From: Burkholderiaceae bacterium
GTDB lineage: Bacteria > Pseudomonadota > Gammaproteobacteria > Burkholderiales > Burkholderiaceae
Direction of reading: 5' to 3'
DNA length: 64,000 nt
Assembly: GCA_947462685.1 (NCBI GenBank)
Contig: CANHPL010000003.1
Span: forward strand, 62,001-126,000
This document shows, in pieces, positions 1 to 64,000 of the stretch (its first letter is position 1; each line of letters begins with the position of its first letter). A program made the position numbers and the translations under genes. Under the pieces are notes generated by a model that did not search any database, was not told the DNA's origin, and saw nothing but the letters and a program-made list of their open reading frames with translations.

Positions 1-1
1 T

Positions 2-400
2 ATAAAAATTGCTGGACTAATTCGGAATGGGTTAGTTTTTTTAAGTATTATCACCATTATTTATACAGGATTAACTTTATTGGGAATAGCCCGTCAAGAT
101 AACAATACTCGTCCTGCGCAACTGTATCATCTGGAGGATATACAGAAATCATATACTCTTTTTGGGCAAAAAGAATTTGAATTATCTTCAGTCAAAGTGA
201 CTGGAATCATGTTGGGTAATAAACCTTCTAATAGTTTTGCCACCCTTGAAGTGCTGGGAAAAAGTACTGGGGCAATTGCAGTCGGGGAAGCCTTTGATAA
301 TGGCTATTTTTTAAAAGGCATTAAAGAGAACCAAGTTGAGATTGTTTATCAAGGGAACTCTTATACGATTACAAAGACAGATAAGCTCTTAAAAAAATAA
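2..400 (+). CDS. GspC-like inner-membrane protein (type II secretion/pilus), 5' end cut by window edge
   Basis: The ORF track starts at a TTG at 80, but the frame is open back to the window edge. The extra codons encode a hydrophobic stretch (GLVFLSIITIIYTGLTLLG), a single N-terminal membrane anchor. The remaining ~100 residues look like the periplasmic homology region of GspC/PulC: an 'LFG' start, 'SVKVTGIM', a central 'GAIAVGEAF' turn and a 'YQGNSYTI' end. In type II secretion GspC links the outer-membrane secretin to the inner-membrane platform. The stop codon overlaps the next start by one base (TAATG), so it is probably co-translated with the prepilin peptidase gene. There is no C-terminal PDZ or coiled coil, which makes it a short GspC/N-type protein. 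Fold moderately sure; the exact system it serves cannot be told from this edge. Confidence 0.6.
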   Translation: MKIAGLIRNGLVFLSIITIIYTGLTLLGIARQDNNTRPAQLYHLEDIQKSYTLFGQKEFELSSVKVTGIMLGNKPSNSFATLEVLGKSTGAIAVGEAFDNGYFLKGIKENQVEIVYQGNSYTITKTDKLLKK

Positions 401-855
401 TGAATCTTTTTTTAATCGGCTTCATTATTTTATTTTGTCTTGCTTCATGGATTGATTTTAAAAGCTTTATCCTTCCAAACTGGATTACGCTACCTTTGAT
501 GGTAATTGGTGTCGTCTTTAATTCGATGGATGTCCAAAACTTTTGTTCTTGGCAAGACTCTGCCTTAGGTTTAGTTATTGGTTATGGATTTATTAGATTA
601 GTAGACTTTATTTATCTTCAATTAAGGCACCAACATGGCATTGGTCAGGGAGATGCCAAATTACTAGGCGCAATTGGGGCTATCCTTGGTTATCAAATGG
701 TATTTCCAGTTTTGTTAATTGCTTCTATTTTGGGATTGATCTACGGTTTAATCATGAACCGGAAAGCGATTGAAAAAATGCGTCAAGCCATTCCTTTTGG
801 TCCTTTTCTAAGCTTCGTTACTTGCTCAATCATAGCTTCCAAAATTTCATTCTAA
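400..855 (+). CDS. Minimal prepilin peptidase (A24 family, peptidase domain only)
   Basis: A 151-residue polytopic membrane protein with both aspartates of the A24 aspartic peptidases: the first in 'SWIDFKSFILPN' (about residue 19) and the second in the GxGD motif 'GIGQGDAKLLGAIGA' (about residue 86). The family cleaves the leader of type IV prepilins and pseudopilins on the cytoplasmic face. Full-length PilD/GspO enzymes are near 290 residues and carry an N-terminal cysteine-rich methyltransferase region; that region is absent here, as in TadV/CpaA and FppA-type enzymes. It therefore probably cleaves without N-methylating. The start overlaps the GspC-like stop by one base. The family is clear; which pilin or pseudopilin it processes is not. 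Confidence 0.8.
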   Translation: MNLFLIGFIILFCLASWIDFKSFILPNWITLPLMVIGVVFNSMDVQNFCSWQDSALGLVIGYGFIRLVDFIYLQLRHQHGIGQGDAKLLGAIGAILGYQMVFPVLLIASILGLIYGLIMNRKAIEKMRQAIPFGPFLSFVTCSIIASKISF

Positions 856-911
856 AGTGAGGCAGTAAATTCTCTGGAGTTTAAAAGATGTCGGCCTATG
901 CCGTTAATCGG

Positions 912-3068
912 TCAAGGATCTAACCGACTTATGAGACGGTTTAGGGAGCTTAATCTCTCGGACATGGTCGCCGCAATGGTGCGATGGAATGAAATCGCTA
1001 GGTGAGGAAACTCCTTTTCCATCTCTGCCACACGATTTTTTGATAATACAAAAATGCAAGAGTCTTCTTCTGCCCGCACAGAGGCCATTCGCTTTAAATT
1101 TCCATATAAAACAGTTTCACCAAAAATGGATCCTGGACTCATTGATCTCACACGGATTAAATGATTGACATCATCCACTGTATGGATAAAAACATCAAAC
1201 TTACCACTTTTAATGATATAAAGTTCGGCCCCTTCATCGCCTTGATTAATCAGGAACTCACCTTTTGTACATTTTTTTTCCGTAAAAAAGGATTTAAATT
1301 GATCGATAGACTCTTGATTAGAATTATCTTTAATAATGTTTTCCCATATGAACTCTTGTGAACTCATATTGGGTGATTGATAATTTTCAATTAATAGCTC
1401 TTCTGCCGCTTCGATACATAAATCTCGATCATAAAAAAAGCTTAAGTGAAGGTGTGTTGTTGTTTGTGGTTTTATATATTCCCTAAGGGTCGGACTTAAC
1501 CGAGATATGAGTAAATTACAGGATGTTTCTTCACAAAATTGGGCGATTTTATTAATCACTGAAAATGCAGAAGAGTCAATTGCTTTTACTTTTGACATAT
1601 CTAGAATAAAAATCTTGCTTCCAGTCTTGCTAAGGAATCGGATTCGCTCATAAATGGGATAAATGGACCCAAAAAATAAAAAGCCTTCAATTTTAAGGTA
1701 CTTGATTTTGTCACCATGTTGATTGAGTATTTGAATTGCAGAAGACGATCGATCCACATTGCTTCTAAAGTCAATATTATTCAACTCCAAAGTAATACTC
1801 TCTACTTGGCTATAGCTCCAAACAAAAAAGACTAGGCAGAGCATAATTCCGATGCCGACCCCAGGCAAATACCCAATGGTTGACATGACTAAGGTGATGG
1901 AAAGAATGATCAGATAGTCTGATTTAGAGAACCTTTTATATCCCTTGATAAGCCACTCATCGAGAAGGCTTACCCCCATACAGAGTAAAAGTGCACCTAA
2001 AATTGGCTTGGGGACATACTCCAAGGCTCCTGGCCCAAGGACCAAAAAGATCAAAATAAAACCATAAGTAATAAATCCTACCCACTGGCTGAGAACTTTC
2101 ATTTGTTGCCCTAAAAGGGATGCTGAAAGTGCTGGGAAACTAACGCTGCCACCTAAAGTGCCGCCAACGATATTTGCAAGCCCCGCCACTTTTAATTCTT
2201 TATTGAAATCAAATTCAGAGTTTGTCGCCACTTCTAATCCTGAAAGATTGAGTAAAAAAGCAACAATACTTACTATGGTAATTGCTATAAAAGTAAGCGT
2301 ATTATCAAGAATAAAAAGCCAAGCATCCTTAGGTATATTGAACCAAAAATAGATCGAGCTCTCTCCTCCTGAGTTTCCTTTTGGCGTGAGTAACCAACCA
2401 TCATTTTGAAGCTGCGAAATAGGCATTTGTTGCCAAATAAAATATAGATTAAGCAAGAGAGAGCTGATAATTAAGATCAATGGAAAAACTAATTTACTCT
2501 TAAATAATGGTGGAATTTTCAAGAGCAGTATGGCGATGACAACGCCAGTTAAAAGAAGTGGCGCAGCTCCATATTGAAAATTATCAAAAATTTGAGGGAT
2601 ATGAAGTAATGAAATTTTCTGGTTAGTTAAAACAGAAAGCGCTGATAAAGTAATTAAAAGGCCTGATCCTGCAAGAAAGCCTCCAATGACCGGGTAGGGA
2701 ATGAAGCGAACAACTCTGCCTAATTTCCAATGGCCTAATATATAAAAAATGGTGCCCGTAAAGATACTAGAGATTGCAACTGCAGCAAGAATTATTCCAA
2801 TAATGAGCTCTGGAGAGGGATTTTTTGCCAAGGCGGTGACGGCAAATACACTAATTAGTACTGCTGGGCCATCTTGTGGCTGTGAGATGATGTTTTTAAA
2901 ATCACTAAACTTGGTAATAATAAATCCACTGACTGCAGCCCCAATCATTAGGGAAATCAGTAGATGGCCTTGATCATTTAGACTACTCGGCATAATTAAA
3001 ATTGCCAGCGCAGCAATACCAAAAACCGTCCTTAAACCTCCGATGAATCCGGCAATGATCAGCCCCAT
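912..3068 (-). CDS. SulP-family anion transporter with STAS and cyclic-nucleotide-binding domains
   Basis: This 718-residue protein has three parts. Residues 1-420 are a SulP membrane domain with about ten or more hydrophobic segments and 'SQPQDGPAVLISV' near 62-74. Residues ~440-550 form a STAS domain with 'DMSKVKAIDSSA' at 490-501. Residues ~590-710 form a cNMP-binding domain, with 'GEFLINQGDEGAELYIIKSG' and the phosphate-binding cassette 'FGETVLYGNLKRMASVRA'; Glu651 and Arg660 fit the conserved pair. SulP proteins carry sulfate, bicarbonate or C4-dicarboxylates; the substrate cannot be read from the sequence. The extra domain suggests gating by cAMP or another nucleotide. Typical SulP proteins end after STAS at about 560 residues, so this is a fusion. 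It has its own promoter region upstream and no partner genes. Confidence 0.85.
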   Translation of the reverse strand: MGLIIAGFIGGLRTVFGIAALAILIMPSSLNDQGHLLISLMIGAAVSGFIITKFSDFKNIISQPQDGPAVLISVFAVTALAKNPSPELIIGIILAAVAISSIFTGTIFYILGHWKLGRVVRFIPYPVIGGFLAGSGLLITLSALSVLTNQKISLLHIPQIFDNFQYGAAPLLLTGVVIAILLLKIPPLFKSKLVFPLILIISSLLLNLYFIWQQMPISQLQNDGWLLTPKGNSGGESSIYFWFNIPKDAWLFILDNTLTFIAITIVSIVAFLLNLSGLEVATNSEFDFNKELKVAGLANIVGGTLGGSVSFPALSASLLGQQMKVLSQWVGFITYGFILIFLVLGPGALEYVPKPILGALLLCMGVSLLDEWLIKGYKRFSKSDYLIILSITLVMSTIGYLPGVGIGIMLCLVFFVWSYSQVESITLELNNIDFRSNVDRSSSAIQILNQHGDKIKYLKIEGFLFFGSIYPIYERIRFLSKTGSKIFILDMSKVKAIDSSAFSVINKIAQFCEETSCNLLISRLSPTLREYIKPQTTTHLHLSFFYDRDLCIEAAEELLIENYQSPNMSSQEFIWENIIKDNSNQESIDQFKSFFTEKKCTKGEFLINQGDEGAELYIIKSGKFDVFIHTVDDVNHLIRVRSMSPGSIFGETVLYGNLKRMASVRAEEDSCIFVLSKNRVAEMEKEFPHLAISFHRTIAATMSERLSSLNRLISRLDP

Positions 3069-3488
3069 ATTGTCCTTTTAAATATTTTGAATAATTCTAT
3101 AATTTTTGAGTAATCCAAGGAGATGTGTTCATTAAGAATTATTACATTGTTTAAACAATATGCGCTGAGTTCATTTTTCATGGGTGTTACACACTCAACA
3201 CTAACTAGTTACTTTCTGGACAGACCAAGATTGTGGAATTAAATCAATCGATTGACCTGACACCTAAAGTAAAAATTATGGATATTTTTTAACTTTTATT
3301 GATTTACTTTAGTGTATCTCACAAAAGCTCAACATAATTATTTGATTACATTAGCCCACATCAGAGTTTATACTTGGACAGTGATGAACCCTGTACAAAA
3401 TCATCTATTTATTAAAACTATATTTTGAAGTCATTCTGATCAACTCTGCAATAATGAAATTTACGAATTCTTTCTAGTTCAATTAAAG
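3069..3488. other. Intergenic region between divergent genes (420 bp)
   Basis: This is the only gap over 300 bp. It separates the divergent SulP gene and the unknown membrane-protein gene, so both promoters should lie here. I see one inverted repeat (CTAAAGTAAA at 3264-3273 and TTTACTTTAG at 3303-3312) and a 39-codon plus-strand open frame (3123-3242). That frame has AAGGAG directly abutting its ATG, with no spacer, so translation is doubtful. I see no tRNA, terminator or mobile-element remnant. Confidence 0.5.
3264..3312. repeat. Inverted repeat, 10-bp perfect arms, in divergent intergenic region
   Basis: CTAAAGTAAA (3264-3273) is repeated as its exact reverse complement at 3303-3312 with a 29-nt loop. 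It sits between divergent genes and could be a regulator binding pair. The arms are AT-rich and short, so chance is possible. Confidence 0.35.
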
Positions 3489-4601
3489 ATGGTTCCCTTT
3501 CTTCCTCGCAAGAATCATTTATTTTCAATCATTGTGATTTCAGTTATGTTATCTGGAATCTTTTGGTTATTTGGTTTTTCACTTGCTTACGAAAAATCGG
3601 TATTCCTTCGCGATCGTTCATTTCTTTATCAATTATTTTGGTTTCCATTTCATGTTCTTTTAGCTTACTTCTCAATCATCGTTTACAAACGATTAGCCGC
3701 AGGTACGCACTATAAAGAAATTAGTATCAAATCAATCATCACAGATCTTCATAATAATTATCGTGCAGTCATTATTTCTTTAATTCTCATTACACCATTC
3801 ATGATAGAAGATATTATTGAGGGCGCGGTGAAAGCGCAAGAAAATTTTGATCAACTTGGATATGCTTCTTGGGTCATGATAGGTCCAATATGGATGATTG
3901 AATGGGTGATGCTTGCAGTTATTTGGTCTCGGGTTCTCGCAACCATCAGGTTGACGGTTAAAACCTACTCTCCTGAATATGTTGACCAACATTTGGATGA
4001 TCTACTCATACTTAGTCCAAATACAGCCCACCTACAAGCGGGTGTTGAAAATGCTCTCATCAATTTCTTTTATGCAATCTCAACGCTTGCATATATCGAA
4101 CTCACCGGGGGTGAAACTTCAGATTTCCAAACATGTTTGATTTCTGGAGTACTGGTTTTGTTTAGTTTTCTTGCCAGCTTTTTCTTTCTTCGTATGCGCA
4201 TCAATGATGCCCTAGAACGAATCACTTTAAAGCATGCCAAACATTTAGATCAGTATTATAAAAATCCTAATCATAGCTTTACTCAAGAGTCCTTTAAAGA
4301 CCTAAAATTAAATCCACTATTAATTGATGACTTCGTTTTATTTAAACCGACTAAATTTTCGAATCGTGCAATTGAGCGAATTAGTATTGTGCGTGCAAGT
4401 GTATTAATTGAATCTATTCAAGAAACTGGTTATGCAGAACATATCAGTGTCAAAAAAGGCTTAGAAGCAATGAAGTATGGGCAATATGAACAAAAATTGT
4501 CCTCTCTTGGAATTATGGAATTACAAGGTGTATTAATTCGTTTAGGATCACCGATTATTATGCTGTTAGCTAAATCAGGGGTTTTATCGTCTTTGCATTA
4601 A
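3489..4601 (+). CDS. Polytopic membrane protein of unknown function
   Basis: I do not recognise this 370-residue protein. About six hydrophobic segments can be seen (roughly residues 12-33, 47-66, 91-108, 127-147, 188-205 and 216-236). A soluble, charged C-terminal part of ~130 residues follows, beginning 'MRINDALERITLKHAKHLDQYY'. Between the fourth and fifth segments lies a hydrophilic loop with 'YSPEYVDQHLDDLLILSP'. There is no transporter, kinase or peptidase motif that I can name. The gene stands alone: it diverges from the SulP transporter and converges on the ketopantoate-reductase-like gene. The start has only a weak purine-rich ribosome site, but no better in-frame start is evident. 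Coding status is supported by length and regular hydrophobic pattern. Confidence 0.6.
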   Translation: MVPFLPRKNHLFSIIVISVMLSGIFWLFGFSLAYEKSVFLRDRSFLYQLFWFPFHVLLAYFSIIVYKRLAAGTHYKEISIKSIITDLHNNYRAVIISLILITPFMIEDIIEGAVKAQENFDQLGYASWVMIGPIWMIEWVMLAVIWSRVLATIRLTVKTYSPEYVDQHLDDLLILSPNTAHLQAGVENALINFFYAISTLAYIELTGGETSDFQTCLISGVLVLFSFLASFFFLRMRINDALERITLKHAKHLDQYYKNPNHSFTQESFKDLKLNPLLIDDFVLFKPTKFSNRAIERISIVRASVLIESIQETGYAEHISVKKGLEAMKYGQYEQKLSSLGIMELQGVLIRLGSPIIMLLAKSGVLSSLH

Positions 4602-4624
4602 ATACCTCTTCAAAGAATATAACT

Positions 4625-5647
4625 CTAAATAAAATCTTTTACCCTCATTAAATGATTGGGGTTGGTTTGTAATTGACCATCTTCGATCATTTGATTCATT
4701 TTAGTGACTGCTTTGTTATATGGTGTGGGGATACCGACTAATTCACCTTTTTTCACAACCAAACCATTGAGATATCCCACTTCTGTTTTTCTACTTTTCG
4801 CATGGTCTTGAACAACTGCATTTCTAGAATTCTTACCTAAATGTAACAGCAGGGTATGGAGTAACTTATTGATGACATCGGCACTTGTGCCTAAAAAATC
4901 CTCTTGAGTTAACCCAAATATTGGCTCAATTTCAATACCTAAGGCTTTACCCACGTCATATGTCTCTTTACCAACTTCAAAAGCTAATTCAAAAAAGCCT
5001 GGCAACTGCCCTGCCTCAAAAGATTTAATCCCTAACATCCCAATCGGCCCCTGTGTCATCGTATTAGAGATTAACTTGGACCATTTAGCACCCCAAATAT
5101 TCGATGTCATTCTTGCTGTTGCAGTGTTTTGAAATAAATCTTCCAAAGCTTGAAGTCTTGGCGTTTTAAGGCCATGTAGCTCACCCGGACTAAACCAAGT
5201 TGTCGTTCGGGTGGTGTTTCTCACCACATAACCAGGCTCAACTAACTCTCCGGATAATTCAATCACACATCCTATCGTATTGGGATAACCCATAATTGGC
5301 GCGATGATTTCTTCATTCATACTATTTTGTAAACCTACAATCACTCCGCTCGGCTTTAAATAGGGTTTGATAAAGTGTAGCAGCCAAGCACTGTCGTAAG
5401 ATTTTGCTGCGAGCAATACCAAATCAAATTGTGGCTGCAAGGAATAAATTTCATGCAAATGGAAGGCTTTTACAGGTATTTTTAAGTCAAGGTCTGTCAT
5501 TTTTATATGTAGGCCTTGTTTTTTCATCGTCTCTACATGTGCCGGCCAATGATCAATCAAAGTCACATCTAATCCTGCATCGGTTAAATCAGCGCCGACA
5601 CTACTACCAATTGCTCCGCAACCTAGTATCGCAATCTTTTGAAACAT
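4625..5647 (-). CDS. Ketopantoate reductase family (ApbA/PanE-like) dehydrogenase
   Basis: A 340-residue NAD(P)H-dependent reductase. Its N-terminal Rossmann motif is 'ILGCGAIGSSVGADLTDAG' and the helical C-terminal domain carries 'WGAKWSKLISNTMTQ', where the second Lys matches the catalytic lysine of ketopantoate reductases. Family members reduce 2-dehydropantoate in pantothenate synthesis, but many paralogs in catabolic regions act on other 2-oxo acids. The ORF track extends to 5848, but the ATG at 5647 has an ideal GGAGG seven bases upstream and begins right before the Rossmann strand. The longer version would overlap the divergent Bug gene, so 5647 is the start. It shares the intergenic region with that Bug gene. 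Substrate unproven. Confidence 0.75.
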   Translation of the reverse strand: MFQKIAILGCGAIGSSVGADLTDAGLDVTLIDHWPAHVETMKKQGLHIKMTDLDLKIPVKAFHLHEIYSLQPQFDLVLLAAKSYDSAWLLHFIKPYLKPSGVIVGLQNSMNEEIIAPIMGYPNTIGCVIELSGELVEPGYVVRNTTRTTTWFSPGELHGLKTPRLQALEDLFQNTATARMTSNIWGAKWSKLISNTMTQGPIGMLGIKSFEAGQLPGFFELAFEVGKETYDVGKALGIEIEPIFGLTQEDFLGTSADVINKLLHTLLLHLGKNSRNAVVQDHAKSRKTEVGYLNGLVVKKGELVGIPTPYNKAVTKMNQMIEDGQLQTNPNHLMRVKDFI

Positions 5648-5760
5648 CCTATCGCCTCCACAAACACTGATTGTTTTATATATTGATTTAAATGAGTTAT
5701 ATACTAACAGTACATAAAAAAATCTGTTAGATGATTTTTGATAAAAATTGGAGGCATGCG

Positions 5761-6768
5761 GTGAGGCACTTTTCTCAACACAATTCGTTATTTCGTTCTT
5801 TTGTTTTAGCCATATGCGCTTTTCTATTTTGTTCAAACCTGTTTGCACAAAATAAAGATACTAATTCATCAAGCTCTTACCCTAACCGAACTGTCAAAAT
5901 CGTCGCCCCAGGTGCAGGCTCTGGTACAGATATTACTGCACGTATTTTGGCTAAATACTTGAATACTGCCTGGAAGCAATCGGTCATTATCGAAAATAGG
6001 CCTGGAGCAGGTGGCTCTATAGGTATTAATGCTGTTATTAACTCCCCGCCAGATGGTTATACTTTGTTGGCTAATTCTGCAACCTACGCCATTAACCCCG
6101 CTGTCTATAAAAAACTTCCATTTGATGCGGTAAAAAGTTTAGCCAATGTCAGTATGCTAACAACGACTCCATATGTTCTCATTACGAATGCCAATAGTCC
6201 TTATAAAATCTTAGGTGACCTCATTCAAGCCTCCAAAAAACCCAACAGTAATCTTACTTTTGGTTCCGCAGGCATTGGTAGCTCAACACATCTTGCTGCC
6301 GAGTTTCTCCATCAAGCGGCCGGCATAAAAAATACCCATATACCTTATAAAAGCTCGCCAGAAGTGATTCAAGATGTACTGGCTGGAAGAGTTGATTATT
6401 TTATGGCGCCATTTGACACGGCTCTTACCTATTTAAATACGGGTAAACTTCGGTCCTTAGGTATTACTTCAAAAGAAAAACTTAGTTATTTTCCTCAGTA
6501 TTCCACCATCGCGGAGCAGGGTTACCCTGGTTTTGATGTTGATTTTTGGGTAGGAATTTGGGCTCCTATTGATGTCCCCCAAGACATCTTAAAAAAGATT
6601 AATCATGATATTAATAAAGCCATGCAAGATCCAGAGATTAAGGCTACATTTGATAAAGCAGGTATACAAGTCCGTGAAATGGACCAACAACAATTTCATC
6701 AATTTGTTACAAATGAAATGAATAAATATGCAAAAATTGTAAAACTAGCTGGTATTGCTCAGAATTAG
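5761..6768 (+). CDS. TctC/Bug-family periplasmic receptor (Bug 1)
   Basis: Bug proteins are periplasmic receptors for organic acids that feed TctAB-type permeases or sensor systems. This one has a signal peptide ending near 'NLFAQ', then the family signatures 'PGAGSGTDITAR', 'ENRPGAGGSIG', 'PPDGYTLL' and 'IPYKSSPE'. The first loop reads PGAGSGTD instead of the usual PGG-x-x-D. The track start (ATG 5731) has no ribosome site, while GGAGG at 5750-5754 lies six bases before GTG 5761, which directly opens the signal peptide; I therefore call GTG. It diverges from the ApbA/PanE-like gene, suggesting the two share a substrate. 335 residues, normal for the family. Ligand unknown. Confidence 0.9.
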   Translation: MRHFSQHNSLFRSFVLAICAFLFCSNLFAQNKDTNSSSSYPNRTVKIVAPGAGSGTDITARILAKYLNTAWKQSVIIENRPGAGGSIGINAVINSPPDGYTLLANSATYAINPAVYKKLPFDAVKSLANVSMLTTTPYVLITNANSPYKILGDLIQASKKPNSNLTFGSAGIGSSTHLAAEFLHQAAGIKNTHIPYKSSPEVIQDVLAGRVDYFMAPFDTALTYLNTGKLRSLGITSKEKLSYFPQYSTIAEQGYPGFDVDFWVGIWAPIDVPQDILKKINHDINKAMQDPEIKATFDKAGIQVREMDQQQFHQFVTNEMNKYAKIVKLAGIAQN

Positions 6769-6826
6769 TCTGCATTGGCTATCAAGAGTCGTTGCATCAG
6801 TATTTGAACTGAATAATCTTAATTGT

Positions 6827-7822
6827 TTATTCTAATTTAGCACCAGATTCTTTTACTGCCTCCATAAGTCCTGGGGCTTCAGCTTTTAATTGGCTCATAA
6901 ATTGTTCAGGGCTTTTAGAAATGGTTAAATCCATTCCTTGTGAAGCTAATCGATCTTTTGTGGCGACGCCGTTCATCCCTTTTTGTGCTGCTTGAAAAAC
7001 TTTTTGAATAATAGCGTTTGGAGTACCTGCAGGTGCGTACAGTCCATACGAGAAAGTTGAGTTATATCCCGCTAGCCCTGCCTCTTCAGCACCTAAAATA
7101 CCTGGTATAGCTGGTGATGCTTTAGCGGAGGTCAATGCAATCGCTTTAAGGGATCCATTCTTAATAAATCCCATGACTGTTGGTGGTGTAGCAAACATCA
7201 ACTGAGTATCACCCGCAATGGTTGATACTGCTGCAGGACCACCCCCTTTAAATTGAATTGTCGAAAATTTAACTTGTGCAATGTTACTAAAGAGCGCAGA
7301 TGCTATATGGGGGGTCGAGCCGTTACCTGAGGATGCATTAAAGATTTTGTCTGGATTGGCTTTAGCAAACTGTATCAGTTCTTTTAGATTTTTATAGGGT
7401 GTTTGAGGATTTGTACAAATAATCATTGCGCCTGTAGCTAGATTACTAATTGGAATAAAGTCTTTCTCGACATCTAAAGCCATCTTTGGGTATAAGGCAC
7501 GAATTTGTGCATGAGGTCCTGACATCGAAATCGTATAACCATCCGGCGTTGATTTAGCAGTTAAGTCCGCCGCAATTGCACCTCCTGCGCCCGGTTTATT
7601 TTCAACCACAACAGAAACACCCAACTCTTTACTTAACTGATCTGCAGTAACGCGTGCCACAAAATCTGCGGCCCCACCTGGTGGATAACCAACGACTAAA
7701 CGAATAGGACGGTCTGGGAAATTATTTTGTGCAAAGCTAGTGGCTATCCCCAAAAAGCCTAAGCAAACATACACTAAGCATGTCAATCGATTGCGCGAAA
7801 ATTGTCGAAACAACAGATTCAT
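6827..7822 (-). CDS. TctC/Bug-family receptor (Bug 2), last gene of the minus-strand run
   Basis: 331 residues: a signal peptide ending near 'GIATSFAQ', then 'GYPPGGAADFVARV', 'ENKPGAGGAIAADL' and 'STPDGYTISM'. The third loop is 'IQFKGGGPAAV', with Phe instead of Tyr before the Lys. The track starts at TTG 7825, but ATG 7822 overlaps the CoA-transferase stop as TGATG, a coupling arrangement, so I prefer ATG. Being translated straight after a family III CoA-transferase suggests that its ligand is a carboxylic acid the transferase activates. No TctA or TctB gene accompanies it. Confidence 0.9.
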   Translation of the reverse strand: MNLLFRQFSRNRLTCLVYVCLGFLGIATSFAQNNFPDRPIRLVVGYPPGGAADFVARVTADQLSKELGVSVVVENKPGAGGAIAADLTAKSTPDGYTISMSGPHAQIRALYPKMALDVEKDFIPISNLATGAMIICTNPQTPYKNLKELIQFAKANPDKIFNASSGNGSTPHIASALFSNIAQVKFSTIQFKGGGPAAVSTIAGDTQLMFATPPTVMGFIKNGSLKAIALTSAKASPAIPGILGAEEAGLAGYNSTFSYGLYAPAGTPNAIIQKVFQAAQKGMNGVATKDRLASQGMDLTISKSPEQFMSQLKAEAPGLMEAVKESGAKLE

Positions 7823-9003
7823 CAAATACTGCCCTCCTGTTTTAAAGTAGTCATTTTTTCAGTAGTAAAACCTAGTTCTACTAATACTTCTTCAGTATGT
7901 TCGCCTTTCATTGGCGTACTTCTCTTTAAAGAAGCGGGGGTCCTTGATAAACCAACGCTTTGGTTTAATAAAGTAAGCTCACCTAAAGTCGGATGTGTGA
8001 CTTTAGCCGTTGCTTCGAGGTGCTTAACTTGTGGATCTGCAAATACTTGATCCATGCTATAGATTGGACCACAAGGTACTCCATGAATTAACAAATGATC
8101 AACCCACTCTGCTGTTGTGCGGGTTAAAAGCGTGCGACTAATTTCAGCATTTAGGCGGGCTCGGCCTTCAGATCGTCCTTTTGCAAGCTTAAATTCCTCA
8201 TCATTAAGTAAATCATCACGGCCTAGTGCCGCAGCAAATTTTTCCCAAACGCCCATACCCGTAGCTGCGACATTCATATAACCATCTGCTGTTGGGTATG
8301 CTGATGTCGGCATAAATGTCGGATGATCATTGCCCACTTGTTTTGCTACTTCACCTTTCATGGTGTAGCGCGCCGCTTGAAAATCTAATAGCGTAAGTCC
8401 TGCTTGTAAGAGATTCGACTGAACCCACTGGCCTTCACCACTCTGATCACGCTCAACGAGAGCCGTTAATATGCCCATCGCAGCTAACAAACCCGCTGCT
8501 ACATCAGTAACGGCTCCACCTACACGCATCGGTCCGTCTCCTGGCGCGCCAGTTACTGACATTAGCCCTGACATGCCTTGGGTGATTTGATCAAATCCAG
8601 GACGATTCACGTAAGGTCCATCTTGACCAAATCCAGAGATACTTGCATAAATTATCCGTGGATTGATTTTTTTCATGGATTCATAATCAATCCCTAACCG
8701 AAACTTCACGTCAGGGCGATAATTTTCTACAATCACATCAGCTGTTTTGACTAGCTTTTTAAATACTTCAAGACCATTTTCTGACTTGAGATTTAAGGTC
8801 ATCGATCTTTTATTACGATGTAAATTTTGAAAATCTGGGCCTTCCCTTGGTCCTGCGTAAGACTCTTCACTGACGTTTTCAATTTTGATTACATCTGCAC
8901 CAAAATCTGCCAAATGCCGAACACATACAGGACCTGCACGAACCCTAGTTAGATCTAAGACTCTTAAATGCGATAAGGCCTTTGAAGCCTCAATTTTTGC
9001 CAT
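7822..9003 (-). CDS. Family III (CaiB/BaiF) CoA-transferase 1
   Basis: This enzyme moves CoA from one acyl-CoA to a free carboxylic acid. The 393-residue sequence has the N-terminal 'LRVLDLTRVRAGP', 'ENYRPDVKFRLGIDY', 'SISGFGQDGPY' and the catalytic aspartate Asp167 in 'AVTDVAAGLLAA', equivalent to Asp169 of formyl-CoA transferase. It is a close paralog of the CoA-transferase at 40203, sharing long identical stretches around residues 95-150. It is flanked on both sides by Bug receptor genes with a one-base gap and a one-base overlap, so all three are one transcript. The donor and acceptor acids cannot be deduced. Family certain. Confidence 0.9.
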   Translation of the reverse strand: MAKIEASKALSHLRVLDLTRVRAGPVCVRHLADFGADVIKIENVSEESYAGPREGPDFQNLHRNKRSMTLNLKSENGLEVFKKLVKTADVIVENYRPDVKFRLGIDYESMKKINPRIIYASISGFGQDGPYVNRPGFDQITQGMSGLMSVTGAPGDGPMRVGGAVTDVAAGLLAAMGILTALVERDQSGEGQWVQSNLLQAGLTLLDFQAARYTMKGEVAKQVGNDHPTFMPTSAYPTADGYMNVAATGMGVWEKFAAALGRDDLLNDEEFKLAKGRSEGRARLNAEISRTLLTRTTAEWVDHLLIHGVPCGPIYSMDQVFADPQVKHLEATAKVTHPTLGELTLLNQSVGLSRTPASLKRSTPMKGEHTEEVLVELGFTTEKMTTLKQEGSI

Positions 9004-9004
9004 C

Positions 9005-9973
9005 TTAATTTAATTTGCCGATTTTTTTTACGGCATTTACCATGCGTTCGCCATCTTCTTTCGCAAATTTTCTGAACTCTGCCATGTCAAGATATTCATA
9101 AATCATACCTCTTTGTTGCATCGCAGCTTCCATTTCGCCAGAGTTAGCTACCTCACGCACAGCATCACGTAACGTCTTAATAATTGGCTCGGGTGTACCT
9201 TGTGGCACAAAAACTCCATTCCAAATATTAAATTCTGCATCAAAGCCAGACTCTCGGTAAGTAGGTACATTAGGCAATTGTTTAATTCTTCTTGGGCCCG
9301 AAACAGCAATTGCGCGCACTTTTCCTGATTGTATTTGTGGAATAGCTACCGACGGAATGGCGGTGGTAATTTCTACTTGACTACCAAGTAATGCCATCAT
9401 TGACGGGCCACCGCCGCCAAACGGCACTTGGGTCAATTTGATTCCTGCGGCGTGTTCAAACATCACCACGGATAAATGAATCGGCCCAAAATTACCCGAG
9501 GATGAATAATTAATCGTATTGGGTTTTTCTTTTGCTGCTTTAACTACATCAGACAAGTTTTTCCATGGTGAATTTGAGTTGACTAGCATCACCATCGGAT
9601 CATTTGAAATCATCGCAACTGGGACTAACTGATCTACTTCATAGAGTGAAGTTTTACCTTGTACTCGTTCGGCATCAGGAGAAACCATAATGGAAGATAG
9701 TCCGATCAAAATGTTGTACCCGTCAGGCTTTGACTTTGCTACGAACGAATTGCCAATCTGCCCACCAACCCCTGGCTTAAAAGTAACAACTATGGGTTGC
9801 TTCAATGGCTTTTGTATAAGTTCACTGAGAACTCTTGCATTAGCGTCAGATGAGCCTCCTGGGGGGTTAGGCACAATTAAATTAATTGGTCTATTAGGGT
9901 ACGGATCTTCAGCAAAAGAGGGGCTGATGATGAAACCGCTAAATAAAATTGCCAATAACTTGATTAATTTCAT
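9005..9973 (-). CDS. TctC/Bug-family receptor (Bug 3)
   Basis: 322 residues with a short signal peptide ending near 'IISPSFA', then 'NPPGGSSDANARVL', 'FKPGVGGQIG' and 'SKPDGYNILIG'. The loop that normally reads PYKG or PFKG is 'VPFGGGGPSM' here, so its lysine is missing. The start is well supported by AGGAG six bases before ATG 9973. TAA is separated from the CoA-transferase 1 ATG by one base. The lost lysine may mean a different ligand from the other Bug proteins in the run. Confidence 0.9.
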   Translation of the reverse strand: MKLIKLLAILFSGFIISPSFAEDPYPNRPINLIVPNPPGGSSDANARVLSELIQKPLKQPIVVTFKPGVGGQIGNSFVAKSKPDGYNILIGLSSIMVSPDAERVQGKTSLYEVDQLVPVAMISNDPMVMLVNSNSPWKNLSDVVKAAKEKPNTINYSSSGNFGPIHLSVVMFEHAAGIKLTQVPFGGGGPSMMALLGSQVEITTAIPSVAIPQIQSGKVRAIAVSGPRRIKQLPNVPTYRESGFDAEFNIWNGVFVPQGTPEPIIKTLRDAVREVANSGEMEAAMQQRGMIYEYLDMAEFRKFAKEDGERMVNAVKKIGKLN

Positions 9974-10031
9974 TGATATCTCCTAATTATTTTTGTATGT
10001 TACCAATTCTATAACTATTCTTTAGAACAGG

Positions 10032-10988
10032 CTAGTCACTGACCAATTTTCCAAATCGCTGCTCTAATAAATTCCATAATTTGGGGCCTAATTGCTGTTT
10101 CCACCCCCAATAAAAATCACCTTTTAAATAATCTCTAAATGTTTGGGTATCGGCTTGATTAAAAATCATTCCCTTAGAGATTAAATCTTCTTCCAATTGA
10201 GCATTAAGTGCGATCGTATATTGGCGTTGTTTGGCCACATATTGCGTGATATTAGTTTGAACAATTTCTTGAATATCCTTCGGCATACTTTGCCAAAAGG
10301 ACAGATTCCCAATTAAATTAAATCCGGACCACATGTGTGCTGTCTTAGAAACGTAAGTGGTTACCTCATAAAGCCTTAAAGAATCTAATATGGCTAAAGG
10401 GTTTTCTTGCGCAGTTACTTTCCCTGTTTTTAATGCGTCATATAACTCGAGGACAAATAATGGCACAGGGTTGGCCCCAAGCGCCTGAAAAGTATCTTCA
10501 AATACTTTCCCTTCGGGAATTCGTATCGAGACTCCAGCGAGATCTGATGCTTTGTAAACGGGCTTATCTGAACACACGATGTGTCGAAAGCCATTTTCCA
10601 TCAACCCATGCGGAAACAAGTAAATACCATGTGGCATTAATTCACGCTGTAAATATTCGCCAATTTCACCATCCATTGCACCATATACGTCATCATTGGT
10701 ACTAAAGATAAATGGCAAACTTTGTATATTCATTACTGGGGCAATAGGCCCCAAAATACTTCCCATTAATGCGTAAAATTGAATCTTACCGTCGATTAGA
10801 TCTTGTACGATCTCAAGATGCGAATGCTTCGAACCTCCATTGTTAGCACTTACCTCAATTTGTACTAAGCCATCCGTTTGATGTGCAACAGATTTCCACA
10901 AATCGACTAAAAAAGGATGGACATGACTCTTTTCTGGTTGGTAATGATATTGAAACCCTTTCCAACGCGCTTGAGATGATGTGAACAT
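10032..10988 (-). CDS. DctP-type TRAP receptor homolog without signal peptide
   Basis: The sequence matches DctP/TRAP solute receptors: 'FQYHYQPEKSHVHPF' at the first strand, 'LPFIFSTNDDVYGAM', the conserved carboxylate-binding arginine in 'LAGVSIRIPEG', and 'VTAQENPLAIL'. Receptors of this family start with an export signal, but here the domain begins about ten residues after Met and there is no hydrophobic stretch. Two codons before the ATG lies an in-frame TAA, so no longer start exists. The ATG has no usable spacing to a ribosome site. No DctQ or DctM gene is nearby. It lies 27 bp after Bug 4 in the same direction. It could be a decayed receptor, a cytoplasmic binding protein, or a sequencing error at the 5' end. 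Confidence 0.75.
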   Translation of the reverse strand: MFTSSQARWKGFQYHYQPEKSHVHPFLVDLWKSVAHQTDGLVQIEVSANNGGSKHSHLEIVQDLIDGKIQFYALMGSILGPIAPVMNIQSLPFIFSTNDDVYGAMDGEIGEYLQRELMPHGIYLFPHGLMENGFRHIVCSDKPVYKASDLAGVSIRIPEGKVFEDTFQALGANPVPLFVLELYDALKTGKVTAQENPLAILDSLRLYEVTTYVSKTAHMWSGFNLIGNLSFWQSMPKDIQEIVQTNITQYVAKQRQYTIALNAQLEEDLISKGMIFNQADTQTFRDYLKGDFYWGWKQQLGPKLWNLLEQRFGKLVSD

Positions 10989-11015
10989 CCTTTAGTTCAA
11001 TCTTTCATGAAGCAA

Positions 11016-11987
11016 CTATTTTGTTTCTGGTTCAATTTTTGCTTCTGTCACAATACGGTTGAATTTTCTCATTTCGGATTGGAAATAGTTTTGGAAGTCT
11101 TCCGGAGTTCCGCCTTTAGGATAAATTCCTTTGGCTTCTAATTTTGCTCTATTCTCCGGATCGGTAATCGCTGCTTGGAAGGCTTTATTTAGACGCTCAG
11201 CAATAGGTTTTGGTGTATTGGGTGGAAGAAAAATACCGAACCATGTGTCAATTTTAATTCCGGGATACCCCATTTCACCAACTGTAGGAATATCTGGTGC
11301 ATCAGGTAAACGATTAGGCGCGGCAACCGCTAAAGGATGTAAACGGCCTGCTTTAATTTGTGGCATCGCAAGAGACGTCGTTTGGAACGTCACTTGGGTT
11401 TGTCCAGCAATCGCCGCTGTCACAGCCTCCGGAGATGTTTTATATGGAATATGAGATAAATTAATTTTCGCTTCAATATTTAATAATTCGGTTGCTAAGT
11501 GGCCCATGCCGCCAACACCCCAGGAGGAATAATTAACGGTGCCTGGCGGCTTCGTTTTCACCATTTCAACAAACTCTTTTAAATTTTTAGCTTTGACATC
11601 AGAATTTGCTAACAAAATTAAATAAACATTACCTAAGTAAATAACTGGTACAAATTTTCTAGGGTCATAATTAGTTTTACGCAAAAATGGATTTGCTGCA
11701 ACTGATGCTGAAGAAAAAATGATTGTGTAACCGTCAGGCTTTGCATTGAAGCCCATCTCTTCACCTAACACTCCATTGGCGCCAGACTTGTTTTCAACAA
11801 TCATTGGCTGACCAAGGTAGTTCGACATGAAAGGCTGTATGGTTCTTGCAAAGACATCTGACGTTCCACCTGGCCCCATTGGCACAATCCATGTAATTGG
11901 TCGATTTGGGTAACTTGCATCCTGAGCATTTGCCATAAAGGAATTGGCGGCAAATGCGATTGTGATCAGTTGTAAAAATCGTCTCAT
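11016..11987 (-). CDS. TctC/Bug-family receptor (Bug 4)
   Basis: 323 residues: signal peptide to about 'ANSFMANAQ', then 'PMGPGGTSDVFART', 'ENKSGANGVLGEEM', 'KPDGYTIIFS' and 'IPYKTSPEAV'. The second signature has Ser for Pro and Asn for Gly (KSGANG rather than KPGAGG). GGAG lies nine bases before ATG 11987. It follows the two Gfo/Idh/MocA dehydrogenases by 47 bp and precedes the DctP-like gene. This context would fit uptake of a sugar acid or polyol derivative, but that is inference. Confidence 0.9.
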   Translation of the reverse strand: MRRFLQLITIAFAANSFMANAQDASYPNRPITWIVPMGPGGTSDVFARTIQPFMSNYLGQPMIVENKSGANGVLGEEMGFNAKPDGYTIIFSSASVAANPFLRKTNYDPRKFVPVIYLGNVYLILLANSDVKAKNLKEFVEMVKTKPPGTVNYSSWGVGGMGHLATELLNIEAKINLSHIPYKTSPEAVTAAIAGQTQVTFQTTSLAMPQIKAGRLHPLAVAAPNRLPDAPDIPTVGEMGYPGIKIDTWFGIFLPPNTPKPIAERLNKAFQAAITDPENRAKLEAKGIYPKGGTPEDFQNYFQSEMRKFNRIVTEAKIEPETK

Positions 11988-12034
11988 GTATTATTCTCCG
12001 GTGTTATTAATTACTGTCTAGTTAGATGAATGAT

Positions 12035-13150
12035 TTAGGAATAAATATCGTCTTTTGCATCGATCGGCAATGCTACTGGACGTTTTAACCTAGCAGATAA
12101 ATCAAAGGCTTTAGTCATCATTAAATTCTTATGCGCATCGGCTACTGTTGCAGCAGGGGTTGGTAGTCCTAACGAGACACGATTTAACCAAGAGTCAGTC
12201 TCTTCACGCATCGGCCCACGAAGTTCCCCTAAAGCCATATCTCCCGGGGGGTAACTACCCATAAAATCGACCCGTCGTGTCGCATCCGGCGCGTATCCTT
12301 CTCCCTGAAATTTAGATGTTGCCAAAACAATATCGCGGTGCGTATCGTCAATAGTGAGTACTCCCTCAGTTCCAACAATACCTACATCTAAACTATAAAC
12401 AGCCCCAGGCCAAACTACCGGCAATGCCCACGAAATTGTTGCTTGGTAAATCGTCCCATCGGAAAAAGTAACCACACCACTGGTCGCATCAATACCTTTG
12501 TACTCAGGACCTAAGGCCTTGTCAATGGCGCGCGCATAGACCTCTACAGGCGTCTTACCCTGCATCATCCACATCACGATATCCAGGGCATGTGTACCTG
12601 AGATAACCATCGGTGAAATACGCTCAGGATGGGTTGTGCGCTTGTAATTATCGATTGCAACTAAACGATTCATGAACGCACGCGAGGTGACCAGCGTGAT
12701 GTCACCTAATTGCCCTGCAGAAACTTTTTCTTTGGCAGCTAACCAACGTCTTCTAAACCTTTGGGTATAACCAACGACAGCATCAATCCCAGCTGACTCT
12801 ATCGCAGCAAGCACTTTTGCTGAATCAGCTAATTCTGTTGCCAATGGTTTTTCAATCAACATGGGAAGGCCATGTTCAACTGCTTTCATGATTGGGTCTA
12901 CGTGTAAATGCTCATCAGTCGAAATGATGGCGGCATTTACCTCAGGACGGCTGAGTAATTCTTCATAACTATCCGTGACAAAGTCTGCCTTTAATTTTTC
13001 TGCAACGAACTTAGCGCGCTCAGGATTTTTTTCGGCAATCCCAATCCATCCAACTTGCGGATGACGGGCGGCTACCTCACCCCGAAATAGTCCTACTCTA
13101 CCGGCACCAACAATTGCTAACCCAAGATTTTTTGCTTGACGATCCCGCAT
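12035..13150 (-). CDS. Gfo/Idh/MocA-family NAD(P)-dependent dehydrogenase 1
   Basis: 371 residues: an N-terminal Rossmann fold 'LAIVGAGRVGLFRGEVAARHP', the catalytic-lysine motif 'LIEKPLATEL' near residue 98, and the C-terminal 'SGTHALDIVMWMM' histidine/aspartate motif. The family oxidises sugars, inositols and related polyols. It is preceded by a homologous gene with only three bases between stop and start, so the two are co-translated and may form a heteromer or act in sequence. Start codon ATG 13150 has GGAT upstream. The substrate is not deducible; the neighbouring Bug and DctP-like receptors suggest an acidic sugar derivative. Confidence 0.85.
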   Translation of the reverse strand: MRDRQAKNLGLAIVGAGRVGLFRGEVAARHPQVGWIGIAEKNPERAKFVAEKLKADFVTDSYEELLSRPEVNAAIISTDEHLHVDPIMKAVEHGLPMLIEKPLATELADSAKVLAAIESAGIDAVVGYTQRFRRRWLAAKEKVSAGQLGDITLVTSRAFMNRLVAIDNYKRTTHPERISPMVISGTHALDIVMWMMQGKTPVEVYARAIDKALGPEYKGIDATSGVVTFSDGTIYQATISWALPVVWPGAVYSLDVGIVGTEGVLTIDDTHRDIVLATSKFQGEGYAPDATRRVDFMGSYPPGDMALGELRGPMREETDSWLNRVSLGLPTPAATVADAHKNLMMTKAFDLSARLKRPVALPIDAKDDIYS

Positions 13151-13153
13151 GTT

Positions 13154-14218
13154 TTATCCATTCACCGCACGAAGTTTTTCTTGAGAAATGGGTAAATACA
13201 CCGGTTCACCAGTTTCTGCAGAAATATCCGCCGCCATATACACTTCCATCACTTGACGAGCTTGCTCACCTGTAACTAACACTTCGCGATCAAGCGCAAC
13301 TGCTTCGAGAAAGTGAACCGTTTCATGTGCCATAGGGCCTGCGTAAACATGGTCTACTTGTTCACCAGGCATCGTCGACATTGGCAGTTGCATACCATTT
13401 TTCATGGTATTTAAAACAACATCTTTATGACTATCATCAACTAAGAGTGCGCCTTCACTGCCGATGAACTCAATCCATGTGGATGAGAAATTGGGATATC
13501 CTGGAGGCAAACTCCAACCGCCACCAACTACAAATGACAAACCATTGTCCATCGTAACCATGATCCACTGTGTATCTGGAATGTCTCCGCCGGTAGATTC
13601 ACGCATAGCGCCATAGTTCACTTGTGAATAAACTTTTACTGGTTTTGCTGGCTCTAAACACCAAAATACAAAATCTAAATCATGCGTAGACTCCATAGCG
13701 GCCGGGGATAACTTTACACGTCCACTGATTTTCTTACCAAGGCTACGAGTAATATGGCGGCTTACTAAAATACTTACTGGACGACCAATCGTGCCATCAT
13801 TAATTGATTTTTTAACATAAGCATATTTTGGATTAAAACGTTGTGAGTAACCGATGGTGAATTTAAGTTTTTTTTGCTTTGCAATGGCAATCAGCTCATC
13901 AGCTTCTTCTAAGGCAATCGCAATCGGTTTTTCTAGGAACACATGTTTACCAGCTAACAAAGCATCTTTAGCAATCGGGAAATGCGTTGTTTCTGGAGTT
14001 GCTGAAATCATTACCGCATCAATTTCAGCTATTTTGAGTAACTCTCGATAATCTGTCGTCGCAACAACAGGTTGGACTTTATCAGCCATCTCTTTGAGCC
14101 GAATCTCGTTCGTTTCAGCTATATAGAGATTTTTGACTAATGGATTTCTGTGGGCTGTTTCAGCACGAATACCGCCACACCAACCGGTTCCAATAACGGC
14201 AACATTAATTTGTTTCAC
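13154..14218 (-). CDS. Gfo/Idh/MocA-family NAD(P)-dependent dehydrogenase 2
   Basis: 354 residues with 'VAVIGTGWCGGIRAETAHRNP' at the N-terminus, 'VFLEKPIAIALEEAD' with the catalytic lysine, and 'MESTHDLDFVFWCL' in the C-terminal domain. It starts with GTG at 14218, preceded by GGAGACTTGC, which gives good spacing. It is paralogous to the downstream dehydrogenase but clearly divergent. Together the pair could catalyse oxidation and a later reduction of one substrate, as in some myo-inositol or levoglucosan routes; this is inference only. Confidence 0.85.
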   Translation of the reverse strand: MKQINVAVIGTGWCGGIRAETAHRNPLVKNLYIAETNEIRLKEMADKVQPVVATTDYRELLKIAEIDAVMISATPETTHFPIAKDALLAGKHVFLEKPIAIALEEADELIAIAKQKKLKFTIGYSQRFNPKYAYVKKSINDGTIGRPVSILVSRHITRSLGKKISGRVKLSPAAMESTHDLDFVFWCLEPAKPVKVYSQVNYGAMRESTGGDIPDTQWIMVTMDNGLSFVVGGGWSLPPGYPNFSSTWIEFIGSEGALLVDDSHKDVVLNTMKNGMQLPMSTMPGEQVDHVYAGPMAHETVHFLEAVALDREVLVTGEQARQVMEVYMAADISAETGEPVYLPISQEKLRAVNG

Positions 14219-14274
14219 GCAAGTCTCCTTTAATACGATTTTTTTATTTATACATAAAGTATATTACAAGCCCA

Positions 14275-14303
14275 ATGGATTTGGGGCATTAACCCAAAAC
14301 CAT
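14275..14303 (-). repeat. Imperfect inverted repeat after the lipoprotein receptor gene
   Basis: ATGGATTTGGG and CCCAAAACCAT can pair as an 11-bp stem with one mismatch and a 7-nt loop. It begins at the stop codon of the upstream minus-strand gene. No T-run follows, so it is a weak terminator or attenuator candidate at best. Confidence 0.3.
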
Positions 14304-15085
14304 TACTTAGTTAATGGAATCCCTCTAAGTCCTGAATTTTTGACCATTTCATTGAACTGGCCTTGCTGCACTGCCCCATCAATCCAGTCATTGATTTTAG
14401 GTATCGCAGCAGCACGCTCCTTCGGTAACCCAATCGACATGGACTCATATCCAATCACATCTGGCAAAACACGTGTCCCAGGAACCGAATCAGACATTTC
14501 ATACAAGATGGCCTTATTGCTGGAAAAGGCATCTATGCGACCCGCTTTTAACATGGCAATTGCACTGGTCATGGAGGTGGTTGTAACAATCTGAGCATAC
14601 TTAATGACTTTAGCAAGCTCTTTTTGAGAGCTACTACCCTCACTAACACCAATTTTTCTGCTAGGGACGTCAATATCAGCCATATTTTGAATACCTCGTT
14701 GTGAGCCGACCAAATAACCTTTTTCTATTTTTAGAATTGGCTTAGAAAAAGCAAAATCGTCGGCACGCTCTGGAGACACATTAGTAAAAATCATATCTAC
14801 TCGCCCTTGCTTAGCTGCCGCTAAGACATCTGCATTTTTTTCAAAAATGATGGGGGAATAGGCATAGTCAAAATTATCGGCAAATAATCTACCAAGTTCA
14901 TAACCTACGCCCTTGGAGTCCTCAAAAGTTTTGCCGGGCAATATTGAGGTTGGGGAACCTTTATACAGACCCATCCGTAACTTTCCATTGGTACCTACAG
15001 GCGGAATGGGTTGGGAAGCACAGCCATATAAAATAGTTGCAAGAACTATTAAACTCAGACGCCGAGAATATTTAAATAAGTTCAT
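14303..15085 (-). CDS. Lipoprotein, amino-acid-type (SBP_bac_3) solute receptor
   Basis: The N-terminus is a lipoprotein signal with lipobox 'ILYGC' about 20 residues in, so it should be anchored in the membrane facing the periplasm. The body fits bacterial extracellular solute-binding family 3: 'GRVDMIFTNVSPERADDFAFSKP' is the typical T-x-x-R / FS-x-P ligand region, and 'KIGVSEGSSSQKELAK' matches the hinge after lobe 2. No ABC permease or ATPase gene is next to it. The track starts at TTG 15097, but ATG 15085 opens directly on the basic part of the signal; neither has ideal ribosome-site spacing. Ligand unknown: an amino acid or other small polar acid is likely. Confidence 0.8.
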   Translation of the reverse strand: MNLFKYSRRLSLIVLATILYGCASQPIPPVGTNGKLRMGLYKGSPTSILPGKTFEDSKGVGYELGRLFADNFDYAYSPIIFEKNADVLAAAKQGRVDMIFTNVSPERADDFAFSKPILKIEKGYLVGSQRGIQNMADIDVPSRKIGVSEGSSSQKELAKVIKYAQIVTTTSMTSAIAMLKAGRIDAFSSNKAILYEMSDSVPGTRVLPDVIGYESMSIGLPKERAAAIPKINDWIDGAVQQGQFNEMVKNSGLRGIPLTK

Positions 15086-15111
15086 TCTGTTTCGCAACCT
15101 TATTGGAATGT

Positions 15112-15249
15112 TTAGTTAATTACTGGATTATGACACTCTTCATAAATGCCCTCTGTTAAAAACACAAACTCTGAATCACAAAAAAGCCCTGTAATCTCGT
15201 CAAAAATAATCACACCGTCAGTTGCTTCTACCGAACGCTCATTTTTTAT
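15112..15249 (-). other. Unannotated open frame of ~45 codons between two genes (possible gene remnant)
   Basis: Between Bug 5 and the lipoprotein receptor the minus strand has an open frame whose product reads like protein ('VEATDGVIIFDEITGLFC', '...EECHNPVIN', then TAA). It has no in-frame ATG; a GTG lies inside. An ATG in another frame (15242) hits a stop after four codons, so a frameshifted remnant is possible. I cannot assign it to a family. Confidence 0.2.
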
Positions 15250-15257
15250 TTATGAGA

Positions 15258-16250
15258 TTACTCTAACTTAATATTGGCTGCTTTTATAAGTCTGTCGTAT
15301 TTCGTAGCTTCTTGTTGAATAAATTCATTGAACTCCTGCATTGAATTTGCAGGTACAGCGATACTGTCTGCCTCTAATTGAGTTTTAATTTCTGGCATCG
15401 CTAACATATTATTAATTTCCATATTTAATTTCTCAAGCACAGGTTTTGGAGTTCCTTTAGGGGCGAATAATCCTCCCCAAACTGTAAAGCTAAAACCTGG
15501 TAGTACGGATTCTGAAACTGTTTCTACGTTTGGTAGAACACTAATTCTTTTTGGTGTTGTCACACCAATCACTTTTAATTTTCCTGACTTGATCAACGGC
15601 ATGGCTGATGAAGTACTTGAGAAGAATAAATTTAATCTTCCACCCAGTAAGTCTGGCAATAAATTACTCATTCCTTTATAAGGGACATGCACCATCGAAA
15701 TATTTGTGCCAATCTCTAAAGCGGCTCCAGCTAAATGCCCCGGCGTTCCTTGTCCTAATGATCCAAATACCATCTCACCGGGTGATTTCTTGGCCATTTG
15801 TATAAATTCACCTAAGGTATTAAATTTTGAATCAATCGGCGCAACAATAGCTAATGGTGCATTCCCCATTAAAACAACAGGAATCAATTCTTTCATTGGG
15901 TCATATCCCAACTCTTTCATTAACAAACGATTGACAACCAACTCTCCTGTTTGTCCAACTAATAAGGTATACCCATCTGGCTTTGCGTTTACAACAAAAC
16001 GCCCGCCAATAGAGCCATTTCCTCCGGGTTTATTTTCTACAACGATCGGCTGTTTAAAGTTGGAATATAGTTTTTCGCTTGACAATCTCGCCAAACGATC
16101 CCCCATGCCTCCAGGGCCATACGGAACAATAATATTGATTTGTTTTTGTGGATAGTTTATTTCTACTGCCATCAATAATGAAGGGGTCAACATGAGGGCA
16201 ATAAAGCTAAAAACAAATTGGATATATATCTGAACTTTAACTCTATGCAT
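15258..16250 (-). CDS. TctC/Bug-family receptor (Bug 5)
   Basis: 330 residues with a long signal peptide (to about 'PSLLMAVE'), then 'PYGPGGMGDRLARL', 'ENKPGGNGSIGGRF', 'AKPDGYTLLVG' and 'VPYKGMSNLL'. GGGAGACAAT directly precedes the ATG, the same leader as Bug 11. It is divergent from the CoA-transferase/CitE operon at 16339, with an 88-bp gap holding both promoters, so it is the likely receptor for the acid that operon degrades. Confidence 0.9.
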   Translation of the reverse strand: MHRVKVQIYIQFVFSFIALMLTPSLLMAVEINYPQKQINIIVPYGPGGMGDRLARLSSEKLYSNFKQPIVVENKPGGNGSIGGRFVVNAKPDGYTLLVGQTGELVVNRLLMKELGYDPMKELIPVVLMGNAPLAIVAPIDSKFNTLGEFIQMAKKSPGEMVFGSLGQGTPGHLAGAALEIGTNISMVHVPYKGMSNLLPDLLGGRLNLFFSSTSSAMPLIKSGKLKVIGVTTPKRISVLPNVETVSESVLPGFSFTVWGGLFAPKGTPKPVLEKLNMEINNMLAMPEIKTQLEADSIAVPANSMQEFNEFIQQEATKYDRLIKAANIKLE

Positions 16251-16338
16251 ATTGTCTCCCGAAAGAATAAGTGTTATTTAATTCATTACTGTAAAGTTAT
16301 CATGTATTCTAAGATAACACATTCTCATACTATATTTA

Positions 16339-17502
16339 ATGAATAATCTACCATTGTCAAATCTTGTCATTTTAGAACTTGGCAGCTCTTTATCGGGTTC
16401 TTATGCCGGTCAATTAATGGCAAAATTTGGAGCAAAGGTTTTTATAAATGAACCTTTGCCCTCAGGAAATCCGTTACGATTTTTAGTTCCATCTGATTAC
16501 CAAATCAAGTGGTGGAATACGATCAGTAAGAATAAATTCTCGATTGCAATCGATCCTTCTTCTTTACAAAGTACCTTATCAGTCAGTGATATTCTAAGTC
16601 ATGTCGATGTCATCATTACTGACATAGGCCCTTCTCAATGGGAAATCAATCCTTGGTTAAAACATTATCCGTCATGTGTGAAGAAACCTTTAGTGATTGA
16701 TATTTATCCATCAGGCACAGATATGTCTCATCTTTGGCAAGGGTCTTCATTAGCAGAATTTACTGCCGCCAATTCCGGTATGATGCACTTAACTGGCTGG
16801 GAGGATGGTCCTCCTGTTGGAGTAGAGGCTCCGATTGCTGAATATCTTGCGGGAATGATGGCTGCTTCGGGCGCACTGGCAGAATTAGGATTTTCTAGAA
16901 AATCCCTTACTTCTCCTAGACCTATTTCTATGGCAATGCATGAAGCTGTTCTCCGAATGATTGAATGGCAATTGCCTATTGCCTCGTTAGAAGGTCAGCC
17001 TGTTTTACGCAATGGGAATAATTTTCCGATGAATGCCGGTATTTCTAATATGCCACTAACAAAAGATGGTAAATACATCGCCGTTTCAGCCGCCAGTCAA
17101 GAAGTCGCCATGCGTCTTTTACATTTAATCGGAGGTCCTGAACTTGCAAATCACCCAGACTATGCAACACCCAAAGCTCGCGCAGATAACATGAAAGATC
17201 TTTATCTCAAACTGAATACTTGGGTATCTTCCAAAACTTTGGAGGAAGTCTTACGCATCGCTCAAGAAGCAGATATTGTCGTCGGTCCTATTTATAACGC
17301 ACTAGATATTCTTCATGAGCCAATGGTGATAGAACGAAATAATTTGGCTTCTATGAACTTAAGTGGTCATGAAGATACTTTTCAAACGGTTCGTATTCCT
17401 AAGGTGTCTGGTATTCGTCAAGTTGATGTTTGTAATGCCCCTGATTTAGGTGCTCACACTTTAGATTTTCTGCAACTAATTTCTCAAAAAACTCTTAACT
17501 AA
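16339..17502 (+). CDS. Family III CoA-transferase 2, catalytic Asp replaced by Glu
   Basis: 387 residues of the CaiB/BaiF fold, first gene of a three-gene operon. The N-terminal half is divergent: 'LVILELGSSLSGSYAGQLM' and 'INEPLPSGNPL' replace the usual I-K-(I/V)-E motif, and there is no clear SISG-G motif. At the catalytic site the sequence is 'PIAEYLAGMMAA', so Glu168 stands where other family members, including the four others here, have Asp. It may be a non-catalytic partner of CoA-transferase 3 two genes downstream, as in two-subunit enzymes of the family such as benzylsuccinate CoA-transferase. Alternatively Glu may serve as nucleophile. The ribosome site is weak. Confidence 0.8.
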   Translation: MNNLPLSNLVILELGSSLSGSYAGQLMAKFGAKVFINEPLPSGNPLRFLVPSDYQIKWWNTISKNKFSIAIDPSSLQSTLSVSDILSHVDVIITDIGPSQWEINPWLKHYPSCVKKPLVIDIYPSGTDMSHLWQGSSLAEFTAANSGMMHLTGWEDGPPVGVEAPIAEYLAGMMAASGALAELGFSRKSLTSPRPISMAMHEAVLRMIEWQLPIASLEGQPVLRNGNNFPMNAGISNMPLTKDGKYIAVSAASQEVAMRLLHLIGGPELANHPDYATPKARADNMKDLYLKLNTWVSSKTLEEVLRIAQEADIVVGPIYNALDILHEPMVIERNNLASMNLSGHEDTFQTVRIPKVSGIRQVDVCNAPDLGAHTLDFLQLISQKTLN

Positions 17503-17515
17503 CCAACTTAATTTT

Positions 17516-18415
17516 ATGAATCAAAATACATCTAATTATTGGCCAATAAAATCTCTTTTATTTGTCCCTGCCAATCGTGAGGATTTTGTGTTAAAGGCGA
17601 TGCGCTTTAAACCACAAGCGGTTATTCTTGACTTAGAAGATGCAGTTCCAAAGCATGAACTTGAGCAAGCGCGTCTTCAAGTAAAAAAATTAATGAAAAT
17701 ATTGCATGATGACAACATTATTTGCTTTGTAAGAATTAATTCACTTCAAGAAGGTGGGCTTGATGATCTCAACTTTATCGTTTGTGAATATCTCAGAGGT
17801 ATTATGGTCCCTAAAATCGAGTCTGCAAAGGACACAATGCTTATTGACCAACTTCTTTTAGAGTTAGAAATTAAAGCGCATTTACTTCCTCAATCCATTG
17901 ATATCATCGCTCTTCCGGAAACAGCTTTAGGAATTTATCAGGGCTTTGAGATTGCAAATGCTAGTCCTCGCATAAAAAGTTTAATGACTGGTGTTAGCGG
18001 CCCTACTGGTGGTGATATAGCAAAAGCGATTGGATATGAAGCTTCTCCAGATGGGCTAGAGCAACTTTACTTGCAAAGTAAAGTAGTCCTAGAAAGTAAG
18101 GCTGCCAACGCGCCTTATCCTATCGCTGGAATCATCGGCATGAATATTAAAGATCTAGACTATGTCAAAGTACTCATTCAACGTGCTAAAAAAATTGGCT
18201 TTACAGGTGTTGCGCTGATTCATCCTAGTCATGTAGAAATTGCTAACCAAGTATTTAGCTTGTCAGATGATGAAATTACTTATCACAAAGGTCTTGTCCA
18301 AACATTTTTAGATGCTAATGCAAAAGGTTTAGGGGCTACTACGTTTCAAGGATCCATGATTGATCAAGCTATGTATGAGCGCTCTTTAGCCATTTTAAAA
18401 ACAATACCAAATTAA
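17516..18415 (+). CDS. CitE/HpcH-HpaI-fold acyl-CoA lyase 1
   Basis: 299 residues of the citrate-lyase beta / malyl-CoA lyase family. Visible motifs are 'SLLFVPANREDFVLKAM', 'AVILDLEDAVP' (magnesium and CoA region), the arginine in 'CFVRINS', the metal-binding glutamates 'VPKIES' and 'LPETALG', and 'GVSGPTGGDIAKAIG'. Such enzymes cleave beta-hydroxyacyl-CoAs (malyl-, citramalyl-CoA) to acetyl-CoA or propionyl-CoA and an oxo acid, or hydrolyse them. It sits between two CoA-transferase genes with 13- and 8-bp gaps, so the operon likely activates a hydroxy-dicarboxylic acid and splits its CoA ester. It is only distantly like the second CitE-type gene at 46819. Confidence 0.8.
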   Translation: MNQNTSNYWPIKSLLFVPANREDFVLKAMRFKPQAVILDLEDAVPKHELEQARLQVKKLMKILHDDNIICFVRINSLQEGGLDDLNFIVCEYLRGIMVPKIESAKDTMLIDQLLLELEIKAHLLPQSIDIIALPETALGIYQGFEIANASPRIKSLMTGVSGPTGGDIAKAIGYEASPDGLEQLYLQSKVVLESKAANAPYPIAGIIGMNIKDLDYVKVLIQRAKKIGFTGVALIHPSHVEIANQVFSLSDDEITYHKGLVQTFLDANAKGLGATTFQGSMIDQAMYERSLAILKTIPN

Positions 18416-18423
18416 TCATCGTA

Positions 18424-19587
18424 ATGACACCCTACCCAAATAACACCCTACCACTGCAAGGCATTACAGTCATTGAGCTAGGCACCATCATTGCTGGCCC
18501 ATTTGCTGGAAGTTTATTGGCGGAAATGGGTGCTACTGTCATTAAAATTGAGCAGCCAATTGTTGGTGATGGTCTTCGTCAATCAGGTCCTAAAATAAAT
18601 GGTATCCCTATTTGGTGGGGTATTGCTTCTCGGAATAAAAAATGTATCAGTCTCAATTTGAAAAATCCTTTAGGTATCGATGTATTTAAACAATTGATTC
18701 AAAAAGCTGATGTCCTTATTGAGAATTATCGTCCTGGCGTTTTGGATAAGCTTGGAATAGGAAGTTCAACTCTTCATGCTCTTGTGCCAAAGCTGATTAT
18801 TTTGAGTATTTCGGGCTACGGCCAAGACGGGAGCTATGCCACGAAGCCTGGTTTCGGAAAAATTGCTGAAGGTTTGAGTGGTATAGTCCCTCTGACTGGA
18901 CATCCAAATGAGCCGCCTTTATATACAGGCTTTTCTTTAGCTGATGCAAGTTCTGGTTTGTATGGAAGTTTTATGATTAACATGCTTCTTCTTGACAATG
19001 ATAGAAAGGATATTCATATTGATCTGGCGCTATATGAGCCTCTATTAGAAATGCTTGCGTTTCAGTTTTACTCCTCTAGTTCAGCTCCTATCCGTCAAGG
19101 CACGAATAATCCCCACGGTTGGGGTATTTCAGAAAATTCGATCGCTTATCCCGCTTTTCAATCTATCGATAATCACTGGTTTTTAATTAAATTAGATCCT
19201 AAAAGCCGTTTTACGTTGAGCAATCAATTTAACTTATTCACTGATATGCATTTGGGTAATGCCATAAGAGATTGGTCTGCATCAAATACTACCAAAGAAA
19301 TATTTTCTCTATTGGGTAAACTAGGTATTGAAGCATCTATTGTGCAAAATGGAGAAACACTTGCCTCCAACCCTTATTTCAAGTCTCGTGGCGACGTTAT
19401 TCAAGCAAATCATCCTAGCTTAGGTCAATTTCCAGTACCGGGATTTTTCCCTAAATTGGAACGTTCCAATCAAAATACCTCTTTTCGAGCACCACAAATT
19501 GGTGAAGATAATGCATTTGTTTTCAAAGAGTTTTTAAATTTAGATGACCATCAATATCAATTACTGATAAATCAACAAGTCATTTAA
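18424..19587 (+). CDS. Family III CoA-transferase 3, with intact catalytic Asp
   Basis: 387 residues with canonical motifs: 'GITVIELGTIIAGPFAG', 'VIKIEQP', 'ENYRPGVLDKLGIG', 'SISGYGQDGSY' and Asp174 in 'SLADASSGLYGS'. It closes the operon that also holds CoA-transferase 2 and the CitE-like lyase. Two CoA-transferases in one operon can mean either a heteromeric enzyme or two separate activations; the missing Asp in the partner favours the first. The gene ends 11 bp from the convergent acyl-CoA ligase gene with no hairpin between. Confidence 0.88.
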   Translation: MTPYPNNTLPLQGITVIELGTIIAGPFAGSLLAEMGATVIKIEQPIVGDGLRQSGPKINGIPIWWGIASRNKKCISLNLKNPLGIDVFKQLIQKADVLIENYRPGVLDKLGIGSSTLHALVPKLIILSISGYGQDGSYATKPGFGKIAEGLSGIVPLTGHPNEPPLYTGFSLADASSGLYGSFMINMLLLDNDRKDIHIDLALYEPLLEMLAFQFYSSSSAPIRQGTNNPHGWGISENSIAYPAFQSIDNHWFLIKLDPKSRFTLSNQFNLFTDMHLGNAIRDWSASNTTKEIFSLLGKLGIEASIVQNGETLASNPYFKSRGDVIQANHPSLGQFPVPGFFPKLERSNQNTSFRAPQIGEDNAFVFKEFLNLDDHQYQLLINQQVI

Positions 19588-19598
19588 ATAGTTACTAT

Positions 19599-21215
19599 CT
19601 AGATGTTCTGAGAGTCCCAACTCTTCTCACTAAGCTCTAGAGTTCTTAAAGTCTTGCGGTCAATCTTTTCAGTATTCGTAAGAGGAAATTGTTCAATATA
19701 TTCATAGTATCTCGGTATCATCGATGCGGGCAGTCTAGGAGATAACCATTCCTTAAAAATTTTAATATCCGATAACTCTTTCGTTGGTGCTCCTAAAACA
19801 TAAACCCTGATTTCATCTTCCCCATCAGCAGCAGGGTATCCAACAGCAACGCAATCTGCCACATCTGGATGGGCGCGCATTTCAGTTTCAATTTCAAATG
19901 GCGAAATATTTTCACCACGTCTTCGAATACGATCTTTGTCTCTTCCTGCAAAATAGAAATACCCTTCTTCATCCTGCCTCATAAAGTCAGATGTTTGATA
20001 CCATAAATGTCGTACCGCCGATACAGTAGCTTCTGGCATATTTAAATACTCTGTCATCATGATGAATGGGCTTTTTGGCCGACAAACTAGTTGTCCCTCT
20101 TGACCAGGCTGAACGATATTGCCATCATCATCGACAATAGCTAACTCCCAATCTTCATGACACTTACCCATGGACCCAAGTTTTCTCTGTCCATATGGCG
20201 TATAAATCACTACTCCAATTTCTGTAATGGCAAATGATGACAACATGTGGACTTTAAAGCGCTTTTCAAAATCTTCGTCATACAAGACGTTGTAAACAGC
20301 TCTTAATTGATGATTGCTGTCATAGGGTGTTTCTATTTTTGACTTCAAAATAGCTGGCATGGATGGCGTTAGTAATGCAATCGTTGCTTTTGATTTTACA
20401 ACTGAATGCCAAAACTGTGATGCGCTAAATTTTTTATCTAAATAAACTTGACCACCCACCATGAAAAAAGGTAAAACGCCCTGTCTTGAACCAATCCCAT
20501 GGAATAAAGGCAAAGAGTTATACAAAATATCATTTCGTGTTAAGTCAGTTATCTTGATAAAGCTACATGGATTGGCAAAAAAATGCCCATTGGGCATCAT
20601 CACCGCTTTAGATGGTCCCGTAGATCCTGATGTAAAGAAAATGGATTGTACATCGCTGAAATGCGATTGCGATACATATTGATGATCTTCGTCTTGATAC
20701 AAGTCATCTATTTTTCTTAGTTTTGAGTTTTCTTGCATCTTGTGTGATAAATCTGCATCAGAGTCGATCAGGATTAAATGCTCAAAATAGTTATAAATAG
20801 AGGGGTCGATTTCTTGTAATTGATTAAGCACCTCATTGCTTATACATGCGTATTTACTTTTACAGTTAGTCAACACTTGTTCGAATACTCGCCCCTTTAA
20901 ACCCGGATTGACAAATGCAATTTGAGCGCCTCTTAAGTGAAGTGCAAACCATGTAATGACATACTCTATCGAGTTGCCCGCGATTAAAGGTACTAAAGTT
21001 CCCTTATCGATCCCAAGGTTGGCAAGACCATGCACAAGTCTCAGGACTTTTTTCCCAAATTGAGCATAGGTATAGTGCTCATTGCCATCAGTTATAAATA
21101 GTTGGGTAGCATTTTTTTGAATACTATTAAAAAACAAGGGTGAAAATATTCTTTGCTCTAGAGGCAAGTTTCTTAATTCTGCCATCTCAAAAGATGTACC
21201 AAGATGATTGGTCAT
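19599..21215 (-). CDS. AMP-forming acyl-CoA ligase 1 (ANL superfamily)
   Basis: 538 residues with all core adenylation motifs: 'FFTSGSTGPSKAVMM' (A3 P-loop), 'SSFAITEIGVVIY' (A5), 'YQTSDFMRQDEEGYFYFAGR' (A7), 'RRRGENISPFEIE' (A8 hinge) and the A10 lysine in 'TEKIDRKTL'. It resembles the CaiC-type ligases that activate betaine, aromatic or cyclic carboxylates. It is the last gene of the seven-gene minus operon, three bases after the alcohol dehydrogenase. The operon holds a second ligase (25326), so two acids or one acid at two stages are probably activated. Substrate unknown. Confidence 0.88.
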   Translation of the reverse strand: MTNHLGTSFEMAELRNLPLEQRIFSPLFFNSIQKNATQLFITDGNEHYTYAQFGKKVLRLVHGLANLGIDKGTLVPLIAGNSIEYVITWFALHLRGAQIAFVNPGLKGRVFEQVLTNCKSKYACISNEVLNQLQEIDPSIYNYFEHLILIDSDADLSHKMQENSKLRKIDDLYQDEDHQYVSQSHFSDVQSIFFTSGSTGPSKAVMMPNGHFFANPCSFIKITDLTRNDILYNSLPLFHGIGSRQGVLPFFMVGGQVYLDKKFSASQFWHSVVKSKATIALLTPSMPAILKSKIETPYDSNHQLRAVYNVLYDEDFEKRFKVHMLSSFAITEIGVVIYTPYGQRKLGSMGKCHEDWELAIVDDDGNIVQPGQEGQLVCRPKSPFIMMTEYLNMPEATVSAVRHLWYQTSDFMRQDEEGYFYFAGRDKDRIRRRGENISPFEIETEMRAHPDVADCVAVGYPAADGEDEIRVYVLGAPTKELSDIKIFKEWLSPRLPASMIPRYYEYIEQFPLTNTEKIDRKTLRTLELSEKSWDSQNI

Positions 21216-21218
21216 ACG

Positions 21219-22316
21219 TTAATTTCCTGGCACCAATATGAGCCTGCCAAAATTATCTATTGATTGCATCATTTTTGCATGCGACCTAGCCGCATCTGGA
21301 AGAAGATTATAAGAGTCAATAATTGCTTTTATTTTTTTATCGGCTAGTAACTCTAGTGCTTTAGCCATATGTTCTACTCCAGGAGCATATGACCCCAATA
21401 TTTGTAAACGCTTGAGAAGCGCAATCGCTGGCCGAAACTCCGCAACGCCACCTTCGACTTCCCCAACGCAAACTAATCTGCCATATAACGCCATAGATTT
21501 CAAGGTGGATTTGAAATTGGATACTCCTACAATATCAATCCCAACGTCCACCCCTTGACCGGCAGTCATATTAGTTACCTCGCTACTCCAATCGCGATTT
21601 TTTTCAGTCACAATCACTTCATCAGCCCCAAGCATTTTCAATTGATTCACTTTTTTACTACTTGATGTTGTGGCTATGACAAATGCCCCTGCTAATTTCG
21701 CAAGTTGAATAGCATGGACGCCTAAGCCTCCTGATGCGCCCGTAATTAAAACTTTTTCGCCTATTTGCACTTTACCTATATCTCTTAACGCGCGAATCAT
21801 CGTCCCAATACAGGCGGCACTTATACATGCTTCCTGTAAATCAACCGCGTCAGGAACTTGGCAAATACTATCCGCTCCAACAAGAACATATTGCGCATAC
21901 CCACCGTTAGCATCTTGACCAATAAACCATGCACTTGCACATGATTCAGATCTGCCTGTATGGCAATAAAGACAAGTACCACAGTGCCCTCTTCTTGGCA
22001 ATGAGGCAACTCGTTGGCCAGTCGTAAATTGATGAATTTGCGATCCAGTCTCCACAATGGTCCCTGATATTTCTGTTCCTAGTATTAATGGAAATTCAAT
22101 ATCGTTACTTTTATCATTGCTTGATGTTCGATAAGCAACGGATTTTTTGCGGATAGTTCCTTCTCTAATTGATAAATCTTTTCTATCAATCCCACACGCA
22201 GCAACTTTCAACAAAATATCTCGTGGCCCCACCTGAGGAATTGGTGCTTGACCATAAATTAATACTTCAGGACCACCAAAAGAATTAATTTGTACAGCAT
22301 TCATCATTTGAGTCAT
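21219..22316 (-). CDS. Zinc-dependent medium-chain alcohol dehydrogenase
   Basis: 365 residues of the MDR family. The GroES-like lobe has 'KVAACGIDRKDL' (catalytic zinc cysteine) and the four structural-zinc cysteines in 'CGTCLYCHTGRSESC'. The cofactor lobe has 'ITGASGGLGVHAIQLAKLAG'. It would oxidise an alcohol or reduce an aldehyde/ketone. Its ATG overlaps the thiolase-like gene's stop as ATGA, so the two are translationally coupled. If the thiolase-like protein is a retro-aldolase, this dehydrogenase could take its carbonyl product; that is inference. Confidence 0.88.
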   Translation of the reverse strand: MTQMMNAVQINSFGGPEVLIYGQAPIPQVGPRDILLKVAACGIDRKDLSIREGTIRKKSVAYRTSSNDKSNDIEFPLILGTEISGTIVETGSQIHQFTTGQRVASLPRRGHCGTCLYCHTGRSESCASAWFIGQDANGGYAQYVLVGADSICQVPDAVDLQEACISAACIGTMIRALRDIGKVQIGEKVLITGASGGLGVHAIQLAKLAGAFVIATTSSSKKVNQLKMLGADEVIVTEKNRDWSSEVTNMTAGQGVDVGIDIVGVSNFKSTLKSMALYGRLVCVGEVEGGVAEFRPAIALLKRLQILGSYAPGVEHMAKALELLADKKIKAIIDSYNLLPDAARSHAKMMQSIDNFGRLILVPGN

Positions 22317-23449
22317 CTGTGTTTCTCCGCACTATAAATAATAGAGGTACTTACTGGACCTGGCGCAATGTATTGGATATGCTTTGCATCTTTAATTTGG
22401 CGCACATCGCACTCACCTCTAATTTGTCTGATTGCCTCAATATTTAAATTCCAGCCCTGCATATAACTTTCGGAAAGGTGACCACCACTAGTATTTAACG
22501 GCAAGGGGCCATTCAATCGTAGACGATTACCTTTTACAAAGTCTCCTCCTTCACCCTGCTTGCAAAATCCAAACCCTTCTAGTCCAAAGATGACTGAAGG
22601 GGTGAAGTTGTCGTAAATCATGATTCCATCTAAATCTGATCGTTGTATGCCTGAGTCAGAATAAATATATTGGGCTACACGATTCATCGGCCCCCAATTA
22701 AAGTCTTCAGAAACAATCCCATTAGCTAGACTTGATGCTTGTCCAAAGCCACGTATGTAGACCGGTTGCTTTGCATAATCAATGGCTCGATCATTCGTTG
22801 TCATAATCATTGCAATTCCACCATCATTAATCTGACAATAATCAAATAAACGTAACGGTGCACATATCATTTTAGATGATTGATGATCTTGAATCGTCAT
22901 CGGCTTTCGCAAGACGGCTTGTGGATTTAGTTGGGCATGGTATCTTATTGCCACTGCAATTTGGGCTAAATCCTCAGACGTCGTGCCATATAACTCACAA
23001 TGCCTTTGAAACATGAGCGCATTCACAGCTCCCGGAGAAGTCATTCCGTAAGGAAACCATAGCTGTTCTGCGGCTGTATCATAACGATCACTTTTACCAC
23101 CGTATTTTGAACCACCAGATTTACCATCATTGCCATAAAATAAAGCAATTGTTTTAGCCTGTCCCGTCATTAATGCTAAAGCAGCTATTTGGATAGATAC
23201 GCCGCACAATCTGCCATTAGGTGGCTGTATGGAAATAAACTCTGGATTAATACCAGTCATTTCACATATCTTTTGATAGTTGCCTACCCGGTGAGTCACA
23301 ATTCCATCAATATCCTTCGCTTGAATATTGGCATCTAATAATGCGTTTTTAAATGCCTTAACAGCGAGGGAATTAGAGTCCTCCTCCGGAAAATTACCAT
23401 AAGCAGTATTTCCTACTCCAATAATGGCAATGTTTGGTTTTGTTCGCAT
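22313..23449 (-). CDS. Thiolase-superfamily protein, Ltp2/SCP-x-like (possible CoA-dependent retro-aldolase)
   Basis: 378 residues of the lipid-transfer-protein branch of thiolases: 'AIIGVGNTAYG' at the start, 'IMIYDNFTPSVIFGLEGFGFC' and 'NTSGGHLSESYMQGW'. Tyr279 and Tyr329 lie 50 residues apart in the motifs where, as I recall, steroid aldolase Ltp2 has its catalytic Tyr294 and Tyr344. The nucleophile region reads 'GRLCGVSIQIAA', not the usual C-x-S-G. Ltp2-type enzymes work only with a DUF35 (ChsH2) partner, and a DUF35 gene heads this same operon. I infer C-C cleavage of a beta-hydroxyacyl-CoA rather than thiolysis. It overlaps the dehydrogenase gene by four bases. Confidence 0.8.
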   Translation of the reverse strand: MRTKPNIAIIGVGNTAYGNFPEEDSNSLAVKAFKNALLDANIQAKDIDGIVTHRVGNYQKICEMTGINPEFISIQPPNGRLCGVSIQIAALALMTGQAKTIALFYGNDGKSGGSKYGGKSDRYDTAAEQLWFPYGMTSPGAVNALMFQRHCELYGTTSEDLAQIAVAIRYHAQLNPQAVLRKPMTIQDHQSSKMICAPLRLFDYCQINDGGIAMIMTTNDRAIDYAKQPVYIRGFGQASSLANGIVSEDFNWGPMNRVAQYIYSDSGIQRSDLDGIMIYDNFTPSVIFGLEGFGFCKQGEGGDFVKGNRLRLNGPLPLNTSGGHLSESYMQGWNLNIEAIRQIRGECDVRQIKDAKHIQYIAPGPVSTSIIYSAEKHR

Positions 23450-23451
23450 GT

Positions 23452-24432
23452 TTATTTCTTAATTAAATCTAAAAATTTAGGGTTATTCAAATGCTGATTC
23501 CATGCGCCTTCTCTTTCTACGAGTAATGATTTGTATTGCTCCGGATTTAAATATTCAACTGATATCGCACTTTTTCGCATTAACTCCTTAAAGTTGGAGT
23601 CTGCAACTGCTTCTGCAATCGCCGCTGATATTTTTTGAATGACTTGTGGCGGTAAATCTTTAGGGCCTAATATTCCATAACTTTCGCCATCGACATAATT
23701 GATGCCTAATTCTCGATAAGTTGGTACATCAGGCAAAAACTCTGATCGTTTTGAAGCCGTTACAGCAAATGCTTTAATTGAACCACTTTGCAAGTGCGAC
23801 ATGGCAATATTAGGTAACACAAAACCAACATCAACATTTCCGCCAATCACTGCCGCCACAACCTCAGAGCCCCCTTTATAAGGAATATGCGTGAGTAAAT
23901 AGTCTCCATATACCTGAGGACCTACGCCAAATGTATGCCCTGCAGTTCCAATTCCTGGAGTTCCATAATTTAATTTTCCTGGATTTTCCCGAGCATATTG
24001 AATCAGCTCTTTAAGATTCTTATAGTTTTTACTTGGATAAACAATCATTACCCCAGTAATTGAACTAATATTTCCTAAAGGCGCAAAATCTTTTAAGGAA
24101 TAGCTGATATCTTTTCTAAGTGATGGCACCATAGTTACTGTCGCCATCCCTGTAAAAAATAGTGTGTAACCGTCTGGCTTTGCTAATTTGACTGCATTTG
24201 CGGCAATGACGCCACCTCCGCCAGGCATATTATCAATAATAATTGGCTGTCCTAATTTAGCAGATATAAGTGGTGCCAAAGCCCGTATCTGGACATCGGA
24301 AGCACCCGGCGCAAATGGCACCACAATATGAATTGGTTTGTTTGGAAAAGAGTCCTGTGAGTTTGCGTACAAACAGAATGACGCAACGCAAGCAATGCCT
24401 AACTTTTGAAACATACTAATGATTTTTTTCAC
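23452..24432 (-). CDS. TctC/Bug-family receptor (Bug 6), inside the ligase/aldolase operon
   Basis: 326 residues with a signal peptide ending near 'CLYANSQ'. The first ligand loop is shortened: 'PFAPGASDVQIRAL' lacks one residue against the PGG-x-x-D form, and the usual A-R pair is displaced. The other signatures are normal ('DNMPGGGGVIAAN', 'AKPDGYTLFFT', 'IPYKGGSEVV'). It starts with GTG at 24432 after GGGGACTGCC. The gene is embedded between the SMP-30 and thiolase-like genes, so it is probably the receptor for this pathway's substrate. Confidence 0.9.
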   Translation of the reverse strand: MKKIISMFQKLGIACVASFCLYANSQDSFPNKPIHIVVPFAPGASDVQIRALAPLISAKLGQPIIIDNMPGGGGVIAANAVKLAKPDGYTLFFTGMATVTMVPSLRKDISYSLKDFAPLGNISSITGVMIVYPSKNYKNLKELIQYARENPGKLNYGTPGIGTAGHTFGVGPQVYGDYLLTHIPYKGGSEVVAAVIGGNVDVGFVLPNIAMSHLQSGSIKAFAVTASKRSEFLPDVPTYRELGINYVDGESYGILGPKDLPPQVIQKISAAIAEAVADSNFKELMRKSAISVEYLNPEQYKSLLVEREGAWNQHLNNPKFLDLIKK

Positions 24433-24453
24433 GGCAGTCCCCTTCTTTAAAAA

Positions 24454-25329
24454 TTAAATTGAATTTTCTAGCTTACCTTTTGAATTTACTTTACAACAAA
24501 ATAATTTACCTGATAAAGGCTGGTTTTGTATTTCCTCATCAGAAAGTCCAAAAGTCATGGATGTAATGAATAGTGTATCTAAATCCTTTCCACCAAATGT
24601 TAAGTTGGTTGGCTTTTTCACTGGGAGACATATCTCTTCTTCAATAAAACTATCATTACGTATTTTTAATAGTTGACCACCATCAATTTCAGCAACCCAT
24701 AAAAAACCATCTAAGTCCATGGTACATCCATCTGGTCTCCCTTTTCTCCCCACAAAATCCATAAAAATACGTTTATTGGCTATTGCCCCGTTTTCAATGT
24801 CAAAGTCATAGGCATAAATTTTTCCCGGTCTTGAATCGCAGAAATATAACGTTTTATCATCAGGACTCCAAGCAATTCCGTTGGACATCATCATTGCACC
24901 ATCCATCGAATGAGCTTGTAAGTTTGCGTCAATCTTATATAACCTACCAATATTATTTTTTAGTTGGCGGTCGAAACTTCCAATCCACAAGCGCCCCATT
25001 GAGTCTGCCTCACTATCGTTCAGTCGCTCTTGAGTGAAATCAATTCCCTGTACTTCAATGTTTGTGATCTCATGGGTTTTTACATTAAAGATCGCCAAGC
25101 CTTTTTGGAAGCCTAAAATTAAATTCCCATCTTTTTTTAGACGGATGCTTGAGGCTCGTGAAGGCAATTGGAAAACTTGTGTTTTTTGGGTGCTTACATT
25201 GTATTGAAACAACTTCAATGGTTTTAGGCCTACATCTACCCAATATACCGAATCCATGTCAGCATGCCACAATGGGCCTTCACCAATTTCATTGAGCTCA
25301 TCACTACATTGTTTGAATTCATAATTCAT
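24454..25329 (-). CDS. SMP-30/gluconolactonase-family lactonase
   Basis: 291 residues of a six-bladed propeller with the divalent-metal ligands of the family: Glu in 'IGEGPLWHADMDSVYWVD', Asn in 'MMSNGIAWSPDDKTLYFCD' and Asp in 'KGRPDGCTMDLDGFLWVAE'. It likely hydrolyses a lactone in the cytoplasm, as no signal peptide is present. The track start is 25341, but ATG 25329 overlaps the upstream ligase stop as ATGA and has GGAAA five bases upstream, so I choose it. A lactonase in this operon implies an oxygen-containing ring at some stage of the pathway. Confidence 0.85.
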   Translation of the reverse strand: MNYEFKQCSDELNEIGEGPLWHADMDSVYWVDVGLKPLKLFQYNVSTQKTQVFQLPSRASSIRLKKDGNLILGFQKGLAIFNVKTHEITNIEVQGIDFTQERLNDSEADSMGRLWIGSFDRQLKNNIGRLYKIDANLQAHSMDGAMMMSNGIAWSPDDKTLYFCDSRPGKIYAYDFDIENGAIANKRIFMDFVGRKGRPDGCTMDLDGFLWVAEIDGGQLLKIRNDSFIEEEICLPVKKPTNLTFGGKDLDTLFITSMTFGLSDEEIQNQPLSGKLFCCKVNSKGKLENSI

Positions 25330-26897
25330 TGTAATTTCCATGCATTTGGTGTTAGTCCATCTCTCATTAACTTTAATTTTTCGACCTTAAATGTTGGCGT
25401 ATATGGCAAACCTTCAACAAACTCGATATAAGATGGCCACATTAATTTAGGTAGTTTTTGTTTAATCCAATCCGCCAACTCTTTCTCTGATAAACGCTGA
25501 TCATTTTTAACAACAATCAGACGAATATCATCTTCTTTGCCATTAGGTAATGGTAATACAACACATTCTTTTACTGCACTATGTCCATGAATAATTTGCT
25601 CGATATCAAAGGATGAAATATTCTCACTCTTTCTTCGAATCCGCTCTTTTGCTCTATCGACGAAATAGTAATAACCTTCTTTATCTCGCCTCATCATATC
25701 GCCAGTATGGAACCAAAGATTTTTAAAAGCTTTGACTGTACTATGTGGTTGATTTAAATACCCTTGCATCATAATGAAAGGTAGTTTTGGTCTAACGACA
25801 AGTTCACCCAATTCGCCAATAGAAACATCTTGATCATACTCATCGACTAGTTTTGCTTCCCAATCTTCATGAGCTTTTCCACAAGAACCGATTTTTCTAT
25901 TCTCCCAATTTGAATATAAGACAAATCCCGTTTCTGTCATTGAGAATCCCTCGACTAGTGGCACTTTAAAGCGCTCTTCAAATTCTTGTGAGTAATGCGA
26001 ATTAAACATCACCCTCAATTGATGTTTTTTTTCATACTCATTAGGTGCTTGATCTAAAAGTGCTCTTGGCGTACTAAATAGTGAATGTCCAACTGTCGCT
26101 TTTGACTGAACTACCTGCTCCCAATAATGTGCTGCTGTAAATTTGGGAGCGACACTAACTGTTGCTCCCACTAACAAACATGGTAGTACGCCTAGTCTTG
26201 CTGCAAAACCATGAAATAAAGGAAACGGTGAAAATAAAACATCGTCTTGTTTTAAACCAACCACCCTGATTAAGCCAATCGCAGCTGAGAATTGATGTGC
26301 ATTCGTTGTCTGAACACCTTTTGCAGGTCCAGTCGTTCCAGATGTGTAAAAAATGGTTTGTATATCTTGGTAACTTCCTAGAGGTATAAATTTAGGCAGC
26401 AATTTTGCATCTTCTAACCATTCGTTATATTGTATGATTTGTGCTGAGAAATCATTCGTTGGACACCAGTCACCTACAATTACAATTTTCTTAATGATTG
26501 AAATGACGTTCTTTGGAAGTGTTTTTAATACCTTAAGAAAATCTGCGTGGATGATGATGATTTCTGCTTGAGAATCAATAAATGGTCTTGCAAGTATGTC
26601 GCCCATCAAATGGGGATTAATTGGTATATTAATCGCTCGGATCAAAGCACATCCAAACCAAGTAAAAACCATTTCTGGACAATTGGGCAACATCACCAAT
26701 ACGCCACTTTGCGGCTTTACATTTAGCTTTAATAACCCTTTTGCAACTGCTAATGATTTCTCATTAACCTCGGAAAATGTCCATGAACTATGTTCAAACT
26801 TTAGAAAAGTTTTATCCCCGATAAGTTGCGATTGCTTCTCTAGGAAAGCACCAATCAAGCGCTCTTGAAGCGGTACATTAAACAGCGTACTACTCAT
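25326..26897 (-). CDS. AMP-forming acyl-CoA ligase 2
   Basis: 523 residues, related to ligase 1. Motifs: 'FYTSGTTGPAKGVQTT' (A3), 'EGFSMTETGFVLYS' (A5), 'WFHTGDMMRRDKEGYYYF' (A7) and an A10 lysine in 'TPTFKVEKLKL'. The A8 hinge reads 'RRKSENISSFDIE': the glycine of the usual R-G-E-N is Ser, while ligase 1 keeps Gly. That hinge drives the change between adenylation and thioester formation, so kinetics may differ. The start overlaps the DUF35 gene by eight bases and the stop overlaps the lactonase start, giving tight coupling. Confidence 0.87.
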   Translation of the reverse strand: MSSTLFNVPLQERLIGAFLEKQSQLIGDKTFLKFEHSSWTFSEVNEKSLAVAKGLLKLNVKPQSGVLVMLPNCPEMVFTWFGCALIRAINIPINPHLMGDILARPFIDSQAEIIIIHADFLKVLKTLPKNVISIIKKIVIVGDWCPTNDFSAQIIQYNEWLEDAKLLPKFIPLGSYQDIQTIFYTSGTTGPAKGVQTTNAHQFSAAIGLIRVVGLKQDDVLFSPFPLFHGFAARLGVLPCLLVGATVSVAPKFTAAHYWEQVVQSKATVGHSLFSTPRALLDQAPNEYEKKHQLRVMFNSHYSQEFEERFKVPLVEGFSMTETGFVLYSNWENRKIGSCGKAHEDWEAKLVDEYDQDVSIGELGELVVRPKLPFIMMQGYLNQPHSTVKAFKNLWFHTGDMMRRDKEGYYYFVDRAKERIRRKSENISSFDIEQIIHGHSAVKECVVLPLPNGKEDDIRLIVVKNDQRLSEKELADWIKQKLPKLMWPSYIEFVEGLPYTPTFKVEKLKLMRDGLTPNAWKLQ

Positions 26898-27309
26898 TTC
26901 TAGGCGTAAATTTGATTAATGTAATTTCGTCAGTAACGTCTTCAAAGTAAGCCTTTACTCGGAGGCCAACTTTAAGTTGAGCTTGCCCCTGGTTAACTAT
27001 ATTGCTAATTAATCTAGGTCCCTCATCTAACTCCACCATGATTACTCCATAGGGTAAATCTTTTGCAAACTCAGGAAAGTATTTTTGATGAAAAACACAA
27101 TGTGACCAGATAGTTCCATTACCACTTAGAGTTTTCCATATAAATAATTCTGAGCCACACTTTGGGCAAAAATCTTCAAATTGAGTTCGGATATTTTCGC
27201 AAGTCTTACATTGTGGCAATTGAATCAAATGATGTTTTGCTGCGTCCCAAAAAGGCTTACTTCGTTCATCGATCAAAGGCAAAGGTTTCGTATAATTTTG
27301 CATTGTCAT
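26890..27309 (-). CDS. DUF35 zinc-ribbon/OB-fold protein (acyl-CoA-binding partner of thiolase-like enzymes)
   Basis: 139 residues: an N-terminal helix ('KPFWDAAKHHLIQLPQC'), a rubredoxin-like zinc ribbon 'CKTCENIRTQFEDFCPKCGS', then an OB-fold with 'GNGTIWSHCVFHQKYFPEF'. DUF35 proteins dock on thiolase-superfamily enzymes and bind the acyl-CoA; ChsH2 with Ltp2 and the archaeal thiolase complexes are examples. The track start at 27360 lies within the control region; ATG 27309 has GGGGA nine bases upstream and begins the conserved helix. It is first in the operon that includes the thiolase-like gene. Confidence 0.85.
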   Translation of the reverse strand: MTMQNYTKPLPLIDERSKPFWDAAKHHLIQLPQCKTCENIRTQFEDFCPKCGSELFIWKTLSGNGTIWSHCVFHQKYFPEFAKDLPYGVIMVELDEGPRLISNIVNQGQAQLKVGLRVKAYFEDVTDEITLIKFTPRNE

Positions 27310-27346
27310 CTCATTGTGTCCCCAGCATATATATTGGTTTTTATAC

Positions 27347-27381
27347 TGACAATATAGCAAAATATAATTATTGACAATATA
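27347..27381. repeat. Direct repeat TGACAATATA x2 in the divergent control region
   Basis: The exact decamer TGACAATATA occurs at 27347-27356 and 27372-27381, 25 bp apart (start to start). Both copies lie between the divergent DUF35 and MFS genes and one overlaps the proposed plus-strand -35 box. This is a candidate operator for both operons. In AT-rich DNA chance repeats occur, so the confidence is moderate. Confidence 0.4.
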
Positions 27382-27400
27382 AGTGTTTAAGTTCTAATAT
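27371..27400 (+). promoter_or_regulatory. Sigma70-type promoter for the MFS/Mo-hydroxylase operon
   Basis: TTGACA (27371-27376), an 18-bp spacer and TAATAT (27395-27400) lie 65 bp before the MFS start. The -35 is a perfect consensus and the -10 matches five of six positions. Confidence 0.55.
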
Positions 27401-27464
27401 TCAAAAAGGTATCTTCTCTACACAATAATTAATATAATGCCAAAAAGGCAATGAAGGAGACGTC

Positions 27465-28757
27465 ATGGTAACGCATACCTTGGCTGGTGATGGTTCAAAT
27501 GAAGCATCTGAAATTACTAAATATCAAAAGCTTGTTCTTTTATCAGCCTTCTTAGGCTGGATGTTTGACTCGATGGACTTAAACATCTTTACTTTAATTT
27601 TATTTCCATGCATTAAAGAATTGATTCAATCGACCAATCCTGCTGAAATCGCAAAAATAGGAAGTCTTGTTATTGCGATTAAGTTATTTGCATGGGGTAT
27701 TGGTGGCGTACTTTTTGGAATTGCAGCGGATCGCTATGGTCGTGCAAAGATTATGGGTGTTACGATTTTAATTTATGCCCTCTTTACTGGCCTGAGTGCA
27801 TTTGCAACTAGCTGGGAAATGCTGGCTTTCTTCCAAGCTTTAGCTGGTATCGGTATTGGTGGTGAATGGGCTGCAGGTGCAGCAATTATTGCCGAAACAT
27901 GGCCCGCTAAAAATAGAGCTCGCGCGATTCAAGTGATGCAGCTTGCCTTTGCGGTTGGATTCTTCTTAGCCGCTATTAATAATTTACTTCTCGGTGAATA
28001 TGGCTGGCGCGTTGTTATTGGAGTTGGAATTATTCCATTATTTTTGACGATCTTTATTCGTCGCTATGTGAAAGAGCCTGAAAGATGGCTGCGTGTAAAC
28101 GAGGAAAGGAAAAATGATCCTGAACAATCTTCAAATTGGAAAATTTTTAGTGCCATTTTTAGTAAGCCTCATTTGAAGAACACGATCGTGGGGGTTACAG
28201 TTGCTTCTGCTGCTATGTTGGGTTGTTGGGCTGGCTTGTCTTTATTGCCAACCTGGATTATGCAATTAACTACTGCAGCAAAAGCAGGAAATCCAGTAAG
28301 TATGGTAAGTTATGCCTTTATGCTGATGATGCTTGGTGCTTTTGCTGGATATGTAAGCTTAATCTGGCTATCTGACTTCTTGGGTAGAAGAAAGTGCTAC
28401 TTCCTCTTTTGGAGTTTTGCTTTGGTTTCTTCTCTATATTTATTTACCCAAGTAAATGACATTTATACTCTGATTTGGTTTATGCCTATCTATGGTTACT
28501 TCGTCATTGGTGGCTTTGGAACTTTCGCAACGTACTTGCCTGAGTTGTTTCCAACGCGTGTCCGTGGAACTGGGCAAGGCTTTTGCTGGAACATGGCGCG
28601 CTTTTTGACGGGCTTCGGTCCTTTAAGTGCTGGATTTTTAATTCACTCTATGGGGTCTATTCCTAAAGTAGCTGCTATCCTTTCATTATTTTTTATTGTT
28701 GGATTAGTTGCCATCTGGTTTGGTCCAGAAACTAAAGGTATGCCCCTTGAAGATTAA
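27465..28757 (+). CDS. MFS transporter for an organic acid
   Basis: 430 residues with about 12 membrane segments. Loop 2-3 carries 'GGVLFGIAADRYGRAK', the major-facilitator signature, partly repeated in the second half as 'WLSDFLGRRKC'. 'GIGIGGEWAAGAAIIAETWP' in segment 5 is typical of proton symporters of the aromatic-acid/metabolite branch. It would import the pathway substrate across the inner membrane. It is the only recognisable carrier for organic acids in the window apart from SulP. ATG is preceded by GGAGACGTC at good spacing. First gene of the plus operon. Confidence 0.88.
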   Translation: MVTHTLAGDGSNEASEITKYQKLVLLSAFLGWMFDSMDLNIFTLILFPCIKELIQSTNPAEIAKIGSLVIAIKLFAWGIGGVLFGIAADRYGRAKIMGVTILIYALFTGLSAFATSWEMLAFFQALAGIGIGGEWAAGAAIIAETWPAKNRARAIQVMQLAFAVGFFLAAINNLLLGEYGWRVVIGVGIIPLFLTIFIRRYVKEPERWLRVNEERKNDPEQSSNWKIFSAIFSKPHLKNTIVGVTVASAAMLGCWAGLSLLPTWIMQLTTAAKAGNPVSMVSYAFMLMMLGAFAGYVSLIWLSDFLGRRKCYFLFWSFALVSSLYLFTQVNDIYTLIWFMPIYGYFVIGGFGTFATYLPELFPTRVRGTGQGFCWNMARFLTGFGPLSAGFLIHSMGSIPKVAAILSLFFIVGLVAIWFGPETKGMPLED

Positions 28758-28782
28758 TATTTATTTTGAATAAGGTTTGATT

Positions 28783-29514
28783 GTGAGTAATTTAATAGTA
28801 GATGTTGAAAATTCTATAGCTCGTATCGTCATTAATCGACCCGAGTCTGGTAACCGTTTAGAAATGTCGATGGTTAAGGAAATGACTCAGTTGATTAATG
28901 ACTTTAGTTTTAACATGGATATCAAAGTGATCCACCTAACAGGTCAAGGTGATGATTTTTCGCAAGGCCGTCAATTACATAAGCCTGAGCCTGGCAATAC
29001 TCCTCCCAAGAAAAGTGCTAATCAAATCCGTGCTGAAGTAACTGATCCGCTTTTGGCTGTTTATGCGGCAATGAAATCTTGTCAAATTCCTCTTGTTTCC
29101 TCTGTATTTGGCAATGCATTTGGTTTAGGGTGTGCAATTGCTACATTATGTGATATCACTTTAGCATCTTCAAAAGCACGCTTTTCTTTGCCAGAAATGA
29201 AAAGTAATTTGCCGCCAACTTTAGCAATTTCAGCAGTAATGCATGTCGTGCCAAGAAAAGCACTTGCCCATTTGGTTTATTCAACCGATGAAATCGATGC
29301 TCAACAAGCTTTCGAATATGGCTTTGTCAGCAAAATCCTTTCAACAGATAACTTTTCTGAACAGGTAAACGACTACATTGCAAAATTAGTGACTCGTGAT
29401 CGTGCAGCTTTATCTGCAGTAAAAGAGTACTTAAATCTCGCTCCTGGTAAAGATTTTGACATCGCAGCTCGTTACGCCTCTAATCTTTTATCCGGAGTTC
29501 TAGCTTCACAATAA
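28783..29514 (+). CDS. Enoyl-CoA hydratase/isomerase-fold protein 1 (one catalytic Glu missing)
   Basis: 243 residues of crotonase fold. The oxyanion-hole regions are 'DDFSQGRQLHK' and 'FGNAFGLGCAIATLCDITLA'. Aligned with hydratases, the first catalytic glutamate (GGGCEL) is Ala118, while the second is kept as Glu138 in 'FSLPEMK'. This favours a hydrolase, isomerase or other crotonase activity over standard hydration. The position next to a Mo-hydroxylase recalls HmfE, the crotonase-fold 2-oxoglutaroyl-CoA hydrolase of furoate degradation. The track start is TTG 28777, but GTG 28783 is seven bases after AAGG, so I choose GTG. Confidence 0.82.
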   Translation: MSNLIVDVENSIARIVINRPESGNRLEMSMVKEMTQLINDFSFNMDIKVIHLTGQGDDFSQGRQLHKPEPGNTPPKKSANQIRAEVTDPLLAVYAAMKSCQIPLVSSVFGNAFGLGCAIATLCDITLASSKARFSLPEMKSNLPPTLAISAVMHVVPRKALAHLVYSTDEIDAQQAFEYGFVSKILSTDNFSEQVNDYIAKLVTRDRAALSAVKEYLNLAPGKDFDIAARYASNLLSGVLASQ

Positions 29515-29551
29515 CTAATTATCATTTTTAAACTTTCTTGCAAAAACTTAC

Positions 29552-30169
29552 ATGGCATTAATTATAAAAACATCTTTCATGGCAAATACTACGAGAGATA
29601 AAGTATGGGCTCTCATTACCGATATTGAAAAATCAGCGCCCTGTTTTCCTGGGGCAATCTTAGGTGATCAGTTACCCGATGGGTTCTACCAAGGTGGGTT
29701 TAACGTCAAACTAGGCCCTATGACTTTTAATTTTTCAGGTAAATTTGGATTTACTGAACTTAATGCTCCAAATTATGTTGCAAAGATTTCTGCAAGCGGA
29801 ACAGACACAAAAGGCCGCGGTGGTGCCCAAGGGTTAATAGATGTCGATTTAGTCGAGATGGCAAATCAGACTCAAGTCAATATTTCATCAGATGTGACCT
29901 TGTCTGGATCTGTCGCGCAGTACGGGCGAGGTGTTGGCATGATTCAAGCAATTTCTCAACAATTAATTAATGAATTTGGTAAAAATCTTTCCACAATGAT
30001 TGTTGATGACAAACCATCTCAGACAATCACGACCGCCTCCCCTCCATCTGCGGAGCAACCCAAGCCCTTAGTGAGTTCTTCAGCAGCGAAGAACTCGATA
30101 CAAGTCCACCAATTATTATGGCAAACTTTGATAATATGGATTAAAAATATCTTTATTAAGAAAAGCTAA
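29552..30169 (+). CDS. CoxG-like SRPBCC protein (Mo-hydroxylase accessory)
   Basis: 205 residues. The first ~150 are a START/SRPBCC domain of the CO-dehydrogenase subunit G family: 'RDKVWALITDIEKSAPCFPGA', 'GFNVKLGPMTFNFSGKF' and 'VTLSGSVAQYGRG'. A Pro/Ser-rich linker and a short hydrophobic tail 'LLWQTLIIWIKNIFI' follow, which may attach it to the membrane. CoxG is thought to recruit CO dehydrogenase to the cytoplasmic membrane. Here it precedes the three Mo-hydroxylase genes, so it probably anchors this enzyme near the respiratory chain. Confidence 0.85.
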   Translation: MALIIKTSFMANTTRDKVWALITDIEKSAPCFPGAILGDQLPDGFYQGGFNVKLGPMTFNFSGKFGFTELNAPNYVAKISASGTDTKGRGGAQGLIDVDLVEMANQTQVNISSDVTLSGSVAQYGRGVGMIQAISQQLINEFGKNLSTMIVDDKPSQTITTASPPSAEQPKPLVSSSAAKNSIQVHQLLWQTLIIWIKNIFIKKS

Positions 30170-30178
30170 AATTAAATT

Positions 30179-31054
30179 ATGAAGCCAGCCCCGTTTATTT
30201 ACCATAGGCCTCAACAATTAAGTGAGGTGCTTGATCTAGTCGCTCAACTGGATAATTATAAAATTATCGCGGGTGGGCAATCATTAATGCCGATGATGAA
30301 TTTTCGTTTTGTGATGCCCGATCATGTAATTGATTTAAATCAGGTAACTGAGTTAAATCATATCTCGAAAGAAAATCAACAATTACATATTGGTTCTATG
30401 ACTAGGCAACAAGCGATTTACTCTTCTGCACTCGTTCAAGAACACATTCCGCTGGTTACCCAAGCGTACTCTTTTGTGAGTCATCGTCAAATCAGAAACC
30501 GCGGTACTTTTGGCGGTAGCTTGTGCCACCTTGACCCATCTTCGGAGCAGCCTTGTTTTACCGCTGCTTTAGATGGTGTCATTGAGGTCGCTAGTCAATC
30601 AGGCAAGCGTGAAATTCCCATTGCACATTGGACGGCGATGTATATGACGCCTGATTTAGCCCCTAATGAAATTATGCTCGGTGCTAAACTGAGTATTTGG
30701 CCTAAGACACATGGTTGGTCATTTATGGAATACTCCAGAAGGCATGGGGATTACGCAATTGTTGGTGTCGCTGTACTTGTGAATCTTAATGCAGCATCAA
30801 CTATTGAGAAAATATCTATTGCCCTTTGCGGAATTGATGCAGCACCTGTCAGGTTACTAAATACTGAAAGTGTCCTAATTAATCAAGCTGCCGATGAAAG
30901 TGCTATTCGTCTAGCCTTGGGTGACATAGAAAAGCTACCTAATATTATGGAAGATGCTTTGAATACTTCTGATTATCGTCGGCATCTAGCCAAAACATTA
31001 ACTCGACGTGCGCTATTAGAAGCATTTGAGCGTGCAAAAAAAAGGATGTCATGA
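30179..31054 (+). CDS. Molybdenum hydroxylase, medium FAD-binding subunit
   Basis: 291 residues of the CoxM/CutM family. FAD-binding motifs are 'IIAGGQSLMPMMNFR' (residues ~34-50) and 'NRGTFGGSLCHLDPSSEQ' (~105-122), the equivalents of AGGHS and TIGGN. It accepts electrons from the iron-sulfur subunit and passes them on. The next gene begins within its stop codon (ATGATGG), giving the order M-S-L with four-base overlaps at each junction. Confidence 0.9.
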   Translation: MKPAPFIYHRPQQLSEVLDLVAQLDNYKIIAGGQSLMPMMNFRFVMPDHVIDLNQVTELNHISKENQQLHIGSMTRQQAIYSSALVQEHIPLVTQAYSFVSHRQIRNRGTFGGSLCHLDPSSEQPCFTAALDGVIEVASQSGKREIPIAHWTAMYMTPDLAPNEIMLGAKLSIWPKTHGWSFMEYSRRHGDYAIVGVAVLVNLNAASTIEKISIALCGIDAAPVRLLNTESVLINQAADESAIRLALGDIEKLPNIMEDALNTSDYRRHLAKTLTRRALLEAFERAKKRMS

Positions 31055-31539
31055 TGGATCTTCATCGCATAAAAGTACATGTCAACGGTAAAGCTTATGA
31101 GTGTGAAGTTGAGTCACGTAGAACTTTAGCAGATTTTTTACGTATGGATTTATCCTTAACAGGGACACATTTGGGGTGTGAGCATGGTGTCTGTGGTGCT
31201 TGTACAGTATTGCTCAATGGCAGTTCGGCTAGAGCATGTCTTACACTTGCAGTGCAAGCAGACCAATGTGAGATTACGACGATTGAAGGCTTAGCCCATA
31301 CTGATGGAACTCTGTCAGTTCTCCAGCAAGCCTTTCAAGAGTGTCATGGTCTTCAATGTGGCTTTTGTACTCCTGGAATGTTAACAACCTTGACTGAACT
31401 CTTAAATGAGAATCTCTCTCCTACTGAATCGCAAGTGAGAGAAGCTATTACTGGCAACCTTTGTCGTTGTACAGGATATCAAGCAATCGTTGAGGCTGCA
31501 TTGCTCGCAGCGCAAAAATTAAGAGATCAAAGAGTATGA
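31051..31539 (+). CDS. Molybdenum hydroxylase, small 2x[2Fe-2S] subunit
   Basis: 162 residues. The plant-type ferredoxin centre is 'GCEHGVCGACTVLLNG' (C-x4-C-x2-C) plus a later cysteine in 'ARACLT'. The second centre is 'CGFCTPGML' with 'CRCTGYQ'. The length and all eight cysteines are as expected for CoxS-type subunits. It links the Mo centre to FAD. Overlaps of four bases on both sides show it is co-translated with the medium and large subunits. Confidence 0.92.
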   Translation: MMDLHRIKVHVNGKAYECEVESRRTLADFLRMDLSLTGTHLGCEHGVCGACTVLLNGSSARACLTLAVQADQCEITTIEGLAHTDGTLSVLQQAFQECHGLQCGFCTPGMLTTLTELLNENLSPTESQVREAITGNLCRCTGYQAIVEAALLAAQKLRDQRV

Positions 31540-33920
31540 ACAACCATCAAGAAGACTCCCTATTACCGCATGCTCGTCCTAACCAATTTATTGGTTCAAG
31601 AATGCAAAGAACCGAAGATCATTTGCTTTTGCAAGGTCTTGGCAAGTATGTGGACGATATCCCACTTACCAATGTTCTTTATTCAGCATTCGTGCGCAGT
31701 CCTCATGGACATGCAAAAATACTTTCGATCGATATCAGTAAAGCCAGTCAATTACCTGGCGTTCATAAAATCTATTTACATAAAGATCTGCCTGAGTCTG
31801 CCCAAACACGTCTGCCTATTCTCGTACCTAACCCTTCTATTAAACACTTGATGATGCAAGAAGTTTTAGTAAGTAAGGAGGTCTGCTGTGTGGGTGATGC
31901 TGTCGCTTTCGTGGTTGCAGATAATCGCTATATTGCTGAAGATGCTTGTAATTTAATTGATGTAGAGTACGAGATACTTCCTGTTGTGGCTGATTGTTTA
32001 AAAGCTCTTGATGCAAATGCCCCTTCTTTTTTTAGCGGTATTCCGAATAATTTAGCTGCACAATTGAATGTACATTTTGGTGAGGTTGATTCTGGGTTTT
32101 CTCAAGCAACTCACGTTGTTCAAGAGGTATTTTGGAATAATCGAGGCTCCGCTCATCCAATGGAGACACGTGGTTACGCGGCTGAATACCACCAAGCATC
32201 CGGACAATTAACTGTCTGGTCTTCTGGCCAAACGCCTCATTTAGAAAAGAAAAATTTAATTGATATCTTAAAGTGGGATCCAGAGTTTATAAGAATCATT
32301 CATCACGATGTTGGCGGTGGATTTGGGCCTAAAGCTATCTTTTATCCTGAAGAAGCCATGGTTGCAATTGCTGCACATGATTTGCTACGTCCTGTTAAAT
32401 GGATTGAGGATCGTCGGGAACATTTTTACACAGCTACTCAAGAACGTGATCAATGGTGGGATATTTCAATTGCTCTTGATGCTAATGCCAAAATATTGGC
32501 CATGAAAATAGATATGACGCATGACAATGGGGCCTATCTTCCCTGGGGAATTATTACTCCCTATATCGGTGTAACAACAACCCCTGGTCCTTATGTTATT
32601 CCTGCTATTGATGTTAATCTCAAAGTGGTTTATACCAATAAAAATGCGACCTCGCCCGTGCGTGGCGCGGGTAGACCACAAGCTGTGTTTGCCATGGAGC
32701 GAATTTTAGATAAAGCCGCTCGCCAATTAGGTATTGATCGCGCTGAAATCCGCCGTAGAAATTTTATTCAACCTGAACAAATGCCCTATAACAATGGCTT
32801 CATCTATCGAGATGGAAAACCCATGGTATATGACAGTGGTGACTATCCTCAGTGTCAAGCTCTTGCGTTAGAAAAAATTGCTTATGATGATTTTCCTACA
32901 AGAAAAGCTGCTGCATTAAAAGAGGGGCGTTATTTAGGTATTGGTATTGCTAATTTTGTGGAAGGTACGGGTCTTGGCCCCTTTGAGGGTGCTACCGTGC
33001 GTGTACAACAAACTGGTCGCATAACAATCTTGACTTCAGCATCTTCACAAGGGCAGGGTCATAAAACCACCTTCATGCAAATCTGTGCAGACCAACTTCA
33101 AGTTCCCCTAGCAATGATAGATGTCATTACTGCTGATACAAATGCGATCTCGATGGGTATTGGTACTTTTGCCAGTCGGGTAACAGTCAATGCAGGAAAT
33201 TCGGTTTTCTTGGCGTCTATAAAAGTAGCTGAAAAGATCAAGGGCTTAGCAGCATTTTTAATGCAAACTCGAGTCGAAAATATTCAGTTATTAGATGGTC
33301 ACGCCATCACTATTGATGATCCATCAAAGAAGAAATCTTTTGCTGACCTTGCCCGAGTCTCTCAGGGTATGCCAGGTTTTTCATTTCCAGAAGGCGTGAC
33401 GAACGGACTAGAATCTACTGAATATTTTTCACCTGCTCAATCGACCTACTGCAATGGTACCGCTGCTGTTGAATTGGAGCTTGATCGTGATACGTGCCAA
33501 ATTAATATTCTGAAATATGTCATGACACATGACAGTGGTAATCTGATTAATCCATTATTGGTAGATGGTCAGGTACAAGGCTCAATCGCTCACGGCATTG
33601 GTAATTCAACATTAGAAGACATGCAGTATGACGACCAAGCCCAACCCATCACAACGAATTTTGGTGAGTATTTGTTACCCATGGCAACTGATGTTCCGAA
33701 AGTGGAGATGTATCATCTATTCTCGCCTTCTCCGCTTAATCCTCTTGGAGTTAAAGGTGCTGGTGAGGGTGGCACAATTCCCGCAGCCGCTGCAATTGTT
33801 GCTGCAATCGAGGATGCAATCTCAGATACTGGTATTTTTCTGACTCAAGCGCCAATGACACCACCACGACTATTTGAAATTTTGAAAAAAGCTGGTGCCT
33901 ACCCAACCCCTACTTTGTGA
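31536..33920 (+). CDS. Molybdenum hydroxylase, large (molybdopterin cytosine dinucleotide) subunit
   Basis: 794 residues of the xanthine-oxidase family. Visible are 'RMQRTEDHLLLQGLGKYVDD' at the start, the cofactor motifs 'GGGFGPKA' and 'SQGQGHKTT', and the catalytic glutamate Glu744 in 'GVKGAGEGGTIPA'. The active-site loop around residue 376 reads 'PVRGAGRPQ', not the AYxCSFR of genuine CO dehydrogenase, so the enzyme hydroxylates another substrate, most likely a heteroaromatic or its CoA ester (compare furoyl-CoA dehydrogenase HmfABC). The stop lies 11 bp inside the convergent Bug 7 gene. Confidence 0.9.
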   Translation: MNNHQEDSLLPHARPNQFIGSRMQRTEDHLLLQGLGKYVDDIPLTNVLYSAFVRSPHGHAKILSIDISKASQLPGVHKIYLHKDLPESAQTRLPILVPNPSIKHLMMQEVLVSKEVCCVGDAVAFVVADNRYIAEDACNLIDVEYEILPVVADCLKALDANAPSFFSGIPNNLAAQLNVHFGEVDSGFSQATHVVQEVFWNNRGSAHPMETRGYAAEYHQASGQLTVWSSGQTPHLEKKNLIDILKWDPEFIRIIHHDVGGGFGPKAIFYPEEAMVAIAAHDLLRPVKWIEDRREHFYTATQERDQWWDISIALDANAKILAMKIDMTHDNGAYLPWGIITPYIGVTTTPGPYVIPAIDVNLKVVYTNKNATSPVRGAGRPQAVFAMERILDKAARQLGIDRAEIRRRNFIQPEQMPYNNGFIYRDGKPMVYDSGDYPQCQALALEKIAYDDFPTRKAAALKEGRYLGIGIANFVEGTGLGPFEGATVRVQQTGRITILTSASSQGQGHKTTFMQICADQLQVPLAMIDVITADTNAISMGIGTFASRVTVNAGNSVFLASIKVAEKIKGLAAFLMQTRVENIQLLDGHAITIDDPSKKKSFADLARVSQGMPGFSFPEGVTNGLESTEYFSPAQSTYCNGTAAVELELDRDTCQINILKYVMTHDSGNLINPLLVDGQVQGSIAHGIGNSTLEDMQYDDQAQPITTNFGEYLLPMATDVPKVEMYHLFSPSPLNPLGVKGAGEGGTIPAAAAIVAAIEDAISDTGIFLTQAPMTPPRLFEILKKAGAYPTPTL

Positions 33921-34896
33921 TGTTGCCTTCTTTTGCAATCTTTCTATTAACCTCTAAACCATCCTGAATTTGCTTTTTAAACTCATCTGCAGGTATTGCA
34001 ACGATTTTAAATCCTATGTTATCGAAAGCCTCCTTGACGGCGGGAGCTTTCATACTGGCTTGTAATGCCGCTTGTAATTTAGCTGAAACATCTTTAGGTA
34101 TGCCAATTGGTGCGACAACGCCAATCCAACCCGTGTAATTCCAGTACTTGAGCTCTGGAACACCGGTCTCAGAAAATGTTGGAACGTTGGGCAATACTTT
34201 CGCTCTAGCAGTTCCTGAAATAGCTAAACCGGTAACTTGGTTGGTAGCAATATGGGATTTGATGTCTCCTAAATCTGGCATCAACATACTCACTTCACCA
34301 CCTAACAAACCTAACATCGCTGGTCCACTGGATTTATAGGGCACATGCAGGGCTTTAATTCCAGTTAAGCTAAGAAAAGCAGAAGTTGTAAAGTGAATAC
34401 TTGATCCGCCACCACCACTGCCAAAAGTTAATTTGCCAGGATTTGCTCGTCCATAGGCTACTAATTCAGCTAAATTTTTAACGGGGATGGATGGGTGAAC
34501 CACCAGAACCGATTGGTATTCAATCGCATTGATCAGGTGAGTGACATCATTAACTGGATCGTATCCAACATTTTTATCTAAAATCGGATTAATCGTCATG
34601 GATGCTGGGGATACAGCAGCAATGGTGTAGCCATCTTTCGCTGAATTAATGAGGGATTCCACACCAATCTTTTGTGAGGCTCCAGGTCTATTCACAACAA
34701 CGATAGGCTGTCCAATTTCAATAGCCAATTGCTTTGTAATAACGCGGGCAGTCAAGTCAATTGGGCCACCTGGTGCAGTAGGTACGATCATCGTAATTGG
34801 TTTGTTTGGAAATGTCTGCGCTTGTAAGAAAGTTGTAGGCCAAAAAATTAGCGCTAATAATAAAAAATGGTTACTCTTTAGTACTCTTGTAAGCAT
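33910..34896 (-). CDS. TctC/Bug-family receptor (Bug 7)
   Basis: 328 residues: signal peptide to about 'TTFLQAQ', then 'PTAPGGPIDLTARVI', 'NRPGASQKIGVESL' (with the GAGG turn changed to GASQ), 'SAKDGYTIAAV' (Asp-Gly kept but Pro missing) and 'VPYKSSGPAM'. It is convergent with the Mo-hydroxylase large subunit, and the two coding regions overlap by 11 bp at their ends. It stands alone, transcribed toward the Mo-hydroxylase operon. Confidence 0.9.
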   Translation of the reverse strand: MLTRVLKSNHFLLLALIFWPTTFLQAQTFPNKPITMIVPTAPGGPIDLTARVITKQLAIEIGQPIVVVNRPGASQKIGVESLINSAKDGYTIAAVSPASMTINPILDKNVGYDPVNDVTHLINAIEYQSVLVVHPSIPVKNLAELVAYGRANPGKLTFGSGGGGSSIHFTTSAFLSLTGIKALHVPYKSSGPAMLGLLGGEVSMLMPDLGDIKSHIATNQVTGLAISGTARAKVLPNVPTFSETGVPELKYWNYTGWIGVVAPIGIPKDVSAKLQAALQASMKAPAVKEAFDNIGFKIVAIPADEFKKQIQDGLEVNRKIAKEGNITK

Positions 34897-35030
34897 TTCA
34901 TCTCCATTATTTTAGTGACTTGTATTCACCGTTTGTTATTGGATTATATTACCTGAAATAGCTTTGAATATCACCTATTTATTGCCGCACATAAGATTTC
35001 CTTCTAGGGAGAAAAACATCTTTTTTCATA

Positions 35031-35061
35031 AATCAAGGAGTGATTAAATCACCCCTTGATT
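35031..35061 (-). terminator. Near-perfect palindrome downstream of htpG
   Basis: Arms AATCAAGGAGTGATT and AATCACCCCTTGATT flank a single base. Read on the htpG strand they form a 15-bp stem with one G-U pair. It lies 31 bp after the htpG stop. No immediate T-run follows, so it may be a weak terminator or an mRNA-stabilising hairpin. Confidence 0.5.
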
Positions 35062-35091
35062 GAATTACTTTGGCGATGAATGCGCCCTGTA

Positions 35092-36993
35092 TTATTTCAT
35101 GAGCATTTGATTCATCCGGCGCACAAATGAAGCTGGATCTGCAATATGCCCTCCCTCGGCCAGAAGTGCTTGATCGAATATAAGGTGCGACCAATCTTCA
35201 AACTGTTCAATATCTCCTTCCATTTTTTTAAACAAAGGATGATTGGGGTTAATTTCTAAAATCGGCTTTGTCTCAGGTGCGGCCTGACCTGCTGCTTTTA
35301 ACATGCGCATTAAATTACCAGATAATTCATTTTCATCAGCAACAAGGCATGCTGGTGAATCCGTTAAGCGGAAGGTTACTCGAACATCTTTGGCTTTATC
35401 AACTAACGTGGTTTTCATTTTCTCTAACAACTCAGCAAACTGTTTTTCAACTTCTTTTTGCTCTTCTTTTTCTTTTTCATCTTCTAAAGAACCTAAATCA
35501 AGGCCACCTTTTGCAACTGAAACTAGTGATTTTTCATTAAACTCTGTTAAGAAAGAAAGCATCCACTCATCTACCCGATCTGTAAGCAATAAGACTTCAA
35601 TACCTTTTTTCTTAAAGATTTCTAAATGCGGGCTGTTTTTAGCGGCTAAATAGGTTTCGGCAGTAACGTAATAAATCTTATCTTGACCTTCTTTCATTCG
35701 AGATAAGTAATCTGCTAATGAAACATTTTGTACTTCTGACTCATTCTGGGTGCTTGCAAATCTTAGCAATTTAGATATTTTTTCCAAATTAACCGAGTCC
35801 TCTCCAATTCCCTCTTTAAGAACTTGGCCAAACTCATTCCAGAAGAGTTGATATTCGTCACGCTTTACTTCATCTTCATGATTTGCGAGTTCTTCAAGCA
35901 TTGCAATGACACGCTTAGTTGAACTTTCACGGATGAATTTAACATCACGTGATTCCTGCAAAATTTCACGGGAGACATTGAGGGGTAAATCTGCGGAGTC
36001 AATCACCCCTGAAACAAAACGTAAATAAGTGGGAATCAACTGCTCAGAGTCTTCCATAATAAATACACGTTTTACATAAAGTTTGATCCCACTTCTCTTA
36101 CTACGGTCCCATAAATCAAAGGAAGCTTTTTTGGGAAGAAATAGTAATTGCGTAAATTCACTTCTACCCTCTACTCGATTATGCGAGTAGCTCAAAGGGG
36201 CTTCAAAATCCCTAGAAATACTTTTATAAAATTCGTGATATTGCTCTTGCGTAATATCAGATTTATTTCTTGTCCATAGCGCGCTCGCTTCATTGACATT
36301 TTCAAATTCAACCCGCGTGACCATTTCTTTTTTTTCTTCATCCCATTCTTCTTTGCGCATTTGAATCGGAATAGAAATATGATCTGAGTATTTTTGAATA
36401 ACTGTTTTTAATTTCCAATTGGACAAGAATTCATCCTCACCATCTTTGAGATGCAAAATAATGGTTGTGCCACGAACTGGTTTTGAAATCGTCTCAATCG
36501 TAAAATCGCCGGAACCAGATGATTCCCAGCGCACCCCAGTATCTTGGGCCAATCCAGCGCGACGCGTCTCAACTGTTATTTTGTCAGCAACAATAAACCC
36601 AGAATAAAACCCAACACCAAATTGTCCGATGAGAGATGCATCTTTTTGCTGATCTCCTGAAAGTTTAGAAAAAAACTCTTTTGTACCAGACCTAGCAATT
36701 GTTCCAAGGTTAGAAATAACTTCATCACGACTCATTCCAATACCATTATCAGAAATACTAATTGTTCTTGCTGTTTGATCAAAACTGACCTGAATGTGCA
36801 AATCAGAATCCCCTTCGTATAAATCGGCTTGATGTATGGCTTCGAATCTCAGCTTATCTGCTGCGTCTGAAGCATTCGATATCAGTTCGCGAAGAAAAAT
36901 TTCTTTGTTGGAGTACAAAGAGTGAATCATTAGCTGCAGTAATTGCTTTATTTCTGCTTGAAAATCAAGGGTTTGCTTCTCTACGGTCGTCAT
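35092..36993 (-). CDS. htpG: HtpG, Hsp90-family chaperone
   Basis: 633 residues, full length for bacterial Hsp90. The GHKL ATPase motifs are clear: '[18 protein letters not shown]' with the catalytic Glu, 'SDNGIGM', and the lid segment '[16 protein letters not shown]'. The middle domain has the ATP-contacting arginine region '[18 protein letters not shown]'. It helps fold client proteins in the cytoplasm during stress. AGAGGAT precedes the ATG. A heat-shock-type promoter is visible 54-80 bp upstream. It is a housekeeping gene lying between catabolic modules. Confidence 0.97.
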
Positions 36994-37047
36994 TTTTATC
37001 CTCTAAGTGTCAAATGAGATTACAAATAAATAAAAGTTATTCTTCAG

Positions 37048-37073
37048 TTAAGGGTTAATTTCTCAATTTCAAG
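37048..37073 (-). promoter_or_regulatory. Sigma32-like heat-shock promoter of htpG
   Basis: On the minus strand, CTTGAAA (37073-37067) and CCCTTAA (37054-37048) are separated by 12 bp. This matches the sigma32 -35 box exactly and the -10 box CCCATnT partly. The spacing is slightly short. Its position before a known heat-shock gene supports the call. Confidence 0.55.
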
Positions 37074-37185
37074 GGTACGTTAGTATTTTTTGATTGATTT
37101 TGTTAAGTTGAAATGAATTGGTTTAAACTCAATTCATCATATAAAAAGAGTTTTTTGCCCTAATAAGCTTTAGTGGAGACGACAA

Positions 37186-38160
37186 GTGCATATTGTGATT
37201 GCCGACGACTATCAAAATTGCGTCAAAGACCTGAAATGTTTTTCCACCCTTCAAGGTAATGAAATAACTGTTTACGTTGAGCCAACGAAAGATAAGACAA
37301 AACTTATCCAGCGTTTTATCAACGCTGATGCTATTGTTGTTGTGCGCGAAAGAATTACGATCGATGAAGAACTTCTAAAGTCATTGCCCAAACTCAAGTT
37401 AATTGCTTTAGTCGGAAGAAATAGTAAGTTTATTGACTATGCCGCGTGCACAAAATATGGTGTTGCAGTGACTCATGGTGAAGCTGCATCACACCTTGCT
37501 CCAGCAGAGTGTACTCTTGCTTTAATGCTAGCTGCCCGCAGAAACATAGTTCTAGAGGCTGCGCGCATGAAAGCAGGTTTATTTCCAATTACCCTGTCCC
37601 ATCGTTTAAGTGGTTCTATTTTAGGAATTTACGGACTTGGTGAAATTGGTGAAGTGGTTGCCAAGGCCGCTCAAGGGCTAGGCATGCACATCCTCATTTG
37701 GGGGCGAGAGGGTTCTTTTGATCGCGCAACAAATCTTGGCTTTGAGGTAGCAAAGTCTAGAGAAGACTTCTTTTCGCGCTCTGATGTCATTAGTATTCAT
37801 CTGCGCTACAACAAAGATACGTTTGGCCTGGTTAAATTGGCGGACTTAATGATGATGAAGCCGACGGCTCTTTTGGTAAATACTGCAAGGGCCGAACTCA
37901 TTGAAAGTGGCGCTTTAGAAAAAGCATTAGAAAGTGGCCGTCCAGGTTATGCCGCTGTTGATGTCTATGAGAATGAGCCCATTCTCGATGGTGACCATCC
38001 TCTTTTAAAGATGGATAACGTGGTTTGTTTACCGCATTTAGGTTGGGCTGATCACGATACGTTCGAATTATATTTTGGAGAGGCTTTTGATCAAGTTGAT
38101 CGCTTTCTGAAAGGTCAACCGCTTCGACTTTTGAATAAAGATGTTGTTTTAAAAACTTAA
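37186..38160 (+). CDS. D-isomer-specific 2-hydroxyacid dehydrogenase
   Basis: 324 residues. The NAD-binding motif is 'ILGIYGLGEIGEVVAKAAQGLGM', and the catalytic triad is complete: Arg in 'NTARAELIESG', Glu in 'DVYENEP' and His in 'CLPHLGWAD'. It interconverts a D-2-hydroxy acid and its 2-oxo acid. It starts with GTG after GGAGACGACAA. It leads a three-gene operon with Bug 8 and Bug 9, and faces a TPP decarboxylase/CoA-transferase operon. It may supply the 2-oxo acid which the split TPP enzyme decarboxylates; this is inference. Confidence 0.88.
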   Translation: MHIVIADDYQNCVKDLKCFSTLQGNEITVYVEPTKDKTKLIQRFINADAIVVVRERITIDEELLKSLPKLKLIALVGRNSKFIDYAACTKYGVAVTHGEAASHLAPAECTLALMLAARRNIVLEAARMKAGLFPITLSHRLSGSILGIYGLGEIGEVVAKAAQGLGMHILIWGREGSFDRATNLGFEVAKSREDFFSRSDVISIHLRYNKDTFGLVKLADLMMMKPTALLVNTARAELIESGALEKALESGRPGYAAVDVYENEPILDGDHPLLKMDNVVCLPHLGWADHDTFELYFGEAFDQVDRFLKGQPLRLLNKDVVLKT

Positions 38161-38193
38161 ATATTAACCAACAAACTGATAGAGATAAGGAAC

Positions 38194-39177
38194 ATGATGC
38201 AATTATTTTATCGTATTTTTATGGTGACTTTAGGCCTCATTAGCTTGACGATCAGCCCTTTCAGTTTTGCTCAATCTTATCCGAATCGACCCGTCAAAAT
38301 TATCGTAGCTCAAGCACCTGGCGCATCTCCCGATGTTGTTGCTAGAACACTCGCAAGTAAATTATCGGATGTGTGGAAAACCTCTGTGATTGTGGAAAAC
38401 AAACCAGGGGCAAATGGTAATTTAGGGATGGACATTGTCGCAAAGGCGCCGCCTGACGGCTATACTTTGGGTCTTGTTGTACCAAGCGTCATGGTAATTA
38501 ACCCGTTCGTTTACAAGAACATGCCCTTTAAGCCACTAGAAGATCTTGCCCCCATAACGCAAATTTCTTCGATTATTTTTTCTTTGGTAAGTAATCCGCA
38601 ACGCCCTTACCAAAATGTCGAAGAGTTAATTGCTTATGCCAAAAAACGTCCTGGTGAAATCAATTACAGCTCTGCTGGTGTAGGTAATTTACAGCATTTA
38701 GCAGCAGAACTATTTTCGACCAAAGCCGGTATCAAAATGAATCATATTCCGAATAAAGGTGACTCAGCAGCTCTCGTTGATGTCATGGGAGGGCAGACTG
38801 ACCTTATGTTTGTGCCTCTACCTTCGGCTATTAATCAAATTAAAGCGGGCAAACTCAACTTAATGGCGCTGGCAAGTAAAAAAAGGGTGGGGCAATTTCC
38901 AAATGTGCCAACCATGAACGAATTAGGCCAGCCAGATGTTTTGATTGAGGGATGGACAGGTCTAGTGGCGCCAAATGGAACTCCTGATAACATCTTAGAA
39001 GATATTCAAAAAGCAATTCATCAAATCCTAGTTGATGTAAATACGAAAAATTCTATTGAATCACAAGGTTTTGAAGTGGTAGGCTCCACCCCAAAAGAAT
39101 TTAAACAATTCTTAAGGCAAGAATCAAATAAATGGAGTGGCGTTGTTCAAAAATCAGCTATTAATTTAAGTAATTAA
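38194..39177 (+). CDS. TctC/Bug-family receptor (Bug 8)
   Basis: 327 residues: signal peptide to about 'SPFSFAQ', then '[14 protein letters not shown]', '[11 protein letters not shown]', '[10 protein letters not shown]' and '[10 protein letters not shown]'. The first loop lacks the second Gly, and the third loop has Asn instead of Tyr/Phe before Lys. Two adjacent ATGs are possible (38194, 38197); AAGGA sits two and five bases before them, which slightly favours the second. It directly follows the hydroxyacid dehydrogenase and precedes Bug 9 by 20 bp, an unusual tandem pair. Confidence 0.9.
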
Positions 39178-39197
39178 TTTTTTATAAGGAATTTATA

Positions 39198-40166
39198 ATG
39201 AAATTACCAGTCCTCGCAGTGCTTATCTCTTCCCTCATAAGTGTTCAGAGTTTTGCGAATGAATACCCCACTAAACCAATTCAACTGCTTGTACCATTCG
39301 CGCCAGGTGGTACGACCGATATCATTGCAAGGGTGATTTCTGAACCTCTATCAAAAAGCTTAGGGCAAACAGTGCTTGTGGTGAATCGGCCTGGTGGTGG
39401 GGGAATTGTTGGTGCAAATGAATTGGCTAAAGCAACACCTGATGGATATACCTTGGGGGTGGCAACCGTTTCAACTACAGCAGCAAATCCGGCGATCAAT
39501 CCTAAAACGCCATATAACCCATTAACTGATTTTGCTTCTATTACTAATATTGCTGCAACTCCCAACATTATTGCGGTTCACCCATCCTTTCCCGCTAGAG
39601 ACTATAAGGGATTTGTGGCTGAACTGAAAAAAAATCCTACGAAATATTCCTATGCGTCATCGGGTACCGGAGGTATTGGACACCTTCAAATGGAGCTTTT
39701 TAAAAGTATTTCTCAGGTGTATATCACCCATATTCCTTACAAAGGGGCAGGCCCAGCACTCAATGATGTGGTTGCAGGTCAGGTTCCAGTGATTTTCGAC
39801 AATCTACCTTCTGCTCTGCCATTTATTTTAGACAATCGCTTAGTCCCGATTGTGGTTGCTGCCCCCAATCGAGTTGGCGCACTCCCTAATACGCCAACTT
39901 TTAAAGAAGTTGGTGCTGAACCAGTAAACAGAATGGCTTATTATGGGATTCTTGGCCCTAAGGGGCTTCCAAAAGACATTATTGCCAAAATCAATGCTGC
40001 TGTGAAACAGGCAGTGGAGCTTCCAGCAGTTAAAAAACGTATTGAAGATACTGGCTCAATTGTTATTGCAAACTCGCCTGAAGAATTTTCCGCACAAATG
40101 AAAGCAGAATTAGAAATTTATCAAAAAGTTGTGAAAGAGCAAAAACTAACTTTAGATAGTAATTAA
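39198..40166 (+). CDS. TctC/Bug-family receptor (Bug 9)
   Basis: 322 residues with fully canonical motifs: '[15 protein letters not shown]', '[14 protein letters not shown]', '[10 protein letters not shown]', '[10 protein letters not shown]' and '[11 protein letters not shown]'. The signal peptide ends near 'VQSFANE'. It is the second receptor of a tandem pair; the sequences of Bug 8 and 9 differ at all loops, so this is not a recent duplication. A strong terminator follows the stop by 5 bp. Confidence 0.92.
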
Positions 40167-40171
40167 ATGCT

Positions 40172-40201
40172 AGTGGTTAACAGTTATAACTGTTAACCAC
40201 T
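40172..40201 (+). terminator. Strong hairpin terminator, 30-bp perfect palindrome
   Basis: AGTGGTTAACAGTTA is followed by its exact reverse complement, making a perfect palindrome of 30 bp (13-bp stem with TATA loop) and then TTTT on the plus strand. It sits between the ends of two convergent genes (40166 and 40203) and probably stops transcription from Bug 9. Confidence 0.8.
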
Positions 40202-40202
40202 T

Positions 40203-41378
40203 TTAAACCACTTTTTGATCAATAAATTTCTGTATTTCTTCTGGTGAGTATTCTAATTCTTGCAAAATCTGCTTAGAGTGCTCCCCTAATTCAGGAGTAG
40301 CACTCTTAATTTGCGCAGGAGTTCTTGAAAGTTTCAAAGCTTGATTGACTAGCTTCAGGCTTCCCATCTTGGGGTGCTGGACTTCTGCCACCATGTTTTG
40401 TGAAATCACTTGGGGATCACTAAACACTTCAGACATATCGTAAATCGGGCCTGTAGGAACTCCTGCCTGATTTAATAATTGAACCCAATAGGCTTTTTCT
40501 TTAGTTTTAAAAATCTCAATAAAAATCGCATTTAATTCGTCACGATGCTGAACTCTCAATGGCTCTGTAATAAAACGTGGGTCCTCTTTCATATCAGGTT
40601 TGCCAATCGCATCACACAAAGCGAGCCACATGACTTGGCCCGTTGCAGCCACATTGATATATCCATCTGAACATGCATAGCATGATGTTGGCATGCTTGT
40701 TGGGTGATCATTACCTACTTGAACAGGAATCTCACCTTTTTGTAAATATTTAGCTGCCTGAAAATCCATCATCGCAACACCAGCTTGAATCAATGAGCTT
40801 TGTACCCATTGTCCTTGCCCAGAAATTTCTCGTTCCAATAAGGCTGTTAGCATTCCACAAGCTGCTATGTATCCTGCAGTAATGTCAGTAATTGCAACTC
40901 CAGCTCGGATAGGCCCACCGCCAGGTTTGCCTGTCACTGACATGATGCCGCTCATTCCTTGAGAGATTTGATCAAACATAGGACGTTTTACATAAGGTCC
41001 ATCTTGGCCAAATCCAGAAATTGACGTCAAAATAATTCTTGGATTAATCGCTTTCAAAGTTTCATAGTCAATACCCAATCGAAACTTTACATCTGGTCGA
41101 AAATTTTCAACGACAATGTCAGCAGTTTTAACTAAACGATAAAAAATCTCTCTAGCTTGAGGATTTTTTAAATCTAACGTAATTGATCTAGAGTTTCGGT
41201 GCAAGTTTTGCATATCGAAACTATGTCGATCACCACTTAACTGATTCCGCTCACCACCAGAGGCTGGTTGCTCTACTTTAATTACATCTGCACCAAAGTC
41301 TGCAAATTGCTTAGTTGAAGTTGGTCCTGCTCTTGCCCGTGTTAAGTCTAATATTCGAAAACGTCCAAGTGCACTCAT
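40203..41378 (-). CDS. Family III (CaiB/BaiF) CoA-transferase 4
   Basis: 391 residues and a close paralog of CoA-transferase 1: they share 'RPDVKFRLGIDYE', 'SISGFGQDGPYV' and 'QGMSG'. The catalytic aspartate is Asp165 in 'AITDITAGYIAA'. The track starts at TTG 41384, but ATG 41378 has AAGGA six bases upstream, so I use it. It is the last gene of an operon after the split TPP enzyme, 28 bp behind it. The pairing of a TPP decarboxylase and a formyl-CoA-transferase-type enzyme recalls oxalate degradation, but the TPP enzyme here is of another type. Confidence 0.9.
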   Translation of the reverse strand: MSALGRFRILDLTRARAGPTSTKQFADFGADVIKVEQPASGGERNQLSGDRHSFDMQNLHRNSRSITLDLKNPQAREIFYRLVKTADIVVENFRPDVKFRLGIDYETLKAINPRIILTSISGFGQDGPYVKRPMFDQISQGMSGIMSVTGKPGGGPIRAGVAITDITAGYIAACGMLTALLEREISGQGQWVQSSLIQAGVAMMDFQAAKYLQKGEIPVQVGNDHPTSMPTSCYACSDGYINVAATGQVMWLALCDAIGKPDMKEDPRFITEPLRVQHRDELNAIFIEIFKTKEKAYWVQLLNQAGVPTGPIYDMSEVFSDPQVISQNMVAEVQHPKMGSLKLVNQALKLSRTPAQIKSATPELGEHSKQILQELEYSPEEIQKFIDQKVV

Positions 41379-41406
41379 TACCAATCCTTATCTAAAACAA
41401 TTAATC

Positions 41407-42006
41407 TCAAAATGATTCTAAGCCTAAAGTGGCTCTAAAACGATTTTTTAAATAAACGCCATCTCTTGCTGGTAATGCTTTTGGATACTCATGCGCTTGT
41501 ATCAATACATTCGCAAGTCCGACACCTCTTTTGGCATTCACGTGCTGAGCAATTTGACTTACCTCATTAATATCAGTAACTGTTTGCGCCCAATCCAAAT
41601 TACAAGCCTTTGCGACACCAACAAGATCTGTTCCAAGCGATGTGTGACTCATTTGCATACCGGTTTCAGCGTAATGGCCATTATCTAATATGACCAACGT
41701 GAGATTTTTAGGTTTTTGAGCTCCAATACTTGCCAAACTTCCCATTCCCATTAATTGTTCACCGTCACCAGTAATTACTAAAACCGCCTTATTCGGTTGT
41801 GCAATTGCTAAACCCAAGGCCATTGCAGCAGCTCCACCCATAGCGCCCCAAAGGTAAAAATTTTCAGCTCGATCACCCGCTGCAAATACATCATAGGATG
41901 GTGATCCTAAACCACTAACAATCAGCGCATCTGGGCAAGCCGCAATTAATTGTTTAACAAATTCTCGGCGATCAATAGATCCTTGTTGTGTTCTAACAAT
42001 ATTCAT
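41407..42006 (-). CDS. Split TPP-dependent decarboxylase, beta subunit (ComE-like, TPP-binding half)
   Basis: 199 residues containing only the C-terminal, pyrophosphate-binding domain of a TPP enzyme. The motif is 'GDGEQLMGMG' followed 18 residues later by 'LVILDNGHY', the GDG-N pair that binds magnesium-TPP. 'GSPSYDVFAAGDRAENFYLWGAMG' is typical of sulfopyruvate/phosphonopyruvate decarboxylase-type proteins. ATG 42006 overlaps the alpha stop as ATGA; the track's ATG at 42018 lies inside the alpha gene and I reject it. It needs the alpha half for activity. Probable reaction: non-oxidative decarboxylation of a 2-oxo acid to an aldehyde. Confidence 0.85.
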   Translation of the reverse strand: MNIVRTQQGSIDRREFVKQLIAACPDALIVSGLGSPSYDVFAAGDRAENFYLWGAMGGAAAMALGLAIAQPNKAVLVITGDGEQLMGMGSLASIGAQKPKNLTLVILDNGHYAETGMQMSHTSLGTDLVGVAKACNLDWAQTVTDINEVSQIAQHVNAKRGVGLANVLIQAHEYPKALPARDGVYLKNRFRATLGLESF

Positions 42007-42542
42007 TTGACATCCCATTTCTTACGACCAATTAAACTTTGTGAAAGCAAGATTGCCACAGCATCGCCGCCCAAAAATGCAGCGTCTAACCCGGCGCTGA
42101 CAACCTCTGCAACAGTTTCCGGACGATCAGCTCTTAAGACATTAATACCCATCATTTCAAAAGAAGCTTGAGTAGCACGACCCATTGGTGTCTGCCATTG
42201 GTTAAACTCCGCCCACTCGCCACGCATTGTTACTAGGGTAAGAAACGGAAATTTGCAATTATCGATTAAGGAAAACATATTAACGCAGTTTCCTACGCCA
42301 CTACTTTGCATGAGCAATACGGACTTTTGTCCGCCTAACCAGGCACCACAAACGCAAGCAACGCCCTCTTCTTCAGTTGTAACGGGTATTCCGACCATAT
42401 CTTTGTCAGCGTGTACCTGTTTAATTACCTGTGCATGTCCCGCATCAGGTACATAAGCCACCTGTTGAATGCCTCCACTTTTGAAAATTTGAAATATTTC
42501 ATCTTTCCAAGGATGAACCAAAGATTGTTCTTTAGCGTCCAT
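42003..42542 (-). CDS. Split TPP-dependent decarboxylase, alpha subunit (ComD-like, Pyr half)
   Basis: 179 residues forming the N-terminal pyrimidine-binding domain. 'VPVTTEEEGVACVCGAWLGG' has the glutamate that activates TPP, and 'MQSSGVGNCVNMFSLI' the dimer-interface helix. It pairs with the beta gene through a four-base overlap. The track start is 42554, but GGAG (42549-42552) is six bases before ATG 42542, so the shorter start fits better. Similar two-subunit enzymes decarboxylate sulfopyruvate in coenzyme M synthesis and sulfolactate degradation; no sulfoacetaldehyde acetyltransferase is found here, so another oxo acid is likely. Confidence 0.83.
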   Translation of the reverse strand: MDAKEQSLVHPWKDEIFQIFKSGGIQQVAYVPDAGHAQVIKQVHADKDMVGIPVTTEEEGVACVCGAWLGGQKSVLLMQSSGVGNCVNMFSLIDNCKFPFLTLVTMRGEWAEFNQWQTPMGRATQASFEMMGINVLRADRPETVAEVVSAGLDAAFLGGDAVAILLSQSLIGRKKWDVK

Positions 42543-42742
42543 TGACGTCTCCATCTATTTTTAATTAATTTGTTATATTCAATAATATCATTACTTTATT
42601 CTGAATGGAGTCCACAAGTTTTCGGTTGAAATAAATTGAACATAAGCTGTCGGGGATTGAAAAGAGCTCTAAAAAAACGATTTTTCCCTAAAGCTTTAAA
42701 ATAAATCATCAATAATTAAAATTAGCAAAAAGGGCAAAACAC

Positions 42743-43516
42743 ATGGGCGTCATTAATTACTCGAAAAATCAACACATTGCATATATCGAAGTCAGCGATC
42801 CAGAAAAATACAATGCAGTCAGTCTCTCCATGTGGATTGATATCAAAAAAGCAATTGATGACGTCAATACAGACAAGCAAATTCGTGTTTGTATCATGCG
42901 TGGTAATGGCGAAAAAGCCTTTGTTTCTGGGGCAAATATCTCTGAATTTGAAACGCAAAGAGGCTCCAAAGAAACTTCCGATATTTATAATGTCGCTGTC
43001 GAAGAAGCTCAACTGGCCATCTCTAATTGTCGCGTACCTGTGATTGCGGCGATCAGTGGTATTTGCTACGGTGGTGGCCTTGGCTTAGCCTTATCATGCG
43101 ATATGCGCTATGCAAGTCCAAACTCTAAATTTAGAATGCCCGCTGCAAAATTAGGGCTTGGTTACGGCTACCGAAACATGCAACAATTTTTAGCTAATTT
43201 GGGCCCCATCTTTACCTCAGAGGCATTCTTCTCGGCAAATGTTTACACTGCAGCTCAAGCTGAAAAAATGGGTATCATTAATACGGTTCAAGACGATGTT
43301 TTTGCTTACTGCCAGCAACTCGCTGAACAAATCGCGGCGAATGCCCCTTTAACTGTGCAAGCAGCTAAAAGAGCTATGCGCAATATTATCAGTGATGACC
43401 CATCGCAAATTGAAAGCATTACTGCACAAGTCAACGCTTGTTTTGTGAGTAAGGATTATGCTGAAGGCCGTAAGGCTTTTGCAGAAAAAAGACAGCCCAA
43501 TTTTAAGGGTGAGTAA
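42743..43516 (+). CDS. Crotonase-fold protein 2, both catalytic glutamates replaced
   Basis: 257 residues. The fold is clear from 'AFVSGANISEFE' (oxyanion hole), 'GGGLGLALSCDMRYA' and the C-terminal 'KAFAEKRQPNFKG'. Where enoyl-CoA hydratase has its two catalytic glutamates (GGGCEL and QPE), this protein has Gly114 and Ala134 (the latter in 'FRMPAAKLG'). It cannot hydrate by the usual mechanism and may be a decarboxylase, racemase, hydrolase or a scaffold. It leads the five-gene operon that includes an itaconyl-CoA-hydratase-like enzyme, which would make a second hydratase unnecessary anyway. Confidence 0.82.
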   Translation: MGVINYSKNQHIAYIEVSDPEKYNAVSLSMWIDIKKAIDDVNTDKQIRVCIMRGNGEKAFVSGANISEFETQRGSKETSDIYNVAVEEAQLAISNCRVPVIAAISGICYGGGLGLALSCDMRYASPNSKFRMPAAKLGLGYGYRNMQQFLANLGPIFTSEAFFSANVYTAAQAEKMGIINTVQDDVFAYCQQLAEQIAANAPLTVQAAKRAMRNIISDDPSQIESITAQVNACFVSKDYAEGRKAFAEKRQPNFKGE

Positions 43517-43547
43517 TTCACTTTCTACTTTCTTTGATTGAACCATT

Positions 43548-44429
43548 ATGTCTAACTCACCAACTCAACTAATTTCATCCGAGGAAATTACTCATCTCAA
43601 GACTTGGATTGGAAAGACTGAAACACTGCATGATGTGGTGACTTTGTTTCCTGTGCAAGCTTTAGCTACTACCTTTAACCAAGATACCCAGTACAAAGAA
43701 GGCGATGTTTTGCCAGAGCTATGGCATTGGTTGTATTTTTTACCCAATGCGCCGATGTCAGAGGTTGGCCCAGATGGACATCCTAAGAGAGGCGGGTTCT
43801 TACCCCCAGTTCCACTCCCAAGAAGAATGTGGGCTGGTAGTCGTTTGACTTGGCACCACCCCCTCAAAATTGGTGACAAAATATCGAGGCATTCAACGAT
43901 TGCCTCGGTAGAACATAAATCAGGTCGATCATCAGGTGATTTAATTTTTGTAACTGTCAAACATGAAATCTCTAATGCTGAAGGTCTGGCTATCTCAGAG
44001 GAACATGACATTGTGTATCGTCCCGTGCCCAAAGATACCGATCAGTTAGCTGCCCCCGTCATCATTACTGAAACTCCTGATTGGCAAAATGAAATTATTC
44101 CAAGTGAAGTTCTTCTATTTCGATATTCAGCACTCACTTTTAATGGTCATCGGATTCATTACGACCGCAAGTATGTCAACGAAGTAGAAATTTATCCTGG
44201 ACTGATTGTTCATGGTCCGATGATTGCCACGATGCTTGTTGAATTACTCCACACTCATCAGCCAAATCGTCGGTTAAAGTATTATGAATTTAAAGCAATT
44301 CGTCCACTGTTTGATATTCATCATTTTGCAGTCAATGGCAAAGTACAAGGAGATGGAACAATTTCTCTTTGGACAAAAAATCATGAGGGTTATGCCAGTA
44401 TGAAAGCTACGGCAATCCTTGCTCACTAA
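43548..44429 (+). CDS. HTD2/MaoC-type hydratase (itaconyl-CoA or mesaconyl-CoA hydratase-like)
   Basis: 293 residues of double hot-dog fold. The N-terminal FAS1-like half has 'RMWAGSRLTWHHPLKIGD', and the C-terminal half contains the hydratase-2 motif 'RYSALTFNGHRIHYDRKYV' with its Asp/His pair. Proteins of this kind hydrate itaconyl-CoA to (S)-citramalyl-CoA (Ich) or mesaconyl-C4-CoA. The neighbours (acyl-CoA dehydrogenase, CoA-transferase, CitE-type lyase) match the Pseudomonas itaconate operon as I remember it. That makes itaconyl-CoA hydratase my preferred call, without proof. Confidence 0.8.
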   Translation: MSNSPTQLISSEEITHLKTWIGKTETLHDVVTLFPVQALATTFNQDTQYKEGDVLPELWHWLYFLPNAPMSEVGPDGHPKRGGFLPPVPLPRRMWAGSRLTWHHPLKIGDKISRHSTIASVEHKSGRSSGDLIFVTVKHEISNAEGLAISEEHDIVYRPVPKDTDQLAAPVIITETPDWQNEIIPSEVLLFRYSALTFNGHRIHYDRKYVNEVEIYPGLIVHGPMIATMLVELLHTHQPNRRLKYYEFKAIRPLFDIHHFAVNGKVQGDGTISLWTKNHEGYASMKATAILAH

Positions 44430-44463
44430 TTATCTATAACCTTAATTTATAACCATAAACTCT

Positions 44464-45630
44464 ATGCACAATATACCTAGCCATGATCAATACCAAGAAA
44501 TCCGTGAAGCACTTCGCAATCTTAGCTCTAACTTCGACTCTCATTACTGGCAAAAAGTAGATGAGGCAAGGGGTTATCCTGACGCATTTGTGAATGCCCT
44601 GACTGAAGCAGGTTGGTTAGCGGCCTTGATTCCCACTGAATATGGTGGTTCTGGACTTGGACTAGCGGAAGCTTCCGTGATTATGGAAGAAATTAATTTT
44701 GGTGGGGGTAATTCTGGAGCTTGTCATGGTCAAATGTATAACATGGGTACGCTGCTTAGGCATGGTTCAGATGCGCAAAAGAAATTTTATCTGCCTAAAA
44801 TTGCGTCAGGTGAATTACGTTTGCAGTCAATGGCTGTTACAGAGCCAACTACCGGAACAGATACAACCAAGCTAAAAACCACTGCCGTCAAAAAGGGTGA
44901 TAAATATGTCATCAATGGTCAGAAAGTTTGGATTTCTAGAATTCAACACTCCGATTTAATGATTCTTCTAGCGAGAACAACTCCTTTAGCAGAAGTGAAG
45001 AAGAAGTCGGAGGGGATGTCTATTTTTATCGTTAACTTAAAAGATGCTATCGGTCATGGCATGACTGTTTCACCTATATTAAACATGGTCAATCATGAAA
45101 CCAATGAAGTATTTTTTGATAATCTAGAAATCCCTGCAGAAAACTTGATTGGTGAAGAAGGTCAAGGTTTTAAATACATTCTTGACGGCCTGAATGCTGA
45201 ACGTGTATTAATTGGTGCAGAGTGCTTAGGAGATGCTTATTGGTTTATCAATAAAGCGCGTCATTATGCCAATGAACGTATTGTCTTTGATCGCCCTATC
45301 GGCAAAAACCAAGGAGTTCAGTTCCCCATTGCTGAGGCTTATATAGAAACAGAAGCGGCAAACTTAATGCGTTTTCGGGCTTGTGAGCTTTTTGATCAAC
45401 ATCTACCCTGTGGTGCTGAAGCGAACATGACTAAGTATTTAGCAGCAAAGGCATCTTGGGAAGCTGCCAATATGTGTATCCAAACACATGGTGGCTTTGG
45501 TTTTGCTTGCGAATATGACGTGGAACGTAAGTTTAGAGAAACGCGCCTGTATCAAGTGGCGCCTATTTCAACGAACTTAATCCTGTCTTATGTTGCAGAA
45601 CATTTACTTGATTTACCAAGATCGTTTTAA
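44464..45630 (+). CDS. Acyl-CoA dehydrogenase
   Basis: 388 residues, FAD-dependent. Motifs are 'QSMAVTEPTTGTDTTKLKT' (FAD/substrate), 'VINGQKVWISRI' and 'QTHGGFGFACEYDVERKFRETRL'. The C-terminal position of the catalytic Glu in short/medium-chain enzymes (Y-E-G-T) reads 'QVAPIST' here. A Glu in 'DGLNAERVLIGAE' matches instead the helix-G position used by isovaleryl-CoA and long-chain enzymes. It probably acts on a branched or substituted acyl-CoA such as methylsuccinyl- or itaconyl-type esters. Gene order (hydratase, dehydrogenase, CoA-transferase, lyase) supports a C5-dicarboxylate pathway. It is followed after 3 bp by the CoA-transferase. Confidence 0.88.
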   Translation: MHNIPSHDQYQEIREALRNLSSNFDSHYWQKVDEARGYPDAFVNALTEAGWLAALIPTEYGGSGLGLAEASVIMEEINFGGGNSGACHGQMYNMGTLLRHGSDAQKKFYLPKIASGELRLQSMAVTEPTTGTDTTKLKTTAVKKGDKYVINGQKVWISRIQHSDLMILLARTTPLAEVKKKSEGMSIFIVNLKDAIGHGMTVSPILNMVNHETNEVFFDNLEIPAENLIGEEGQGFKYILDGLNAERVLIGAECLGDAYWFINKARHYANERIVFDRPIGKNQGVQFPIAEAYIETEAANLMRFRACELFDQHLPCGAEANMTKYLAAKASWEAANMCIQTHGGFGFACEYDVERKFRETRLYQVAPISTNLILSYVAEHLLDLPRSF

Positions 45631-45633
45631 TCA

Positions 45634-46815
45634 ATGATTCGTCCACTTGACGGTATTACCGTCATTTCTTTGGAGCATGCTATCGCAGCTCCTTTTTGTA
45701 CGCGCCAGCTCGCTGATTTAGGCGCACGAGTCATCAAAATAGAACGTCCAGGAACAGGTGATTTTGCTAGGGATTATGATCAACGTGTCAAGGGCATGTC
45801 GTCTCACTTCACCTGGACGAATCGCTCCAAAGAAAGTCTTTGTCTTGACCTGAAAAATGAAAAAGCCTTTGCTGTCCTTCTGCAACTCTTAGAAACAGCA
45901 GATGTTTTAGTCCAAAACTTAGCTCCCGGTGCTACCGATCGCATGGGCCTGTCTCCTGAAAAATTAAAAGTGATAAACCCTCGATTGATCATCTGTGATA
46001 TTTCTGGTTATGGCAACGATGGTCCTTATAGAGATAAAAAAGCCTACGATCTACTCATTCAGAGTGAAGCAGGTTTTTTATCCGTAACAGGAACCAAAGA
46101 TAGTCCCTCAAAAGCAGGTAATTCAATCGCTGATATTTCAGCTGGGATGTATGCCTACACCAATATCTTATCCGCTTTGATTTTGCGTGATAAAACTGGA
46201 GTTGGTTCTCACATTGATATATCAATGCTCGAGTCCCTTGGTGAATGGATGGGCTTTCCGATGTACTACGCCTTTGATGGTGCATCTCCTCCGCAAAGAT
46301 CTGGCGCCTCTCATGCAACGATTTATCCTTATGGGCCATTTCCTGTAGGCGATGGCAACACTATTATGCTGGGCCTACAAAATGAAAGGGAATGGCTCGT
46401 ATTTTGTGAAAAAGTACTAAAGTTGCCAGCTCTTGCGCATGAAGAAAAATTTTCTCTCAACTTCAAACGCCATGAAAATCGTACTGAATTAGAAGAAATT
46501 ATTGTAGATTGTTTTTCTAAACTAAATATTGATCAAGTAACTCAATTACTTGAAGATGCACATATAGCAAATGCAAGAATGAATGATATGCAAGGCCTTT
46601 GGCATCACCCACAACTTGCATCCAGAAATCGTTGGGCTCAGATTGATTCACCATTAGGTCAGGTTCCAGCCTTACTTCCTCCAGGAGTCAATAATCAATA
46701 TTCCTACCGCATGGATGCAGTTCCTGCTGTGGGAGAGCACTCTGAAAAAATCTTAACTGAACTTGGCCTAGACTCCAAGAGTATTCAAGAATTGAAAGAC
46801 ATAAAGGCAATTTAG
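45634..46815 (+). CDS. Family III CoA-transferase 5, itaconate CoA-transferase-like
   Basis: 393 residues. The N-terminus 'GITVISLEHAIAAPFCTRQLA' is, as I recall, the signature of the itaconate CoA-transferase (Ict) type, in contrast to the other four transferases here. Asp167 in 'SIADISAGMYAY' is the catalytic residue. It would transfer CoA from succinyl-CoA to itaconate or a similar C5 dicarboxylate. It lies three bases after the acyl-CoA dehydrogenase and three before the CitE-type lyase, which in the itaconate route gives acetyl-CoA and pyruvate. Confidence 0.85.
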   Translation: MIRPLDGITVISLEHAIAAPFCTRQLADLGARVIKIERPGTGDFARDYDQRVKGMSSHFTWTNRSKESLCLDLKNEKAFAVLLQLLETADVLVQNLAPGATDRMGLSPEKLKVINPRLIICDISGYGNDGPYRDKKAYDLLIQSEAGFLSVTGTKDSPSKAGNSIADISAGMYAYTNILSALILRDKTGVGSHIDISMLESLGEWMGFPMYYAFDGASPPQRSGASHATIYPYGPFPVGDGNTIMLGLQNEREWLVFCEKVLKLPALAHEEKFSLNFKRHENRTELEEIIVDCFSKLNIDQVTQLLEDAHIANARMNDMQGLWHHPQLASRNRWAQIDSPLGQVPALLPPGVNNQYSYRMDAVPAVGEHSEKILTELGLDSKSIQELKDIKAI

Positions 46816-46818
46816 TCC

Positions 46819-47670
46819 ATGGATAAATTAACTTCCCATTTAGCATTAGCGCAAACTTTTTTATTCTCACCAGGACATCGCCCAGAGTTTTTCAATAAGG
46901 CTTTAGCTAGCTCTTCAAAAGCCATCATTATTGATTTAGAAGATGCAGTTCCACCAGAGCAAAAAAGCCAAGCTCGTGAACATATTCAAAATTTTTGGCA
47001 AAGCTGCTCAATCGCAAATCGTCAACGTGTTCTAATTCGTATCAACCCGATCGACTCTGACTTTTCGAATGATGATTTTACATTTTTAAATTTACTAGAA
47101 GGTCCAATCAATGTCGTTGTCCCTAAAGTCGAATCACTGGGGCAATTGACGCAATTTGCTCGTCAAGTCCCCTTACTTAATAATATCATTCCCATCATCG
47201 AATCTGCGCGTGGTATCGATTCTGTTAAAGAAATTGCTACCCACCCTCTCGTCTTAAGACTTGCGCTCGGAAACATCGACACTCAGGCGGATCTTGGTAT
47301 TCGATGCGATGAAAATGAAACAGAACTTCTGCCAGTCAAGTTTGCTATTAACTTAGCCTCTCGCCTTGCAGGGATTGCACCGCCAATTGATGGGGTAACT
47401 ACAGACATTCATGATGCTGAACTTCTTGCAAAAAATACGCAACTTGCTAAAAGATTAGGCTTCGGGGCTAAGTTATGTATTCACCCGAAACAGGTAGAGG
47501 TTGTTATGACTTGCTTTACCCCTACGGAAAAAGAAATTGAATATGCTAAACGCGTGGTCGAGGCAGACTCTATCTCACAAGGAGCGGCTGTTCAGCTCGA
47601 TGGAAAAATGATTGATCGACCAGTTGTTCTTTTAGCTAAAAGAACATTGCAACTGGCAAATCTGATTTAA
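46819..47670 (+). CDS. CitE-like acyl-CoA lyase 2, (S)-citramalyl-CoA lyase-like
   Basis: 283 residues with 'FLFSPGHRPEFFNKALASS', 'AIIIDLEDAVPPEQK', the arginine in 'VLIRINPI', 'VVPKVES' and 'PIIESARGI' glutamates, and 'LALGNIDTQADLGI' with the metal-binding Asp. It is shorter than and distinct from CitE-like 1. Citramalyl-CoA lyases (Ccl) split the CoA ester into acetyl-CoA and pyruvate. It is the last gene of the five-gene operon, and the final step of an itaconate-type pathway is the natural assignment. No clear terminator follows in the 163 bp before the next convergent gene. Confidence 0.82.
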   Translation: MDKLTSHLALAQTFLFSPGHRPEFFNKALASSSKAIIIDLEDAVPPEQKSQAREHIQNFWQSCSIANRQRVLIRINPIDSDFSNDDFTFLNLLEGPINVVVPKVESLGQLTQFARQVPLLNNIIPIIESARGIDSVKEIATHPLVLRLALGNIDTQADLGIRCDENETELLPVKFAINLASRLAGIAPPIDGVTTDIHDAELLAKNTQLAKRLGFGAKLCIHPKQVEVVMTCFTPTEKEIEYAKRVVEADSISQGAAVQLDGKMIDRPVVLLAKRTLQLANLI

Positions 47671-47833
47671 TTATCTTCTGGTGTTCGATGAATATATTCA
47701 CCGTTACCTGATGAGTTTTAGTGAGTATGCTAAATATCACAATTACTAGGATTGGGGGATTGATCAAACCATTCATAGATTAATTGCGACTAACGCATGA
47801 CCGCAGATTCCAAATGTGACTTTTTCGAAGCTC

Positions 47834-48679
47834 TTACTTCTTGACCTCAATTTGAAGCATCTTCAAAATTGCTTGATGAACTTCGGATTCTGTCTGAGCT
47901 AATGCATCCATCAAGTCGAAATGATTACAACCAGGCATGCTGATGTCGCCTTGAAAGTTCTCAGGCCATGTTTTTGCAATCAGCTCATTCTGTCGATGAA
48001 ACTCCTCAGACTCATCTGCCCCAACACATGTCCAAAACGGAATATTACTTAATGGTCTGAATTGAGTGGGACTGAGTTGCTTTGCTCTTGGAATATCTAA
48101 TTGCAAAACAGTGTTCAAAAAACTTGCGTGAACTAATGGCTCTAGATCAAATAAACCACTGAGAGTGATAGCTCCTTTAATTATAGAATCCTGCTGATTT
48201 GCCCAAGACATTGTCATCATCATTGCAGTAAGGTGTCCTCCAGCAGAGTGTCCTGTCAGAAATAGTTGCTCTGCGTTGCCGCCATATTGTTGAGCATTAT
48301 CATAAACCCACTGCACTCCTCTTTGAACTTGAGAAACAATCATCTCTAACGTCACTCTAGGCGCTAATCCGTAATTAAACAGAAAGACGGTTGCACCTGC
48401 CTTCGCAAATGCTTTGGCAATGAATGAGAATTCTGACTTGTCAGAACCGCGCCAATACCCACCATGAATAAAAATTAAGCATGGCGCAGATGGTTGCGAC
48501 GCAATAAATACATCAAGCCTCTCATCTTGATCTAGCCCATAAACTACATCTAAATAACATTCCCAAGTCGCACGAGCATATTCTGATTTTCGTTGCCAAC
48601 CTTGCATGATTTCAAGGTGGTTTTTTACACTGTTGCGAGGGTTGTATTGCTGATTACAAAACTCTTCCGTATACATCAT
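47834..48679 (-). CDS. Alpha/beta hydrolase, kynurenine formamidase/BD-FAE-like
   Basis: 281 residues. 'FIHGGYWRGSDKSEF' is the HGG(Y)W oxyanion motif of arylformamidase-type hydrolases; the nucleophile elbow is 'LTGHSAGGHLTAM' and the acid/His region 'GCNHFDLMDAL'. It would hydrolyse an ester or amide of a small acid in the cytoplasm. It follows the NMT1-type receptor by 9 bp. Two adjacent ATGs (48679, 48676) are possible starts. No kyn genes are nearby, so a role in tryptophan breakdown is not supported. Confidence 0.82.
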   Translation of the reverse strand: MMYTEEFCNQQYNPRNSVKNHLEIMQGWQRKSEYARATWECYLDVVYGLDQDERLDVFIASQPSAPCLIFIHGGYWRGSDKSEFSFIAKAFAKAGATVFLFNYGLAPRVTLEMIVSQVQRGVQWVYDNAQQYGGNAEQLFLTGHSAGGHLTAMMMTMSWANQQDSIIKGAITLSGLFDLEPLVHASFLNTVLQLDIPRAKQLSPTQFRPLSNIPFWTCVGADESEEFHRQNELIAKTWPENFQGDISMPGCNHFDLMDALAQTESEVHQAILKMLQIEVKK

Positions 48680-48688
48680 TATTTTGAG

Positions 48689-49666
48689 TTACAGCGACTT
48701 GAGTGCACGATCATAATATTTTAAGTCTACGAGTTTTTTTTCATCCAAGGGTCGCCCCTTACCAAAATCAGTCCGGATAGATAGTAAATTATCAAATCCC
48801 TTTTGTGAAAATTGGGCATCTTTATCTAATCCAAATCCTGGGGTAACCAACAACTGATAGGACTGATCAATAATCGCTGGATCAAGCTTTAGATTTTTCG
48901 CGAGAATTTCGATGGCTTCATTTTTATTTGCTGGATTTAATGACCAACGTACCGCTAAGATCCAAGCGGCAATATAACGTTCGATCACTTCAGCATGCTG
49001 ATTAATCCAAGGGCGCATAGCAAACATCCCTTGCCCTTGATAGGCCCCCACTAAATCAACCAATCTTCCCATACTTTTTAAACCTGCTTGTTTGGCTTGA
49101 ATTGAAAATGGTGGATTTAAGGGCGCTGCTGCATTTTCTTTATTATTTTTCATGGCCTCTAATCTGAGGGCGGTGCGACCTACCGGATTTAATGTGTATT
49201 CTGTATCAGGAATGCCTGCAAGTGCTAAAGCTTTTTTAACCTGTAATGCATACGCAGTATTAGGTGCATCAACTACTAATACTTTGCCACGAATATCTTG
49301 TAAAGTTTTTAATTCAGGCTGATAAAAGAGTTCATTTAAGCTAGAGTCCCCACCCATCAAAATGACGGACTCTTGCTCTTTGTAGTCAACAATCGCAACA
49401 GAATTATCGACTGCAGAATGTGCAATATCAAATTTACCATTCGCCAAACCATCTCTTAATTCAGTTGAGTTCATCGTATAGGTTAGTTGTACATCTAAGC
49501 CTTTGGATTTGAAGAATCCTTTTTCAAGAGCTACCCACATCGATAAATTTTGTGCTCCTGGAAATACAATAACTTTGACGGTATTGGTGTTAGCCACTGC
49601 TGCTCGTTGAAATGTCGATATCAACACACCTCCAGCTATGGTATTAATAAATTGTCGTCTTTGCAT
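48689..49666 (-). CDS. NMT1/THI5-type (SsuA-like) periplasmic receptor with Tat-type signal
   Basis: 325 residues. The N-terminus 'MQRRQFINTIAGGVLIST' looks like a twin-arginine export signal. The body is an ABC receptor of the nitrate/sulfonate/NMT1 group: 'VIVFPGAQNLSMWVALEKGFF', 'STELRDGLANGKFDIAHSA' and 'VLVVDAPNTAYALQV'. The usual ABC permease and ATPase are not present. GGGAGACAACC precedes the ATG. It diverges from the GGT-like gene at 49794 and is co-transcribed with a hydrolase, suggesting that it binds an ester or amide that the hydrolases process. Confidence 0.82.
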   Translation of the reverse strand: MQRRQFINTIAGGVLISTFQRAAVANTNTVKVIVFPGAQNLSMWVALEKGFFKSKGLDVQLTYTMNSTELRDGLANGKFDIAHSAVDNSVAIVDYKEQESVILMGGDSSLNELFYQPELKTLQDIRGKVLVVDAPNTAYALQVKKALALAGIPDTEYTLNPVGRTALRLEAMKNNKENAAAPLNPPFSIQAKQAGLKSMGRLVDLVGAYQGQGMFAMRPWINQHAEVIERYIAAWILAVRWSLNPANKNEAIEILAKNLKLDPAIIDQSYQLLVTPGFGLDKDAQFSQKGFDNLLSIRTDFGKGRPLDEKKLVDLKYYDRALKSL

Positions 49667-49793
49667 GGTTGTCTCCCTAAATATGTTAGAAGTATAACGG
49701 CTCTTAAACTATTGTTTCTTCCTTTAACCGTAAGCTAAAATTATTCAGGATCAAAATATCGCCACCGAATAACATCCCACTAGAAAGATTTTT

Positions 49794-51428
49794 ATGAACT
49801 TCCTTTGGAATAATCCATATCCTACCGCCCGTATTCCGGTGTTTGCTAGAAATATTGCATCTACTTCACATCCTCTTGCCTCTCAAGCTGGCCTTCGAAT
49901 TCTCCAACAAGGAGGTAACGCTGTCGATGCAGCAATTGCTACTGCTGCGGTTTTGATGGTTGTAGAGCCTGTATCAAATGGCTTAGGGAGTGATATGTTT
50001 GCCATTATTTGGGATGGTGAAAAACTCCATGGCCTCAACGCTTCCGGCACAGCGCCAAGCGCTTGGAGTCCAGAGTACTATGAAAATAAATACGGTATCG
50101 ACACCAATGGCTTAGCAAAACGACCTATGCGAGGTTGGGATACAGTCACCGTTCCAGGAGCAATCGCTGGTTGGGGAGCTCTACATGAAAAATTAGGGCG
50201 ATTAAGTTTCTCAGACATCTTAGCTCCTGCTATCGATATTGCAAACCGTGGTCATGCAATCGCGCCAATTGTTGCTCATAAATGGGCTGCAGGTATTCCT
50301 GATCTTGAGAATCAACCTGGCTTTAAAGAAATGTTTATGCCTAAAGGTCGCGCACCCCATATTGGTGAACGCTTTACCGCTCTCAATATGGCTAAAGCTT
50401 TTGAGCGTATTTGTCAGTTTGGTATCCAAGATTATTACGAAGGGGAAATTGCGCACGCGATAGTGAATCACTCCAAAGCACATGGTGGATCCATGTCTTT
50501 GAATGATCTTAAAAACTATCGTCCCGATTGGATTGATCTGATTTCAACGAATTATCGTGGTTATGATATCCATGAAATACCGCCTAATGGGCAAGGAATT
50601 GGTGCACTCATTGCTTTAGGTATTTTAGAAAATCTCAATCTTGAAGATTATCCCGTTGATGGTGTTCTTAGCCAACATCTGCAAATTGAGGCAATGAAAC
50701 TTGCTTTTGCAGATGTCTATCAATATGTCGCTGACCCAAAAAGTATGAGTGTCAAACCTAGTGAGATGTTAGATCAGGGTTATTTAAAAGAACGTGCCAA
50801 ATTAATTAAACTGGATCAAGCAACTCATTTCAAATTTGGTTTACCGCCATCAGGTGGCACGGTGTATCTCACTACAGCAGATAGTTCAGGCATGATGGTT
50901 TCATTTATCCAAAGTAATTACATGGGCTTTGGTTCTGGTGTCGTTGTTCCAGAGTTTGGTATTAGTATGCAAAATCGCGGAGTTGGCTTCTCACTTGATC
51001 GTCAATCAGACAATATCGTAGCGGGCGGTAAGCGGCCTTTCCATACGATCATCCCGGCATTCATGACGAAACAGGTCAATGGTAAAACCTTCCCACAAAT
51101 GAGCTTTGGTGTAATGGGCGGTGATATGCAACCCCAAGGACATTTACAAACGGTAGTTCGTATGTTGAGTTACCAACAACAACCACAAAGTGCATGTGAT
51201 GCCCCACGCTGGAAGGTCAACCGTGACTTTACGCTTGACGTAGAGTCTAACTTGAATCTAGATACTGTTGCAGGTCTCAAAGCTTTGGGTCATGAACTTA
51301 AAAGTATTGAAGATCCTTATATGGATTTTGGATCTGGTCAATTTATTTGGCGTCAATCTGATGATTTAAATGATGGTTATGTTGCTGCAAGTGACTCGCG
51401 CCGCGATGGTCTTGCTGCTGGATTTTAG
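49794..51428 (+). CDS. Gamma-glutamyltransferase family (Ntn-hydrolase), no signal peptide
   Basis: 544 residues. N-terminal motifs are 'TSHPLASQAGLRILQQGGNA' and 'VEPVSNGLGSDMFAIIWDG'. The self-cleavage/nucleophile threonine is Thr356 in 'PSGGTVYLTTADSSG', followed by 'FIQSNYMGFGSGVVVPEFGI'. Family members mature by cleavage before this Thr and hydrolyse gamma-glutamyl or related amide bonds. Classic GGT is exported, but this protein begins with 'MNFLWNNPYPTARIPVF' and has no signal, so it should be cytoplasmic. It may be a cephalosporin-acylase-like or other amidase relative. It is followed by an alpha/beta hydrolase after 8 bp. Confidence 0.85.
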   Translation: MNFLWNNPYPTARIPVFARNIASTSHPLASQAGLRILQQGGNAVDAAIATAAVLMVVEPVSNGLGSDMFAIIWDGEKLHGLNASGTAPSAWSPEYYENKYGIDTNGLAKRPMRGWDTVTVPGAIAGWGALHEKLGRLSFSDILAPAIDIANRGHAIAPIVAHKWAAGIPDLENQPGFKEMFMPKGRAPHIGERFTALNMAKAFERICQFGIQDYYEGEIAHAIVNHSKAHGGSMSLNDLKNYRPDWIDLISTNYRGYDIHEIPPNGQGIGALIALGILENLNLEDYPVDGVLSQHLQIEAMKLAFADVYQYVADPKSMSVKPSEMLDQGYLKERAKLIKLDQATHFKFGLPPSGGTVYLTTADSSGMMVSFIQSNYMGFGSGVVVPEFGISMQNRGVGFSLDRQSDNIVAGGKRPFHTIIPAFMTKQVNGKTFPQMSFGVMGGDMQPQGHLQTVVRMLSYQQQPQSACDAPRWKVNRDFTLDVESNLNLDTVAGLKALGHELKSIEDPYMDFGSGQFIWRQSDDLNDGYVAASDSRRDGLAAGF

Positions 51429-51436
51429 GAGAAGGT

Positions 51437-52258
51437 ATGCGGACTGAATTAATCACCTTAGAAACTGACACGATTCCAATGGAGGGTTTATATTATGAAC
51501 CCGATAGAAAAATCAAAGGCGCTGCTTTATTTTTCCATGGCAATACGATGAATTTCTATACTGGCGGAGCAAAATTTCTTGCTCCCTACCTAGCAGAGGC
51601 AGGTTTTGCATTCTTCGCCTTTAATCGACGTGGACACGATATATTATCAACGCGTGCAAGTCGCGATCCAGTTGGAGGGGCTTTTCAAACAATCGCAGAA
51701 TCATTTGCGGATAATGATTTTGCACGACAATTTTTGTATAAAAAAGGCTTTGAACAACCAATTTTGATCGGTCATAGCAATGGCGGTATGCTCGCTGTAG
51801 CTCATGCGGCCAAGTATCCCAATACCTCAGCAATGGTTTTGATGTCCGCTCCTCGCGGTGGTGTTGGTCAGGACCTTAAAGCAGGATCTGAAAAACTCTT
51901 TGCGATGGATCAAGCGGAGCAAATTACTACAAAAGCAAAGGAACTAGTGGCACATGGTAAAGGGCGTGAATTAATGAATCTACCAGGCTGGTGGTATCTC
52001 ATTAGTGCTGAAAGTTATCTGGATCGTCTAGTATCTATTCCTAATACCATCGACCTTGCGCCGGAAATTACTTGTCCGGTTTTGGCAATTCGAGGCGATC
52101 AAGAAGATCAACATCGTTATCCTGCAGAAGAATACCAAGCCGCAAGTCCTGGAAATTGTGAGGTTAACATTATTGAAAACTGTGACCATTTTTACAATGG
52201 CCGAGAAGATACTGTCGCAACGTTAATCAGTCAATGGCTCAAGGGTAAGCTTGCTTAG
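51437..52258 (+). CDS. Alpha/beta hydrolase
   Basis: 273 residues with 'ALFFHGNTMNFY' (oxyanion strand), 'FNRRGHDILST', the nucleophile elbow 'LIGHSNGGMLAVAH', a candidate Asp in 'AIRGDQEDQHR' and His in 'ENCDHFYNG'. This gives a full Ser-Asp-His triad. AGGAGAAGGT precedes the ATG. It is co-transcribed with the GGT-family gene. Esterase or thioesterase activity is likely; the substrate is not. Confidence 0.82.
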   Translation: MRTELITLETDTIPMEGLYYEPDRKIKGAALFFHGNTMNFYTGGAKFLAPYLAEAGFAFFAFNRRGHDILSTRASRDPVGGAFQTIAESFADNDFARQFLYKKGFEQPILIGHSNGGMLAVAHAAKYPNTSAMVLMSAPRGGVGQDLKAGSEKLFAMDQAEQITTKAKELVAHGKGRELMNLPGWWYLISAESYLDRLVSIPNTIDLAPEITCPVLAIRGDQEDQHRYPAEEYQAASPGNCEVNIIENCDHFYNGREDTVATLISQWLKGKLA

Positions 52259-52375
52259 TAACAGGTCTTGAGAAAAATATACGGGATTACCCGAAATCTC
52301 CTTTGCTTTTAACAAGATTGTTTTGTATCTCTATAAAATTTCACGTAAACTAAATTTCATCCCAAGAATGGAGAC

Positions 52376-53383
52376 ATGATGAAAATTTTCAAAATATGGT
52401 TAGTTTTAATTGCTTGCGTGTGGAGTTTAAGTTTGGCAAGTTTCTCCTTTGCGCAAAATTTCCCTAACCATCCCATTAGATATATTGTGCCATTTCCCGC
52501 TGGTGGAGCTACTGATAATATCGCTAGACCAGTTGCCGCAGAAATTGCCAAAAGTGCTGGATGGAATGTCATTATCGAAAACAAGCCTGGTGCAGGAGCC
52601 AATATCGGCGCAGACTTTGTCGCCAAATCTAATCCGGATGGATATACTTGGCTAATGGCTTCCGTTGGAACGCATGGCATCAATCAACCTCTGTATACAC
52701 AAGGTTCTAACAAATTACCTTTTGATCCAGTGAAGGACTTTTTACCAGTGACTCTTGTCGCTGAATTACCCAATGTTCTCGTTCTTAATATTGCCTTTGC
52801 TGAGAAAAATAAAATTAATACAGTAAAAGATTTGATTGCCTACGCTAAAGCAAATCCCGGAAAAATCAATATGGCTTCAAGCGGTAGCGGCACTTCCATC
52901 CATATGGCAGGCGAGTTGTTTAAGTCGATGACTAAAACTTATATGGTTCATCTTCCTTATAAAGGTAGCCCACCGGCATTAGTCGATTTAATCGCAGGTA
53001 ACACGGACATCATGTTCGACAATTTACCTTCTAGTATTAATTTTATACGTACTGGCAAGTTAAAAGCACTGGCAGTAACCAGTGCAAAACGCTCTCCACT
53101 ATTTCCAGACCTACCCACCATTGCAGAAGCAGCTGACTTGCCCGGCTATGAAGCCACATCTTGGTTTGGTATTGTCATTCCAGCAAAAACACCTTCTGAT
53201 ATCGCTGCCAAAATCAGTGATGCCGTCATCAAGGCTGTCAGAAGTCCTGCTGTCAAAGAACAGCTTTCAGCCCTAGGTGCTGAGCCTGTTGGAAATTCCA
53301 ATGAACAATTTGGCGATTACATTAAAAAAGAAATCGCAAAATGGACCAAAGTGGTAAAAGACTCAGGGGCTAAAGTCGATTAG
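52376..53383 (+). CDS. TctC/Bug-family receptor (Bug 10)
   Basis: 335 residues: signal peptide to 'SFSFAQ', then '[15 protein letters not shown]', '[14 protein letters not shown]', '[11 protein letters not shown]', '[11 protein letters not shown]' and '[11 protein letters not shown]'. Two ATGs in a row follow AATGGAGAC; the second (52379) has the better spacing, so the true protein may be one residue shorter. It ends one base from the convergent TPP enzyme gene. Sequence motifs are closest to Bug 9 in this window. Confidence 0.92.
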
Positions 53384-53384
53384 A

Positions 53385-55031
53385 CTAGGAAAGCTCTGAA
53401 AGTTTTTTGGTTGGAGTAATCGCCTCTGGCTCTGTTACCAACTCAATAACAGCACCAAGGTCATTTTTAATTGCTTCTTGTAAAGCTTCAAAAAATGTAT
53501 CGGTTGTCTGAACACGATAACCTGGTATACCGAAGCTATTGGCAAGCATCACAAAATCTGGATTGGTGAGATAGGTTCCCGATACACGTGATTTAAATTC
53601 GCGCTCTTGATGCATTCTGATCGTGCCATACATGCCGTTGTTCAATATTAATATGATGGGTTTGACCTCATACTTCATTGCTGTGGCTAACTCTTGGCAA
53701 TTCATCATGAAATCACCGTCACCTGTGACGCCAATCACGACTCTTTCAGGATATATTAACTTTGCCGTAATGGCTGCAGGTAAGCCATACCCCATCGAAC
53801 CATTTGCTGGCGCTAGTTGAGTACGAAATCCGCCGTAAGGATAAAACCGATGTAACCAAGTAGAAAAATTACCAGCACCATTAGTCAAAATGGCATCTTT
53901 AGGTATGTACTTTGGTAAGTCTGCAAAGATGTTTGCCAGTTGAATATCGCCGATAATTGGTATGGGTTGCATAAAATCAACTTGATCTTGTCTAGCTTGT
54001 TGATCGTGTAGCTTATCAGCTTTGAGATGATGAGTACTGTGTGTCAGGGCTTCAACAAATAACTTGGGAGAGCAGTTAAGGGCATAACTCGGCCGGAAAA
54101 CTTTTCCAAGTTCTTCAGCGCCAGGATGAACATGAATTAAAGTTTGTTTTGGATGTGGGACATCAAATAGGGTAAAGCCCATCGTGGTGATCTCACCTAA
54201 TCGATCGCCAATGACCATCACAACATCTGCTTGCTTACAACGATCAATTAATTTTTGATTAGCCCCCAAGCCTAAAAATCCCGCATAGGCAGTACTTCGA
54301 TTATCGATTAAATCTTGATACCTAAATGAAGTGACTACTGGCACATGGTTTTGCTCTGCCCATTGTTGCAATTGTTGGCATGTGTTTGCGTCCCATGAGC
54401 TGCCGCCAATCATAATCATTGGCTGAATCGCTTCATCAAAGGCACTCATTGCTTGTGCAAACACCAATTGATTTAAACCTGGTTGCACAATATGTGCCGG
54501 TAGCGTAGGCTTATCCAATCCTTGAGCAAATAAAATATCTTCCGGAAGAGCAAGAACAACGGGGCCTTTACGTCCTGCCTGCGCAATATGAAATGCTCTA
54601 GACACATACTCATCGATGCGATCAACGCGATCAATACTGCCAACCCATTTAGCGCATTCAGAAAACATTTTTCTTAAATCGACTTCCTGAAATGCCTCTC
54701 GCTCTGCCATGTCTGTACCTACTTGACCCACCAATACTACCATTGGTGTGCTGTCTTGATAGGCGGTATGCAACCCCACCATGGCATTGGATGCACCTGG
54801 TCCACGCGTGACCATTAAAACACCAACTTTATTGGTTAGCTTTGCATAAGCCTCGGCCATATAGGCAGCGCCACCTTCTTGGCGACAGGTAATAAACTGC
54901 AGAGTATGTTCATGTTCTAGCAAGCCATCCAATAAAGCCAAATAACTTTCGCCAGGAACTCCAAATGCATACTCCACATGTTGACGTGCCAAGGAATTCG
55001 CTAATATTTTTCCACCGTGTATTGTTGTCAT
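53385..55031 (-). CDS. Acetolactate-synthase-like TPP enzyme
   Basis: 548 residues, a full-length three-domain TPP enzyme. Glu in 'CRQEGGAAYMAEAYAK' activates the cofactor; the C-terminal motif is 'GDGDFMMNCQELATAM' with 'LNNGMYGTIRMHQ'. It resembles acetohydroxyacid synthase large subunits, but no regulatory ilvN or ilvC accompanies it. The downstream genes are a Bug receptor and gentisate enzymes, so a catabolic role on a 2-oxo acid is more likely than branched-chain biosynthesis. Reaction unknown: decarboxylation or carboligation. Confidence 0.85.
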   Translation of the reverse strand: MTTIHGGKILANSLARQHVEYAFGVPGESYLALLDGLLEHEHTLQFITCRQEGGAAYMAEAYAKLTNKVGVLMVTRGPGASNAMVGLHTAYQDSTPMVVLVGQVGTDMAEREAFQEVDLRKMFSECAKWVGSIDRVDRIDEYVSRAFHIAQAGRKGPVVLALPEDILFAQGLDKPTLPAHIVQPGLNQLVFAQAMSAFDEAIQPMIMIGGSSWDANTCQQLQQWAEQNHVPVVTSFRYQDLIDNRSTAYAGFLGLGANQKLIDRCKQADVVMVIGDRLGEITTMGFTLFDVPHPKQTLIHVHPGAEELGKVFRPSYALNCSPKLFVEALTHSTHHLKADKLHDQQARQDQVDFMQPIPIIGDIQLANIFADLPKYIPKDAILTNGAGNFSTWLHRFYPYGGFRTQLAPANGSMGYGLPAAITAKLIYPERVVIGVTGDGDFMMNCQELATAMKYEVKPIILILNNGMYGTIRMHQEREFKSRVSGTYLTNPDFVMLANSFGIPGYRVQTTDTFFEALQEAIKNDLGAVIELVTEPEAITPTKKLSELS

Positions 55032-55080
55032 TATTTTTATAATTGAGTTGCTATTTACATCATTGTAATTGCTGAGAATT

Positions 55081-56064
55081 TTATTCTGCTTTAATATTTT
55101 TCTCTCGAATCACTTTTAACCAAATCTCTTTTTCTTCTCGCATCATTTGACCAAACTGAGCAGACGTATTGGCAACAATATCATTACCGCCCTTAAGAGC
55201 AAATGCCGAAACTTCTGGCATAGACATAATTTTGACGAGCTCAGTGGTTAATTTATTTTGGATATCACTTGGCAAGTTTGGTGGCGCAAGCATTCCTAAC
55301 CAAATATATGCGGCAAGTCCTGGTAATCCCATTTCACCCATCGTTGGAACATCAGGAACCACGCTGGATCTTTTGTCTGCAAAGAGTGCTAAGCCACGCA
55401 TTTTTCCAGCATTCACCATACCCTGAGAGTTGCCTACGCTATCGCAGAACATTTGTGTTTCGCCACCAATCAGTGCAGCTTGGGCGGGAGCAGCTCCTTT
55501 GTAAGGCACATGCACGACATTAGTTCCAGCAGCAATATTAAAGAGCTCACAAGCTAAGTGACCACCACTCCCAATACCCACGCTAGAATAATTGAGTTGA
55601 TTTGATTTACTCTTTGCATATTGAATAAATTCTGGAATAGTTTTTGCAGGCAATCCGGGATTCACCAACAAGTACATAGGGTATTTAATGGCCATCGATA
55701 AAGGTGTAAAGTCCTTCACCGAATCATAAGGAACTGGGCTTTTTAATAATGGCCCAATTAAATGGGCACTATTGGAAGTAAATAGTAATGTATAGCCATC
55801 CGCTGGGGCATTCATGACGGCTAAGGTTCCAGGTGCTCCCGTTCCACCTGCACGATTCTCGACAATGACCGGTTGTTTAAAATCTTCCTGCATTTTGCTA
55901 GCAATCAATCTAGCATAATTATCTGTGGGGCCACCTGGTGGAAAAGGCACAATGACTTTAATCGGACGGTTTGGGTACGTATTATCTGCTGCCTGTACAT
56001 GCAAAGTACTAAAAGCAAATGACAGGCTGAGTAAACCACAAATGAGTCTTAACCCTTGGCGCAT
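55081..56064 (-). CDS. TctC/Bug-family receptor (Bug 11)
   Basis: 327 residues: signal peptide to about 'TLHVQAAD', then 'PFPPGGPTDNYARLI', 'ENRAGGTGAPGTLA' (unusual RAGG instead of KPGAGG), 'APADGYTLLFT' and 'VPYKGAAPAQ'. Its leader GGGAGACAATATG is identical to that of Bug 5. It is transcribed between gentisate dioxygenase and the acetolactate-synthase-like gene, so it may bind an aromatic acid such as gentisate or salicylate; this is inferred from position. Confidence 0.92.
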   Translation of the reverse strand: MRQGLRLICGLLSLSFAFSTLHVQAADNTYPNRPIKVIVPFPPGGPTDNYARLIASKMQEDFKQPVIVENRAGGTGAPGTLAVMNAPADGYTLLFTSNSAHLIGPLLKSPVPYDSVKDFTPLSMAIKYPMYLLVNPGLPAKTIPEFIQYAKSKSNQLNYSSVGIGSGGHLACELFNIAAGTNVVHVPYKGAAPAQAALIGGETQMFCDSVGNSQGMVNAGKMRGLALFADKRSSVVPDVPTMGEMGLPGLAAYIWLGMLAPPNLPSDIQNKLTTELVKIMSMPEVSAFALKGGNDIVANTSAQFGQMMREEKEIWLKVIREKNIKAE

Positions 56065-56134
56065 ATTGTCTCCCTTATTTTTAATATTTCTACTAGATTA
56101 ATCTAAAAACGGGGATGTTTCAATAAGTAGTTAA

Positions 56135-57115
56135 TTACTTTGATGCAAGAAATTCTTCTCGCCAAAATCCAAGGGCTTGTTGTGCGGCTTGATCTGTAAA
56201 ACTAAATACATAGCTATTTTCTGAAGACTCTAAACGAAATGTTTCCCAAGAGGGCACCACAAATACGTCATGTGTTCGCAATTGGTATCGTTGCCCACCA
56301 AGCTCTAATATGCACTCTCCCTGAAAAACGTTTAAAACCTTGTTTTCAGTAGTTCTATAAGGTTGGCCAACAAATCCTTTGGGAATCAATTGCATAAAAG
56401 CAGATACCGTTGGTAAAGGATCTTTTTGTGTAACAGGATCGGTATACCTTAATTTATAAGCATGGGTACGATCGGGAGTCGAGCCCACCAAATCGTGTAA
56501 ATTCTTTGCCATATCTTTAAATGGGAACAAATAACTTTTAGAGGCTTCATCTGGCTCATGACTAATGTGAGAAACTGGATAAGTATCTTGTGGATAATTT
56601 TCCCGAAAATGAGCGCCAAATAAACTCGTAAATGGGGTATCTAAACCATCCATCCAAACGACGGCTTCATTGCCTAAATTACCATGATCGTGCCATGTCC
56701 AGTTGGGTGTAACAATAAAATCTCCAGGGCGCATCATCATCTTTACACCATCGATACTGGTGTAAGCCCCCTCTCCCTCGACAATAAATCGAAAGGCATT
56801 CGGCGTATGCCGGTGTGAGGGTGCAATCTCTCCCGGCAGAATAATTTGTTGTCCAGCAAATAAAGATTGCGCAATAAAAGAACTGCCGCGAAGTGCAGGA
56901 TTTTCCATCACCAAAACTCGTCGATCAGCATCTTTTTTTTCAATCAGTTGCGTAGCTTCCTCTAATAAAGGTTTGACGATTTGGTAGGGCCAATGCGCAG
57001 GTACCCCGTCTGAACCAGGGACTAATTTGACTTTTCTTTCCCAAAGAGGCAATAGGTTCATGGGATGAACCTGCTCCTTAAACGCTTGAAGCTTAGCTAA
57101 CTGATCTGGATTCAT
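56135..57115 (-). CDS. Gentisate 1,2-dioxygenase (bicupin)
   Basis: 326 residues. The first cupin has the iron ligands: 'SHRHTPNAFRFIVEGEGAYTS' gives two histidines and 'WTWHDHGN' the third. The second cupin ('TENKVLNVFQGECILELGG') has no metal motif, as in known gentisate dioxygenases. It opens the ring of 2,5-dihydroxybenzoate to maleylpyruvate. The track start TTG 57130 lacks a ribosome site; ATG 57115 is better though not ideal. It follows fumarylpyruvate hydrolase by 18 bp. 1-Hydroxy-2-naphthoate or salicylate dioxygenase are alternatives within this family. Confidence 0.85.
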   Translation of the reverse strand: MNPDQLAKLQAFKEQVHPMNLLPLWERKVKLVPGSDGVPAHWPYQIVKPLLEEATQLIEKKDADRRVLVMENPALRGSSFIAQSLFAGQQIILPGEIAPSHRHTPNAFRFIVEGEGAYTSIDGVKMMMRPGDFIVTPNWTWHDHGNLGNEAVVWMDGLDTPFTSLFGAHFRENYPQDTYPVSHISHEPDEASKSYLFPFKDMAKNLHDLVGSTPDRTHAYKLRYTDPVTQKDPLPTVSAFMQLIPKGFVGQPYRTTENKVLNVFQGECILELGGQRYQLRTHDVFVVPSWETFRLESSENSYVFSFTDQAAQQALGFWREEFLASK

Positions 57116-57133
57116 GGACAATTCATCCAATAC

Positions 57134-58000
57134 TCAAGCAGTAGGAGGTGCAAAGATGGAAGCTTTACCACCCTGACTTTGAGCCACGGATACAGTCATA
57201 GAACCAATTCGCTCAAATTCAATTTTGACCTGATCACCACCTTTAATTGGCCCAACTCCAGCAGGTGTTCCTGCAGCAATAATATCTCCAGGCTCAAGGG
57301 TCATAATATGCGAGGCAATTTCAATCATGCCCGGAATATCGACAATCAAATCCCTCGTGTTTGCGTCCTGACGCAATTCGCCATTCACCCACAAACGGCC
57401 TTGCAACTGTGTTGGATCACCTAATTCATCGGCGGTCATAATCCAAGGCCCCACGGGGCAAAATGTGTCATAAGCTTTTCTTGCTACTCGCTCCTCTTTG
57501 CCTCGGACCACAATATCCATAAGACAAGAGTATCCAAAGACATACTCCTGCCAATTTTCCCTTGGAATATCCCTGCCGCGTTTGCCAATAATAATTGCAA
57601 GTTCACACTCATGGTCAATGCGGCGATCTGGTAAGTCAGGTAATACGATCGCATCACCTGCGCCACTGAGAGACGATGGTGGCTTTAAAAAGAAGCCCAA
57701 ATTATTTGCTTTAACCTCACGCCCCATCTCTGCAGCATGGTCATGGTAATTAATAGGATAAGCAATTACCTTTGAACTAGCAGGTATGGGAGTTAATAAT
57801 TTCACATGACTTAAAGGTATACGTGGACGATCCATGGCTTTTTCTAATAGCGGTAAATAACTAGAAAGATTCGCAATGAGGCGATTCATCGCAACGAGTG
57901 GCCATGCTTTTAAATCATGAGATACCAAATCATTGACGTCAATGACATCGTCGCCAACCACGATACCAATTTGACCTTCGTTAAATCGCACTAGCCTCAT
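57134..58000 (-). CDS. Fumarylacetoacetate hydrolase family protein, probable fumarylpyruvate hydrolase
   Basis: 288 residues. Metal ligands are visible in 'RRIDHECELAIIIGKRGRDI' (Glu-x-Glu) with an Asp in 'YSCLMDIVVRG', plus the substrate motif 'YPINYHDHAAEMG' and a 'GDIIAAGTPAGVGP' turn. Next to gentisate dioxygenase it would hydrolyse fumarylpyruvate, or maleylpyruvate directly, to pyruvate and fumarate or maleate. No maleylpyruvate isomerase is present nearby. It is the first gene of the minus operon, divergent from Bug 12. Confidence 0.87.
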   Translation of the reverse strand: MRLVRFNEGQIGIVVGDDVIDVNDLVSHDLKAWPLVAMNRLIANLSSYLPLLEKAMDRPRIPLSHVKLLTPIPASSKVIAYPINYHDHAAEMGREVKANNLGFFLKPPSSLSGAGDAIVLPDLPDRRIDHECELAIIIGKRGRDIPRENWQEYVFGYSCLMDIVVRGKEERVARKAYDTFCPVGPWIMTADELGDPTQLQGRLWVNGELRQDANTRDLIVDIPGMIEIASHIMTLEPGDIIAAGTPAGVGPIKGGDQVKIEFERIGSMTVSVAQSQGGKASIFAPPTA

Positions 58001-58093
58001 TTTTTTACCTTGTTTTTTTAAATGCTTTTAATGAATATGTATCTTGCACTACTGTAATGTTTTTTCAATTTATACTTGCATTATATAAATAAA

Positions 58094-58108
58094 GAACTAA
58101 TTTAGTTC
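58094..58108. repeat. 15-bp palindrome upstream of Bug 12
   Basis: GAACTAA-T-TTAGTTC is a perfect inverted repeat with 7-bp arms in the 134-bp gap between divergent genes, 27 bp before the Bug 12 start. The size suits a dimeric regulator site. It is a candidate only. Confidence 0.35.
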
Positions 58109-58134
58109 AAATTAAACTTCGAGAGACAATAGTC

Positions 58135-59127
58135 ATGACTAACTTTATGCAAAATAGTTGCAAACTGTTTTACCGTCAATTCCTTTTATTGATCAGCTTC
58201 ACATTATTTTCTGCGCTCCCTTACGCGCAAAATAATTATCCAAATAAGCCAGTTACTTTTATTGTGCCCTACACAACTGGAAGTACCGCTGATTTATTAG
58301 CGAGGAATATGGGCAATAAACTCTCCATCAAATGGGGAGTTCCCGTCATTGTCGATAATCGTCCTGGTGCGGCGGGTGTAATCGGCACTGATTTTGCCTC
58401 TAAAGCTGCTGGTGACGGTTATACCTTTTTGTTTACAGCCACATCACACGCATCGGTGCCTGCCATCAAAACAAAAATTCCTTATGACCCCATGAATAGC
58501 TTTACGCCAGTTATTTTGTTAAGTAATAGTGCCATGGGGCTAGTCATCAATCCGAATTTACCTTTTCAAAAATATTCCGAATTTGAAGCTTATGTGAAAT
58601 CTCATCCAAATGCTTATAGCTATGCTTCTCCGGGTACCGGTACAACACAACATTTGGCAATGGAGCTTTTGAAGCAAAGAACTGGAATGGAAATCCTTCA
58701 TGTACCTTATAAAGGTATCTCAGGCGCAATTACTGACATTATTGGTGCACATGTGCAAGCAGGTATTGTATCTTTACAGGCAGCCAGCACTTATTTACAA
58801 AGCGGTCAGTTACGAATGCTTGCAGTTCTGAGTGAGGATCGTTCTAAGTCGTTTCCCACCATACCAACACTAAAGCAACAAGGCGTCAATGAAGTGGTCG
58901 ATACTTGGTATGGGGTTCTGGCTCCAGCAAAACTATCTCCAGCGATTATTGCCAAAGTAAATGCTGATATGAATCTTATATTGCAAACAGCTGAAATTCA
59001 AGAATTAATGGATAAACAAGGTCTTGTTTCTGTGGGAGGAGATTCCACCAAAATGAAATCCCTTTTACAAAATGAAATCCCTAAGTGGAAAACTGTAGTG
59101 AAAAAAGGTAATATTCAAGTAGAATAA
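58135..59127 (+). CDS. TctC/Bug-family receptor (Bug 12)
   Basis: 330 residues: signal peptide to about 'SALPYAQ', then 'PYTTGSTADLLARN', 'DNRPGAAGVIGTDF', 'AAGDGYTFLFT' and 'VPYKGISGAI'. The first loop reads TTGSTAD rather than PPGG-x-x-D, a variant seen nowhere else in this window. It is divergent from the gentisate operon and precedes the class II aldolase by 10 bp, in one operon with it. Confidence 0.92.
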   Translation: MTNFMQNSCKLFYRQFLLLISFTLFSALPYAQNNYPNKPVTFIVPYTTGSTADLLARNMGNKLSIKWGVPVIVDNRPGAAGVIGTDFASKAAGDGYTFLFTATSHASVPAIKTKIPYDPMNSFTPVILLSNSAMGLVINPNLPFQKYSEFEAYVKSHPNAYSYASPGTGTTQHLAMELLKQRTGMEILHVPYKGISGAITDIIGAHVQAGIVSLQAASTYLQSGQLRMLAVLSEDRSKSFPTIPTLKQQGVNEVVDTWYGVLAPAKLSPAIIAKVNADMNLILQTAEIQELMDKQGLVSVGGDSTKMKSLLQNEIPKWKTVVKKGNIQVE

Positions 59128-59137
59128 AGGATAGAAG

Positions 59138-59866
59138 ATGAGCATTATTGAAGATTTAGTCATAGCTTCTCGCGTTTGTGTAGAGCACGGTGTGATAGAT
59201 GCCTATGGCCATGTTAGCGCCAGAAACCCCGACAACCCCAATACATATTTTATTTCCAGAGATCTTGCTCCAGAATTCATTACAGAAAATGATATTTTAG
59301 AAATGGATATGGAAAGTAATCCAGTAAAGCCTAACAGTCCTAAAAGCTACAACGAACGTTTCATCCATAGCGAAATTTACAAAGCTAGGCCTGATGTAAT
59401 GTCAATTGTGCATAACCATTCCCACTCTGTAGTTCCATTTAGTTGTACGACATGTGAACTTCGCCCGATCTTTCATATGTCAGCTTTTATTGGTCTAGGT
59501 GTTCCGAATTGGGATATCCGTGAAGCGCAAATGGGTACTGATATGCTAGTAAGAAATAGTTTTTTAGGTAAGTCCCTGGCTGATAAATTAGGCCCGCATC
59601 CTGCAGCCCTGATGCGCGGACACGGCTCGGTTGTCGTAGGCCACAAAATTCAAGTAGCTGTTGGTAGAACGATTTATTTAGATCAAAATGCCAAAATGCA
59701 ATATCAAGCTATGATGATGTCGGGTAATCCCATGGAAGTGGTCTATATGGATGACTCAGAAGTTGCTGCTAACGTTTCATGGCAAGAGTACTACCGTTCA
59801 TGGGATCTATGGAAGCGTAAATGGCAAAAGAAGTTGGCGGATGAAAAACTGTCAACGAAATCATGA
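59138..59866 (+). CDS. Class II aldolase/adducin-family protein
   Basis: 242 residues of the zinc-dependent class II aldolase fold: 'YGHVSARNP' near the N-terminus, zinc-binding histidines in 'IVHNHSHSVVPFS', and the third in 'LMRGHGSVVVGH'. Such proteins cleave phosphosugars or act as decarboxylases and dehydratases on aromatic or keto acids. The gene follows Bug 12 in one operon and lies near gentisate genes, so a role in aromatic or hydroxy-acid breakdown is plausible (some relatives decarboxylate aromatic acids). AAGGA precedes ATG by good spacing. Confidence 0.85.
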   Translation: MSIIEDLVIASRVCVEHGVIDAYGHVSARNPDNPNTYFISRDLAPEFITENDILEMDMESNPVKPNSPKSYNERFIHSEIYKARPDVMSIVHNHSHSVVPFSCTTCELRPIFHMSAFIGLGVPNWDIREAQMGTDMLVRNSFLGKSLADKLGPHPAALMRGHGSVVVGHKIQVAVGRTIYLDQNAKMQYQAMMMSGNPMEVVYMDDSEVAANVSWQEYYRSWDLWKRKWQKKLADEKLSTKS

Positions 59867-59940
59867 ACAAGTTCAATTCATCTTAAACTGTTAATATTTT
59901 GATTCAAACCCCTTTAATTAACTCATACCTTGGAAATGTT

Positions 59941-60390
59941 ATGAAAAATAAATACAAAATTGCATTAGTTGCTATTGTTACATCCGCGATTGCTGGAACA
60001 GCATTTGCACAATTTGCAAGACCTGATGCTGCGATTAAATATCGTAAAGCAGTGTTTACTGTTATGGGCACTCACAATGCTCGCTTGGGAGCTGTTGCTA
60101 AAGGCGAAGTTCCATTCAATAAAGATGAAGTTATTAGAAATGCTTATATTGTAAATACGATGGCTAGCTTGCCATGGCAAGCGTTTGGTTCAGGCACAGA
60201 GGGTGGCGATGCACTCCCTGCAATTTGGTCTGAAGCGTCTAAGTTCAAATCTGCTCAAGAAAAACTGATTGCTGCAACCGCAAGTTTGTCGAGCGCAGCT
60301 AATTCAGGTGATTTAGAAGCCGTAAAAAAAGCGACAGCCAATGTGGGCGCCGCTTGTAAAAACTGTCATGACGACTTTAAAAAGAAATAA
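59941..60390 (+). CDS. Cytochrome c' / c556-type periplasmic cytochrome
   Basis: 149 residues with a signal peptide ending near 'AIAGTAFAQ', then a four-helix-bundle cytochrome. The haem motif C-x-x-C-H is 'CKNCHDDFKKK' at the C-terminus, as in the whole family. The N-terminal helix has a Met in 'AVFTVMGTHNARLG' which could be the sixth ligand. The track start (TTG 59899) would put 14 extra residues before the signal; ATG 59941 is clearly better. It ends directly against the convergent cytochrome b561 gene, a possible electron partner. Confidence 0.88.
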   Translation: MKNKYKIALVAIVTSAIAGTAFAQFARPDAAIKYRKAVFTVMGTHNARLGAVAKGEVPFNKDEVIRNAYIVNTMASLPWQAFGSGTEGGDALPAIWSEASKFKSAQEKLIAATASLSSAANSGDLEAVKKATANVGAACKNCHDDFKKK

Positions 60391-61050
60391 TTAGGTAAGT
60401 ACAACATATTTAAATAGTACGATTAGTAGCATCAGCAATACCCCTGCCAGTACTCGAATCTTGACATCATCTTTTGATACTTTGATTTGATCTACTGGCT
60501 GTTTTTTTAAATCAATTTCTTTATCACCATAGACCATTGGTCCAATGAGATTATTTTTCTTGATCTTTTGATAGTAAAAAATAGCAATGAGATGCAATGC
60601 AACAATGCCATAGACTAATAGATGATTAGCTCCATGGATCTGGTTCATAAATTTCACCATATCTTCTGATAAAAACTTGGATAACGGCCCCTGAAAGCTG
60701 ATCTCATCATCAGTAAATAGTCCGGAACTTGCCTGCACTAAAACAATCAATAACATTGCTATAACCGACAATGCACCCAAAGGGTTATGGCCTAATACGC
60801 TTTCTCTTTGATCTTTAAAAAATGCTTTGAGGTTTGACAATGAAGGTACGAATGACGAAAAGCGTGCATGATGGGGTCCAATAAATCCCCAAATGATTCT
60901 AAAGACAACCAAGACAAGTGCTGTATATCCACAATAACTATGCCATGTGATTTGATCTAATAAATCAGTAATAATAGCGCCCAATATAGCTGCAGCAAAA
61001 AACCAGTGAAACAGTCGAGTAGGTAAATCCCAAAGTCGTATTTTTTCCAT
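60391..61050 (-). CDS. Cytochrome b561-family membrane protein
   Basis: 219 residues with four or five membrane helices and histidines at haem positions: 'LPTRLFHWFFAAAIL' (helix 1), 'ITWHSYCGYTALVLVVFRIIWG' region (helix 2) and 'HGANHLLVYGIVALHLIAIF' (helices 3-4). This is the Ni-Fe-hydrogenase-type cytochrome b / b561 family, which moves electrons between the quinone pool and a periplasmic c-type cytochrome. The convergent cytochrome c' gene abuts it with no gap between the stop codons. AAAAGGAT precedes the ATG. Confidence 0.88.
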   Translation of the reverse strand: MEKIRLWDLPTRLFHWFFAAAILGAIITDLLDQITWHSYCGYTALVLVVFRIIWGFIGPHHARFSSFVPSLSNLKAFFKDQRESVLGHNPLGALSVIAMLLIVLVQASSGLFTDDEISFQGPLSKFLSEDMVKFMNQIHGANHLLVYGIVALHLIAIFYYQKIKKNNLIGPMVYGDKEIDLKKQPVDQIKVSKDDVKIRVLAGVLLMLLIVLFKYVVLT

Positions 61051-61148
61051 TTAATCTTATCCTTTTTAATATTTTAAATAATAATAATTATCACTTGATG
61101 CAAGCTTAATGAGTTTGTGGTTTTAGATTTTTTAAAAGAATAGAAAAA

Positions 61149-61175
61149 CCCCAAAGTTTTTCTATCGCTTTGGGG
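61149..61175 (-). terminator. Rho-independent terminator after the PuuE-like gene
   Basis: On the minus strand CCCCAAAG pairs with CTTTGGGG across an 11-nt loop, and the second arm is followed by TTTTTCTA. It lies 49 bp after the stop of the polysaccharide-deacetylase gene and should end the Bug 13/PuuE-like operon. Confidence 0.75.
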
Positions 61176-61223
61176 CTTGGGTCTCGTGATAGCTTATTTT
61201 AAGTCTAACTATTTCAAAACTTT

Positions 61224-62129
61224 TTAACTTCCCGGAATAATTCCAGGGGGAAGAGTCAAACAATAATTTGCTACGTCCATAGGTCTTGCCTTCCAAACTC
61301 GATCAGCGCGGGGGTGCTCTAAGCAATGTTTTAATGCTAACCTAAGATTTCGTAATCTAAATGGCTGTCCAAAGACATATGGATGAATCGAGACATTCAT
61401 GACTAACGGATGACGCTCTGACTGTTCAATCATTTCATCAAACTGATCAACAATCATGTCACAAAAATCTTTACCATCTTGCTTCCGATGAATAATGACT
61501 TGCGAGTCATTTAATTCCACGGGGTAAGGTATGGATAAGATTGGGCCACTTCTGGTCTTCATCCAAATCGGCTGATCATCCATCGGCCAATCCATTAAAT
61601 ACTTAAAGCCTGCTTCTTTTAGCAAATCTGGTGTATGAGATGTCTCGTAAGCACCTGCTCCCATCCAACCCATTGGAGGTGTTCCCTCCTGTTTCACAAA
61701 GGTATCCACAACTTCGTGGATAAGCCTTTTTTCATCGGCTTCCCACATACCTCGCAGGTTTTCAGCATTGGTTCTGCCGTGCGCCACAAATTCATCACCA
61801 CGCTTTCTGATGGCATCCATCACTTGAGGGGCATATTCATATAGCAAGCTATTCACATTATGGCCGGCTGGAATCTTAAGCTCTTCAAAGAGCTCAAAGA
61901 AACGCCAAATTCCAATGCGATTGCCATAATCTCTCCAAGCATAGTTCCGATGGGTTTGTGGCTCACCCGTTTTTGCTGGATCATGACCCATACCCGCACC
62001 AAACGCAAAACATTCAACATTAGTCGTCATTACAAACGCTAAACGTTTGCCCTCCGGCCAACTGTAGTCTTTGCGTTCTGGAAGAGGAATATATTCATAA
62101 CGTTGATGTTTAGGTAATAAATTAGTCAT
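61224..62129 (-). CDS. Polysaccharide deacetylase-fold protein, PuuE/allantoinase-like
   Basis: 301 residues with no signal peptide. Motifs of the PuuE-like group are 'VMTTNVECFAFGAGMGHDP', 'GHNVNSLLYEYAP', 'FVAHGRTNAENLRGM', and the C-terminal 'NVSIHPYVFGQPFRLRNL' with metal-binding His. Enzymes of this group are cytoplasmic amidohydrolases acting on cyclic amides (allantoin, imides) rather than on polysaccharide. It is 16 bp after Bug 13 in the same operon, so the substrate may be imported through that receptor. Other urate-pathway genes are absent, so allantoin itself is not supported. Confidence 0.82.
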   Translation of the reverse strand: MTNLLPKHQRYEYIPLPERKDYSWPEGKRLAFVMTTNVECFAFGAGMGHDPAKTGEPQTHRNYAWRDYGNRIGIWRFFELFEELKIPAGHNVNSLLYEYAPQVMDAIRKRGDEFVAHGRTNAENLRGMWEADEKRLIHEVVDTFVKQEGTPPMGWMGAGAYETSHTPDLLKEAGFKYLMDWPMDDQPIWMKTRSGPILSIPYPVELNDSQVIIHRKQDGKDFCDMIVDQFDEMIEQSERHPLVMNVSIHPYVFGQPFRLRNLRLALKHCLEHPRADRVWKARPMDVANYCLTLPPGIIPGS

Positions 62130-62145
62130 TGATGTTCTCAGTCTA

Positions 62146-63144
62146 TTAATCGATGTGTGCGCCTGCCACTTTCACTGCCTGTACCATTTTAGTCACATCC
62201 TGATTCATTTGAGTTGTGAACTCAGCTGGTGTATTGATAATAGGATCGGCTCCAATCGATGCATACACTTGACGCATATCCTGACTATTAACAACATCTG
62301 CAAACAGTTGATTAATTTTTTTGACTAAATCAGGTGTCATACCTTTTGGTCCTAAAATCCCACTATTGAGAACGAACTCGTAGCCCGGGATTCCAGCCTC
62401 GCCAATCGTTGGCACATCTGGTGCGGCACCGACTCTTTTTTTGGTAGTAACGCCGAGTGCAATTAACTTTTTACCTTGAACTAAACTAAGTGCTGGGGGC
62501 ATTGTGGAAAATGTAAAGCCAACATCGCCCGCTAAAACCGCTTGAGTTGCAGGAGAACTTCCTTTAAATGGCACATGAACTGGAGTTATTCCTAAGGTCT
62601 TGTTAAATGTCTCAGCAGCCAAGTGTGGAATAGTTCCATTACCTGAGGATGCGTAGGCTAAAGCATCACCTTTTGATTTAGCGTAAGGAATAAATTCTTT
62701 AAGCGAATTGACTTTTAAGCTTGGGTTTACGACCAACATCAAGGGAGTTGAAGCAACTAGGGTAATTGGTGAAAAATCCTTGATTGGATCGTAAGGTAAG
62801 TTTTTGTATAACCCAACATTAATCGCATGCGTGGTCATATCCTGTAAAAAAAGGGTGTAACCATCGGGTGCAGACTTCGAAACAAAATCTGCTGCAATAG
62901 TTGTCCCTGCACCAGGTTTGTTTTCCACAATGACACCTTGACCAATAACATTCGACAATTTGGCCGCTAGTGCTCTTCCCAGCACATCAGATATTCCTCC
63001 TGCAGAAAATCCTACGACTAAGCGTATGGGCTTATTTGGGTATGAACTAACATCTTGAGCTTGGGTTAAAGCTACTGAAAAAATTCCTAATGAGGTAAGT
63101 GCACTGCAAATTATTTTTTTATAAGTAGCTGAGATTGTTTTCAT
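62146..63144 (-). CDS. TctC/Bug-family receptor (Bug 13)
   Basis: 332 residues: signal peptide to about 'VALTQAQD', then 'GFSAGGISDVLGRAL', 'ENKPGAGTTIAADF', 'SAPDGYTLFLQ' and 'VPFKGSSPATQ'. The first loop has Ser-Ala for the usual Pro-x and Leu-Gly-Arg instead of x-A-R. AAGGAAATCT precedes the ATG. It is the first gene of the operon with the PuuE-like amidohydrolase. Confidence 0.92.
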   Translation of the reverse strand: MKTISATYKKIICSALTSLGIFSVALTQAQDVSSYPNKPIRLVVGFSAGGISDVLGRALAAKLSNVIGQGVIVENKPGAGTTIAADFVSKSAPDGYTLFLQDMTTHAINVGLYKNLPYDPIKDFSPITLVASTPLMLVVNPSLKVNSLKEFIPYAKSKGDALAYASSGNGTIPHLAAETFNKTLGITPVHVPFKGSSPATQAVLAGDVGFTFSTMPPALSLVQGKKLIALGVTTKKRVGAAPDVPTIGEAGIPGYEFVLNSGILGPKGMTPDLVKKINQLFADVVNSQDMRQVYASIGADPIINTPAEFTTQMNQDVTKMVQAVKVAGAHID

Positions 63145-63315
63145 AGATTTCCTTACTTTGATTGAAATATAAATATTTTAAGTTAGCTTACTTGATCACT
63201 GACTGAAGAAGTGGCTTAAATGCACTTTTTTGTATCAAATAACCCCAAAACGATACGAACTTTACAGATAATTAAAATTTATAAAAAAGATTAGGATTCT
63301 AGTCTCTTTTTCCGG

Positions 63316-64000
63316 TTAAACCTTCACTCGTTCAAGAACTTCTTTAACAAAGACTTCTTCTGGCTTCAGATGTTGCTTTGTAATGCCTTGTTCATAAGCG
63401 TATTGGGTAAAGGCTTCTAAAGTACTTCTGTTCCCCTCAATGCCATAAGGCCAATAATCCTCGCCTATGATCTTTTTTGATATTTGCGTATAGTCAGGTA
63501 CCCAAGGAATTGGATAATAAGAAGCGGTGATGTCTGAAGCTCTCTCTAAGGATCTTTCTTTAGCCTCTTCAAAGGCACTCATTAAGTTCCCAGCAATCCA
63601 AGGATTTTTCTCGTAAGTAGATCGTTTAATTGCGATCACATGCATGATCGGAAATATGTTCGTCTTTTCCCAATACGCCATTTCTAGCTCACGATAGTTC
63701 GGCAGCAACCTCTCAACTTGATCACTATGATGTAAAAATGCATTGGGTGGTCGAGCGCTTAGAGCTGCGTCAATTTGTCCGTCAAGAAGCATTTGCGACA
63801 GTGAGTTTTCTGGCTTCGCAGTGTAACGAATCCCTTGGGGTAACTGTAATGTCACTTTCTCTTTTCGACCTGGATCATTCACTCCAGCCTGAAACCATTC
63901 AATGCTAGTTAAATCAACGCCATACTCATGCGCTAATAAACCTCTTGAATATATAGAGGCGGTCTGAGCCCACTCAGGCACACCAATTTTTTTTCCAGCA
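63316..64000 (-). CDS. 4,5-dihydroxyphthalate decarboxylase-like / ABC receptor-like protein, 5' part outside window
   Basis: The track starts at an internal GTG (63981), but the frame stays open to the window edge with 'GKKIGVPEW', a conserved strand of the family. So the gene continues beyond the window and at least 228 codons are seen. 'FQAGVNDPGRKEKV' and 'YGVDLTSIEW' match proteins annotated as 4,5-dihydroxyphthalate decarboxylase (Pht5), which share the periplasmic-receptor fold with NMT1-type proteins. 'MLLDGQIDAALSARPPNAF' is typical receptor sequence. Without the N-terminus I cannot say whether it is exported (receptor) or cytoplasmic (decarboxylase). Confidence 0.75.
   Translation of the reverse strand, partial: AGKKIGVPEWAQTASIYSRGLLAHEYGVDLTSIEWFQAGVNDPGRKEKVTLQLPQGIRYTAKPENSLSQMLLDGQIDAALSARPPNAFLHHSDQVERLLPNYRELEMAYWEKTNIFPIMHVIAIKRSTYEKNPWIAGNLMSAFEEAKERSLERASDITASYYPIPWVPDYTQISKKIIGEDYWPYGIEGNRSTLEAFTQYAYEQGITKQHLKPEEVFVKEVLERVKV

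Follow-up and report, generated by a model that had tools for sequence, protein, structure and literature searches.

Within the window (the whole 64,000-nucleotide stretch of DNA analysed here), which comes from a freshwater bacterium, two nutrient-breakdown operons adjoin each other, and this raises the question of whether they encode one pathway or two. A preliminary description had joined them into a single 13-gene pathway. We favour, with reasonable confidence, another answer, namely that the region holds two independent catabolic operons: a retro-aldol CoA pathway (operon A) beside a separately gained or lost block for (hetero)aromatic-acid hydroxylation (block B). This answer is built on gene content, catalytic residues identified by alignment, the separability of the operons, family placement and recurrent gene neighbours.

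Layout and separability of the two operons

All 13 open reading frames were found open and in place, and Pfam recovered every family named for them: AMP-binding (twice), Zn-ADH, Thiolase_C_1, TctC (Bug), SGL (SMP-30) and OB_ChsH2_C (DUF35) in operon A, and MFS, ECH_1, COXG, FAD_binding_5/CO_deh_flav_C (M), Fer2/Fer2_2 (S) and MoCoBD_1/2 (L) among the Mo genes. Genes inside each operon are spaced by 4-16 bp of overlap or near-contact. Reading frames and Pfam thus agree with two tightly packed operons diverging from a 155-bp region, a gap whose length assumes Met 27309 as the duf35 start (its longest reading frame begins with a TTG at 27360). The features are as follows.

16339-19587, +, caiB1-hpcH-caiB2 (CoA-transferase III, CitE/RipC-like lyase, CoA-transferase III), convergent companion operon (Pfam, NCBIfam, PDB)
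19599-21215, -, AMP-forming acyl-CoA ligase 2 (acs2; family match)
21219-22316, -, Zn-dependent medium-chain dehydrogenase (Pfam ADH_N + ADH_zinc_N)
22313-23449, -, Ltp2-type aldolase (thl), thiolase fold, putative catalytic pair Tyr279 and Tyr329 (alignment, conservation, Foldseek)
23452-24432, -, Bug/TctC periplasmic receptor 1 (Pfam TctC)
24454-25341, -, SMP-30/regucalcin-type lactonase, predicted (Pfam SGL, 226 bits; best PDB match 7plb)
25326-26897, -, AMP-forming acyl-CoA ligase 1 (acs1), PRK06155/CaiC-like (family match; kept in L028 and L029)
26890-27360, -, DUF35/ChsH2-C OB-fold aldolase partner, likely start 27309 (Pfam OB_ChsH2_C, 65.5 bits; PDB matches 9myr_B and 6ok1_B)
27310-27464, no strand, divergent gap of 155 bp, containing the boundary of the separable block at 27362/27363 (sister-genome comparison)
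27363-35020, no strand, separable Mo block of 7.66 kb, missing in sister genome G301 (L028; collinearity)
27465-28757, +, MFS transporter, aromatic-acid/H+ symporter-like, under the family cut-off (family match)
28777-29514, +, crotonase-fold enzyme of an uncharacterised subfamily (Pfam ECH_1, residue alignment)
29552-30169, +, CoxG/SRPBCC protein (Pfam COXG)
30179-31054, +, Mo hydroxylase M (FAD) subunit (Pfam)
31051-31539, +, Mo hydroxylase S ([2Fe-2S]) subunit (Pfam)
31536-33920, +, Mo hydroxylase L (Moco) subunit, VRGAGR replacing the CoxL CSFR, GAGEGG motif (Pfam, PDB search, tree)
33910-34896, -, Bug/TctC receptor 2, member of the Mo block (Pfam; within the indel)

The outer bounds first drawn around the 13 genes have to be moved at both ends. 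Bug 2 shares 11 bp with the end of L and moves together with the Mo block. At the other end, caiB1-hpcH-caiB2 is kept with the aldolase operon at 83-95% in the two nearest relatives (L027 and L028); it is absent from L029.

The sister genome G301 (locus L028) is 84% identical in DNA and collinear on either side (12331-27362 and 35021-40664 align at about 84%), minus exactly positions 27363-35020 of the window, i.e., mfs-ech-coxG-M-S-L and the following Bug gene. Its aldolase operon is whole and 79-94% identical to that of the window. At the site of the Mo block, L028 has 440 bp of unrelated DNA and no remnant of the block was found there, nor does the G301 genome contain a close L (best match, 37%). 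Operon A was also found without block B in L029, and its thl-adh-acs2 portion reappears in L030 and L031. Counting against a reading as two pathways, both operons are present in unchanged order in G300 (about 86-88% DNA identity), such that their pairing has persisted over one species split. The 13-gene set is nevertheless not kept as a unit among the neighbourhoods searched, and since comparison with relatives shows the two operons to be inherited separately, two pathways are more probable than a single new one.

The Mo hydroxylase block and its UbiD-linked relatives

Block B (27363-35020) would combine uptake through MFS and Bug proteins with a three-subunit Mo hydroxylase accompanied by CoxG, and a crotonase-fold enzyme. 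It may be a shortened form of a module from Burkholderiales. There, hydroxylation of a (hetero)aromatic acid beside a ring heteroatom would be followed by UbiD decarboxylation, and then by isomerisation and hydrolysis of the ring product.

The MoCoBD, FAD and two [2Fe-2S] domains of the hydroxylase all score over the Pfam cut-offs, and the GAGEGG motif of L aligns with GMGESA of QorL, at the catalytic Glu that the xanthine oxidase family has close to the C terminus. In the large-subunit tree, L belongs to a Burkholderiales clade (100/100) that has no characterised member and is separate from QorL, CoxL and HmfA, the last represented by HmfA-type subunits recovered by synteny and not by deposited HmfA. 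Beyond the order, the best match to L in samples of the class and the phylum was 44%, hence no close relative. Quinoline 2-oxidoreductase QorL (1t3q) is the best solved sequence relative (481 bits), but does not share a supported clade with L. Form I aerobic CO dehydrogenase (CoxL) has the same subunit set and CoxG, but was rejected as an identity for the enzyme: L has SPVRGAGRP where CSFR is expected and falls under every NCBIfam CODH cut-off. The crotonase-fold protein is of a distinct subfamily, with Ala aligned to Glu144, Glu140 aligned to Glu164 and an invariant PPT.

Seven of the nine closest L relatives outside the species group adjoin a UbiD decarboxylase (G302, G434, G562, G443, G482, G053 and G017). 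UbiD is absent from the Mo block of the window, and the link with this enzyme therefore rests on the relatives. The operon of G017 and G053 reads CMD (PcaC-like) - PcaD-like - CoxG - M - S - L - ECH - UbiD - UbiX - SSADH, with XdhC next to it in G017. In G053 and G017, an MFS 60% identical to that of the window adjoins the L orthologues, and in G302 the Bug protein next to the UbiD-linked Mo operon is 51% identical to Bug 2.

These neighbours suggest a refinement of block B that is compatible with the two-operon reading. The block may act on a free acid, with hydroxylation followed by UbiD decarboxylation to an unsaturated lactone, which the crotonase-fold enzyme would isomerise and an enol-lactonase resembling PcaD would hydrolyse to succinate semialdehyde. 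The window would then keep some of these genes only, and others elsewhere in the genome would complete the set. We regard this as possible, though on balance doubtful. It is consistent with the G017/G053 operon, which has the PcaD-like, UbiD, UbiX and SSADH genes and neither a ligase nor a CoA transferase, and with the UbiD (56%) that the host genome carries on another contig (C18), next to a member of the same crotonase subfamily. However, CoA esters are the usual substrates of crotonase folds, the PcaD-like candidates of the host genome are only 21-27% identical, and in V. paradoxus VAI-C and G477 the L relative (64% and 53%) shares an operon with DUF35, a thiolase and a CaiB CoA transferase. 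The thiolase in these operons has an active-site-like Cys and an HDAF motif and is of a different family (25-27%).

It is unlikely, in our estimation, that the Mo block serves a CoA-independent route, so far undescribed, for furan or related heteroaromatic carboxylates. Such a route would run from hydroxylation of the free acid beside the ring heteroatom through UbiD decarboxylation, a crotonase-fold double-bond shift and lactone opening by a PcaD-like enol-lactonase to succinate semialdehyde and, by SSADH, to succinate. On this reading, G017 and G053 hold the full set in one operon, and the window has some of its genes next to an Ltp2-DUF35-SMP-30 pathway that is itself uncharacterised. The literature searched held nothing relevant on UbiD with xanthine-dehydrogenase-family clusters, or on a route from furoate to succinate semialdehyde.

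The single-pathway and furoate readings

The pathway originally proposed would convert a heteroaromatic or cyclic acid to its CoA ester, hydroxylate it with the Mo enzyme, open the ring with the lactonase and cut the product with the aldolase. The operons diverge with no gene in between and lie side by side in G300, and the V. paradoxus and G477 operons unite an L relative with DUF35, thiolase and CaiB genes. Even so, we consider one pathway quite unlikely and reject it as the best reading because L028 is collinear without the Mo block, its operon A being intact. L029, too, has operon A without block B. Moreover, only 1 of the 80 closest aldolase loci has an M/S/L homologue in the neighbourhood of thl (L080, where L is a distant relative at 35%), and the Ltp2/SMP-30/ligase set is missing beside the closest relatives of L (64-66%). 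We found no described pathway with this gene combination in the open-access literature searched, in line with what had been claimed; the combination of Mo hydroxylase with aldolase and lactonase appears, however, to be a matter of chance gene placement.

The term ‘furoate-like’, applied earlier to the Mo genes, fails in its strict sense, given that L lies outside the HmfA-type clade; what stands is a resemblance in Mo hydroxylase, crotonase fold and, in relatives, UbiD. We compared the block with hmf clusters recovered by synteny (L208-L210), which read UbiD-UbiX-L-M-S-AMP ligase-ECH-GMC-MFS (L207 is similar, with no ECH match), taking hmf gene functions as listed in PMC12064950. The furoate/FDCA cluster and the block share a three-subunit Mo dehydrogenase, a crotonase-fold gene and an MFS, to which the closest relatives of the block add UbiD and UbiX. 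They differ in gene order (M-S-L with CoxG in the window, L-M-S in hmf) and in the L clade, the synteny-recovered hmf-type L subunits being only 31-32% identical and in separate 100/100 clades. The block has no HmfA-clade L, no furoyl-CoA synthetase (HmfD) and no UbiD HmfF. It does have a protein with the crotonase fold expected of the 2-oxoglutaryl-CoA hydrolase HmfE, of a separate subfamily in which Glu144 is missing. We consider it very unlikely that the block is a known hmf-type system for furoyl-CoA dehydrogenation with acs1 or acs2 as furoyl-CoA synthetase, and we reject strict membership on the tree with the synteny-recovered subunits. In its favour, the ligases adjoin the block, and the best PDB match of the relatives' UbiD is 6h6x/6h6v, which we take to be HmfF; but the ligases are part of the separable operon, and none of the seven UbiD-linked Mo loci has one.

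The aldolase operon

Operon A (19599-27309, minus strand, plus caiB-hpcH-caiB at 16339-19587 in the nearest relatives) would begin with uptake by Bug and CoA activation by its two ligases. SMP-30 would open a lactone, the Zn-dehydrogenase would oxidise an alcohol or carry out a comparable redox reaction, and the Ltp2-DUF35 aldolase would cleave a beta-hydroxyacyl-CoA into a ketone or aldehyde and a short acyl-CoA. We infer the order of these reactions, the substrates, and that operons A and B do not share one.

By alignment and structural model, the ‘thiolase’ of this operon and its DUF35 partner resemble a retro-aldolase of the Ltp2 type; here the preliminary description is borne out by the tyrosine pair, the DUF35 gene and the top Foldseek match. 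Tyr279, Asn281 and Tyr329 align with Tyr294, His296 and Tyr344 of TcLtp2, and Tyr279, Tyr329 and the YDNF motif are invariant in 81 of 81 sequences. An AF2 model (pLDDT 90.8) retrieved Ltp2 at ranks 1 and 2 (E 1e-36), the first being the 6ok1 Ltp2-ChsH2(DUF35) aldolase. Tyr279 would serve as base and Tyr329 as acid, catalytic roles taken from Ltp2-type tyrosines (PMC12329534). All 81 sequences have YDNF in place of YDHF with its oxyanion-hole His, and loss of that His costs TcLtp2 only 14-fold (PMC12329534); the protein would thus act like an Ltp2 aldolase, and we do not file it as steroid Ltp2.

The steroid side-chain aldolase (6ok1; TcLtp2) is alike in fold, DUF35 partner gene and tyrosine pair (37% identity), whereas the window has an SMP-30 lactonase and two ligases alongside. 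Operon A has no MaoC hydratase gene, and its DUF35 gene encodes the OB domain only (Pfam). A steroid pathway was rejected, as no steroid-ring-degradation family occurs among the window proteins scanned (part of the reading frames). The bile-acid aldolase CtSal-Shy(DUF35) (9myr; PMC12329534) likewise pairs a thiolase-fold aldolase with DUF35, and in the PDB search the window DUF35 was closest to Shy-DUF35 (9myr_B), with ChsH2-DUF35 (6ok1_B) also matched. Sal, however, has YDCY (Tyr302/Cys304) and a Gln at the second Tyr position, in contrast to the Ltp2-type pair here (PMC12329534). That the pair is instead a plain beta-ketothiolase and its DUF35 protein, as in BbsAB, is most improbable: the fold is that of a thiolase and Cys82 is close to the thiolase nucleophile region, but residue conservation disfavours it, with Ser, Ala, Thr or Leu at that position in 74/81 sequences and both Ltp2 tyrosines invariant, and Ltp2 far outscores BbsB (210.9 vs 74.4 bits).

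The SMP-30 protein is a predicted lactonase, in which the Glu/Asn/Asp divalent-metal-ligand positions of 7plb (SMP-30/Cgr1-family) are kept (GEGPLW, SNG, PDG). Among the 80 closest aldolase loci outside the window, and within chosen distances of thl, DUF35 occurs in 75, SMP-30 in 29 and ADH in 28. The lactonase and the Zn-dehydrogenase are thus recurrent companions of the aldolase, and the link between lactonase and aldolase, as first described, holds. The literature searched held nothing relevant on the SMP-30/DUF35/thiolase combination.

The empty-site comparison corrects an attractive single-pathway reading and highlights two uncharacterised enzyme sets that are open to laboratory testing. 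One is the widespread Ltp2-type aldolase/DUF35/lactonase set, all members of which have YDNF and the second tyrosine. The other is the Burkholderiales Mo-hydroxylase/UbiD/crotonase set, which may break down heteroaromatic acids without CoA.

Gene content and a discrete Mo block

ORF calling and domain searches confirmed 13 open reading frames in the window, at the positions and with the domains assigned to them in the preliminary description, which had joined them in one pathway combining furoate-like Mo-hydroxylation, a lactonase and an aldolase. Within each of the two operons the genes overlap or almost abut, and the divergent gap is 155 bp when the duf35 start is placed at 27309.

16339-19587, plus strand: caiB-hpcH-caiB, convergent companion genes of operon A
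19599-27309, minus strand: operon A (duf35, acs1, SMP-30 lactonase, Bug 1, thl, Zn-dehydrogenase, acs2)
27363-35020: Mo block (mfs-ech-coxG-M-S-L and Bug 2; M, S and L are the FAD, [2Fe-2S] and Moco subunits)

A scan of the whole genome collection with the thiolase (thl) as query gave 80 loci. All seven operon A genes are present at L029 (thiolase 77% identical), and operon A plus caiB-hpcH-caiB at L027 (96%) and L028 (94%), the latter in sister genome G301. L028 is collinear with window positions 27362-12331 and 40664-35021 at ~84% identity, htpG lying immediately upstream of duf35; window positions 27363-35020 are absent and replaced by 440 bp of unrelated DNA, in which no Mo-block remnant was found. 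A search of G301 for L returned nothing closer than 37%, and contig C89 of the relative G300 has the window arrangement, bug2-L-S-M-coxG-ech-mfs-duf35-acs1. Because the block is exactly missing from L028, G301 has no close L, and G300 shares the window arrangement, we conclude that the Mo block, including the Bug gene at 33910-34896, is a discrete indel, gained in the line of G300 and the window's own genome (G000) or lost in G301.

An M, S or L homologue lies within 10 kb of the thiolase at 1 of the 80 loci (L080, L 35%), which is a lower bound since the flanks of some loci are cut off. Given this count and the missing block in L028, a single pathway for the 13 genes is not supported; parts of the proposed functions are. 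Partial support for one pathway came from Variovorax paradoxus VAI-C, which grows on acyl-homoserine lactones (PMC8142574), and from G477. In both, one operon encodes an L relative together with DUF35, a thiolase of the Cys type and a CoA transferase (CaiB). The VAI-C operon (L107:13300-24580, CP063167.1; L 64% identical to that of the window) reads SRPBCC-DUF35-Cys-type thiolase-M-S-L-IclR-CaiB-GMC-ECH-alpha/beta hydrolase. However, the VAI-C and G477 thiolases are just 25-27% identical to the window aldolase, with the Cys and His motifs of true thiolases; judged on these grounds, a Mo hydroxylase pairs with a DUF35-thiolase elsewhere, and not with the window's aldolase.

G000 (2.6 Mb) has ~10 xanthine-oxidase-family large-subunit loci, compared with 0-1 L homologues (E 1e-60) in each of four listed members of its genus; sampled genomes of the genus measure 1.7-2.2 Mb. 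The island with operon A and the Mo block also holds an ECH-FAS1_DH/MaoC-like-acyl-CoA dehydrogenase-CaiB-HpcH operon (window 42743-47670), a further set of dicarboxylate/CoA-ester type.

Relatives of the Mo block

Proteins of V. paradoxus VAI-C, G053 and G017 share 64-66% identity with the window L; for those of G482, G477, G434, G562, G443 and G302 the figure is 51-59%. In the tree its clade stands apart from QorL, CoxL, 6-hydroxypseudooxynicotine dehydrogenase and the hmf-type L subunits. Synteny alone, from intersecting UbiD and L hits, served to identify the hmf clusters, with gene functions as given in PMC12064950; L208-L210 read UbiD-UbiX-L-M-S-AMP ligase-ECH-GMC-MFS (domains checked in L208 only), and L207 has similar genes but no ECH hit.

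In seven of nine relatives a UbiD gene adjoins L or lies within a few kb. The UbiD of G302 scored best, among solved structures, against 6h6x/6h6v, presumably HmfF. G017 and G053 carry PcaC-like, PcaD-like, CoxG, M, S, L, ECH, UbiD, UbiX and SSADH genes in a single run, and their MFS is 60% identical to that of the window; the scan also placed XdhC, a GntR regulator and an NCS2 permease near the G017 run. At L203:766-16443 and L202, a Mo-hydroxylase operon also encodes UbiD, UbiX, PcaC-like and PcaD-like proteins and a succinate semialdehyde dehydrogenase; it adjoins a xanthine/uracil-type permease, and looks like a complete heteroaromatic-acid pathway with succinate as end product. At L170 (G482), UbiD and Bug adjoin an L of 59% identity, and no M or S subunit was recognised within ~10 kb of it.

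Of the two catalytic Glu residues of enoyl-CoA hydratase (positions as in rat crotonase), the crotonase-fold proteins of this set lack the first and keep the second, a pattern that suggests an isomerase or a hydrolase. The UbiD/crotonase pair recurs beside another kind of oxygenating enzyme in G000 itself, on a contig other than the window's (L201:3340-8510, contig C18), where AndAc/AndAd-like Rieske oxygenase genes are followed by a crotonase gene of the same subfamily (35% to window ech), Bug and UbiD (56% to the UbiD of the Mo operons).

Operon A and its candidate route

The thiolase-like protein scored highest against Ltp2 (6ok1; 37% identity), and the first Foldseek hit of its AF2 model (pLDDT 90.8) was Ltp2-ChsH2(DUF35). 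Its Tyr279, Asn281 and Tyr329 align to Tyr294, His296 and Tyr344 of TcLtp2, in which Tyr294 is the base, Tyr344 the acid, and replacement of His296 costs just 14-fold (PMC12329534). YDNF and the second Tyr occur in 81 of 81 sequences, an invariance partly built in, because each locus was picked through one or both of two short patterns in which these residues lie; one pattern sufficed for selection, yet every locus carries both.

Among the 80 loci, the aldolase has as neighbours DUF35 (75), SMP-30 (29), Zn-dehydrogenase (28), ligases (27) and CaiB (25). Tandem arrays of up to three Ltp2-like/thiolase and three DUF35 genes occur at L038, L042 and L059, with CaiB, ligase and cyclase-family genes. 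The window DUF35 matches Shy-DUF35 and ChsH2-DUF35; for the lactonase, the matches are regucalcin and a protein of the SMP-30/Cgr1 family. The caiB-hpcH-caiB products are similar to CoA transferases and to lyases of the CitE/RipC type, though every one scores under the NCBIfam cut-offs. Operon A would likely work by substrate uptake, activation with CoA, oxidation and the opening of a lactone, in whichever order, followed by retro-aldol cleavage.
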